The notes under the pieces are model-generated. The model was not told where the DNA came from, ran no database searches, and worked only from the letters and a program-made list of their open reading frames with translations. Source: Pseudorhodobacter antarcticus (lineage in GTDB: Bacteria; Pseudomonadota; Alphaproteobacteria; Rhodobacterales; Rhodobacteraceae). Taken from it: 32,883 nt of DNA. The translations under genes were made by a program, and so were the position numbers. Where the stretch lies: contig CAMBWO010000010.1 of the NCBI GenBank assembly GCA_945871285.1, positions 1 through 32,883 of the forward strand. Direction: 5' to 3'. Numbering within the stretch: the stretch's first letter is position 1; the number at the start of each line of letters is the position of its first letter. Below, in pieces: positions 1-32,883 of this stretch.

Positions 1-84
1 CATCAGCCCGGCATCGCCAAGCAGATCTTCAGGCCGCTCGCAGCCCTTCAGAAGTTCGTCCAGCAGTTCCTTGGAAATCGTCAT
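1..84 (-). CDS. IS256-family transposase, N-terminal 28 codons only
   Basis: The reverse complement gives MTISKELLDELLKGCERPED followed by LLGDAGLM, which matches the conserved start of IS256-family (Mutator-like, DDE) transposases with the LLDELLKGC..PEDLLG pattern. An AGGAG ribosome-binding site lies about 8-10 bases upstream of the ATG, which supports the start. The rest of the protein, including the DDE catalytic core, lies outside the window, so whether the element is intact cannot be judged. It is too short to appear in the ORF track. Confidence 0.8.
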   Translation of the reverse strand, partial: MTISKELLDELLKGCERPEDLLGDAGLM

Positions 85-149
85 CGTCCTTGCTCCTCTC
101 AGGAAGCATGGACCAAATCCCAGTTACACAGAATATCTGACACTCTCCC
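1..149 (-). mobile_element. End of an IS256-family insertion sequence (partial)
   Basis: The element continues beyond the left edge. It holds the first codons of an IS256-type transposase on the minus strand and, outside them, a terminal segment that reads on the minus strand GAGAGTGTCAGATATTCTGT. This resembles the TGTCAG..TTCTGTGTAA ends usual in IS256-family elements. The boundary is set at about base 148-149 because the cytochrome c homology resumes immediately there (codons for P-N-W-Q). The exact junction is uncertain by a few bases, and target duplication cannot be checked because the other end is outside the window. Confidence 0.72.
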
Positions 150-438
150 GAACTGGCAATCAGCAAACTCGAACGGGACCTATCCTGCACCTCCCCACGA
201 TGAGACAGGTCATACGTGGCACCACGGGGATGAAATGTTGCTCAACTACATCCGCAAAGGTGGGCAAGTTGTGCTGGACGAGATGGGTGTCGATTTCATG
301 TCAGGCATGCCCGCGTTCGGTGAGCAACTTTCGGATGCCGAGATCGAAGCGATCCTCGCCTATATCAAATCGACTTGGCCAGCGCGGGTCCGCGCCACGC
401 AGGAAGACCGCACCCGCATGGAGGCGGCGAGCGAATGA
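149..438 (+). pseudogene. Cytochrome c, C-terminal remnant truncated by the IS256 element
   Basis: Reading in frame from the IS junction gives PNWQSANSNGTYPAPPHDET, then GHTWHH..MLLNYIRKGG, FMSGMPAFGEQLSDAEIEAILAYIKSTWP. This is the distal half of a small class I cytochrome c: the MPAF methionine is the expected axial haem ligand, and the AEIEAILAYIKSTWP stretch is the typical C-terminal helix. The CxxCH haem-binding motif and the signal peptide, which in such proteins lie just upstream of the P-N-W segment, are missing, so no functional cytochrome can be made. The ORF-track start at 235 is an internal methionine. The stop lies 104 bases before the next gene. The gene was probably a periplasmic electron carrier of the metal-oxidase cluster. 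Confidence 0.85.
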
Positions 439-474
439 ACCAGCACCTTAGTCTCTCCCCAAGAAGAAACCTGC

Positions 475-505
475 TTGCCTCTCAAGTGGCTAGAGGGTTC
501 ACACA
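475..505 (+). promoter_or_regulatory. Possible MerR-type promoter/operator upstream of the dsbA-like gene
   Basis: TTGCCT is followed directly by CTCAAGTGGCTAGAG, matching 13 of 15 positions of CTCTAGTTGCTAGAG in front of lnt, at the same offset from the -35-like hexamer. With a 19-base spacer the -10 would be CACACA, which is poor, so this is the weakest of the four related sites. If real, transcription would begin around 512, which favours the dsbA start at 543 over an upstream one. Confidence 0.4.
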
Positions 506-542
506 CGACAAAATCAGCCCTATTTCCCAGAAGGTCTCACCT

Positions 543-1271
543 ATGCGCGTTACCCAAATGATACTTGCCGCCACGTTTGCACTAGCGTTGCCAGAACAAT
601 CCCTGTCGCAAGAGATCTCCGATGATCGGATCAAGGCGCTCGTGGCCGAAACACTTCGGGAAAATCCCGAACTGGTGCTGGAAGCCTTGCAGGCCCTGGA
701 AGCGCGCCAAGCCGAAGCTCAGGCCGCCACAGCCGCGTCTGTCCTCACCAAAGAACGCACCACTTTGGAACGCGACCCCAATGCGCCAATCCTCGGCAAT
801 CCGGACGGCGACGTCACGATTGTGGAATTCTTTGACTATAATTGCCCCTACTGCAAACGGGCCATGCCCGAAGTCAATGCCTTGATGACCGAGGACACCA
901 ACGTGCGCCTTGTTTTGCGTGAGTGGCCGATCCTGAGCGAGGGGTCTGCTTTTGCTGCCCGCGCCGCCCTGGCGTCGCGGCAGCAGGGCAAATACGCCGA
1001 AATGCACGACGCCCTGATGACGATGCGCGGCAAGGTTGAAGCAGAGGCCGTGCTGCGCATAGCAGGTGAGGTCGGTCTCGACATTGAGAAGCTGAAGATC
1101 GACATGCAGTCGCCCGAAGTTGAGGAGCATATTGCCACCTCAATGAGACTGGCCGAGGCGCTTGGTTTCAATGGCACGCCCTCGTTCGTGGTCGGCGATC
1201 AGCTGATCCCCGGTTTTGTGGAAAAGCCGCAGTTGGTCGAAGCCGTGACAGCAGCACGGGCGGTAGAATGA
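543..1271 (+). CDS. DsbA/ScsC-like periplasmic thiol-disulfide oxidoreductase
   Basis: The 242-residue protein has a short signal peptide (about 1-22), a charged helical N-terminal region (about 25-78) and a thioredoxin fold with embedded helical domain. The redox motif CPYC is at 101-104 in the context EFFDYNCPYC, and the cis-proline motif TPSF is at about 212. This is the pattern of the DsbA/Com1/ScsC family, which oxidises or isomerises disulfides in exported proteins. Members with a helical N-terminal stretch include ScsC of copper-sensitivity loci, which fits the surrounding copper genes. The ORF track opens at 375, and an ATG at 435 overlaps the cytochrome stop with a GGAGG upstream. 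The 543 start is chosen because it places a signal peptide at the N-terminus and has an AGAAGG upstream. It overlaps the next gene by ATGA. Confidence 0.85.
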   Translation: MRVTQMILAATFALALPEQSLSQEISDDRIKALVAETLRENPELVLEALQALEARQAEAQAATAASVLTKERTTLERDPNAPILGNPDGDVTIVEFFDYNCPYCKRAMPEVNALMTEDTNVRLVLREWPILSEGSAFAARAALASRQQGKYAEMHDALMTMRGKVEAEAVLRIAGEVGLDIEKLKIDMQSPEVEEHIATSMRLAEALGFNGTPSFVVGDQLIPGFVEKPQLVEAVTAARAVE

Positions 1272-1924
1272 GTGTCCTATTGCCGCGCTTTCCTGTCGCC
1301 CGTCTTCCATTCTCGTTTGCGGACGTGGAAAGGGTCCAGACCGCGATCAAGAGGTCATTCTTGGTGGTTGTAGTGTGGATGGCCCTGTCAGGGAACGCCT
1401 TGGCACATTCGTTCACTGCAGCTCTTATAGTCGCCGGCGATAACCGTGAAGCAAGCCTCGCAGAAGCCGTCCGCGGTTTCCTGCTGGCGGCAGACGAGCG
1501 GGATGCGCACGCGAACGAAACGTCTGACGGGCATCTGGGTGGGGTCGATGTGCATGTACTTCCGCTTCCGCGCGATGCAGCGGCGCTGGTCGAAGGCCTG
1601 ATCGGTAACCCCACCGAGCCCGGCGATGTCGTGGTCGTCTTTGGCACTGAAGCTGCAGCAAGCGAAGCCGTGCGAAAGTATCAGTCCAATAGCACCGTCT
1701 TGCTGCAAGCTGTGCTGACTGAGGGATGGGACGATGACGAAGGGACTGGCAGTTTTGTGGCGCGCTACCAACGCGCCTATGGCACCGCGCCCGGTGTGTT
1801 GGCGGCAACAGGCTATCACGCAGCGCGCCGTCTGGATGTAGCCATCAGACCGCTGGACGGTGTATTCCCGCGGGCGGCTCTGGAAGACGCTTGGCGGTCA
1901 ACCGATTCTAGGCTGCCTTGGTAA
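1268..1924 (+). CDS. Periplasmic binding protein-like (type I fold) small protein
   Basis: The 218-residue protein has an N-terminal hydrophobic segment (about 29-46, ending AHS) that looks like a signal peptide behind a long n-region. The segment AEAVRGFLLAADERDAHANE resembles the first helix of LivJ-type branched-chain substrate-binding proteins, and FVARYQRAYGTAPGVLAATG near the C-terminus resembles their FxxxYxxxYGxxPxxxAAxGYDAA motif. It is far shorter than a full binding protein (about 370-400 residues), so it is a reduced member or a single lobe. No permease genes accompany it. Its ATG overlaps the stop of the dsbA-like gene (ATGA), indicating translational coupling and perhaps a shared role in thiol or metal chemistry. 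No ligand can be assigned. Confidence 0.6.
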   Translation: MSVLLPRFPVARLPFSFADVERVQTAIKRSFLVVVVWMALSGNALAHSFTAALIVAGDNREASLAEAVRGFLLAADERDAHANETSDGHLGGVDVHVLPLPRDAAALVEGLIGNPTEPGDVVVVFGTEAAASEAVRKYQSNSTVLLQAVLTEGWDDDEGTGSFVARYQRAYGTAPGVLAATGYHAARRLDVAIRPLDGVFPRAALEDAWRSTDSRLPW

Positions 1925-2007
1925 TCCTGAAGTTCTCGGAAGTCGCCGCCTGCGCCGCGCCGCGAAGAGTCTGTGCTTTTGGCGCGTTCCCGCTTGCCTG
2001 ACCCAGG

Positions 2008-2475
2008 TCAGGCGGCCGGATAGCTGGTGAAGATGCTGCTGCTGCCGTCAAGTCCGACGAGAAGAACGTCATAGGCTTCGCGCTCGGATTCTGGCCCCAT
2101 GCCGGGAGAGCCGAAAGGCATGCCTGGAACGGTGAGCCCGACAGCAGCGGGACGTTCGGCCACCAAGCGACGGATATCGGCAGCTGGGACGTGGCCTTCG
2201 ATGGTGTAGTCGCCGATCGTCGCCGTGTGGCACGAGACAAGATTATCGGGGATGCCACGTTCGCGCTTGAATGCGGTCAGTTCTTCAAGGCTGCGCTCTT
2301 CGAAGCTGACGGCAAAGCCGTTCTCGCGAAGGTGGCCGATCCAGGCATTGCAGCAGGGGCAGCCCGGATCCTTGACCACGTGGATGCTCGCGTCTGTTTC
2401 GGCCCAAACGGACGTGGTGGCGAGGCTGATGGCCCAACTCATTGCTCCGATCATGGTGCGTCGAGATATCCGCAT
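2008..2475 (-). CDS. DUF411 metal-binding protein, copy 1
   Basis: The 155-residue protein has a Tat-type leader (SRRTMIGA, signal to about residue 25) and the DUF411 signature DPGCPCCNAW at 36-45, followed by SCHTATIGDYTIEGHVPAADI and PGMPFGSPGM. DUF411 proteins are small exported proteins found with copper and silver resistance genes and are presumed to bind metal through the CxCC cysteines. The start at 2475 is chosen over 2508 because a GAGGGA ribosome-binding site lies about 7 bases upstream and the leader begins there. It lies about 100 bases downstream of the lipoprotein gene on the same strand. A paralogue occurs at 5860-6336. Confidence 0.88.
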   Translation of the reverse strand: MRISRRTMIGAMSWAISLATTSVWAETDASIHVVKDPGCPCCNAWIGHLRENGFAVSFEERSLEELTAFKRERGIPDNLVSCHTATIGDYTIEGHVPAADIRRLVAERPAAVGLTVPGMPFGSPGMGPESEREAYDVLLVGLDGSSSIFTSYPAA

Positions 2476-2575
2476 GTTTTTGTCCCTCGCAGTTGAACAC
2501 CTTACCATCTTTGTAGTGGTCTGCAGGCATCCAAGCCATCAATCTTTGGTGGATTTGTGCCCGATCACCGAAAGA

Positions 2576-3187
2576 TTACTCCAATCGCGGATCGTCAGCT
2601 TGCACCAGAAGAACACCATGATTGTTGTCTGCGTCGTCATCCGTAATCTTGCGGGTTTCGACCCCGGGCAAATCGGCAAAAGCTTCCATCATGCGCTTCG
2701 GAAACCACGTCATCGGCAAGCCTTCAAAGCCGGGGACACCTTCAAGGACCCGAGAGAGCGCAATGGTGCAGTTCGCTTTTGGAACGGCACCATAGGCCAT
2801 TGCCCGCTGCATGATCAGTGCGGCCACTTCGGGCGAAACTTCGACCGTCTGCTCCACCACGTCGAAAGTCTCGCGCGCATGGTAGTCGATATAGAAATCA
2901 ACCATTTTTGGCGTAACACCGAAATGCACATCGTTGCGCTCGGGAAGCTGCGGGTGGCGCCATGTTCCGGCGGGATCAAACATGACCCTCTGAGCGCCGT
3001 TGATCAGAAGCCCGGCATGCGCTCCAGAGCCATTGCGTGTCGAAAGCACGGTGTAGAGTGTTACCGACGTCGGGCCGGGATGCGTGTAGCGTGATGCGAC
3101 AACAGCCGCCTCCGGTGCCCAGATCGGTTCCGCCCCGCAGGCTGCCAAACTCAGGGTTGTCGCTATGGCTAGAAAAATCTTCATCAT
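2576..3187 (-). CDS. Putative lipoprotein with a possible permuted papain-like fold
   Basis: The 203-residue protein begins MMKIFLAIATTLSLAACGAE, a clear lipoprotein signal with lipobox LAAC, so it should be acylated and membrane anchored. Two segments stand out: GAHAGLLINGAQRVMFDPAG and, about 90 residues later, KANCTIALSRVLEGVPGFEG. A histidine before a NC(S/T)xxxSxVL motif is the order found in circularly permuted NlpC/P60-like (YiiX/LRAT-type) hydrolases. That assignment is inference from two short motifs. The start at 3187 or 3184 cannot be separated; the ribosome-binding site is weak. It is transcribed with the downstream DUF411 gene and diverges from the oxidase operon. It is a natural client for the LspA and Lnt encoded in this window. 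Confidence 0.72.
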   Translation of the reverse strand: MMKIFLAIATTLSLAACGAEPIWAPEAAVVASRYTHPGPTSVTLYTVLSTRNGSGAHAGLLINGAQRVMFDPAGTWRHPQLPERNDVHFGVTPKMVDFYIDYHARETFDVVEQTVEVSPEVAALIMQRAMAYGAVPKANCTIALSRVLEGVPGFEGLPMTWFPKRMMEAFADLPGVETRKITDDDADNNHGVLLVQADDPRLE

Positions 3188-3376
3188 CTGTATCACCCGC
3201 CCGTGTAGCCAAACCATTATTCGCAAAACTTCGGTCATCCAGTAAACTTTCTGATAGGGCAGGTGGTGTATACAAATTCCGACAATTCTGCCGCATCCCC
3301 CGCAGATTTTTGGGGCGGCGCCGAGACACCAAAATGTCAAATGACTGTGCCGCATCATGCTGATAACTACAGTTCC

Positions 3377-3727
3377 ATGAACAAGTCGGCCCCCTTCGCT
3401 AAAGTCCTGGTTTTCGCAGCCTATATGCTGGCGATGCTTGTTCCCGGTTGGACCATGGGTGGAGAGCAAACTCAGGCTGAACATGCGCAGATGATGGCCA
3501 TGGCCGGTCACGAAATGACCATGGCCGATATGGGCAGCGACAAGTCAGACCAAACAATGCTCTTGTGCCAGCAACATTGTTTGGTTGTGGTTGCGGCCCT
3601 GCCGGCAGCAGATCAAACGATTGAAATAGCCGGGCACCCGATTGACGTTGTGACCGGAGATGATCCTCTGGTTTCCTCCCTGGCCTTTCCGCCCCCCGGA
3701 CATCCTCCAAAAGCCGTAGTGATCTGA
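3377..3727 (+). CDS. Small exported Met/His-rich protein of the copper-oxidase operon
   Basis: The 116-residue protein has a signal peptide (about 1-28) and then a Met/His-rich stretch, EHAQMMAMAGHEMTMADMGS, that looks like a Cu(I)-binding segment. A Cys pair follows in LLCQQHCLVV. The C-terminus ends SSLAFPPPGHPPKAVVI. It resembles the small unnamed proteins (DUF2946/CopL-like) often placed ahead of copper oxidases, but no family can be fixed. The ATG at 3377 is chosen because it begins the signal peptide. It precedes the multicopper oxidase by 70 bases, probably in one operon. The C-terminal PPxGxxxPPK resembles the end of the small protein at 25248. Confidence 0.7.
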   Translation: MNKSAPFAKVLVFAAYMLAMLVPGWTMGGEQTQAEHAQMMAMAGHEMTMADMGSDKSDQTMLLCQQHCLVVVAALPAADQTIEIAGHPIDVVTGDDPLVSSLAFPPPGHPPKAVVI

Positions 3728-3797
3728 CCCCGCAGAGCAGGCGCTCGCGCCATGGTCTGCCAGTCTGTTGTTTTCTGCGACTTACAGGAGAACTCAC

Positions 3798-5267
3798 ATG
3801 TCGCTTTTGACCCGACGCGGCTTTCTTGCCGCAACTTCGGCTTCGGCCGCTACTTTGCTTTTGCCCGCCCAAGTGCGTGCTCAATCCACCCGGATGACCC
3901 TTTCAGCCACATCGCGCACCATTGAGGTGCAAGGCAAGGCTGCGACAGTCTGGGGCTTGCTCGACGGCAACGGACGTTCCGGCCTTGTCCTTGATCCGGG
4001 GCAGGCCTTCGCGGTTGATCTGACCAATACGCTTGACGCACCGACCATCATCCACTGGCACGGTCAGATCCCGCCCAATATGCAGGACGGGGTGCCCGAC
4101 CTGCCGATGCCGATGCTGCAACCCGGAGAGTCCCGCGGCTATGACTTTGCCGCACGTCCCGGGACGCATTGGATGCATGCCCATATCCCCGAGCATGAAA
4201 TGCTACTGCTTGCTGCCCCGCTCGTGGTTCGCCGACCGGAAGATGTGTCGGCCGACAGGCAGGAAGTGACGCTATTCCTGCATGACTTCTCCTTCAGACC
4301 ACCAGCCGAAGTGCTGGCGGAGATCACTGGCGGCACCTCGATGGCCGGGATGGATCACAGCCAGATGGGGCAGGACGGCACGGCCGCGATGGACATGGAC
4401 GTGATGGGGCAGGGCGACGCTATGTCGATGCCGGGCATGGACGGTATGGCCATGGACCTGAACGATTACAACTTTGATGCCTATCTCACCAACGACCGCA
4501 CCCTTGACGACCCCGAGGTATTGCAGGTCGACAAAGGCGGCCGGGTCCTTGTCCGCGTCATCAATGCGGCAGCAGCGACGGTATTCTGGATCGACACAGG
4601 CAGCCTGCCGGGGCGGTTGGTCGCCGTGGATGGCGAGCCGGTCCAGCCCGTGCCCGGCAGCCGTTTCGGCTTGGCCATGGGTCAGCGGCTTGACATCGAA
4701 CTGAATGTGCCGGCCGAGGGTGGAGCTTTCCCCATCCTTGCGCTGCGAGAAGGCGCGAAAGAACGCACGGGCCTGATTCTAGCGACGCCGGGGGCTACGG
4801 TGACGAAGGTATCCAGTCTGTCTGACGCTGAACATCCGGCATTCAGCGCTGACCTTTCGCAAGAGGCTGCTTTGCGCGCCGTCATGTCGCTGCCCCAACG
4901 CGCGCCGGCTTCGCAGCCGATGCTGATGCTGGGCGGGTCGATGATGCCCTATGTCTGGACGATCAACGGCCAGACCTGGGGCAAACATGTCCCTGTCACC
5001 GCGAAGTCCGGCGACAGGGTAGAGATCACGTTCCACAACATGTCGATGATGGCGCATCCCATGCACTTGCACGGTCATGCGTTTCAGGTGGTCAGCACGG
5101 GTGGCGCGCGTTTTGCAGGTGCGGTGCGCGACACTGTGCATGTGCCACCCATGGGTATGGTGACCGTCGCGGTGGATGCAGGCGAAGCCGCGCGGTGGAT
5201 GCTGCACTGCCACCACATGCCCCACCTTTCAACGGGCATGATGACCGAGTTCGCAGTATCGGCCTAA
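3798..5267 (+). CDS. CopA/CueO-like periplasmic multicopper oxidase with Met-rich insert
   Basis: The 489-residue protein has a Tat signal (TRRGFLAATSASAATL) and three cupredoxin domains with all copper motifs: HWHG at 86-89, HWMHAH at 124-129, HPMHLHGHAF near 420 and HCHHMPHLSTGMM near 470, the last giving the type 1 site with its axial Met. Such enzymes oxidise Cu(I) to Cu(II) in the periplasm and reduce oxygen to water. Between domains 2 and 3 (about 188-225) is a Met/Asp/Gly-rich insert (MAGMDHSQMG..MSMPGMDGMAMD) like the methionine-rich regions that bind Cu(I) in CueO. The start has AGGAG seven bases upstream. The gene ends just before a strong terminator and lies downstream of the Met-rich small protein. 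Confidence 0.93.
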   Translation: MSLLTRRGFLAATSASAATLLLPAQVRAQSTRMTLSATSRTIEVQGKAATVWGLLDGNGRSGLVLDPGQAFAVDLTNTLDAPTIIHWHGQIPPNMQDGVPDLPMPMLQPGESRGYDFAARPGTHWMHAHIPEHEMLLLAAPLVVRRPEDVSADRQEVTLFLHDFSFRPPAEVLAEITGGTSMAGMDHSQMGQDGTAAMDMDVMGQGDAMSMPGMDGMAMDLNDYNFDAYLTNDRTLDDPEVLQVDKGGRVLVRVINAAAATVFWIDTGSLPGRLVAVDGEPVQPVPGSRFGLAMGQRLDIELNVPAEGGAFPILALREGAKERTGLILATPGATVTKVSSLSDAEHPAFSADLSQEAALRAVMSLPQRAPASQPMLMLGGSMMPYVWTINGQTWGKHVPVTAKSGDRVEITFHNMSMMAHPMHLHGHAFQVVSTGGARFAGAVRDTVHVPPMGMVTVAVDAGEAARWMLHCHHMPHLSTGMMTEFAVSA

Positions 5268-5272
5268 AAGCC

Positions 5273-5311
5273 GCCGTGGCCCGCAGTATGCTTGCGGGCC
5301 ACGGCCCTTTT
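5273..5311 (+). terminator. Rho-independent terminator after the multicopper oxidase gene
   Basis: A perfect 13-bp stem (GCCGTGGCCCGCA with TGCGGGCCACGGC) encloses a 7-base loop and is followed by CCTTTT. It starts six bases after the oxidase stop codon. An ATG (5288) lies in its loop, which argues against using that ATG for the next gene. Confidence 0.8.
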
Positions 5312-5326
5312 CGCAGGAGACCGGGA

Positions 5327-5848
5327 GTGACGCAATTCTTTGGACGACGCGCCGTTCTTGCGGCACTGGCAATGCCATTCGTCACGCAGCGTGCACACGC
5401 GCGAGAGCCCTTTCGACTTCGTGGGGAACCCCAGCCATTGCTCTCGCCCCCGATCGTAGACGAGTCAGGGCGCGAACGGCGTCTCGAAGACTTCGCGGGC
5501 CGTGTGATTCTCTTGAACATCTGGGCAACATGGTGCCCGCCGTGCCGGGAAGAAATGCCAATGCTCGACCGGCTTCAGGCCCGGATCGGCACATCGGATT
5601 TCCTTGTGCTTCCACTTTGCATTGATGACGCGGGCATTGACCGGGGGCGGCGCTTTTACGACGAAATCGGGATAGCAAACCTGCCGCTGTTCTGGGCTGA
5701 GTCCCTTCGTGTTCAACTGGCCCTCGCCTTTGTCGGACTTCCGACGACGCTATTGATCGACCGAGAAAGTCGTGAGATCGGGCGGCTGCAAGGCCCGTTC
5801 GATTGGGACAGTGATGAAACCGCCACCCAGATAAGTGGTCTCCTTTAA
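5327..5848 (+). CDS. TlpA/ResA-like exported thioredoxin
   Basis: The 173-residue protein (GTG start) has a Tat-like leader FGRRAVLAALAMPFV and a thioredoxin domain with the motif WATWCPPCREEMP, cysteines at 70 and 73. The later FVGLPTTLLIDRES contains the cis-proline. TlpA/ResA proteins are periplasmic thiol reductants for cytochrome and cuproprotein assembly, including reduction of SCO and CuA cysteines, which suits the SCO genes nearby. The GTG at 5327 is chosen because AGGAG lies 7-8 bases upstream and the leader starts there. The ATG at 5288 lies inside the preceding terminator hairpin. It may have its own weak promoter or depend on readthrough from the oxidase gene. Confidence 0.87.
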   Translation: MTQFFGRRAVLAALAMPFVTQRAHAREPFRLRGEPQPLLSPPIVDESGRERRLEDFAGRVILLNIWATWCPPCREEMPMLDRLQARIGTSDFLVLPLCIDDAGIDRGRRFYDEIGIANLPLFWAESLRVQLALAFVGLPTTLLIDRESREIGRLQGPFDWDSDETATQISGLL

Positions 5849-5859
5849 CCTCTGCTCGC

Positions 5860-6336
5860 TCAGGCAGATGGATAGCTGGTGAACACGCCCAAACTGCCAT
5901 CGCGCTTAATCAGAAGCACGTCATATGCGTCGCGGCTGTCTTCTGAACCCATGCCTGGCGAGCCGTAGGGCATGTCTGGCACAGAAAGTCCAAACGCATC
6001 CGGTCTTTCGACGAGCAACCGGCGGATGTCAGCAGCGGGAACATGTCCTTCGAGCACATACCCGTCGACGGTTCCTGTGTGGCAAGAGAAGGCCTCCACC
6101 GGGACCCCTTCGTCCATCTTGTAGCGGATCAACAGGGTCCCCATCGAGACTTCATCAGTCACTGTGAAGCCTTGCTCGCGCAGGTAGTCGACCCAAGCTT
6201 CGCAACATTCACAACCGCGCCCTTTGACGACATGAATGGGGGGCTCCACCTGCGAATGCGCAATGTCTACAGGTAGTGCCAAGAAGGCCGCCGCAGCAAA
6301 CATAAATTCACGTCGTTTAACGAGCAATCCCGTCAT
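5860..6336 (-). CDS. DUF411 metal-binding protein, copy 2
   Basis: The 158-residue protein has a Tat-like leader (KRREFMFAAAAFLA) and the signature GRGCECCEAWVDYL with cysteines at 42, 44 and 45, then SCHTGTVDGYVLEGHVPAAD and PDMPYGSPGM. It has the same family features as the copy at 2008-2475 and most motifs are conserved, but the region between the CxCC motif and SCHT differs, so it is a diverged paralogue and not a recent duplication. The start at 6336 is set by a GGAGG about 8 bases upstream and by an ATGA overlap with the M23 gene. It is the last gene of the SCO/PCuAC operon. Confidence 0.88.
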   Translation of the reverse strand: MTGLLVKRREFMFAAAAFLALPVDIAHSQVEPPIHVVKGRGCECCEAWVDYLREQGFTVTDEVSMGTLLIRYKMDEGVPVEAFSCHTGTVDGYVLEGHVPAADIRRLLVERPDAFGLSVPDMPYGSPGMGSEDSRDAYDVLLIKRDGSLGVFTSYPSA

Positions 6337-7499
6337 CCCCGATCCTCCATTCTGGCCGACTTGAAGCCGGTCTCTTTTCGCCAAATTGCAAGAGCATTCA
6401 GATCGTCAACTGAGGCGATCTCCTGGTCAGGAAGGGCCTCGCGATCCGTCGGATCGATGGGCCGACCGTCCACACGAACTTCGTAGTGAAGGTTTGGTCC
6501 ACTCACGAGCCCTGTAGCTCCGACGGCTCCGATCCTGCTCCCGGCCTTTACCCTTGTTCCCTGTTCCGCCGTGTCGGTGATTTCCGACAGATGAGCATAT
6601 CGCGTCACGACGCCACCGCCATGATCAATATCAACCGTCAAGCCGTACCCGCGAATCGTCCCGGCAAAGATGATGCGGCCCGCCCCGGTTGCTGACACTT
6701 CGGTCCCTACAGGCGCTGCATAGTCGATACCGGTATGCATCCGTACCCCGCCCAGCACAGGATGATTGCGCCTGCCAAAGACAGAGGAAAGACGCGCCCC
6801 AAGGATTGGCGCAGCGGAGCGTTGGACGGCTTCTCCATCCTCAAAAACGATAACTGGCCCTGCAGCGTCAGACGCTACAAGTTCGAGAACGCGATCTGTC
6901 AGTTCCAGCCGCGCATAGTTCAAGCGTGGCTCGCCCGCGATGCTTCCGTCGGGAAGTTGGTCCTCCCGCCAGACAAGAGCGAAGCTTTCACCACCTTTTA
7001 TGTCGCGCCTGAAATCAACCTGGCCCGCGAGAAGTGCGGTCAGGTCAACGGCGAACCTTTCGGGCGCGTTGGCTGCGACAAGCGCCTCATACAGGGGACC
7101 CTGAAGGGTCAAAGTCTCCCGTCTGTCGACTTCCCGGATCGGGGGATCAAGCCTCTCGGCTGTGATCGGTCCGTTGAACGACAAGTTGATCTCGACCCCA
7201 TCATCAACAAACAGCGACAGTCGCAAGAGTCTCGTGGGGGTAGTTTGGTCTGCAGCCCACTCCAGCTGATGTCCGGGGCGCAGCTCTGTCAGATCATAAA
7301 CACCTGCAAGGGCCAATGCTGCCTCGGCCCTGACGTTTGGCGGAATGCCCGCTCTGCCAAGAACGCTGTCCAGAGTATCACCGGATGCGATTGTCGCCGT
7401 CGACTGCGAAAGAACATGTGACGTCGGTGGGTCCGCGAAGACCGGGACGGGTGCGGCAAGCCCGAAAGCAAGAAGCAAAAGCGTGGTGTGTCTGATCAT
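6333..7499 (-). CDS. M23-family metallopeptidase (LysM/OapA-like N-terminus)
   Basis: The 388-residue protein has a signal peptide (about 1-22), a LysM-like region (about 34-82, ATIASGDTLDSVLGRAGIPP..LRPGHQLEW), a beta-rich middle and a LytM/M23 peptidase domain (about 235-350). The zinc and catalytic residues are in place: HTGIDY (H255, D259), YAHL (H303) and NLHYEV (H338). The family cleaves peptide cross-links of murein or activates amidases. It is odd to find it between copper-chaperone genes. It starts 16 bases after the SCO gene and overlaps DUF411 copy 2 by ATGA, so it is co-transcribed with both. A role in opening murein for envelope metal-handling complexes is only a guess. The start at 7499 rather than 7649 follows the signal peptide. 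Confidence 0.87.
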   Translation of the reverse strand: MIRHTTLLLLAFGLAAPVPVFADPPTSHVLSQSTATIASGDTLDSVLGRAGIPPNVRAEAALALAGVYDLTELRPGHQLEWAADQTTPTRLLRLSLFVDDGVEINLSFNGPITAERLDPPIREVDRRETLTLQGPLYEALVAANAPERFAVDLTALLAGQVDFRRDIKGGESFALVWREDQLPDGSIAGEPRLNYARLELTDRVLELVASDAAGPVIVFEDGEAVQRSAAPILGARLSSVFGRRNHPVLGGVRMHTGIDYAAPVGTEVSATGAGRIIFAGTIRGYGLTVDIDHGGGVVTRYAHLSEITDTAEQGTRVKAGSRIGAVGATGLVSGPNLHYEVRVDGRPIDPTDREALPDQEIASVDDLNALAIWRKETGFKSARMEDRG

Positions 7500-7515
7500 C
7501 TGGCAGGATGGCCTT

Positions 7516-8118
7516 TCAACTGAGAGTTCGGCGAATTTTGGGAACGGCGAAGCGCCGGTCGTCATGGAAGTCGATGATGCTGGCGAAGCGTCCATCGGGG
7601 TAGAACAGAAACACACCGGCGGTGTGATCCATCGTGTAGTCGCCATCATCTTTGTCGACGCGGCGATAGGTCACGCGAAACTCTGATGCCGCGCGCGCCA
7701 CTTCGTCGGCAGTTCCCGTCAACCCCAAGATGCGGGGATCGAAGTTGCCAACGTAAGCTGCAAGCGCATCAGGCGTGTCACGCTCGGGATCGACCGAAAT
7801 CAGCGCAACAATCAGGCGGTCGGCCTCCGCACCCAGTTCCTCCAGCCAGAGCGATATGTCGCTCAGGGTCGTCGGGCAGACATCCGGACACCAGGTGAAC
7901 CCGAAGAACACCATGACCGGTCGATCGATCCAGTCTGCGGGTCTAACACGCTGATTCTTTTCGTCGGTCAGTTGCCAGGTCATCTCGCTTATTGGCACCG
8001 GCAGGACTGCACCAAGGGCTGGCCGACTGCGCGTGCGATAGGCTCCGACGCCCAGCATGAAGGCGACAGCTCCCACTGCGCTTGCAGCGCCAAGGATTAT
8101 TGCCCTGCGTCGGCGCAA
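7516..8118 (-). CDS. SCO1/SenC-family copper chaperone, copy A
   Basis: The 200-residue protein has an N-terminal membrane anchor (about 6-26) and a thioredoxin-like SCO domain. The copper ligands are present: CPDVC at 77-81 (FGFTWCPDVCPTTLSD) and H165 (YTMDHTAGVF). SCO proteins load or reduce the CuA centre of cytochrome oxidase, or act as periplasmic copper/thiol proteins. The gene overlaps the end of the PCuAC gene by 22 bases, so the two are tightly coupled, the classical SCO-PCuAC pairing. Copy B lies on the other side of PCuAC, giving an SCO-PCuAC-SCO sandwich. Confidence 0.9.
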   Translation of the reverse strand: MRRRRAIILGAASAVGAVAFMLGVGAYRTRSRPALGAVLPVPISEMTWQLTDEKNQRVRPADWIDRPVMVFFGFTWCPDVCPTTLSDISLWLEELGAEADRLIVALISVDPERDTPDALAAYVGNFDPRILGLTGTADEVARAASEFRVTYRRVDKDDGDYTMDHTAGVFLFYPDGRFASIIDFHDDRRFAVPKIRRTLS

Positions 8119-8570
8119 TCTGGACCCTCCGCACGCAAGGAAAGCACCTCTACATTCACTGTCACCTCGCCGGCCTTCTCGAAAGACAACGTGACAGGAA
8201 AACTGTCACCCTCCTTCAGGGCTGCAGTCAGACCCATGAGCATCCCGTGATAGCCACCCGGCGAAAGTTGGACGCTTTGACCCGCCGGGACAGGGATCGA
8301 CATCGCATGAGGCATCGACGCGACGCCATCCTTGACCACAGTCTCGTGCAACATCGGCATCCCCGCTGCTGGCGTGGAAATGCCGACAAGAGCATCGTCG
8401 GTAGCGCCAACATTGCTGATCGAGACATAGAAAACGCCAGGACGGCCAGCGCCGATGGTGACCTTAGACCAGCCATGCTCGACGCTCAGATCACCCAACG
8501 TCACGGTTTCGCAGGCAAGGGCCGCTGATGCAGTCAACGACAGGGTCGCAGCAAGCAACAAGTGTTTCAT
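8097..8570 (-). CDS. PCuAC-type periplasmic copper chaperone (DUF461)
   Basis: The 157-residue protein has a signal peptide (cleavage after about ALA, residue 19) and the cupredoxin-like PCuAC fold. The diagnostic Cu(I) motif H-x10-M-x21-H-x-M fits exactly: H75, M86, H108, M110. Family members hand copper to SCO or to the CuA site of cytochrome oxidase. The two flanking SCO genes support this role. It starts four bases after copy B of SCO ends and overlaps copy A. Confidence 0.92.
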   Translation of the reverse strand: MKHLLLAATLSLTASAALACETVTLGDLSVEHGWSKVTIGAGRPGVFYVSISNVGATDDALVGISTPAAGMPMLHETVVKDGVASMPHAMSIPVPAGQSVQLSPGGYHGMLMGLTAALKEGDSFPVTLSFEKAGEVTVNVEVLSLRAEGPDCADAGQ

Positions 8571-8573
8571 GGG

Positions 8574-9167
8574 TCAAAACCTCGTCTGAAGGTCGGAAAG
8601 GATTTCGGCGGGCGGAGTTCCGTAGGTGAATTGGCGAAGCCATTCACCATCCGGACCAATCAGGAAAAGGCCGGGACTATGCGCCATGGAATAGCCGTCA
8701 GGCGATGCAGCATCGTTCTCGCGTTCATAGAAGATCTTGAAGCTGTCGGCCGCAGCCTGCGTCTCGGTCTCGGTTCCTGCCAGACCCAGGATCGCCGGAT
8801 GAAAGGCCGCAGTGTAGGCCGCAAGGCCGAGCCGCCGATCACGTTCGGGGTCAATCGAGACGAACAGAGGTTGAACTTTCTCTGCATCCGCCCCGAGATC
8901 ATCCATAACTTGGGCTACGTCTGAAAGCGTCGTAGGGCAGACATCGGGGCAGTTCGTGAAACCGAAGAAGACGAGAAGGAATTTCCCACGAAACTCTGCA
9001 CTCGTCCTGATACGGCCTTCCTCATCCGCAAGTGTAAAAACTGGCGTGAAAGCCGGACTGTTTTCGGCAACACCCTCGCTTCGGGTGGCCCACCTTGTTC
9101 CGGCAAAAATGATCATCGCCGCGATGGCGGCGACCCATAACCCAATTTGAAGGTGTCTAAGGCGCAT
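8574..9167 (-). CDS. SCO1/SenC-family copper chaperone, copy B
   Basis: The 197-residue protein has an N-terminal membrane anchor (about 6-23), the motif FFGFTNCPDVCPTT with cysteines at 73 and 77, and the distal ligand H163 (SMAHSPGLFL). It has the same family and likely function as copy A, but the sequences are clearly different outside the motifs. It is the first gene of the five-gene minus-strand operon SCO-B, PCuAC, SCO-A, M23 peptidase, DUF411. A MerR-type promoter with 19-base spacer lies 32 bases upstream of the chosen ATG. That ATG (9167) is preferred to the ORF-track start at 9236 because the latter lies upstream of the promoter. Confidence 0.9.
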   Translation of the reverse strand: MRLRHLQIGLWVAAIAAMIIFAGTRWATRSEGVAENSPAFTPVFTLADEEGRIRTSAEFRGKFLLVFFGFTNCPDVCPTTLSDVAQVMDDLGADAEKVQPLFVSIDPERDRRLGLAAYTAAFHPAILGLAGTETETQAAADSFKIFYERENDAASPDGYSMAHSPGLFLIGPDGEWLRQFTYGTPPAEILSDLQTRF

Positions 9168-9198
9168 ATAAATTTCCGAACACTGGATTATTTTGAGA

Positions 9199-9229
9199 GT
9201 GCTAGAACCTTGAGCAGCTAGAGGTTCAA
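9199..9229 (-). promoter_or_regulatory. MerR-type promoter/operator of the SCO/PCuAC operon
   Basis: On the minus strand: TTGAAC, a 19-base spacer, TAGCAC. The spacer contains CTCTAGCTGCTCAAGG within the larger dyad AACCT...AGGTT. A long 19-base spacer with a dyad between the hexamers is the hallmark of promoters activated by MerR-family proteins. The core CTCTAGCTGCTCAAG differs at three of 15 positions from the lnt site. Confidence 0.72.
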
Positions 9230-9272
9230 GCGACATTGGCGTGAGTTTTGGCCACCGGCGATGTTTCGCCGA

Positions 9273-9446
9273 TCATTCGCCACGGAGATACCGTCCCAAG
9301 GCGATCCCGAGGAAGGTACCGAAAAGGCCAAATGCGATTGCGAAACCAACCCCATATTGCAGCCGGTCCAGCCGCTTGCCACCGCGCTGCCGCGCGAGGA
9401 GATAGCCCCAAACAAATCCGATGGCCCCAAATAGCGGTCCGATCAT
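9273..9446 (-). CDS. 57-residue two-helix membrane protein coupled to lnt
   Basis: The protein begins MIGPLFGAIGFVWGYLLARQ and ends with a second glycine-rich hydrophobic helix (VGFAIAFGLFGTFLGIALGR) and a charged tail YLRGE. The two helices flank a short basic loop (RQRGGKRLDR). I do not recognise a family. The ATG overlaps the lnt stop (ATGA) and AAGGA lies seven bases upstream, so it is translated together with the N-acyltransferase. Glycine-zipper helices suggest self-association or a partner within the membrane, perhaps Lnt itself; this is inference. Confidence 0.68.
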   Translation of the reverse strand: MIGPLFGAIGFVWGYLLARQRGGKRLDRLQYGVGFAIAFGLFGTFLGIALGRYLRGE

Positions 9447-11008
9447 GTTGATATCCTTGTCAAGAAAGTTGTATTTCGCAGCCGCGGCCGCAGTCTGATG
9501 GTAACCCATGCAAGCAGGACCAGCGCCAAAGCGGTCCAGTCGCCGAAGCGAGCATAAGGGGTCGGCGAAAGCGGTCGTGGCAAGCGCGTGTCAATTATTC
9601 CTGGCGTTACAAGTTCGAGCATAGCGACCGTCCGACCGTAGGCGTCGACCACAGCGGAAATTCCGGTGTTGGCCGCACGAACAAGCGGGAGACCTTCTTC
9701 GACCGCTCGCATTCGGGCTGAAGCCAGATGTTGCCACGGTCCGATCGAAGTGCCGAACCAGGCATCGTTGGTTGCGTTGAAGATCCAGTCTGGACGGATC
9801 GCATCATCGGCGACATGGCCGGGAAAGATTGCCTCATAGCAGATCGCCACTCCAACATAGGGGTGGGGCCCAATCGCCAGTGTGCGTGGTCCAGGGCCGG
9901 GCGCAAAATCGCCCAAAGATTGAACTAACCGCTGAAACGGCAACACACTGCGCCAGGGAACATACTCGCCAAAGGGCACGAGGTGATGCTTGGCGTAACG
10001 TGTAAGGATTGTGCCGTCCGGAGCGATGGCGAGGACGGAATTGCGGTAGACCGTCCCCGCCCCGGTTTCTTCCCGCTCCGCGCTGCCGGTGAGCAAGACA
10101 CCCGTTTCGGACAACAGCCACCCCAACATGGCCCGCGCGCCACGATCTTCTGCAAGGAACCCAGGCCAGGCTGTTTCGGGCCAAAGCAGAAGATCGAACG
10201 ACCCGGGGCGGGCCGACAGGGAAAAAAGCCGCAGGATGTTCGCTTTTCGGGAAGTTTCATCCCATTTGGCACTTTGCGCGATGTTTGGCTGCACGACCCG
10301 AACCTGCGTGCCACGGTCCGACGCCGGGTCTGAGGTGGCAATCCGAACCACTCCAAAGCCTGCAACGCTGACCAAAATCGCAGCCGCCCCAGTCAGGCGA
10401 AGCATCCGCAGATGGCGGTCAGCACGACCGAAGGCGAGACCAGCAAGTGACGCACACAGCACGAGCAGAAATCCAAGCCCGTAACTGCCGACCACCGAAG
10501 CGGCTTGGGACAGAACGGTCCAGTCAGCCAGCGTGTAGGCTGCAAGATTCCATGGAAACCCGGTCACGACATGTCCTCGCAGCCCCTCAGACGCCGCCCA
10601 AGACGTGGCGAGCGACAGCGCTGGAGCCAGGCCGGACCGCGCCATGCGCGCCGCGACGGCACATGCCAATGCTGGAAACGCCGATAGCAGCCCGGCGAGG
10701 GCGAACACAGCAGGCAGCGCGAGCCATCCGAACCGGTCTGCCTCGACCTGAAAGCTTTCAGTGATCCAGAGCAGGCCGGGCACAAACTGTCCCAAGCCGA
10801 ACATATATCCAAGCCCGAACGCCCCAAGCGCCGACGCGCCACGCAACACCAGTGCAAGCGCCACGAAGGCAACCAGCGCGAGCGGCAAAATCGAATAGGG
10901 CGGCAGGGCGAGGACAAGGCATGCACCTGCCGCTATGACAATCCCCAGTCTGGCCAGACGTCGCAGGTGCGTCCTGCCGGAAAACGGATGTCCGTCTGAA
11001 ATGATCAA
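9443..11008 (-). CDS. lnt: Apolipoprotein N-acyltransferase
   Basis: The protein of about 521 residues has an N-terminal multi-helix membrane domain (about 20-225) and a C-terminal nitrilase-like periplasmic domain. The catalytic triad is present: E278 (LLWPETAWPGF), K340 (YAKHHLVPFGEYVP) and C390 (VGVAICYEAIFPGHV). Lnt adds the third acyl chain to the N-terminal cysteine of lipoproteins. The ORF track begins at a TTG at 11026. I prefer the TTG at 11008 because GGAGGT lies 11 bases upstream of it, whereas the 11026 codon overlaps that Shine-Dalgarno and has none of its own in the short leader. Being under a MerR-type promoter and far from the usual housekeeping context, this is probably a metal-inducible paralogue; whether the genome has another lnt is unknown. 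Confidence 0.9.
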   Translation of the reverse strand: MIISDGHPFSGRTHLRRLARLGIVIAAGACLVLALPPYSILPLALVAFVALALVLRGASALGAFGLGYMFGLGQFVPGLLWITESFQVEADRFGWLALPAVFALAGLLSAFPALACAVAARMARSGLAPALSLATSWAASEGLRGHVVTGFPWNLAAYTLADWTVLSQAASVVGSYGLGFLLVLCASLAGLAFGRADRHLRMLRLTGAAAILVSVAGFGVVRIATSDPASDRGTQVRVVQPNIAQSAKWDETSRKANILRLFSLSARPGSFDLLLWPETAWPGFLAEDRGARAMLGWLLSETGVLLTGSAEREETGAGTVYRNSVLAIAPDGTILTRYAKHHLVPFGEYVPWRSVLPFQRLVQSLGDFAPGPGPRTLAIGPHPYVGVAICYEAIFPGHVADDAIRPDWIFNATNDAWFGTSIGPWQHLASARMRAVEEGLPLVRAANTGISAVVDAYGRTVAMLELVTPGIIDTRLPRPLSPTPYARFGDWTALALVLLAWVTIRLRPRLRNTTFLTRIST

Positions 11009-11038
11009 TTCTGCCAGAACCTCCAAATTGCAGAGTGA

Positions 11039-11069
11039 CGGCTAACTGCTCTAGCAACTAGAGGTGCAA
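11039..11069 (-). promoter_or_regulatory. MerR-type promoter/operator of the lnt operon
   Basis: On the minus strand: TTGCAC, a 19-base spacer CTCTAGTTGCTAGAGCAGT, TAGCCG. The spacer contains the near-perfect dyad CTCTAG-TTG-CTAGAG. The core matches the P-type ATPase site CTATAGTTGCTAGAG at 14 of 15 positions, with identical position relative to the -35 hexamer. Confidence 0.8.
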
Positions 11070-11279
11070 CATTTCCTTTGGCAGATCACGGCATTGTCAG
11101 AATGGCGCAGCAGAAGGGGCTTTTTTCAATGGTCGCCGTGTTGCGATGAAAACTGCTACGCGAGGCCGAAGGTCACATAGACTTGACTGGACAATAGGGC
11201 CGCTTTGCCGACCGCCTACTTCACGATACGTACGCAATCGAAGGATTTGCGCTGCGATAATTTGAAGAAAGCGAAGCCC

Positions 11280-11945
11280 ATGTTCACACGACGCCATTTC
11301 ATTGCAACGACAGCCGCGCTGTTCTCGGCACCGATTGCCGCCCCGGTGTTCGCCGCGTCGCATCTGCAAGATCAGTGGGCGGCTTGGGATGCGGAGGTTA
11401 CTCCGCCGGGCTATGATCCGGCCATGACCAATCCTTGGGGATTGCATCCGCGCCTGCTGCCGACCCGCGTCGAAGCTCGTGCAGGGCTGGTGCCGGGCGA
11501 TATCCATGTCGACGCGATCGCGAGGTATCTCTACCATATTTAGGCTGATGGCACGGCCATGCGCTACGGCGTCGCCATCGGCCGTGATGGCTTGTACGAG
11601 CCCGGAACCTACACGATCCGCCGCAAGGCGAAATGGCCAAGCTGGACGCCGACCCCCGCCATGATTGAGCGTGAGCCGGAAATCTATGCGAAATATGTCG
11701 ATGGCATGGCCCCCGGTCCGGCAAATGCCTTGGGTTCCCGCGCGCTCTATCTCTTTGTTGGTGAGCGCGACACCTATCTGCGAATCCACGGCTCTCCGCT
11801 TCCGGGTTCAATCGGAAGCCGCGCGAGTTCGGGCTGTGTGCGCATGGTCATGCCACATATCAACGACCTGTTCGATCAGGTCGAGGCTGGCGTAACGGCG
11901 CATCTCTACCCCGCCGAAGAAGGGAATGTGGCGACGACCCTGTGA
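11280..11945 (+). pseudogene. L,D-transpeptidase (YkuD) interrupted by an in-frame amber codon
   Basis: A Tat-type leader MFTRRHFIATTAALFSAPIA opens a reading frame that runs to RYLYHI and meets TAG at 11541-11543. The same frame then continues ADGTAMRYGVAIGRDGLYEP to the YkuD catalytic block IHGSPLPGSIGSRASSGCVR and ends at 11945. The two ORF-track entries (11205 and 11559) are halves of this one gene; total length without the stop would be 221 residues, typical for these Tat-exported enzymes, which cross-link or anchor proteins to murein. A single CAG-to-TAG change explains the break. The downstream half lacks a signal peptide if translated alone. Alternatives are suppression by an amber suppressor tRNA or a sequencing error. 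Confidence 0.88.
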
Positions 11946-11994
11946 CGGACACCGCCCATTTGCGCGTTTGGGGCTGCCAGCGGGACTTTTCGGA

Positions 11995-12318
11995 TCAGCC
12001 CACCGAGGCAGTTTTGGCTGCAGCGTCGGTGCAAATCGTCCTGCCCCTAACCGATCGCAGCGGCAACATCGTCGTCTCAACCGGCCCGACATGGCGGTAC
12101 CAATAGCAGCCGTCTTCGGGTTTCAGGATCACTTCCTGCAGGTTCTGATACGGTGCCGCAATCAGGGCGACGCCTTCCGGCAGCTCCTTGAGAAACCCAG
12201 TCGTCTTGTCAGTTGCCTGATTGATCGGGACGGTGCAGGCCCCAAGTGCCAGAAACCCAATCGCAAGACAAATCGGCCGCAACCGTTTCAAAGCCACGGG
12301 TGGGGTTTGGTTTATCAT
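11995..12318 (-). CDS. Small lipoprotein of unknown function
   Basis: The 107-residue protein has a lipoprotein signal, KRLRPICLAIGFLALGAC, with lipobox LGAC. The mature part contains a distinctive CYWYRHVGPVETTMLPLRSV segment and a second cysteine near the end (RTICTD). I do not recognise the family. The start at 12318 follows GAGGA at good spacing. It lies 123 bases downstream of the ZIP gene on the same strand and so may belong to the oxidase-ZIP operon. It is a candidate client for LspA and Lnt. Confidence 0.7.
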   Translation of the reverse strand: MINQTPPVALKRLRPICLAIGFLALGACTVPINQATDKTTGFLKELPEGVALIAAPYQNLQEVILKPEDGCYWYRHVGPVETTMLPLRSVRGRTICTDAAAKTASVG

Positions 12319-12441
12319 CGCGACGTCCTCGGCTGTGATCGCTGACCTGTTAATGCTGCTCGGTCGCATAGATTATCCTTGTTTCTTGTTCTGTCGCGTT
12401 CCTGATCCGGCATGGGCGGCTTTGGCCCAGGCCTGCGGCGA

Positions 12442-13623
12442 CTATACCTTGATCAGGGCCGCGGTGGCATACATGAACGCGAGCCCGGCAAGAAAACCGC
12501 CAAGAACAGCGGGAGCAAACAGCACGAATTGCCGGTCGTTGTTCTGGCGCATGAGGTAGGCGGTGACCTCGACCATGACCTGCAGGATCGCACCTGCCCC
12601 GACGGCCAGTGCCAATGCCGACCACTGCGGCGCATAGGCCAGACTGCCCGCCCACATGCCCAGAACTGCCGGGCCGCCCGCCAGTAACGTAAGGGCAGCA
12701 AAGGTCCAAAGTGGTGGCCGGACACGCAGCATTGGTGCGGCGATGCCGATGCCTTCCGTCACATTGTGCAGCGCAAATCCGAGGACGAGGAAGGTGCCAA
12801 GCCCTGCCGACCCGGCAGCGAACGCCCCACCGATGGCCAGCCCTTCTCCGAAATTGTGCAACCCGATCCCGAGGGCGATGTAGAAGGCCAGCGCCAGCCC
12901 TTCGGGCGTGCCGCGCCAGCGTCCGATGGCCATCAGCAACAGGAAACTCGCCAAGCCGGCCAGCCAGACCATTGCAGACCCCTGGAACAATGCGGCGGCA
13001 CTGGCCGCAAGTTCCAGCGCCTCGGAGGTCATGTCGATGAGCAGAAAGGCCAGCAGGCCCACAGTCAGCGCGAGCAGGAAATTCATGCCCCCCCGCCCGA
13101 CCCCGCGCATCGCCGGATAGAACATCAAGCCAAGCGCCACCGGCAGCAGGCCGACAATTGCACCCACCAGCGCCTGAAGCCGCAGTTGGCCACCCGTGGC
13201 CTTTGGCGTCGGCACAGCCACAGCAATTTCATGCTCGAATGCGGTCCCGGTGTTGGACAGCATATTCACAAGATGCGCTTCACCCAAAACCCAAGGATAG
13301 GGGATCTGCACCCAGACGGTATCGCCGCGCGCAATCGGTCCCGGCGGGTCTTGCGTGAACGTCCAGAACGCATCGTCTACGGCCACTTGCGCAATAGCCA
13401 TGGGTTCTGATCCACCGGCGCGCACCAGCAGCCCGATCCCGGCCTCGTCCAGAATGGTCCGCTCCACAGTCAGCGCTTCGACCGCGGGCGCGCCGTTGTT
13501 GAAGCTGCGCAGGGGATCAAGCGACGCGATCCAGACGAAGGCACCAAGCATGGCTGCCAACGGCACAAGCACCAATAGCAGACGGGTCAGCACGGGGCGG
13601 GTTGGTTGGTTCTGGTCGCTCAT
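12442..13623 (-). CDS. ZIP-family metal transporter with an N-terminal extracytoplasmic domain
   Basis: The 393-residue protein has one N-terminal helix (about 12-34), a non-hydrophobic stretch of about 110 residues (about 37-147) and then seven or eight helices with the two ZIP metal motifs HNFGEG (256-261) and HNVTEG (286-291). ZIP proteins move Zn, Fe or Mn into the cytoplasm. Ordinary bacterial ZIPs are about 260-300 residues and lack the soluble front domain. Its ATG overlaps the stop of the multicopper oxidase (ATGA), so the two are made together. The mntR gene diverging from this operon points to manganese or iron as the substrate. Confidence 0.82.
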   Translation of the reverse strand: MSDQNQPTRPVLTRLLLVLVPLAAMLGAFVWIASLDPLRSFNNGAPAVEALTVERTILDEAGIGLLVRAGGSEPMAIAQVAVDDAFWTFTQDPPGPIARGDTVWVQIPYPWVLGEAHLVNMLSNTGTAFEHEIAVAVPTPKATGGQLRLQALVGAIVGLLPVALGLMFYPAMRGVGRGGMNFLLALTVGLLAFLLIDMTSEALELAASAAALFQGSAMVWLAGLASFLLLMAIGRWRGTPEGLALAFYIALGIGLHNFGEGLAIGGAFAAGSAGLGTFLVLGFALHNVTEGIGIAAPMLRVRPPLWTFAALTLLAGGPAVLGMWAGSLAYAPQWSALALAVGAGAILQVMVEVTAYLMRQNNDRQFVLFAPAVLGGFLAGLAFMYATAALIKV

Positions 13624-14765
13624 GCTGCGGGTCCCCGAACGTCAAACATGCCGACCCAGCCAAGCTCGGTGAACTCGGACTGGTGGGCGTGGAACATGTA
13701 CATGCCATCCTCGTGCTCGGCGAAGCTGAATTCAAGAATGCCGCGCTGCGCCTGACACTGGGTGATAAGATCGACGGTGCGCAGGGTGGGCGTCAGTGTG
13801 GTGCCGGTGTCGAAGTAGTTAAAGAAATTCGCGTGCAGATGGAACGAGTTGATCGGGTCGAACTCGGTCACGTTGACCAAGTAGATCCGCACGGGCCGGG
13901 TCTTGTCGATTTGGATCGGCACGTTCATGTAGGCTTGGCCGACAGTATTGGCGGCATAAACCTCGTTGGCACCGTCGAAGTTTGTATCGAAGGCGTTCAT
14001 CACCATCGCCAGTTCCTGCCATTCGGCATTCTCGGGACTGCCGTGCAAGCGCGACGCAGCAATAGCTGTAAAGGCCGGGTCCGTCTGGCGGGCTGGGTCG
14101 GGGTCGATGACGAACAGTCCATACATGCCCTTGTGCATGTGCCGTTTCAGCGGCAGCGCATGGCAGTGATACACATGGCAGCCAAAGGGCTTTGCGTCGA
14201 ACTCGTAGATGAATTCCTCGCCGGGCCCGATCAGCCCGGCACCGGGAACACCGTCCATCCGCGCTGAATGGATGCCATGGAAATGCATGGAATGTGGGTG
14301 CGAGCCCAGATTGCGGAAGACGATCCGCAGCCTTTCACCTTCCTTCGCCCTCAGGGCCGGTCCGGGCACACGACCGTTGAATGTCCAGGCGGGAAAAAAG
14401 ATGCCGGGGGCAATCTCGATTTCTCTGTCGATGGCATCGACTTCGAAAGTGCGCAGAGTCCTGCCATCGGGCAGCAGCTCGGTTCGACCAGTCTCCCAGT
14501 CTGTTAACATGGAGGTAGGATCGAACCCGTTCCTGCCGTGATCTACCAGACCGACCGTTGTCATGTTGCCATGCGCCATCCCCGACATGGGTGCCGCATA
14601 GGGATCGGATGGCATGTTGGACATGTCGTGACCGGCCATCGGGTCTGGTACGCTTTGCGAGCGCGCGCTGCCAGCAGCGATCGCAGCACCACCGGCGGCC
14701 ACAAGACCACCGACAAGCAGAGCGCGGCGCGACGGGTCAACGGAGCGTTCGGTATCGGCAGGCAT
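13620..14765 (-). CDS. Multicopper oxidase, second type (Tat-exported)
   Basis: The 381-residue protein has a Tat leader (PSRRALLVGGLVAAGGAAIA), a Met/His-rich linker (MAGHDMSNMPSD..MSGMAHGNM) and copper motifs MHFHGIH, HVYHCHALPLKRHMHKGMYG, FHLHANFF and FHAHQSEFTELGWVGMF. It is shorter than CueO-like enzymes and organised like two-domain oxidases or nitrite-reductase-like cupredoxins, so its substrate could be Mn(II), Fe(II) or Cu(I). The start at 14765 has GAGGAAG upstream. It is the first gene of an operon with the ZIP transporter and diverges from mntR across a palindromic operator. Confidence 0.88.
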   Translation of the reverse strand: MPADTERSVDPSRRALLVGGLVAAGGAAIAAGSARSQSVPDPMAGHDMSNMPSDPYAAPMSGMAHGNMTTVGLVDHGRNGFDPTSMLTDWETGRTELLPDGRTLRTFEVDAIDREIEIAPGIFFPAWTFNGRVPGPALRAKEGERLRIVFRNLGSHPHSMHFHGIHSARMDGVPGAGLIGPGEEFIYEFDAKPFGCHVYHCHALPLKRHMHKGMYGLFVIDPDPARQTDPAFTAIAASRLHGSPENAEWQELAMVMNAFDTNFDGANEVYAANTVGQAYMNVPIQIDKTRPVRIYLVNVTEFDPINSFHLHANFFNYFDTGTTLTPTLRTVDLITQCQAQRGILEFSFAEHEDGMYMFHAHQSEFTELGWVGMFDVRGPAA

Positions 14766-14812
14766 GGATCGGACTTCCTCGCAAGAGCGGCACCAAAGTC
14801 TGTGCGCCAAAA

Positions 14813-14828
14813 GTTAGACAAGGCTAAC
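14813..14828. promoter_or_regulatory. Putative MntR/DtxR-type operator between oxidase operon and mntR
   Basis: GTTAGACAAGGCTAAC is an inverted repeat GTTAG-6-CTAAC, matching the TTAG..CTAA core of DtxR/IdeR/MntR boxes. It lies 48 bases upstream of the oxidase ATG and 52 bases upstream of the mntR ATG, a position able to control both directions. Confidence 0.6.
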
Positions 14829-14879
14829 AATCTGCTCTGTGCCTTTACGTGTCAATCCATTTCGTGCAAAACTGGACTG

Positions 14880-15338
14880 ATGACGAACGTTGATCTCCAG
14901 AAAATAAATGCAGTCGAGCCTGAAGCCCGGGCTGGCGACGCCCGCGCCGAGGCGTTTCAGGGCGTGCGCGTGGCAAGGCGCAATGAACTGGCGGAAGACT
15001 ACGTCGAGTTGATCGCCGAATTGATTCACAATCAGGGCGAAGCGCGTCCCGTCGACATTGCAACCAAGATGGGCGTCACGGCACCCACCGTTGCCAAGAC
15101 TCTCGGCCGTCTTGCCCGGGATGGCCTGATCACCCGCGCCAAGTATCGCTCCGTTTTTTTGACTGAGGAAGGCCGCGCACTGGCCAAGGAATGCCGCCAC
15201 CGGCATGAGATCGTGTTGCGGTTTCTGATCCGCCTTGGGCTTGACCCTGAGACAGCCGAACACGACGCCGAAGGCATCGAACATCACGTCAGCGAGCGCA
15301 CGCTTGCCTTGTTCGCAGCATTTGCCAATCGGTCCTGA
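14880..15338 (+). CDS. mntR: Manganese-responsive repressor MntR (DtxR family)
   Basis: The 152-residue protein has an N-terminal extension, a winged helix-turn-helix (about 55-95, VDIATKMGVTAPTVAKTLGR) and a metal-binding/dimerisation domain with RHRHEIV and AEGIEHHVSERTLALF, which match the metal ligands of proteobacterial MntR. The single-domain length (no SH3 domain) also fits MntR and not DtxR. It represses Mn uptake genes or activates Mn export when Mn is replete. The ORF track opens much earlier (14538); the ATG at 14880 is chosen because similarity begins about there and the palindromic operator lies just upstream. Confidence 0.88.
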   Translation: MTNVDLQKINAVEPEARAGDARAEAFQGVRVARRNELAEDYVELIAELIHNQGEARPVDIATKMGVTAPTVAKTLGRLARDGLITRAKYRSVFLTEEGRALAKECRHRHEIVLRFLIRLGLDPETAEHDAEGIEHHVSERTLALFAAFANRS

Positions 15339-15346
15339 GCGGACGC

Positions 15347-16006
15347 TCAGACACTTTCGACCGCAGCTTTGACTTCGGCAATCAAACTTTCCGGGCTCAC
15401 GTTTTCCAGCCGTTTGCCGTCTAGAAAGAAGGTCGGCGTCTGACGGATCCCAACGGCTTCGACATCGGCCATGTCCTGATTGAGGACACCGGTAATCCCT
15501 GGAAACAGGCGGTCGCTCTCGGCCTTTTTCAGATCAAGCCCAACCGCCCCCGCCACCCGCCAGGCGACATCCATCTGCGGTCCGTCGTGCAGCGCCCAAG
15601 TGGGCTGCTTTTCAAGGAGGGCGTCGAGAACTTGTTCAAACTTGTCCTGCATCCGCGCGACCTCAAGGATGCGCACTGCCTCGTCCGAACCTTGGTGGAA
15701 CACCGTGTAGCGCAGCACGACACGGACCTGCGTGGGGAACTGCTTTTTGATTTCCATCACGGTCGGGTGAAAGGCGCGGCAGGCCTCGCAGGAAGGATCG
15801 AAGAACTCGACCAGCGTGACCGGCGCATCGGCGGGGCCAAAGCTGGGGGAGTGGGGGCGGATCAAAAGTGCCGGGTCGACGGCCGGGGTAGCAGCGGCGA
15901 CCGCTTCGGCTTCGGCCTTACGTTGGCGGTTCAGGAAAAAGGTGCCGCCGCCGAAAGCGACAAGGCCAAGGGCCGAAGCCCCGATCAACAAGGTGCGGCG
16001 GTTCAT
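15347..16006 (-). CDS. DsbA-family thiol oxidoreductase (CEAC active site)
   Basis: The 219-residue protein has an N-terminal anchor or signal (about 5-25) and a DsbA-type thioredoxin fold with VTLVEFFDPSCEACRAFHP, cysteines at 73 and 76, and the cis-Pro motif TPTFF near the C-terminus. CEAC is an unusual active-site dipeptide. Its ATG overlaps the dsbB stop (ATGA), making a dedicated DsbA-DsbB pair that forms disulfides in exported proteins. It is the last gene of the P-type ATPase operon. Confidence 0.88.
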   Translation of the reverse strand: MNRRTLLIGASALGLVAFGGGTFFLNRQRKAEAEAVAAATPAVDPALLIRPHSPSFGPADAPVTLVEFFDPSCEACRAFHPTVMEIKKQFPTQVRVVLRYTVFHQGSDEAVRILEVARMQDKFEQVLDALLEKQPTWALHDGPQMDVAWRVAGAVGLDLKKAESDRLFPGITGVLNQDMADVEAVGIRQTPTFFLDGKRLENVSPESLIAEVKAAVESV

Positions 16007-16440
16007 GTGCGGGTTCCTTTGGGAAAGATCAGACAGGCAAGAATGACGGCAAAAGCCGCCAGCGACAGGTAGGGAATAGGCAGGCCAAGGATGATCTGCG
16101 CCGGACCCGAGCATGAGGGGCCGTCCTTGGTACAAGGCGCGACCGCCTCGGGGACAAGTCCGAGATAAAGCCCGGAGTGCCAACCTGCCAGTGCCAGACC
16201 CGCCAGCACCAGCGGAAGGGCGTAAGGGCGCGCTATGCCATCCCCGCGCCAGAGCGACAGGCCAAGGATCGGCACCAGCGGGAACATCGCGATGCGCTGA
16301 TACCAGCAAAGGGTGCAGGGCATCTGACCCAGCACCTCGCCGATGAACAGCGCGCCAAGCGTCGCGGCAAGTGCGATCAGGAACGCGGCCGTCAGGGGCA
16401 CGTCATCGCGCGACAGCGTCTGTGTATCAGCGTTGGTCAA
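16003..16440 (-). CDS. dsbB: DsbB-like disulfide bond formation protein
   Basis: The 145-residue membrane protein has four helices and both DsbB cysteine pairs: PCTLCWYQR (C42, C45) and PCTKDGPSC (C103, C110). DsbB reoxidises DsbA by passing electrons to quinone. The start is a TTG at 16440, chosen because AAGGAG lies eight bases upstream; the ORF-track start at 16563 would add a non-hydrophobic extension lying inside lspA. It overlaps lspA by 14 bases. Confidence 0.88.
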   Translation of the reverse strand: MTNADTQTLSRDDVPLTAAFLIALAATLGALFIGEVLGQMPCTLCWYQRIAMFPLVPILGLSLWRGDGIARPYALPLVLAGLALAGWHSGLYLGLVPEAVAPCTKDGPSCSGPAQIILGLPIPYLSLAAFAVILACLIFPKGTRT

Positions 16441-16912
16441 GAACAGGCTCCTTACGGCGGCGAAAGGGCAGAGAGGCGGTGATGATGCAGACCGCCCCCA
16501 GCGTGATGGCGATATCCGCGACATTGAAAGTGGGCCAGTGCCAGTCGCGCCAGTAGAGATCAAGGAAATCGGTCACCGCACCTTGCCGCAGCCGGTCGAC
16601 GATGTTGCCGATCGCCCCACCAACTACAAGGGCAAAGCCCGCGCGTTCAAACGGATGGCGTGCCCGGAACGCCATGACAGCAAACATCAGGGTCAGTGCT
16701 CCGGTCAGCGCTGCCATCAGTAGGGGTTTGCCTGCCATCACGCCCGACAGCATGCCGAAGCTCGATCCTTCGTTGAAACCGAGCGTCAGGCTGAAGCCGG
16801 GCATGACGGCAACCGGCTGGCCAAGCGCGAGCTTTGACAGGGCTGCTGCCTTGCTCAGCTGATCGGCGAGAGTAGTTGCCGCGATCAGGACGACAATCCA
16901 CCGCTTCTTCAT
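16427..16912 (-). CDS. lspA: Lipoprotein signal peptidase (signal peptidase II)
   Basis: The 161-residue protein has four membrane helices and the family motifs: ADQLSK (16-21), FNEGSSFG (46-53), GGAIGNIVDRL (98-108), then the catalytic aspartates D115 (AVTDFLDLY) and D133 (FNVADIAI). It cleaves prolipoprotein signal peptides before the lipidated cysteine. Placement within a metal-efflux operon recalls PbrC of lead-resistance operons, which is an LspA-type protein. It overlaps both neighbours. Confidence 0.92.
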   Translation of the reverse strand: MKKRWIVVLIAATTLADQLSKAAALSKLALGQPVAVMPGFSLTLGFNEGSSFGMLSGVMAGKPLLMAALTGALTLMFAVMAFRARHPFERAGFALVVGGAIGNIVDRLRQGAVTDFLDLYWRDWHWPTFNVADIAITLGAVCIITASLPFRRRKEPVLDQR

Positions 16913-17532
16913 GGCATTTCCTTAGCGCGAAAGCCAATCCAGCGCGGAACCGAGGCAGCATAGCGGTCGTAGTCCGATCCGAGGGTCTGACGCAGCGCTG
17001 CCTCTTCCGACCGGACCTGCATAGTGGCCGACCAAAGGAAAAGGATTGCCGCAAGGATCGTCGGAACAGCAGGGACCGCGAGGGCGACCCCGGCCAGCAG
17101 GGCGATCTGTCCGACAAAGGTCGGGTTGCGACTGAATTGATAGAGGCCACCTGAGACGAGGTTGCCTGTCTGGCCGCTCACCACACCGACACGCCAGGAG
17201 GTGCCCATCGACATCTGAGCGGCAAAGGCCACCATCGCGCCAAGGCCCGCGATGAAGATGCCGATCGTGCTGATCGTCAAAGCATTTCCCTCGGTCCAGA
17301 ACGGATCGACCTTGTGCAGCATGGGCAGCGCCAACCACAGGAGCGGCCCGAAGAAGGCAAGCGCGAACGCCGCGCGGAACCCGAGGGCCGCCAACCGGTC
17401 GTGCCCCGTGGCGCGCGCAAACAGCCAGACCGGTCGTCCCGCTGCCTGCGCTGCAACAGCACTGCCCCAAAAGAACAACGCGAGATAACCGAAGAGAAGG
17501 GCCAGCGCGGCCCAACCAAAGCCAGACATCAT
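16909..17532 (-). CDS. Isoprenylcysteine carboxyl methyltransferase-like membrane protein
   Basis: The 207-residue protein has about five hydrophobic segments and the C-terminal ICMT/PEMT-type signature: GGLYQFSRNPTFVGQ (128-142) and the EE pair (176-177) followed by YDRYAASVPRWI. Eukaryotic ICMT methylates prenylated cysteines; bacterial homologues are mostly uncharacterised and often lie in metal-resistance operons with P-type ATPases and CDF exporters. It starts four bases after the ATPase ends and overlaps lspA by ATGA. Two adjacent start codons (17532, 17529) cannot be distinguished. Confidence 0.82.
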   Translation of the reverse strand: MMSGFGWAALALLFGYLALFFWGSAVAAQAAGRPVWLFARATGHDRLAALGFRAAFALAFFGPLLWLALPMLHKVDPFWTEGNALTISTIGIFIAGLGAMVAFAAQMSMGTSWRVGVVSGQTGNLVSGGLYQFSRNPTFVGQIALLAGVALAVPAVPTILAAILFLWSATMQVRSEEAALRQTLGSDYDRYAASVPRWIGFRAKEMP

Positions 17533-17536
17533 TGCA

Positions 17537-19822
17537 TCACGCCTCGCGTTCGGGGTTGAACCGCAGCAGGCGCAGCGCGTTCAGGGTGACCAGCACAGTT
17601 GCCCCAGTATCGGCAAGAATGGCGATCCAGAGGCCCGTCAGCCCCAGAACCGAGGTCACCAGAAACACGGCCTTCAACCCAAGCGCGATCGTGACGTTCT
17701 GCCGGATGTTTGCCATCGCCGCGCGCGACAACCGGATCGTCGCAGGAATGTCCGTCACCCGGTCACGCAGGATCGCTGCATCGGCGGTTTCCAGCGCGAC
17801 ATCGGTGCCTGACCCCATCGCCACGCCCACACTCGCTTGCTTCAGCGCGGGCGCATCATTGATGCCGTCGCCGATCATCATCACGCCGCCCCGTTCACTC
17901 ATCGTCTTGATGGCCTTCAGCTTGTCTTCGGGCATCATGTCGGCCTGAAACTCCATGCCGAGCCCGCCTGCAATCGCGGCCGCCGTGCGCGGGTTGTCGC
18001 CGGTCAGGATGACCGAGGTCACGCCCATCGCAGTAAGTTGGCGCACCGCCTCCTTGGCGTCAGTTCGCGGCTCGTCCCGCATGGCGATCAGGCCGAGCGG
18101 AGTCTTTTCGCGGAACACCGCGACGGCGGTCTTGCCGTCCTCCTCAAACACCGTGGCCTGCCGCAGGCCGAGGCCATCGAGCCCGCCATTCTCCATGGCG
18201 TAGCGCGGCGAAGCGACCCATGCCGATGCTTCGCCAACCGTTGCGATCACGCCCTTGCCCATCAGGGCCTTGGCATCGCGCGACGGCAGAGCCGCGACAC
18301 CGGCATCCTTGGCCTTGTTCAGGATGGCGATGGCCAGAGGGTGGCTCGACCCGGTTTCGACCCCCGCTGCAACAGCCAGCAACTCCGCTTCAGTCGTGGT
18401 GCCGAAAACAACCACGTCTGTGACCTTCGGCCGCCCGTGCGTCAGCGTTCCGGTCTTGTCGAAGGCGATGCGGTTGACCTTCGCCGCCGCCTCGATCACT
18501 GCGCCGCCCTTCATCAGCAGCCCTCGTTTTGCGCCCGTGGACATCGCCGAGGCGATGGAAGCTGGGACCGAGATGACCAGTGCGCAAGGGCAACCGATCA
18601 GCAGCAGCGCCAGCCCACGATAGACCCAAGTGTCCCACGGCTGACCAAAGGCCAGCGGCGGCACCAGCACGACAAGGGCCGCGACCGCAACGATTGCGGG
18701 CATATACCAGCGGCTGAACCGGTCGATGAACCGTTCGGTTGGCGCGCGGGCCTCCTCGGCCTCTTCGACCAGACGGATGATGCGGGCGATGGTATTGTCT
18801 TCCGGCCCCTTGGTCACTTTGACCCGCAGCGCCGCTTCGGTGTTGATCGAGCCAGCAAACACCGAATCCCCCGGCCCGCGTGTCTTGGGCACGCTTTCGC
18901 CGGTGACCGGGCTTTCATCGACGCCGGAGGTGCCTTCGGAAATCTCGCCATCCGCCGGAATACGGTCACCGGGACGAACGAGGATCATTTGACCGACTGA
19001 CAGGCTGGCCGCGGCCACCTCTTTCGTCGTGCCGTTCACTTCCAGCAGCGCGGTTTTGGGTACCAGATTGGCCAGGGCCCGGATACCTTCACGCGCTTTG
19101 CCGGCTGCGACACCCTCCAGTACTTCGCCCACGGCAAACAGAAACACCACAATTGCAGCCTCGGCGGCGGCGTCGATGAACAACGCCCCGATCGCGGCCA
19201 CCGTCATCAGGCTTTCAATGGTAAACGGCTGACCCATCCGCAGCGCCGCGAATGCGCGTTTCGCCACCGGGGCCACGCCGATCACGCAAGCGGCAACAAA
19301 GGGCCACTTGCCGATCTCGGGCGCCAGATACTCGATTATCCAGGCCACCCCCAACAAGAGGGCGGTGAAGATCACCAGCTTGCCCTTGCCAGTCTGATAC
19401 CAGCGCTTGCCGCGATCCGCAGGATCGTCATGGACATGACCGGGGCTGCCATGACCGGAGTCTTCGCGCTTTGCGGCGGCGTCAGCCTGCGGGCGCTGGT
19501 CGTGCCCCACATGATTGTGGTCGGCGTGTTCTCCAGCGTGTTCCTTCGCAACCTCCGCGACGGGCAACACGAACTCTTTCTTCGCCGATGCCGCACGCGG
19601 CGCGATCTGATAGCCGAGGGCGCGCACGGTCTTCTCGATCTTGTCCCGCCCGGTCTGGGCCTCGTCCAGCGTGAGGCGCAGGCGCTCAGTCATGATGCCG
19701 ACCTCGACGCCGCTGACCCCCGGCAAACGCGCCACCGCGTCCTTGATCTTGGTCGCACAGGACCCGCAGTCCATGCCGGAGACAGTCCAGTCGCAGGTGG
19801 TTTCGCCGTTTGACGCTGTCAT
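17537..19822 (-). CDS. Heavy-metal P1B-type ATPase (ZntA/CadA-like)
   Basis: The 761-residue protein has an N-terminal HMA domain with GMDCGSC (16-22), a His-rich linker (EHAGEHADHNHVGHD), eight expected helices, the CPC metal site in GCPCALVISVPASI, the phosphorylation site DKTGTLTHG, SSHPLA and the hinge GDGINDAPALKQASVGVAMG. The combination of CPC with a later DVALETADAAIL fits the Zn/Cd/Pb export group. The start at 19822 is chosen because AGAGAGGAAGACA precedes it; the 19861 ATG would sit almost at the transcription start. It is the first gene of a five-gene operon (ICMT-like, lspA, dsbB, dsbA) under a MerR-type promoter. Confidence 0.93.
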   Translation of the reverse strand: MTASNGETTCDWTVSGMDCGSCATKIKDAVARLPGVSGVEVGIMTERLRLTLDEAQTGRDKIEKTVRALGYQIAPRAASAKKEFVLPVAEVAKEHAGEHADHNHVGHDQRPQADAAAKREDSGHGSPGHVHDDPADRGKRWYQTGKGKLVIFTALLLGVAWIIEYLAPEIGKWPFVAACVIGVAPVAKRAFAALRMGQPFTIESLMTVAAIGALFIDAAAEAAIVVFLFAVGEVLEGVAAGKAREGIRALANLVPKTALLEVNGTTKEVAAASLSVGQMILVRPGDRIPADGEISEGTSGVDESPVTGESVPKTRGPGDSVFAGSINTEAALRVKVTKGPEDNTIARIIRLVEEAEEARAPTERFIDRFSRWYMPAIVAVAALVVLVPPLAFGQPWDTWVYRGLALLLIGCPCALVISVPASIASAMSTGAKRGLLMKGGAVIEAAAKVNRIAFDKTGTLTHGRPKVTDVVVFGTTTEAELLAVAAGVETGSSHPLAIAILNKAKDAGVAALPSRDAKALMGKGVIATVGEASAWVASPRYAMENGGLDGLGLRQATVFEEDGKTAVAVFREKTPLGLIAMRDEPRTDAKEAVRQLTAMGVTSVILTGDNPRTAAAIAGGLGMEFQADMMPEDKLKAIKTMSERGGVMMIGDGINDAPALKQASVGVAMGSGTDVALETADAAILRDRVTDIPATIRLSRAAMANIRQNVTIALGLKAVFLVTSVLGLTGLWIAILADTGATVLVTLNALRLLRFNPEREA

Positions 19823-19870
19823 TGTCTTCCTCTCTGCCCGAAAACGAGCAGTTGTCCTCATCGAATCAGT

Positions 19871-19901
19871 AATCTAATGTCTCTAGCAACTATAGCTTCA
19901 A
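19871..19901 (-). promoter_or_regulatory. MerR-type promoter/operator of the P-type ATPase operon
   Basis: On the minus strand: TTGAAG, a 19-base spacer CTATAGTTGCTAGAGACAT, TAGATT. The dyad CTATAGTTGCTAGAG closely resembles published PbrR/CadR-type operators (CTATAGTAACTAGAG pattern). It sits in the gap between the ATPase and the divergent merR gene, as is usual for the family, so it probably also autoregulates merR. Confidence 0.85.
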
Positions 19902-19911
19902 GAGGAATCTG

Positions 19912-20352
19912 ATGCTGACCATAGGGAAACTTGGGGCACAGGCCGGGGTGAAGGTGCCGACCATCCGCTACTACGAGCAAATCGGCATCTTGCCCGAGGC
20001 TGAACGCAGTGCCGGAAACCAGCGACTTTACAGCCGCAAGGCGCTCGAACGGCTGGCCTTCATCCGGCACGCCCGCGATCTGGGCTTCACGCTGGAGGCC
20101 ATCCGGGACCTTCTCAGCCTGTCGGACAATCCCGACCAGTCCTGCGCAGCCGCTGATACCATCGCCAAGGCTCAACTGGCGGAGGTCGAGAGCCGCATCG
20201 CGCGCCTGACGGCGCTAAAAGCGGAACTCGAACGCATGGTCGTGCAGTGCGCAGGCGGGCGGATCGCTGATTGCCGGGTGATTGAGGTGCTGGGGGATCA
20301 TTCGCTTTGTGCAACAGATCACCGCCACCCGCACTCCGCCCACCCGGACTAG
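19912..20352 (+). CDS. MerR-family Cd/Pb/Zn-responsive regulator (CadR/PbrR-like)
   Basis: The 146-residue protein has the MerR winged helix (VPTIRYYEQIGILPEAERS), a dimerisation helix and metal ligands C78 (QSC), C113 and C121 (QCAGGRIADC), the three-cysteine pattern of CadR/PbrR. The C-terminal tail HSLCATDHRHPHSAHPD adds His and Cys as in CadR. It would activate the divergent ATPase operon by untwisting the 19-base spacer. AGAGGAA precedes the ATG. Which metal it prefers cannot be read from the sequence. Confidence 0.9.
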   Translation: MLTIGKLGAQAGVKVPTIRYYEQIGILPEAERSAGNQRLYSRKALERLAFIRHARDLGFTLEAIRDLLSLSDNPDQSCAAADTIAKAQLAEVESRIARLTALKAELERMVVQCAGGRIADCRVIEVLGDHSLCATDHRHPHSAHPD

Positions 20353-20362
20353 ACCCGTCCTT

Positions 20363-20686
20363 TCACGTGCTCGCCTTGCTTTGGTTGACTGGTCGGCAAG
20401 TCCCAAGATCGCACTCCGCCCCATCGGCTAAGTTTGGCACCTGTGCCTGCCGCCGCCTGCGGTGTTGGCGCAGCCAAATTGCGCCGCCTGCCAGAGCCGC
20501 CAGCGCGATACCGCCGCACAGGATGACATCAAGGCTCAGTCCGGCCAGCCAGCCGCTTGCCGCGCCTCCAGTGCCGACCAGCCCTGCCGCGACGAGTGCG
20601 GGCCAGACCAAGGGGATGACAAGGGGAGCGCAGCAGGCGGCGCACGCTGCTGCCGTCCCGGTGATGGCAAGTTTTCGCGAAACCAT
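20363..20686 (-). CDS. MerT/MerF-like small cysteine-containing membrane protein
   Basis: The 107-residue protein has two or three hydrophobic segments. The first carries AAACAACCAPLVIPL, a CxxCC cluster, and the cytoplasmic tail has ECDLGTCRP. Paired cysteines in helix 1 and a second pair in a tail or loop are characteristic of mercury transporters MerT and MerF, but similarity beyond that is slight, and no MerA or MerP is seen. The start at 20686 is preferred to 20713 because of GGAGAA upstream. It diverges from the second MerR gene across a MerR-type promoter, so it is likely its target. The ligand could be Hg or another thiophilic metal. Confidence 0.6.
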   Translation of the reverse strand: MVSRKLAITGTAAACAACCAPLVIPLVWPALVAAGLVGTGGAASGWLAGLSLDVILCGGIALAALAGGAIWLRQHRRRRQAQVPNLADGAECDLGTCRPVNQSKAST

Positions 20687-20714
20687 GGGCTTCTCCGATT
20701 CGATGTCTTGCAAT

Positions 20715-20745
20715 CGTGTAACACTTCAAGCTACTTTAAGAGCAA
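20715..20745 (-). promoter_or_regulatory. MerR-type promoter/operator of the MerT/F-like gene
   Basis: On the minus strand: TTGCTC, a 19-base spacer TTAAAGTAGCTTGAAGTGT, TACACG. The dyad CTTAAAGTAGCTTGAAG is imperfect (12 of 17 positions symmetric) and clearly differs from the CTAG-type operators elsewhere in the window, consistent with recognition by the second MerR protein and not the first. Confidence 0.6.
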
Positions 20746-20769
20746 GCTGAATATTTTGGGGCTTTTGCG

Positions 20770-21183
20770 GTGTTGTTGACCATCGGACAAGTCGCGGACA
20801 GGTCGGGCTGCACGCCGCCGACAATCCGCTATTATGAAAGCATCGGGCTGTTGGCAGTGCCAGCACGCAGCGATGCGGGCCGCCGGTCATACAGGCCCGG
20901 GGATGTTGCCCGACTTGCGTTCATCCGGCGGGCGCGGGATTTTGGACTCGGCATCCCTCAGGTCCGAGACCTCCTTTCTGCGGCCGAAGCGCCCGCCTCG
21001 GCCTGCGCCGTGGCCCGGCCGGTGGTCGAAGACCATATCCGAGCGCTTCGGACCAAACGTACCGAACTGAAGGCACTGGAAGCCGCCCTTGGCGCGATTC
21101 TTGCCCGCTGCGACGAAGGCTGCCAAACGGGAAACGCGGACGCTTGCGCTATCTTCGGTGATTTCCATCTGCCAAGGGCATGA
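20770..21183 (+). CDS. MerR-family metal regulator, second copy
   Basis: The 137-residue protein (GTG start; a TTG two codons later is an alternative) has the MerR winged helix [20 protein letters not shown] and cysteines at 79, 114, 118 and 126 ([15 protein letters not shown]). The 35-residue spacing between the first two equals that of MerR of Tn21 (C82, C117), compatible with a thiolate metal site. It differs in the metal loop from the CadR/PbrR-like protein at 19912. It diverges from the MerT/F-like gene and overlaps ynfA by ATGA. Confidence 0.82.
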
Positions 21184-21515
21184 AAGATATGAATACTGTC
21201 CTGATTTATGCTGGAGCGGCCGCCGCGGAAATTGCTGGCTGCTTTGCCGTCTGGGCCTGGATGCGGCAAGGGGCGAGCGCCTTCTGGCTGGTCCCCGGCT
21301 CGGTCAGCCTTGGAGTTTTCGCCTGGCTACTGACCCTTGCCCCGTCCGATTTTGCCGGGCGGTCTTATGCCGCATACGGCGGCGTTTACATCACCGCCTC
21401 GCTGGGATGGCTTTGGGCTGTCGAAAAGCAGCACCCCGACACTTGGGATTTGACCGGGGCCGCGATCTGCCTGATCGGCGCGGCCATCATCCTGTGGGCG
21501 CCACGCGCCGCGTAA
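21180..21515 (+). CDS. ynfA: YnfA/UPF0060-family membrane protein
   Basis: The 111-residue protein has four short membrane helices and the family hallmarks [38 protein letters not shown] and [13 protein letters not shown]. YnfA is a small SMR-like membrane protein; SMR-type efflux of cationic compounds has been proposed. Coupling to a MerR regulator through an ATGA overlap suggests metal-responsive expression. It ends three bases before a convergent gene. Confidence 0.9.
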
Positions 21516-21518
21516 GGG

Positions 21519-21947
21519 TCAAACAAACCGCAAGGTGATGCAAGTCAGAGCGAGGTAGCGCCGCCCTTTCGCCAGCGTTACGACCAGCACCACGCGCCAC
21601 AGCGGTTCGCGCATCAGGCCGGACACAAGCACCAAGGGGTCGCCTATGACTGGCAACCAAGACCCGAGCAGCGTCCACCACCCATGTTGCGCATACCCCA
21701 GGCGAGCGCGCGCCACCTGACCCGGTGATGCAGGAAACCAGCGATGAACGGCGTAGCCTTGCAAAAACCTGCCAATCACCCAGTTGACCAGTGAGCCAAA
21801 TACGTTACCCGTCGTGGCAACCAAAAGCAGCAGCCAGACCGGATTGGAGTCTGCCAAAAGCATTCCGACCAGCACTGCCTCTGACTGTGCAGCGATCAAG
21901 GTCGCCGCAATAAACGCAGCGAAAAACATCGCTGTCAGCGTCATCAT
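21519..21947 (-). CDS. YqaA/DedA-like (VTT domain) membrane protein
   Basis: The 142-residue protein has several hydrophobic segments with the motif GNVFGSLVNWVIGRF and ARLGYAQHGWWTLLGSWLPVIGDPLVLVSG, typical of YqaA-type VTT/SNARE-associated membrane proteins (the GxWxxxxxRxxPxxGD region). Function is not established; DedA-superfamily proteins are linked to lipid flipping and envelope homeostasis. It follows the MFS gene by four bases and is the last gene of the dmeR operon. Confidence 0.8.
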   Translation of the reverse strand: MMTLTAMFFAAFIAATLIAAQSEAVLVGMLLADSNPVWLLLLVATTGNVFGSLVNWVIGRFLQGYAVHRWFPASPGQVARARLGYAQHGWWTLLGSWLPVIGDPLVLVSGLMREPLWRVVLVVTLAKGRRYLALTCITLRFV

Positions 21948-21951
21948 TGGG

Positions 21952-23262
21952 TCAGGCGGCCTTCGGCCAGCGGCGGTGCAGATCGTCGATCAGGTAGGGG
22001 TGGCGATGTCCGGAGGCCGCAGGGTCTTGCAGATGCGGGTGGTCGCGCGGCAGATCGTCATGGACGTGCATAATTTCGGCAGGGTCCTGCGACGGCCACA
22101 ATATCATCACCGCGATCAGGGAAATCGCACCGACCGCCGCCAGTATGACCGCCGCAGCAGGCAGGCCAAATGCCGATCCTGCCCAACCAGCCAGCGGATA
22201 AGTGACCAGCCACGCCGCGTGTGACAGGGCGAATTGTGCGGCAAAAACGGCAGGACGGTCTTCTGCCCTCGCGGACCGGTTCAGGATACGGCCGATCGGC
22301 GTTTGCGTCAGCGAGAAGCCAAAGCCGACAATGGCCCACAGCACCAAAAGCATGGCAAGATCGCCCACAAGGGCGGTGATCGCCACCCCCGCCACCATCA
22401 GTGCAGCCCCCGATACCATAACAGGCCGGTCTGCCATACGCTCCAGCATCCGGGGCAGCAGAAACGCCGCCAGCATCGAGCCGGCCCCGAAGGCGGCGAA
22501 TGCCAGCGCCACCTGCGGCGCACCAAGACCCAGCTTAGCCTGCACCAGCACAACCGTGTTGACATAAACCATGGCCCCTGCAGCGGCGACCGACATTTCC
22601 ATCACCATCAGACCACGCAAGCGGGGCGTCGCCAGATAGATCCGTGCGCCTTTGGTGATCGAAGTCCAGAATGCTTGCGGCCCGCCCACCGCACGCGCAG
22701 GCAGAGTGACTGTCGCCACAAGGAGTGCCGAGGCGGCAAAGCCAAGAACCGTTCCACCGAAAAGAGCCGGAAAGCTGACGAGCGTCAACAACGCTGCGGC
22801 CAGCATCGGGCTGACAAGCTGTTCCAGATCCTCAGTCAGCCGCATCAGCGACAGGGCGTTGGTATAGTCCTTCTCGTCGGGCAGGACGTCGGGAATGGTC
22901 GCCTGAAACGCTGGGGTGAAGCCTGCCGAGGCCGCTTGCAGGCAGAAGATCAGCACATAGATCTGCCAGACCTCGGTCACGAAGGGCATGAACAGCACAA
23001 CGCCTGCGCGCACCAGATCAAGAGCAACTAGAAATGCCCGTCGCGGTAAACGTTCGGCGACGGCGGCAGCCACAGGTGCCAGAGTAACATAGGCCACCAT
23101 CTTGATCGCTAGAGCGGTTCCCAGCACAAGGCCCGCGTCGTCGCCCGCAAGCTGCCACGCCAGGAGGCCAAGTGCGACAGTGGCTAGACCGGTGCCGACC
23201 AACGCGACGAGCTGGGCGGTAAAGAGGCGGCGGAACGTGCGGTTTGAAAGAACGCTGAGCAT
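21952..23262 (-). CDS. MFS exporter, NreB/EntS-like, with His-rich C-terminus
   Basis: The 436-residue protein has about 12 membrane helices with early motifs NRTFRRLFTAQLVALVGTGL and the DALSLMRL-like region TNALSLMRLTEDLEQLVSP, as in EntS/NreB-type MFS proteins. The tail HVHDDLPRDHPHLQDPAASG continues into HRHPYLIDDLHRRWPKAA and is rich in histidine, as in the nickel exporter NreB. With a CDF cobalt/nickel exporter and an RcnR-type regulator just upstream, nickel or cobalt efflux is the best guess. It starts 21 bases after the CDF gene. Confidence 0.8.
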   Translation of the reverse strand: MLSVLSNRTFRRLFTAQLVALVGTGLATVALGLLAWQLAGDDAGLVLGTALAIKMVAYVTLAPVAAAVAERLPRRAFLVALDLVRAGVVLFMPFVTEVWQIYVLIFCLQAASAGFTPAFQATIPDVLPDEKDYTNALSLMRLTEDLEQLVSPMLAAALLTLVSFPALFGGTVLGFAASALLVATVTLPARAVGGPQAFWTSITKGARIYLATPRLRGLMVMEMSVAAAGAMVYVNTVVLVQAKLGLGAPQVALAFAAFGAGSMLAAFLLPRMLERMADRPVMVSGAALMVAGVAITALVGDLAMLLVLWAIVGFGFSLTQTPIGRILNRSARAEDRPAVFAAQFALSHAAWLVTYPLAGWAGSAFGLPAAAVILAAVGAISLIAVMILWPSQDPAEIMHVHDDLPRDHPHLQDPAASGHRHPYLIDDLHRRWPKAA

Positions 23263-23283
23263 TGATGTTTCCAGCCCGGCGCA

Positions 23284-24738
23284 TCAATGCGCGCCGTGGC
23301 CCTCCGGTTCAGTCATGCGGAACGGCAGGTCGATCGACTTGCCATTGGCGTGCAGGACAAGTCGTGCGTCGAACTCATGCGGCTCGGCCGGGGCGTCCAT
23401 GCTTTGCATGCGGTGGTGATCGCCGGGTTGCGGCATCAGAAACAACGTCTCAGGTCCGGTGGGCCGGTCGATGACGACCATGGCGGTCAGCGCTTCGGCA
23501 TGCTGGTCAATCGTCAGCCGCATCCGTTCGCCCTGCGGTGTGTCCACGATTTCCAGCACACCATCTGCCAGATCGCAGGTTACGATGAAGGGGTCGGGGG
23601 CATGATGGTGGCTATGATCATCGAATTCGGAGACGTCATGATGTCCATTTTCCGCCCCGTGCGGATGGGCATGACCGTGGGGATGGACCTGTGGCCCGTG
23701 ATGAGGGTGGTCGTGCCCGTGCGACTTGGCCGGAACCTCTACGGCGGTAGGCACCTCGATCCGGATGCTGACCTGCGCCAGCACCGGAAGGTGGCCAAAG
23801 AGTTCAGCCTTCATCGCCGACACGATGGTCTGTGCCTGCGCCACCGTCACCGTCTCGTCCAAATGGACCGACAGTTCGGCATGCAGCTTGTGCCCCAGCC
23901 AGCGCGCCTGCACCCCATGCACCCCGATCACGCCGGAGACATGTTCGGCGGCGTGGTCGATCTCGTCCAAGATGTCCGGCTCTACCCCATCGAGCATGCG
24001 CGTTAGCACGGCACGGGCCGATTGCCAGACGATGCCGAAGATGGCGAGTGTGATCAGCAGGCCAACGATCGGATCTGCGAGCGGGAAACCCGCCCAAACG
24101 CCGATCGCCCCTAGGACCACGGCAAGGCTGGTGAACCCGTCGGTGCGGGCATGGTAGCCATCGGCGATCAGGGCGGCGCTGCTGATCTCCCGCCCGACAC
24201 GAATGCGGAACACCGCCACCACCTCGTTTCCGACAAAGCCGATCAGCCCCGCGATAAAAACCCATCCAAGATGCGAAATCGGTTCCGGATTGATCAGACG
24301 GTTGATCGACTGATAGCCGGCGACCAACGCCGAAAACAAGATGATGGCGACAATGAACAGGCCTGCGAGATCCTCGACCCGGCCAAGGCCGTAAGTGAAT
24401 GTGCGCGACGGCTTGCGACGCGCCAGCAAGAACGCGACCCAGAGCGGAATGGCCGTGACCGCATCGCCAATGTTGTGGATCGTGTCGGCCAACAGCGCCA
24501 CGCTGCCCGACAAGAACACGATGACAAGTTGCGCCGCCGCCGTCAGGGCCAGCAACACGAAAGACCATTTGATCGCCCAGATCCCGCGCGACGTAGTCGC
24601 AATCATCGGGTCGATGACGCCATGAGTATGCCCATGCCCACCTTCGCCATGGTCATGACCATGAGCGCCGTGACCGTGCTCACCGAGGCCGTGCCCGTTC
24701 TTGCCAAAGCCGAACCAGTTCAGGATTGCATCACGCAT
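23284..24738 (-). CDS. dmeF: CDF-family Co/Ni exporter (DmeF-like) with extra C-terminal domain
   Basis: The 484-residue protein starts with a His-rich tail (GLGEHGHGAHGHDHGEGGHG), then six helices with CDF metal sites LADTIHNIGDAV and IADGYHARTDGFTS, and the usual cytoplasmic domain. It then has a second His-rich linker (about 340-383) and about 100 additional residues (384-484, FIVTCDLADGVLEIVDTPQG onward) not found in standard DmeF proteins of about 320 residues. This tail is beta-like and ends in HGAH. DmeF exports Co and Ni from the cytoplasm. It follows dmeR by seven bases. Confidence 0.88.
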   Translation of the reverse strand: MRDAILNWFGFGKNGHGLGEHGHGAHGHDHGEGGHGHTHGVIDPMIATTSRGIWAIKWSFVLLALTAAAQLVIVFLSGSVALLADTIHNIGDAVTAIPLWVAFLLARRKPSRTFTYGLGRVEDLAGLFIVAIILFSALVAGYQSINRLINPEPISHLGWVFIAGLIGFVGNEVVAVFRIRVGREISSAALIADGYHARTDGFTSLAVVLGAIGVWAGFPLADPIVGLLITLAIFGIVWQSARAVLTRMLDGVEPDILDEIDHAAEHVSGVIGVHGVQARWLGHKLHAELSVHLDETVTVAQAQTIVSAMKAELFGHLPVLAQVSIRIEVPTAVEVPAKSHGHDHPHHGPQVHPHGHAHPHGAENGHHDVSEFDDHSHHHAPDPFIVTCDLADGVLEIVDTPQGERMRLTIDQHAEALTAMVVIDRPTGPETLFLMPQPGDHHRMQSMDAPAEPHEFDARLVLHANGKSIDLPFRMTEPEGHGAH

Positions 24739-24745
24739 TTTGGCC

Positions 24746-25024
24746 TCACAGATACTTGGTGATCAGCTTGAATTCTTCGACCTGAGCCCGCTGATCGCGC
24801 GGCAAGGGGCCGGTGATATCTTCCAGACAGTGGTCGATATGATCGTGGATCAGCGCCTTCTTGGCCTGCGCGACCGCCTTTTCGACGGCCTGAAGTTGCT
24901 GGGCCACGTCGAGGCAGGGCCTCCCGGCCTCCAGCATCTCGATGATGGACCGCAGGTGACCATCCACCCTTTTGAGGCGGTTGATGATGTCCGGGTGCGA
25001 GCTGTGCGACGCTGTGTCTGTCAT
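24746..25024 (-). CDS. dmeR: DmeR/RcnR-type Co/Ni-responsive repressor
   Basis: The 92-residue all-helical protein belongs to the CsoR/RcnR family: HPDIINRLKRVDGHLRSIIE, C37 (GRPCLDV), and histidines H60, H62 and H65 (LIHDHIDHC). A cysteine plus histidines on helix 2 is the Ni/Co pattern of RcnR and DmeR and not the Cu pattern (Cys-His-Cys) of CsoR. Apo-protein should repress its own operon, dmeR-dmeF-nreB-yqaA. The matching GC-tract operator lies just upstream. Confidence 0.9.
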   Translation of the reverse strand: MTDTASHSSHPDIINRLKRVDGHLRSIIEMLEAGRPCLDVAQQLQAVEKAVAQAKKALIHDHIDHCLEDITGPLPRDQRAQVEEFKLITKYL

Positions 25025-25031
25025 AAGGCAT

Positions 25032-25060
25032 ACCTATCCCCCTGGAGGGGATATAATCAA
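25032..25060 (-). promoter_or_regulatory. dmeR promoter with embedded DmeR/RcnR-type operator
   Basis: TATCCCC-5-GGGGATA is a perfect 7-bp inverted repeat (25035-25053) with the G/C tracts typical of RcnR/CsoR operators. On the minus strand it fills the 17-base spacer between TTGATT and ATAGGT, ideal for repression. On the plus strand the right arm runs into TATAAT (25052-25057), a perfect -10 hexamer, though no good -35 accompanies it, so the same operator may also control the rightward HupE operon. Confidence 0.78.
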
Positions 25061-25083
25061 GGGGCTTTTTGCTGCCATTGACC

Positions 25084-25130
25084 GGCCTGCTGAGCGGCTC
25101 CGGCGTGTTCCGGCCGTCGCTCAGCAGGTC
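25084..25130 (+). ncRNA. Stable hairpin in the leader of the HupE operon (function unknown)
   Basis: CCTGCTGAGCG (25086-25096) pairs perfectly with CGCTCAGCAGG (25118-25128), and one more G-C pair forms outside a wobble. The 21-base interior contains CCGG repeated, which could pair further. It is not followed by a T-run, so it is not a simple terminator. It lies between the TATAAT at 25052 and the first gene of the operon at 25248, so it would be in the 5' untranslated RNA. No known riboswitch class is recognised. Confidence 0.45.
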
Positions 25131-25247
25131 GGGGTTGCTCTGGCCGATGTATTGGGTTACGTCTTTCCGATGGGATCTTCGGATCGAAGAATTGGCTTTA
25201 TCGGTGCGCAGAGACACCGGGTGGCACAGAGGCGGCAGGCAGTGGCA

Positions 25248-25598
25248 ATGCAGTGGATCACTTGCGCAGTGCGGCGGGCTTTGGCCTTCGCCGTGATGTT
25301 CGCGCTGATCCTTGCACCGGTCATCATCGCCGCCACGCATGGACCGGGCTTGCCGACGAATAGTGCCTTGTCGGCCGAGAATATTTTGCACGGGCATTCG
25401 CATGACGTGCCCAAGCCGGGACAATCTGGCATTGCCCATGACGCAACAGATCACGAGCATCAGACGCAACTGATTCTGACGCAAGGCAGTGACGCGGTGA
25501 TTCCGTTTGGCGCATTGCGCCTCGGCATGTCTGAGGTTCTGGCTAGCAGTTTGCCGCCGTCTGGGCTTAGGCGACCACCGAAGACCCTGTCAGTTTGA
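25248..25598 (+). CDS. Small exported His-rich protein upstream of HupE-like permease
   Basis: The 116-residue protein has an N-terminal hydrophobic signal (ALAFAVMFALILAPVIIAA), a His-rich stretch (HGHSHDVPKPGQSGIAHDAT, DHEHQT) and a C-terminus ASSLPPSGLRRPPKTLSV. Such His clusters suggest Ni, Co or Zn binding in the periplasm. I do not recognise a named family. The ATG at 25248 is chosen because the signal peptide begins there; the ORF stays open upstream to 24972, but that part overlaps dmeR and the promoter. The next gene starts 56 bases downstream. Its tail resembles that of the Met-rich protein at 3377. Confidence 0.65.
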   Translation: MQWITCAVRRALAFAVMFALILAPVIIAATHGPGLPTNSALSAENILHGHSHDVPKPGQSGIAHDATDHEHQTQLILTQGSDAVIPFGALRLGMSEVLASSLPPSGLRRPPKTLSV

Positions 25599-25654
25599 GC
25601 GGGCTACCGGTTTGACCCGGTGCCTTTCCCTGACACAATCAATCGGAACTCTAT

Positions 25655-26377
25655 ATGATTTATCAAACACCTCCATGGCGGGGGGCTTGTCGCATTGCGC
25701 TACCATGGGCTCTCGCGATCATCACACTTTTGCTGCTGACCGCTCAAGGAGCACTGGCCCACGGCGTGACACTAGGCGACAAGGGCTATATTCAGGAAGT
25801 CACCGGGGTGAAGATCATCCCGTTTCTCTACCTTGGTGCCAAGCACATGGTCACGGGCTATGACCACCTGCTGTTTCTGTTTGGTGTGATTTTCTTCCTT
25901 TATGGAATGAAGCAGATCGGCACCTACGTGACGTTGTTCGCCATTGGCCATTCAACCACGATGCTGGCCGGGGTCTGGTTCAACTTCGGCATCAACAGCT
26001 ACATCATCGACGCCATCATCGGCTTTTCGGTGGTCTACAAGGCACTCGATAACCTCGGAGCATTTCGCGCCTGGTTCGGTGTTCAGCCAAATACCAAAGT
26101 AGCGACGCTGATCTTTGGATTTCTGCACGGTTTCGGCCTTTCCTCGAAAATCCTTGACTATGGCATTTCACCCGATGGGCTTTTGCCGAACCTGCTCGCG
26201 TTCAACGTAGGCGTCGAGATCGGCCAACTTTTGGCACTGGCAGCCATTTTGCTGGTGATGACCAGGTGGCGGGCCACACCGTCTTTCGCGCGGCAGGCCT
26301 ATGCCGCAAACGTCCTGATGATGACCGCAGGCTTTGCGCTGATGGGCTACCAGCTCGTCGGGCTGGCCGTCGCATGA
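25655..26377 (+). CDS. HupE/UreJ-family metal permease
   Basis: The 240-residue protein has an N-terminal signal-like helix ending ALAHG, then six or seven helices with HMVTGYDHLLFLFGVIFF, IGHSTTMLAGV and FGFLHGFGLSSKIL. These histidine-bearing motifs identify the HupE/UreJ family of Ni/Co secondary permeases (the longer HupE/UreJ_2 type). Whether it imports metal or has another role in this efflux-rich context is unclear. The mature N-terminus starting with His is a typical HupE metal-site feature. It lies 17 bases upstream of the anchor-protein gene. Confidence 0.85.
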   Translation: MIYQTPPWRGACRIALPWALAIITLLLLTAQGALAHGVTLGDKGYIQEVTGVKIIPFLYLGAKHMVTGYDHLLFLFGVIFFLYGMKQIGTYVTLFAIGHSTTMLAGVWFNFGINSYIIDAIIGFSVVYKALDNLGAFRAWFGVQPNTKVATLIFGFLHGFGLSSKILDYGISPDGLLPNLLAFNVGVEIGQLLALAAILLVMTRWRATPSFARQAYAANVLMMTAGFALMGYQLVGLAVA

Positions 26378-26394
26378 GAAACGGAGACAACGAC

Positions 26395-27273
26395 ATGCAA
26401 CAACGATTCGAAATTCACAAAGCACCTGTTCCCCCCTTGCGAGCCGAGCCGCGTTCCGCCGGACCCTCCGGTGGTGGCGGCCCTGTTCAGGGGGTCGATG
26501 TCACATCTGGTGGCCTGATCCGTAGCACGTTGATGGCTGGCGGAGCAGCATTAGCGATCCTGACATTCTTCTGGCTTCCAGCGGAGTACGGGATCGACCC
26601 AACAGGCGTTGGCGGGTTGACGGGCCTGACCGAAATGGGTGCGATCAAGCAGCAGCTGGCCGGCGAGGCGGCAGCGCAAGACGCGGCAGCAGCTGCAGAA
26701 CCAGCGGCAGTCGTCGGGTCAGCAACTGCACCGGGCGAAGTTACGTCGCGCCTTGACCGGATCGACGCTCAGCTTCGCCAGATCGCCACCGTTATCGGTG
26801 CCGATGTGGCGGTCATCTCGCCAACACCTGATGTCGCAGCGCTAATGGTGCCTGGACCTGCATTGGCACCTTCACCCGAAGCGGTTGCGGAACCAGACCC
26901 AGCGGTGCCCGAGATCGCCGAACCCGCAGAGCCGGAAGTTGTCGCAGCCGTGCCCGCTTGGCGAGACGAAATGGTGTTCACACTTGCACCGACCGAGGCC
27001 AAGGAAATCAAGCTGGTGATGGCAGCCGGCGACGTTGCCACCTTTGAATGGGTCTCGGAAGGTGGGGGTGTGAACTACACGCAACATGGGGACGACGGCG
27101 GCGCGAATGAGGTCCGCTTCGAAGACGGGCGCGCCGCGCCAGGACAGGAAGGCACGATGACAGCCCCCTTCACGGGCAAGCACGGCTGGTTCTGGCGCAA
27201 TCGTGGCGATGCTCCCATCACGGTCACTTTGCGCACGGGCGGTGCATATTCCCAGATGGTTGAAGTCGAGTAG
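26395..27273 (+). CDS. Membrane-anchored periplasmic protein partner of HupE-like permease
   Basis: The 292-residue protein has a short proline-rich cytoplasmic N-terminus, one membrane helix (about 46-62, STLMAGGAALAILTFFWLPA), an Ala/Glu/Pro-rich low-complexity stalk (about 85-185) and a C-terminal beta-like domain with EAKEIKLVMAAGDVATFEWV and FTGKHGWFWRNRGDAPITVT. Proteins of this build, annotated only as transmembrane anchor proteins, recur next to HupE/UreJ genes; function is unknown. The start at 26395 is chosen for GGAGA upstream; the ORF-track start at 26266 lies inside the HupE gene. The W/G-rich C-terminal domain may bind a ligand or the permease. Confidence 0.72.
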   Translation: MQQRFEIHKAPVPPLRAEPRSAGPSGGGGPVQGVDVTSGGLIRSTLMAGGAALAILTFFWLPAEYGIDPTGVGGLTGLTEMGAIKQQLAGEAAAQDAAAAAEPAAVVGSATAPGEVTSRLDRIDAQLRQIATVIGADVAVISPTPDVAALMVPGPALAPSPEAVAEPDPAVPEIAEPAEPEVVAAVPAWRDEMVFTLAPTEAKEIKLVMAAGDVATFEWVSEGGGVNYTQHGDDGGANEVRFEDGRAAPGQEGTMTAPFTGKHGWFWRNRGDAPITVTLRTGGAYSQMVEVE

Positions 27274-27274
27274 T

Positions 27275-27304
27275 AAAGCCGAGCTGTTAGAAAAGCCGAG
27301 CTGT
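27275..27304 (+). repeat. Tandem 13-bp direct repeat before the terminator
   Basis: AAAGCCGAGCTGT occurs at 27275-27287 and 27292-27304, a 17-bp period, immediately after the stop codon at 27273. It looks like a slippage duplication in the 3' untranslated region; no role can be inferred. Confidence 0.7.
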
Positions 27305-27305
27305 C

Positions 27306-27335
27306 GGGGCCGCACGAAATTTGCGGCCCCAGTTT
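27306..27335 (+). terminator. Hairpin terminator between convergent operons
   Basis: GGGGCCGCA pairs perfectly with TGCGGCCCC around a 7-base loop, followed by AGTTT on the plus strand. It separates the HupE operon from the oppositely oriented GntR gene. The T-tract is short and present on one side only, so efficiency is uncertain. Confidence 0.6.
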
Positions 27336-28071
27336 AGCTGAGACCTTGTTTTGGTCCAAACCGGGCAGTCAAGTCGAAGGCATCGCCGCGAAACACTTGG
27401 CGGGCAATCGTCAGGGTTTCATCACCACGCCAAGTGCGACGTTCCACCAGCAGGCAAGGAGCGCCGACACCCACCTCCAGAGTGCGCGCAGTCAAAGCGT
27501 CTGCCGCGATGGCTGCGATGCGATGCTCAGCTTCCGTCCAAGGGACATGCGCCACCAGCCAGGGGCCGGGTGGTTGATTGTGGAAATCAGCAGCCGCGGC
27601 ATCCGAGACGGCATCGAGAAAGATATGGCGGTCCTCGATCAGCACCGGGCTGCCATCGGCCAGATGAACGGACCTGATGAATCTGCTCTGCCCAAGATGG
27701 TGCCCTTCGGCCCCCAGATGCACGCAGCAGGGCGGACGCATCTCATCGAGCAGCGGACGATAGCCGTAACGCGCACCACGCGCTTCGATATTGGCGCGGA
27801 TGTCGGGAATGGTCAGAACCGCCGCATGCATCCGGGGACGGGAGACCACGGTTCCGGCGCGGCGGTTTCGGCTGATCAGACCGGTGGCCGCCAGCGAAGC
27901 CATGGCTTTGTTTACCGTCATCCGTGAACAACCGTACCGGGCCATCAGTTCTGTCTCGGTCGGCAGGCGGTCCCCGGGCTTCCATTCGCCCGATAGAATA
28001 CGCGCCTCGACGTCCGCCCGGATGCGGGCGTGCAAGGTCGCAGGACGGGTGTCAGGGGCGTGATCGTGCAT
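27334..28071 (-). CDS. GntR-family regulator of the HutC subfamily (UTRA domain)
   Basis: The 245-residue protein has an N-terminal GntR winged helix (RIRADVEARILSGEWKPGDR, CSRMTVNKAMASLAATGLIS) and a C-terminal UTRA ligand-binding domain (about 90-240, with LIEDRHIFLD and TARTLEVGVGAPCLLVERRT). The sequence resembles histidine-utilisation repressors (HutC). It begins three bases after the last ABC ATPase gene, so it is co-transcribed with the importer and probably regulates it. A histidine- or urocanate-like effector is suggested by the subfamily, but no hut genes are present. Confidence 0.85.
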   Translation of the reverse strand: MHDHAPDTRPATLHARIRADVEARILSGEWKPGDRLPTETELMARYGCSRMTVNKAMASLAATGLISRNRRAGTVVSRPRMHAAVLTIPDIRANIEARGARYGYRPLLDEMRPPCCVHLGAEGHHLGQSRFIRSVHLADGSPVLIEDRHIFLDAVSDAAAADFHNQPPGPWLVAHVPWTEAEHRIAAIAADALTARTLEVGVGAPCLLVERRTWRGDETLTIARQVFRGDAFDLTARFGPKQGLS

Positions 28072-28074
28072 GGA

Positions 28075-29046
28075 TCAGATCATGGCATGAGCATCAGCAT
28101 CTGCAAGGTGGCACGCGGCGGCACCGCCATGGGCCACGGCGCGCAGGACCGGTTCGGCCTCCCGGCAGCGGGGTTCGACCACCGGACATCGGGTGGAAAA
28201 CCGGCATCCGGGGGGTGGGTTTCGCGGGGACGGCGGGTCACCGGCCAACAGGATGCGCGGACGGGTGGCCTCGGTCACCGGATTGGGAGAGGGCACGGCG
28301 GACAAGAGCGCCTGACTGTAGGGATGGGCGGGGTCGGAGAAGACAGCCTTTGCTTCCCCTTCTTCCGCCACGCGACCCAGATACATCACGGTGACTGATG
28401 AGCAGACCTCACGCACAATTGCCAAGTCGTGGGCCACGATCACTATGGTCAGGCCAAGCTGTGCTTGCAGCCGCGCGAACAGGTTGACGATCTGCGCCCG
28501 GACCGAGACGTCCAGCGCCGAAAGCGGTTCATCGCAGATCAGGAGTTGCGGCGACAGCGCTAGCGCACGGGCGATAGAGACGCGCTGCCTCTGCCCGCCC
28601 GACAATGAGCGTGGCAGGCGGTCAAGCACGGTTTCCGGTAACGCCACAAGATCGAGCAGCTCCTGCACCCGGGCACGGCGGGCTTTCCCGTCGCCGATCC
28701 CATGAATCTGCAAAGGCTCCTCCAGCGTCTGGCCGACAGTCTGGCGACGGCTCATGCTGCCCAGTGGGTCCTGGAAAATGAACTGCACGGTGCGAGCAAA
28801 GCCCTTGCGGTCGGCCTTCGCCCAGTCTGTGCGGTCGCGGCCAAAGATGGAAACCTGGCCCACGGTCGCGCTTTGAAGCCCGATCAGGGCGCGGGCAAGC
28901 GTGGTTTTGCCACAGCCGCTCTCGCCCACGATGCCGTGGAACGCGCCTTGTGCGACGGTCAGGTCCACCCCATCAACAGCGCGAACAAGGCCAGCGGCGG
29001 TCTGGAAATGGACTTTTAGGCCCTTGGCAACGATGGCATCAGACAT
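28075..29046 (-). CDS. ABC importer ATPase, OppF/DppF/NikE-like
   Basis: The 323-residue protein has Walker A GESGCGKTTLARAL, Q-loop FIFQDPLGSMS, signature LSGGQRQRVSIARAL, Walker B LLICDEPLSALDVS and the C-terminal oligopeptide-transporter extension with CRFSTRCP and a further cysteine (EPRCREAEP), which in this family may hold an Fe-S cluster. It powers uptake with the partner ATPase, whose gene it overlaps by eight bases. Confidence 0.93.
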   Translation of the reverse strand: MSDAIVAKGLKVHFQTAAGLVRAVDGVDLTVAQGAFHGIVGESGCGKTTLARALIGLQSATVGQVSIFGRDRTDWAKADRKGFARTVQFIFQDPLGSMSRRQTVGQTLEEPLQIHGIGDGKARRARVQELLDLVALPETVLDRLPRSLSGGQRQRVSIARALALSPQLLICDEPLSALDVSVRAQIVNLFARLQAQLGLTIVIVAHDLAIVREVCSSVTVMYLGRVAEEGEAKAVFSDPAHPYSQALLSAVPSPNPVTEATRPRILLAGDPPSPRNPPPGCRFSTRCPVVEPRCREAEPVLRAVAHGGAAACHLADADAHAMI

Positions 29047-30046
29047 GGATTACGATCCCCTCGGCGGCGATGACAACGGGACAGGCAACGCGGTGTGGCA
29101 CGGTGCCATTGCCCACCTTAACCAGCGGCGGGCGGTGGGTCCGGCACTGCGGCTGCACCAGTTCGCAACGGTCGGCAAAGCGGCAACCGGGTTCCAACTG
29201 CGCCTGATTGGGCGGAATGCCGGGGATCTCCTTCGTGCCCGTCGCGTTCTCGCTGCGGAAGTCGGGGACCGAGGCGAGAAGCCCGCGCGTGTAGGGATGT
29301 ACCGGCGCGGTCAGCACATCGATTGCGCTGCCTTCCTCGGCCACCTGGCCTGCGTAGAGCACCGCCACCCGGTCAGCCAGCACCGACACCGCACCTATAT
29401 CATGGGTGATCAGGATCACCGCAATGCCGTCCTCCTTCTGAATCTGGCGGATAAGGGCAAGGATCTGTGCCTGCACCGTGGCATCCAGCGCCGTCGTCGG
29501 TTCATCCGCAATCAGCACGCGGGGCCGCGCCGCCAAGGCCAACGCGATCATTGCGCGCTGCAGCATGCCGCCGGACAATTCATGCGGGTAGCGGTCATAG
29601 CGGTCTTCGGGGTCAGGGATGCCGGACCGTGCCAGTAGAGAGACGGCCTCCTTGCACGCCTCCGCCGCCGACAGCCCGGCAAAGCGGCGCGCTTGTTCGG
29701 CCAATTGTGGGCCTATCTTCAGCATCGGGTTCAGGGCCGACATCGGGTCTTGGAAGATCACCCCAAAAAACCCGCCGCGCAGGCGCGACAGTTCAGCGGG
29801 CGACATCGCCAGAATATCCTTACCATCCGCCCGCGCAGTGCCGCGCAGGTCCACCGCCACGCCTTCAGGCAGCAGGCCAAGCGGGCCTAGCGTCATCACC
29901 GTCTTGCCGGACCCGGACTCGCCCACAATCGCCAGCGTCTCGCCTGGGGCCACATGGAACCCGGCCCCATCCACCGCACGGACGGAAACGGTGGGCGTGT
30001 AGAGGTCAATCACCAACCCCTCAACTTGATAGATGGGGGCGGTCAT
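29039..30046 (-). CDS. ABC importer ATPase, OppD/DppD/NikD-like
   Basis: The 335-residue protein has Walker [18 protein letters not shown]-loop [11 protein letters not shown], signature [15 protein letters not shown], Walker [16 protein letters not shown] and the oligopeptide-type C-terminus with [17 protein letters not shown]. The ORF-track entry begins at 30532, but the true start is the ATG at 30046 with GGAGG just upstream and an ATGA overlap with the permease gene. Confidence 0.92.
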
Positions 30047-30936
30047 GCCTCCACCACCTTCCGGGCCACTTCTTCCGCCGCACGCGCCGCTTTCTTGCGT
30101 GACAGCAACCGGCCCCGCACCGCACGGGGAACCTTTTGCAATGCAAACGCCTCGCCCAGAAGGTTGAAACTGACCACCACGGCGGTCAGGGCAAGGCCGG
30201 GGATGATTACCAAGGCCGCGTTCTCCTCGATGTAGGACATGCCATCGACCAGCATCTGGCCCCATTCCGGGGTGGGCGGGGCGACGCCAAGGCCAAGGAA
30301 CGACAGCGTGGCAATCGCCAGCACCAGCGCACCCGCATCGGCCGACGCATAGACCACCACCAGCCCCAGAACATGCGGAAGGATGTGGCGGGTGAATATC
30401 CAGATGTGCGAGGCACCCATCACCCGAGCCGCCTCGATATACGGCTGCTGCAATTCGGCCACCACCACGGCGCGACTCATGCGGGCATAATTCGCCCACC
30501 AGGCCATAGTCAGGGCGACGATCATCTTCCAATAGTCAGACATCCAGTCGAAATTCGCGCCGGAAAACACCCCCATCAGCGCCAGCGCAATCACCAGCGA
30601 CGGCAGTGCCAAGGCAATGTCGATCACCGAGATCAGCACGAGTTCGGTCTTGCCGCCGACATAGCCCGCGAAAGATCCGATCACGACGCCGATCGCCAGC
30701 GCCGCGACCAGAACGAACACCATCGCCACTAAGGATGTGCGCGCGCCGCCGATGATCCGGCTGAACATGTCGCGGCCAAGGTAATCGGTGCCCAGCCAAT
30801 GCGCCCAGCCCGGCCCCTCCAGCAGCGCGGCATAGTCCTGCGCAGCCGGGTCATGCGTCATCAGCCACGGCGAGAAAATGCCGATCAGCACGAAGATGAA
30901 TGCGGGGGCAAGAATCGCCCAAGGCCAGTTTTTCAT
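30043..30936 (-). CDS. ABC importer permease, OppC/DppC/NikC-like
   Basis: The 297-residue permease has an N-terminal helix, the conserved HWLGTDYLGRDMFSRIIGGA loop and the EAA-type motif EAARVMGASHIWIFTRHILP. It has five or six helices and a long basic C-terminal tail (RAVRGRLLSRKKAARAAEEV). It pairs with the permease encoded ten bases upstream. Confidence 0.92.
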   Translation of the reverse strand: MKNWPWAILAPAFIFVLIGIFSPWLMTHDPAAQDYAALLEGPGWAHWLGTDYLGRDMFSRIIGGARTSLVAMVFVLVAALAIGVVIGSFAGYVGGKTELVLISVIDIALALPSLVIALALMGVFSGANFDWMSDYWKMIVALTMAWWANYARMSRAVVVAELQQPYIEAARVMGASHIWIFTRHILPHVLGLVVVYASADAGALVLAIATLSFLGLGVAPPTPEWGQMLVDGMSYIEENAALVIIPGLALTAVVVSFNLLGEAFALQKVPRAVRGRLLSRKKAARAAEEVARKVVEA

Positions 30937-30946
30937 GCTTTGCCCC

Positions 30947-31888
30947 TCATGCTTTTCTAGGCCTCCGCAGACGGGGGTCTGCCAGCATCGCCAGCAGATC
31001 GACGATCAGGTTGATGGACACGAAGAACACCACGAAGAGCGTCAGCGTCGCCTGCATCCCGATGAAATCCCGAAACCGGATCGCCTCGATAAAGAACGCA
31101 CCAACGCCGTTCAGCCCGAACACCCGTTCCACCACAATCGCGCCGATGATCATCAGCGTGAACTGCGCGCCGAAGGTGGTCATGTAGGGAATGGCAATGT
31201 TGGGCAGCGCCTCACGCAACAGCACCGCGCCGCGCGTCAGGCCCTTGGCGAACCCGGTGGTTGCAAAGGGGCGCGACATGGTGTCCTGCAGGTTCACCCG
31301 GACAACGCGGGCCAGAACCGAGGCTGGAAACAGTGCAATGGTAATCCATGGCAGCAGCCATGAGGTCAGGCCGGAGACGCCAAAGGTCGGCACCCACCCC
31401 AACCAGACCGAGAACACGATCACCAACATGGCAGCCACGAAGAAGTTGGGGGTTGAGGCCCCCACTAGCGCCATCCCGTGCAGCACCCTGTCGATGCCTC
31501 CACCGTTTGACGCGGCCCCCGCGATGCCCATTGCCAAGGACAACACCAAAGCCAGAACGCCGCCGCCGGTCAGCAAGGCCAGCGTCATGGGAATACGCTC
31601 ACCGAACTCCTCGGCCATCGGTTTTCCGGTGCGAAGGCTGATCCCGAAATCCCCGGTCAGCGCATCCCCCAGCCAGCGCGCATAGCGCAGCGGCAGGGGG
31701 TCGTTGAGGCCGAGATCGTCGGCGATCTTGGCGATCATCTCACCATCTGCACCCGCACCCGCCGCGCGTTCGGCGATGAGTGCGGCCACGTTTCCGGGGG
31801 CGGCGGTGACCAACCAGAAGGTCAGCGCCGTTGCCGCCAGCATCAGAAGGAGGGCAAGCCCCACCCGCCGCATGAACATGCGTTGCAT
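30947..31888 (-). CDS. ABC importer permease, OppB/DppB/NikB-like
   Basis: The 313-residue permease starts MQRMFMRRVGLALLLMLAAT and contains the family motifs TAAPGN, LPLRYARWLGDALTGDFGIS, the EAA-type loop FATTGFAKGLTRGAVLLREA and VVERVFGLNGVG. The start at 31888 has GGGAGGG eight bases upstream; the ORF-track start at 31996 overlaps the binding-protein gene and lacks support. Confidence 0.92.
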   Translation of the reverse strand: MQRMFMRRVGLALLLMLAATALTFWLVTAAPGNVAALIAERAAGAGADGEMIAKIADDLGLNDPLPLRYARWLGDALTGDFGISLRTGKPMAEEFGERIPMTLALLTGGGVLALVLSLAMGIAGAASNGGGIDRVLHGMALVGASTPNFFVAAMLVIVFSVWLGWVPTFGVSGLTSWLLPWITIALFPASVLARVVRVNLQDTMSRPFATTGFAKGLTRGAVLLREALPNIAIPYMTTFGAQFTLMIIGAIVVERVFGLNGVGAFFIEAIRFRDFIGMQATLTLFVVFFVSINLIVDLLAMLADPRLRRPRKA

Positions 31889-31911
31889 CGAATTCGCCCT
31901 CCCAGATCCGG

Positions 31912-32883
31912 TCAGCCCAGTGTGATGCCCTTGAACGGCAGGTCGTAATCCGTCGCAGGCAGCGTGAAGCCCGCAACGCGCGGATGCACGGCCCACAGGC
32001 GTTGTGTCACGACGAGCGGGCAGGCCGCCGTATTGTCGCGCAACCAGTCGTAGACTGCCTGCATCGCGCCCTCACGCGCATCGCCGCCGGTTTCCAGCGC
32101 GGTTGCAACCAGCACATCCAGATCAGGATGGACATAGATCTTGCCATCGGGCCCTGTGTCCGAGGCCGTGACGAATGACGCCCCGAGCGAGCCATGCGGA
32201 TCATAGGGCGCGCCGTAGGTGCCAAAGAACGTCAGATCGTAATCGAACTTCGGGCGGCGGTCGTGCATCGTGGCGTTGTCCACCGTCTCGATGTTGGTCT
32301 TGACGCCCACCTCCATCAGCATGCCCTGGATCATCTCGGCGATGCGCCGCGAACCGGGGAAGCTCTCTTCGGAGACAAGGAAGGCAATCTCCAGCACCGC
32401 ACCATCCTTGGTCCAGCCAGAGGCATCGCCCGCCCAACCGCCTGCCGTCAGCGCGGCCTGCGCGGCGGCGATATCACGGGCCGGAACCGGAGTGCGGCTG
32501 CCCGCTGTGGGCACCGTCGCGGGGAAGATGTCCACGGTTGGGTCAGCAAAGCCTTCGAACAGCACGGTCGCCACAGCGGTGCGGTCGATGCCAAGGAAGA
32601 TCGCATCACGCACGGCTTTGTCCTGCATCATCGGCGAATTCGGCGAGAAGCCGAGGATCGTCGTCGCTGTTCCGGGCTCAGCCACGATGGTCATGCCCTC
32701 ACTTGCCAGCGCTTGTGCGCGCCGTGGCGAGAGGGCCGCGACCCAGTCCCCACCGATCACGTCCAACTCGCCCGCGCGAAGGGCGTTGGCACGAGCCAAC
32801 TCGTCGGGAACGACCTTCAATTCCAGCCGCGCAAAGGTGGGCTTTTCGCCCCAGTAGGCATCGTTGCGGACCAGAACGGTTTC
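31912..32883 (-). CDS. ABC importer substrate-binding protein (NikA/DppA family), 5' end outside window
   Basis: The last 323 residues of an SBP_bac_5 binding protein are present; the frame is open to the right edge, beyond the ORF-track start at 32820. Family motifs include ETVLVRNDAYWGEKPTFARL, FSPNSPMMQDKAVRDAIFLGIDR and FFGTYGAPYDPHGSLGA. The YWGEKP and IDRTAVATVLFEGFADP segments recall NikA more than peptide-binding DppA, and the neighbouring Ni/Co genes agree, but a peptide or other substrate is possible. Signal peptide and ligand-entry residues are off the edge. Confidence 0.87.
   Translation of the reverse strand, partial: ETVLVRNDAYWGEKPTFARLELKVVPDELARANALRAGELDVIGGDWVAALSPRRAQALASEGMTIVAEPGTATTILGFSPNSPMMQDKAVRDAIFLGIDRTAVATVLFEGFADPTVDIFPATVPTAGSRTPVPARDIAAAQAALTAGGWAGDASGWTKDGAVLEIAFLVSEESFPGSRRIAEMIQGMLMEVGVKTNIETVDNATMHDRRPKFDYDLTFFGTYGAPYDPHGSLGASFVTASDTGPDGKIYVHPDLDVLVATALETGGDAREGAMQAVYDWLRDNTAACPLVVTQRLWAVHPRVAGFTLPATDYDLPFKGITLG

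Follow-up and report, generated by a model that had tools for sequence, protein, structure and literature searches.

In Pseudorhodobacter antarcticus, a gene for a multicopper oxidase (MCO) and a gene for a ZIP-family permease lie together on one strand and face a gene for the manganese regulator MntR. Which metal such a pair would serve, and what an exported oxidase might contribute to a metal permease, are the questions raised by this locus. The window analysed in the current study (the whole 32,883 nt stretch, contig CAMBWO010000010.1) had received an initial annotation in which the pair was proposed to be a Mn or Fe oxidation/uptake unit under MntR control.

Gene order and predicted proteins

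Table 1. Features of the mntR-MCO-ZIP locus, with coordinates given relative to the window.
Feature	Coordinates (nt)	Strand	Details or basis
ZIP permease ORF	12442–13623	(-)	393 aa
ZIP N-terminal periplasmic beta-sandwich region, residues 36–150	13174–13518	(-)	AlphaFold (AF2) pLDDT 89.3; putative oxidase dock
ATGA overlap, MCO stop/ZIP start	13620–13623	(-)	sequence
MCO ORF	13620–14765	(-)	381 aa from ATG 14765
Putative MntR box GTTAGACAAGGCTAAC	14813–14828	(.)	palindrome, conservation, genome-wide uniqueness
Putative -10, GATTGT	14827–14832	(-)	17-nt spacer; position predicted from spacing
-35 of MCO-ZIP promoter, TTGACA	14850–14855	(-)	conserved spacing
mntR	14880–15338	(+)	152 aa, divergent from MCO-ZIP

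The ATGA overlap between the oxidase and permease genes, and an mntR gene facing them across a palindrome, had both been described in the initial annotation, and both were found in place (Table 1). Of about 85 homologous pairs, most share this -4 overlap. Translation of the MCO most likely begins with the ATG preceded by a GAGGAAG Shine-Dalgarno sequence, and the start called mechanically, TTG at nt 14810, is considered unlikely.

The MCO is a type-C, two-domain enzyme that matches Pfam Cu-oxidase_3 and Cu-oxidase_2. All of the expected copper ligands are present (H158, H161, H163, H200, C201, H202, H209, H309, H311, H359, H361 and the axial M214), carried by the motifs HFHG, HCH...H...M, HLH and HAH. 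The set of T2/T3 His residues is complete, and the type-1 Cys occurs in cupredoxin domain 1 only, there being no Cys in domain 2. A Tat motif, SRRALL, is found at residues 12–17, followed by a Met/His-rich stretch (residues 37–68) such as occurs in Cu(I)-handling MCOs. The nearest solved homologues by sequence are 7rab (E=8e-155) and 3gdc (E=7e-97), with alignments that span most of both domains; a literature search found no publication naming 7rab. Membership of the CopA/CueO type of copper-resistance oxidases was rejected, as the scores fall far under the curated cut-offs (copper_res_A, 83 against 479 bits; CueO, 37 against 525 bits).

The permease has the eight-TM fold of ZIP proteins (residues 144–392), with the binuclear-site HNxxE motifs in TM4 (HNFGE, 256) and TM5 (HNVTE, 286), as in ZupT and BbZIP. 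Residues H256/E260 and H286/E290 of these motifs are invariant in 29 homologues, and the best Foldseek match of the AlphaFold model (pLDDT 86.8) is BbZIP (5tsa, E=2e-6). It differs from ZupT and BbZIP in that the Pro of HNxPE is replaced by Gly or Thr, in a Pfam Zip score of 33.3 bits, slightly below the gathering score of 35.1 (the ZupT cut-off is not reached either), and in carrying an extra N-terminal anchor helix (residues 11–35) and an Ig-like periplasmic beta-sandwich (residues 51–133). The N-terminal sandwich region has no Pfam or NCBIfam match and no conserved set of metal ligands; it shows a weak Foldseek similarity to the sandwiches of FlaF and archaeal pilins (E=5e-4), which is at the level of fold only. 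Given the topology of ZIP proteins, the domain would face the periplasm and may be the place where the Tat-exported MCO docks. Permease length is 374–421 aa across every lineage examined, and archaeal ZIPs can be aligned over the sandwich as well.

MntR scores 198.6 bits against NCBIfam PRK11050 (cut-off 153), aligns with E. coli MntR (PDB 2h09, E=9e-40) and has all six Mn ligands of DtxR-family MntR (D40, E43, H109, E131, E134, H135). It is the only MntR above the cut-off in the source genome, a 4.6 Mb draft (completeness 89%, contamination 4%) in which three ZnuA/SitA-type binding proteins and no Nramp transporter were found. The mntR-MCO-ZIP unit adjoins a MerR-ZntA-ICMT-LspA-DsbB-DsbA metal island that is kept in many Rhodobacterales. 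Since the ZIP was not found in 40 relatives, 15 of them of the same genus, and the neighbouring island is conserved, the unit appears to be an acquired module; on balance we favour a self-contained, horizontally acquired module for Mn acquisition, with moderate confidence.

Coupling of the pair and its putative manganese-type operators

The initial annotation would have been contradicted by finding the oxidase and permease uncoupled in related genomes, and no such case emerged. When the MCO and the ZIP were searched for independently in 385 genomes sampled across the class Alphaproteobacteria, the same eight genomes were matched, each with single copies, and the two genes were adjacent in all eight. 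Among 79 genome loci with the ZIP, the MCO lies directly upstream wherever the locus is not truncated, the only exceptions to pairing being truncated contigs or Paracoccus remnants. The distance matrices of the two proteins are closely correlated (r=0.96, 53 pairs). The pair also occurs in Cyanobacteria, Deinococcota, Actinomycetota, Bacillota, haloarchaea and Nitrosopumilaceae, and on annotated plasmids of Cyanobacteria, Deinococcus, Rhodococcus, Arthrobacter, Bacillaceae and haloarchaea. Some pairs adjoin other regulators or Cu/Cd/Zn resistance genes, and many (Ensifer, archaea, haloarchaea) lie outside resistance islands. In Chroococcidiopsis and Rhodococcus the third gene, beside the pair, encodes a Rieske protein, and a DtxR-family regulator is near or adjoins it in Deinococcus and Arthrobacter.

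The palindrome between mntR and the MCO, initially read as GTTAG-6-CTAAC, is separated from each of the two start codons by about 50 nt. No other GTTAG-N4..8-CTAAC sequence occurs in the genome; a relaxed search (RTTAGCN4GCTAAY, up to one mismatch) gave three sites, GTTAGACAAGGCTAAC and two others. Across 49 homologous regions between divergent mntR and MCO genes, which comprise 28 different sequences of promoter plus box, the ten arm bases at a spacing of 6 are all kept in 23 loci, nine are kept in 25 and eight in one, while dinucleotide shuffles of the same regions reached nine arm bases in only 5 of 2340 cases. A chance palindrome was therefore rejected. The inner bases drift across the 49 loci. 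From these comparisons the box is refined to RTTAGC-N4-GCTAAY (GCTAAC in the 49-locus summary), the window copy having one degenerate core base. The MntR box of E. coli has the core TAGC-N4-GCTA, which is also the core of the 49-locus box, and MntR is predicted to bind this operator at the promoter in the 49 loci. More distant mntR-MCO-ZIP units, on plasmids of Sinorhizobium, Shinella and Phyllobacterium, have ATAGC-N4-GCTAT palindromes.

The position of the box relative to the promoter is equally constant. In every one of the 49 loci a -35 element, TTGA[CA], precedes the box start, by 27 nt in 47 and by 28 nt in two, and in the window the putative -10 overlaps the first 2 nt of the box. At a 17-nt spacer the box is expected to lie over the -10, which is the geometry of a repressor.

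In one relative (L137) the position of MCO-ZIP is occupied by an Nramp-family MntH, driven by the same box with the same 27-nt TTGACA spacing; this genome keeps the MerR-ZntA-ICMT-LspA-DsbB-DsbA-mntR island, and its mntR is 74% identical. Other mntR genes of Rhodobacteraceae are divergent from SitA/ZnuA-type binding proteins or from Nramp. Gene order is MCO-ZIP-Nramp at a further locus (L145), and at four others (L146–L148 and L150) it is MCO-ZIP-mntR, all on one strand. The conservation of the box, together with the exchange for MntH behind it, supports the proposed control by MntR, as far as this can be read from sequence.

A second operator was encountered in Rhizobiales pairs that have no MntR. 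Upstream of the MCO, TGCRAAYNRTTYGCA is perfect in 12 of 14 cases and present with at most one mismatch in 13, and a perfect copy arose in none of 2800 shuffles; it is absent from all 16 MntR-type loci. As the motif was originally read from these MCO upstream regions, the only independent test is comparison with sitA. Within the same Rhizobiales genomes it precedes 9 of 10 SitA-type genes (0–2 mismatches) and none of eight ZnuA-type genes. In Rhizobium leguminosarum, Mur, a Mn-responsive Fur homologue, represses sitABCD and mntH (PMC5575495). Given what is known of the family and the association with sitA, TGCRAAYNRTTYGCA appears to be a Mur-type box, and Mur is predicted to bind this operator, which the pairs have in common with sitA of the same genome. 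Two different Mn-sensing repressors, MntR and a Mur-type protein, thus appear to control the pair in two bacterial groups.

A possible role for the oxidase in manganese uptake

Taken together, the strict pairing, the MntR box, the exchange with MntH and the sitA-type operator give the unit the look of a Mn-repressed Mn importer, and MCO-ZIP is most likely a Mn-uptake system with a helper oxidase. Of the Mn or Fe oxidation/uptake unit first proposed, it is a role in Mn uptake that the MntH exchange and the two putative boxes favour. When Mn is sufficient in the cytoplasm, Mn-MntR on the box over the -10 would block MCO-ZIP and probably also mntR. Shortage of Mn would open the promoter, as might Cd, Zn or Pb from the neighbouring resistance context if these displaced Mn. 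The MCO would be exported folded by the Tat system and then probably dock on the periplasmic Ig-like domain of the ZIP. The ZIP itself would import a divalent ion, with Mn(II) as the likeliest. Candidate substrates of the oxidase are Fe(II), Cu(I) and Mn(II). At the mouth of the permease it most likely oxidizes Fe(II) and Cu(I) that would otherwise compete, leaving Mn(II) as the main ion to be delivered by a ZIP of broad range; alternatively it may take part in a direct step of Mn oxidation and hand-over. Such a selectivity gate is the best fit to a divalent ZIP. That a tethered oxidase determines the metal selectivity of the Mn importer, the whole being an ancient bacterial and archaeal cassette recruited independently by MntR and Mur-type regulators, is a tentative proposal, possible rather than probable.

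The hand-over alternative, in which Mn(II) or Fe(II) is oxidized by the MCO to a trivalent ion that passes straight to the ZIP as in Fet3-Ftr1, would account for the strict pairing and for an Ig-like domain that could serve as a dock. In Pseudomonas putida GB-1, Mn oxidation by MCOs leads to an intracellular Mn level 59-fold above that of the mnxG mcoA double mutant, and coupling of the Fet3-Ftr1 type was floated there as one idea (PMC3798386), which makes a link between oxidation and uptake plausible. However, the ZIP has no RExxE motif, its fold is unrelated to Ftr1, and it retains divalent-type H/E sites like those of BbZIP. The lack of RExxE in particular weakens this explanation, which we regard as unlikely.

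Some observations count against manganese: the copper response of an archaeal MCO1-ZIP pair, the Met/His-rich N-terminus of the MCO, and the other regulators or Cu/Cd/Zn resistance genes that neighbour some pairs. The first two, along with copper genes near the pair on some plasmids, would suit a unit for copper acquisition or handling, in which the MCO turns Cu(I) into Cu(II) for import by the ZIP, as proposed for ammonia-oxidizing archaea (AOA), where MCO1 and the permease beside it show a mild increase when Cu is limiting (PMC7785015). Against this, regulators and operators are of the manganese type in both alphaproteobacterial lineages, and the promoter slot is exchanged with MntH and not with a copper transporter. 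ZIP proteins are also not known to import copper, and a copper unit is judged distinctly improbable.

The neighbours themselves, namely the adjoining MerR-ZntA-LspA-DsbBA island and the plasmid or resistance settings seen elsewhere, might instead indicate cargo for heavy-metal resistance. On the logic of PbrT and MerT, the ZIP would take up periplasmic Cd, Zn or Pb for export by a P-type ATPase while the MCO shields the envelope. Such a role is very unlikely, as control is of the Mn type and not of a Cd/Pb/Zn type, and the many pairs outside resistance islands do not fit. Hardly credible is Mn detoxification, with Mn-MntR activating a Mn-oxidizing MCO and the ZIP as an efflux or accessory protein: MntR proteins can act as activators of efflux genes as well (B. 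subtilis, E. coli) and Mn(II) can be oxidized by MCOs, but at each of the 49 loci the box and the putative -10 overlap, and the same slot is otherwise filled by importers, MntH and SitA-type.

Comparison with known systems

Oxidase-plus-permease systems are already known as a kind; what appears to be new here is the evidence for manganese and the exchange with MntH. A literature search, with most subscription journals outside its range, found no paper linking the MCO-ZIP pair to MntR, Mur or Mn. If the proposal is correct, oxidase and ZIP together would be a new class of Mn importer that replaces MntH or SitABCD, the widespread MCO-ZIP pair would acquire a Mn role open to testing, and in some bacteria metal-oxidizing MCOs would be kept as partners of uptake and not for detoxification.

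The closest known system is the MCO1-ZIP pair of AOA (Nitrososphaera viennensis NVIE_000600/000590; Nitrosopumilaceae), likewise a two-domain MCO adjoining a ZIP-family permease. Its adjacency and the analogy to Fet3 have been published, with a proposed function in copper uptake (PMC7785015). Two Nitrosopumilaceae loci (L078, L080) are homologous to the present pair over both proteins, including the N-terminal domain of the ZIP, and place it with this type; the comparison was made through these loci and not the N. viennensis genes. The archaeal pair differs in the copper proposal and in having no reported Mn regulator, whereas a putative MntR or Mur-type box is present here, and a manganese alternative for the archaea would follow if the Mn reading holds.

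The ferroxidase-permease logic of yeast, invoked in the initial annotation, holds as a functional analogy: Fet3p-Ftr1p is also an extracytoplasmic MCO with a metal permease under starvation-type regulation. It fails structurally, and it had already been drawn for the archaeal pair. Fet3p has three domains, Ftr1 is a REXXE permease and the metal is Fe, while the present system has a two-domain type-C MCO, a ZIP fold lacking REXXE and, by our reading, Mn; membership of the Fet3-Ftr1 system was rejected on the missing REXXE and the different folds. The iron importers FtrABCD and EfeUOB resemble the pair in combining a periplasmic redox protein and a permease in one operon, but they use an Ftr1-type permease, and their partners are peroxidases or cupredoxins and not a complete MCO. 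In regulation the pair is most like the MntR- or Mur-regulated MntH and SitABCD, with which it has the regulator, the box and the promoter slot in common (at L137 and elsewhere) and, in Rhizobiales, the type of operator; it differs from them in that the transporter belongs to the ZIP family and has an oxidase as its partner.

Another redox enzyme facing MntR

At loci L132–L136 (Rhodobacteraceae genomes G117, G120, G079, G130 and G103), MntR and a predicted operator palindrome of like kind lie opposite the gene for a protein of ~620 aa, which in one of these loci has a CCP_MauG di-haem peroxidase match. In those read further, this gene is followed by PhnD-, PhnC- and PhnE-like ABC transporter genes. 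These loci would be a second case of a periplasmic redox enzyme and an importer under MntR, a combination apparently not previously described.

Companions and remnants of the oxidase–permease pair

The third gene after the multicopper oxidase (MCO) and ZIP permease encodes a Rieske 2Fe-2S protein, a possible electron-transfer partner, in Chroococcidiopsis and Rhodococcus (L086, L088, L093). In L145 an Nramp gene lies directly behind the pair. A remnant of the unit occurs at L074, L075 and L143 (Paracoccus; G054): the MCO is absent, the C-terminal part of ZIP is fused to a truncated mntR, and the adjoining ZntA-LspA-DsbBA island is intact.

Other metal-related genes in the window

The second MCO scored 203 bits against the CopA-type model (cut-off 479).

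Metal-related features of the window
Feature	Position	Best model match
Second MCO, three-domain	3768-5267	CopA-type copper-resistance, below cut-off
Metal island, MerR (CadR/PbrR-like)-ZntA-ICMT/PEMT-LspA-DsbB-DsbA	15347-20352	

In having LspA adjoin a P-type ATPase, the island appears to resemble pbrABC lead resistance.

Follow-up and report, generated by a model that had tools for sequence, protein, structure and literature searches.

A putative metal-responsive regulon that would join Zn/Cd/Pb efflux to envelope-protein maturation in Pseudorhodobacter antarcticus

Introduction

Periplasmic metal toxicity is usually ascribed to mis-metallation or oxidative stress. For copper, it is known that lipoprotein acylation is blocked at the +1 Cys and that cells under copper stress come to require DsbC (PMC6593411).

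Several described systems come close to the locus considered here. In the pbr operon of Cupriavidus metallidurans (PbrR, PbrA, PbrBC), a P1B ATPase gene is followed by an LspA-family gene, behind a promoter that has a 19-bp spacer with a matching dyad and is divergent from a MerR gene (PMC3431237). The CzcN/NccN clusters and the merR-copA-cupredoxin-DUF2933-ICMT clusters place an ICMT-family methyltransferase among metal efflux genes (PMC7563307, PMC8478169), and the lit2/lgt2 copper element of Listeria and Enterococcus is a metal-inducible mobile cluster of extra lipoprotein-modifying enzymes and efflux genes (PMC8689077, PMC8275575). The CadA locus of Mesorhizobium metallidurans encodes three zinc-induced products: a P1B ATPase, CcdA as a thiol-redox membrane protein, and a PbrC-like LspA whose induction is more than 3-fold (PMC3668242). 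Further, structurally close DsbA-fold proteins occur in Scs (suppressor of copper sensitivity), named for copper tolerance, and as BdbD. In Bacillus, bdbDC may be linked with cadA.

Here we analyse a stretch of 32,883 nucleotides from P. antarcticus (the window), in which genes of these kinds stand together.

Results

Operon layout and promoter

Five intact genes run on the minus strand in the order zntA, ICMT-like gene, lspA, dsbB and dsbA, and a convergent mntR lies at the downstream operon end:

17537-19822, minus strand: zntA-like P1B Zn/Cd/Pb ATPase, HMA domain with CxxC, CPC motif
16909-17532, minus strand: ICMT/PEMT-family membrane methyltransferase of the CzcN-like class (PF04191, PF04140)
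16427-16912, minus strand: LspA, signal peptidase II (family profiles and invariant residues)
16003-16440, minus strand: DsbB, BdbC-type (PF02600, four conserved cysteines)
15347-16006, minus strand: DsbA/BdbD/ScsC-class thioredoxin-fold oxidoreductase, CEAC active site, N-terminal hydrophobic segment
14880-15338, plus strand: MntR (above the NCBIfam MntR cut-off), in the same position in most loci

The first junction is a gap of 4 bases and the following three are overlaps of 4, 14 and 4 bases, so that the gene content, order and junctions described in the first-pass annotation are borne out exactly. An insensitive scan for sigma-70-like promoters inside the operon returned 0 matches against 0.7 expected. 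Upstream lie the regulatory features:

19871-19901, minus strand: CadR/PbrR-type operator-promoter of the zntA operon, TTGAAG - CTATAGTTGCTAGAGACAT (19 bp) - TAGATT
19912-20352, plus strand: MerR-family regulator, CadR/PbrR/ZntR-like by Pfam and NCBIfam, with Cys78, Cys113 and Cys121

The 19-bp spacer holds the dyad CTATAGTTGCTAGAG (19881-19895). Exactly two perfect operator dyads occur in the window, before zntA and before lnt, against 0.01 expected, and the zntA-side operator is kept in most of the loci compared. The regulator is named CadR-like rather than CadR because its closest PDB match is CadR while its score of 110 bits is below the curated NCBIfam CadR-PbrR cut-off of 151. A divergent MerR gene facing a promoter with the dyad in a spacer of 19-20 bp, the arrangement by which CadR-PbrR-controlled efflux operons are recognized, is present here. 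The earlier proposal of a single operon driven by a metal-responsive promoter of MerR type is supported, and the five genes would be read as one transcript.

A second operator before lnt

The originally annotated interval (15347-19822) leaves out lnt, a small lipoprotein gene and a second operator:

11039-11069, minus strand: second operator-promoter copy, before lnt, TTGCAC - CTCTAGTTGCTAGAGCAGT (19 bp) - TAGCCG, with a perfect dyad at 11049-11063
9443-11008, minus strand: lnt, apolipoprotein N-acyltransferase (PF20154 and PF00795; PDB Lnt alignment)
11995-12318, minus strand: small conserved lipoprotein of 107 aa, lipobox LGAC and two more invariant Cys
5860-9236, minus strand: SCO - PCuAC - SCO - M23 - DUF411 block downstream of lnt, common to the second layout (see below)

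The lnt gene has a TTG start after GGAGG, and its product has both Lnt domains and the Glu-Lys-Cys motifs (WPE, RYAKHHLVPFGE and ICYE). Its operator recurs in 12 related loci, and the dyad is degraded in a Defluviimonas-like lineage. The small lipoprotein, for which no Pfam family was matched, recurs in both layouts, at some 20 island loci in all, and is a candidate client of the maturation enzymes. Islands also carry an extra L,D-transpeptidase gene, which has an in-frame stop in the window; a 230-aa open reading frame (11100-11789, minus strand) was dropped, as it lies opposite an L,D-transpeptidase gene. Together with the zntA operon, lnt, the gene of the small lipoprotein and the second operator seem to form part of one regulon or island. 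That lnt carries the same operator was missed in the first reading, although nothing speaks more strongly for the lipoprotein side of its interpretation.

Enzymes encoded in the operon

The ICMT-like protein scores 31.8 bits with PF04140 (cut-off 24) and higher with PF04191 (PEMT), misses the NCBIfam ICMT equivalog (25.7 vs 160) and gives a weak PDB match to ICMT 5v7p. In the alignment of its relatives, R135-N136-P137 and E176-E177 are invariant. A structure search with its model (pLDDT 76) found no PDB match with E<=0.001, the top match being steroid 5-alpha-reductase (TM 0.41, E 0.15). The enzyme may act at the membrane on a lipid or a thiol. Its part in a thiol or lipoprotein function, as suggested in the first reading, is conjectural, and ICMT in metal operons was already known (PMC7563307, PMC8478169).

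LspA exceeds the TIGR00077 cut-off; D106, D115, N130 and D133 are invariant, and the catalytic aspartates D115 and D133 align with solved LspA. DsbB, which starts at a TTG with an AAGGAG ribosome site, has invariant cysteines at 42, 45, 103 and 110. With these, the CEAC and cis-Pro (T190-P191) of DsbA make up the features of an oxidising pair. CEAC is found in 47/47 operon DsbA proteins and in 30/30 matches of the other set, and the DsbA model matches the folds of 3gyk, ScsC and BdbD. No DsbC/DsbD-type isomerase or reductase is encoded in the operon. Because LspA acts on new prolipoproteins, DsbB/DsbA oxidise new thiols and such an isomerase or reductase is absent, the suggested 'repair' of thiol proteins and lipoproteins is unsupported, and 'maturation' fits better.

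Conservation in relatives

In an ICMT-anchored set of 86 loci, mostly Rhodobacterales, all five genes occur in the same order in 70, with near-identical junctions where these were intact and spacing could be compared. As the order is kept in so many loci, nearly all with the same spacing, it is far beyond chance; the neighbourhood comparison proposed at the outset thus shows non-random co-occurrence in related genomes, and random co-occurrence, named there as grounds for rejection, is not what was found. Cultured carriers include Rhodobacter capsulatus SP108 and Gemmobacter aquarius. Ten of the 86 loci retain zntA-ICMT and lack lspA-dsbBA, the ICMT-like gene being the most constant partner of zntA. 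Gene distances within the operon correlate (Mantel r 0.64-0.90), as expected of co-inheritance, and dN/dS values of 0.11-0.18 across the five genes point to purifying selection on each.

A second MerR-controlled layout was found at 23 loci of the family, with a diverged dsbB-dsbA in 23/23, lspA in 21/23 and lspA-lnt overlapping or adjacent in 12/23. Outside the family, 11 more DsbB loci have a MerR gene nearby (11/11) and mostly lspA (9/11). No Lgt is among the annotated island genes.

Discussion

Proposed regulon

We consider it somewhat probable that the locus is a metal-inducible regulon combining Zn/Cd/Pb efflux with extra maturation capacity for new lipoproteins and disulfide proteins. 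The CadR/PbrR-like MerR protein would respond to one of the soft divalent metals (Zn, Cd, Pb, possibly Hg) by activating promoters with 19-bp spacers. The first would drive the ZntA-type pump, the ICMT-like methyltransferase, LspA and the DsbB/DsbA pair, and the second Lnt. Periplasmic metal load would rise through efflux, and thiophilic metals could block the free lipobox cysteine and cysteines not yet in disulfides. With more LspA and Lnt, prolipoproteins would reach the triacyl form fast, and exported thiols would be oxidised by DsbA/DsbB ahead of metal capture, so that Cys-containing envelope proteins, the island lipoprotein included, could still be produced under metal load. In favour of this reading stand the conserved order and junctions, the correlated gene distances and purifying selection, the operators before zntA and lnt, the second layout, the DsbB loci outside the family and the fixed CEAC site. 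Housekeeping LspA, Lnt and DsbB encoded elsewhere in the genome, the separate clade of island LspA, and the published findings on copper-blocked acylation, zinc-induced LspA and lit2/lgt2 point the same way.

Some observations count against this regulon. The copper-blocked step, that of Lgt, precedes those of LspA and Lnt, and the islands have no annotated Lgt. The thiol-attack rationale of the first-pass annotation has published support for copper (PMC6593411), but the regulator and pump look Zn/Cd/Pb-type. In addition, there are the loci without lspA-dsbBA and the degraded lnt dyad, and the ICMT-like gene, despite its constancy, is left without explanation. Overall, the earlier interpretation is partly supported.

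Judged from sequence, toxic metals, for example zinc, cadmium or lead, probably turn on a conserved efflux and envelope-maturation gene set, which suggests that envelope-protein production itself is disrupted by metals. A conserved regulon of this kind would make envelope-protein maturation a direct metal target, an idea that becomes testable for Zn/Cd/Pb as it already is for copper. PbrC, the unexplained LspA of lead operons, would gain a role without phosphate precipitation. A broader proposal, which we put forward only tentatively, is that alphaproteobacterial metal islands encode a dedicated metal-induced second envelope-maturation pathway (LspA, Lnt, DsbB/DsbA, ICMT-like modification) in at least two operon layouts. 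The reason would be that one main harm done to these cells by Zn, Cd or Pb lies in stalled lipoprotein and disulfide maturation.

Alternative explanations

Separate housekeeping LspA, Lnt and DsbB are encoded elsewhere in the genome. Island LspA sequences group in a clade of their own (99/97) that excludes housekeeping LspA, and the island DsbB is BdbC-like, unlike the genome's other DsbB. The LspA tree was rebuilt without one PbrBC fusion and long branches, and the question of a single origin of type-1 and type-2 LspA gave a p-AU of 0.138. Such divergence, the fixed CEAC site and the extra L,D-transpeptidase gene could mean that the island enzymes are metal-tolerant isoenzymes standing in for poisoned housekeeping LspA, Lnt, DsbB/DsbA and L,D-transpeptidase, comparable to an antibiotic-resistance bypass enzyme; L,D-transpeptidases are indeed inhibited by copper (PMC6593411). 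We think this unlikely, as better metal tolerance of the island enzymes is hypothetical and the window's own L,D-transpeptidase gene is interrupted.

Many islands have SCO and PCuAC genes on the flanks of the module, and the DsbA model is similar to ScsC; both would also suit cuproprotein assembly, with DsbA/DsbB, SCO and PCuAC keeping copper sites and thiols correct and LspA/Lnt processing the few lipoproteins of the pathway. This is quite improbable, since in the window SCO and PCuAC genes are absent from the operon proper and the regulator and pump are of Zn/Cd/Pb type.

The operon is found on plasmids, and with the lspA-dsbBA block missing from some zntA-ICMT loci, lspA-dsbB-dsbA could have entered a mobile metal operon as passengers retained by linkage alone. 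Purifying selection on every gene, invariant catalytic residues, the separate lnt operator and the recurrence of these functions in another layout make this very improbable. Least credible of all is a PbrBC-like system in which LspA aids a phosphatase precipitating exported lead as phosphate: the promoter matches the pbrA type and PbrC belongs to the LspA family (PMC3431237), but the surroundings of the operon, in the window and in type-1 loci, yielded no match to a UppP/PbrB-like phosphatase, and dsbBA would have no role.

Comparison with known systems

The proposed regulon differs from each described system. In the pbr operon, PbrC is part of a fusion with undecaprenyl-PP phosphatase, and ICMT, DsbB/DsbA and lnt are absent. 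LspA and Dsb genes are not described for the CzcN/NccN and copA clusters, and the ATPase of the latter is of copper type. The lit2/lgt2 element belongs to Gram-positives and carries Lit and Lgt, compared with LspA, Lnt and DsbB/DsbA under a CadR/PbrR-type regulator here. At the Mesorhizobium locus CcdA takes the place of DsbB/DsbA, with ICMT and lnt not reported alongside. In comparison with Scs and BdbD, the operon DsbA is paired with a BdbC-type DsbB and carries CEAC. No published report of efflux, ICMT-like, LspA and Dsb genes combined was found in a search that covered few subscription journals. The separate parts have precedents in PbrC, CzcN and Listeria lit2/lgt2.

The five-gene operon

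The first-pass annotation had described metal efflux, ICMT-like, lspA, dsbB and dsbA genes as a single operon, and family profiles match all five, which lie on the minus strand; the junction lengths it claimed, +4, -4, -14 and -4 bases from zntA onwards, are confirmed.

17537..19822, minus strand, zntA-like P1B ATPase
16909..17532, minus strand, ICMT/PEMT-family gene
16427..16912, minus strand, lspA
16003..16440, minus strand, dsbB
15347..16006, minus strand, dsbA

An ICMT alignment run against 85,462 species genomes picked out 80 loci, almost all of them from Rhodobacterales and some from Hyphomicrobiales. The set grows to 86 when the window itself, four loci on plasmids and another genome locus are counted in; it includes some near-identical loci and, being anchored on close relatives of the window's ICMT, is uninformative on lspA-dsbBA without ICMT. 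Within it, zntA-ICMT occurs in 86/86 loci and the full five-gene order in 70. Where both neighbours are intact, spacing is +4 in 71 loci and +3 in 9 for zntA-ICMT, -4 in 72 for ICMT-lspA, -14 in 69 for lspA-dsbB and -4 in 68 for dsbB-dsbA. In 47 distinct complete operons, the distances of one gene track those of the others (Mantel r 0.64-0.90, p = 0.001 for each), with a median dN/dS of 0.11-0.18. The LspA catalytic positions, four DsbB cysteines, DsbA CEAC and the ICMT R-N-P and E-E motifs are invariant in the operon set. By these comparisons the five genes are kept as a unit, with the ICMT-like gene as the pump's most constant partner.

The same operator before zntA and lnt

Upstream of zntA, a CadR/PbrR-like MerR gene is faced by a promoter of the form TTGAAG - 19 bp - TAGATT that contains the dyad CTATAGTTGCTAGAG. 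The footprinted Cupriavidus pbrA promoter (PMC3431237) shares this layout, and the same search pattern picked it up. CadR is the closest solved relative of the regulator, which has cysteines at 78, 113 and 121; from these features and the pump's place in the Zn/Cd/Pb group, the signal is likely a soft divalent metal.

The main new result is the operator ahead of a further island gene:

9443..11008, lnt

Only two perfect dyad copies occur in the 32.9-kb window (0.01 expected from shuffles), the second of them before lnt. The promoter there likewise has a 19-bp spacer and stops 30 bp short of the lnt start. With one substitution allowed, the dyad stands at the same distance before lnt in 12 other islands of the window's layout, which are not 12 independent events because several are near-identical; it is degraded in one lineage. 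Shuffled sequence gave 52 one-substitution dyad matches in 2.06 Mb (both strands) and zero matches to the strict promoter pattern. In lipoprotein maturation LspA carries out the second step and Lnt the third, and the common dyad and promoter spacing suggest that one metal regulator probably controls both.

Second layout and extra copies

DsbB was also searched in 199 genomes of the family, and the neighbourhood of every strong match was read. Seven loci matched the window's arrangement and 23 a second layout, in which merR faces SCO-dsbB-dsbA, followed by SCO-M23 and lspA; lspA is present in 21/23, with overlapping or adjacent lnt in 12/23. An annotated Sulfitobacter plasmid has the order merR, SCO-dsbB-dsbA-PCuAC-SCO-M23-DUF411-ZIP-lspA-lnt. 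Class-wide (385 genomes), MerR was nearby at all 11 further strong matches, and lspA lay within the stretch read at 9; chance proximity would be about 1%, a rough rather than computed estimate given about two lspA genes per 4-Mb genome. Several second-layout islands (e.g. L041, 11077-12623) carry a diverged ICMT-like gene after a CDF metal transporter, so that an ICMT-like gene is linked to a metal transporter there too.

The island LspA, Lnt and DsbB are extra copies, as the genome also encodes another of each (C150, C125 and C297, respectively). In the tree, the island LspA forms its own clade (support 99/97), apart from the housekeeping clade (100/100). One possible client, judging by its cysteines, is a small lipoprotein:

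11995..12318, 107-aa lipoprotein with a lipobox cysteine and two further cysteines

All three cysteines are conserved in roughly 20 island loci spanning the two layouts. The protein would require LspA, Lnt and, if its two other cysteines pair, DsbA.

Other genes in the window

A ScsC-like DsbA-fold protein (375..1271, plus strand), with a copper-resistance ScsC N-terminal domain, is a second thiol oxidoreductase within the island. An L,D-transpeptidase (YkuD) gene at 11280..11945 (plus) has one in-frame stop; relatives including L090, L101 and L112 carry intact copies. At 12442..14765 (minus), a multicopper oxidase gene overlaps a ZIP-type transporter gene, followed by the gene of the 107-aa lipoprotein; in many relatives Nramp occupies this position beside mntR. 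The stretch 20363..21515, which adjoins the operon's regulator, encodes a small membrane protein that looks MerT-like by eye but scores above the cut-off of no Pfam family. Another MerR gene and one of the YnfA family lie with it, and the group recurs in the relatives L091, L092, L106 and L128. ORFs of 218, 289 and 254 aa at 1268..3094 (plus) and 24720..25484 (minus) had zero Pfam matches.

Proposed role and known systems

Copper attacks the +1 cysteine and so blocks the acylation of lipoproteins, inhibits L,D-transpeptidases and disturbs disulfides (PMC6593411), and zinc induces a PbrC-like LspA of Mesorhizobium more than three-fold (PMC3668242). With additional LspA, Lnt and DsbB/DsbA, newly made envelope proteins would go on progressing to their finished forms. 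The operon holds neither isomerase nor reductase, which argues for maturation and against the repair role first proposed. The maturation reading has two weak points: the step that copper blocks comes before those of LspA and Lnt, and the ICMT-like enzyme is not accounted for.

In the open-access papers searched we found no published five-gene operon and no CadR/PbrR-type operator before lnt. LspA in lead operons is already known. So are ICMT in czc/ncc and merR-copA clusters (PMC7563307, PMC8478169) and a copper element carrying lipoprotein-modifying enzymes (PMC8689077).
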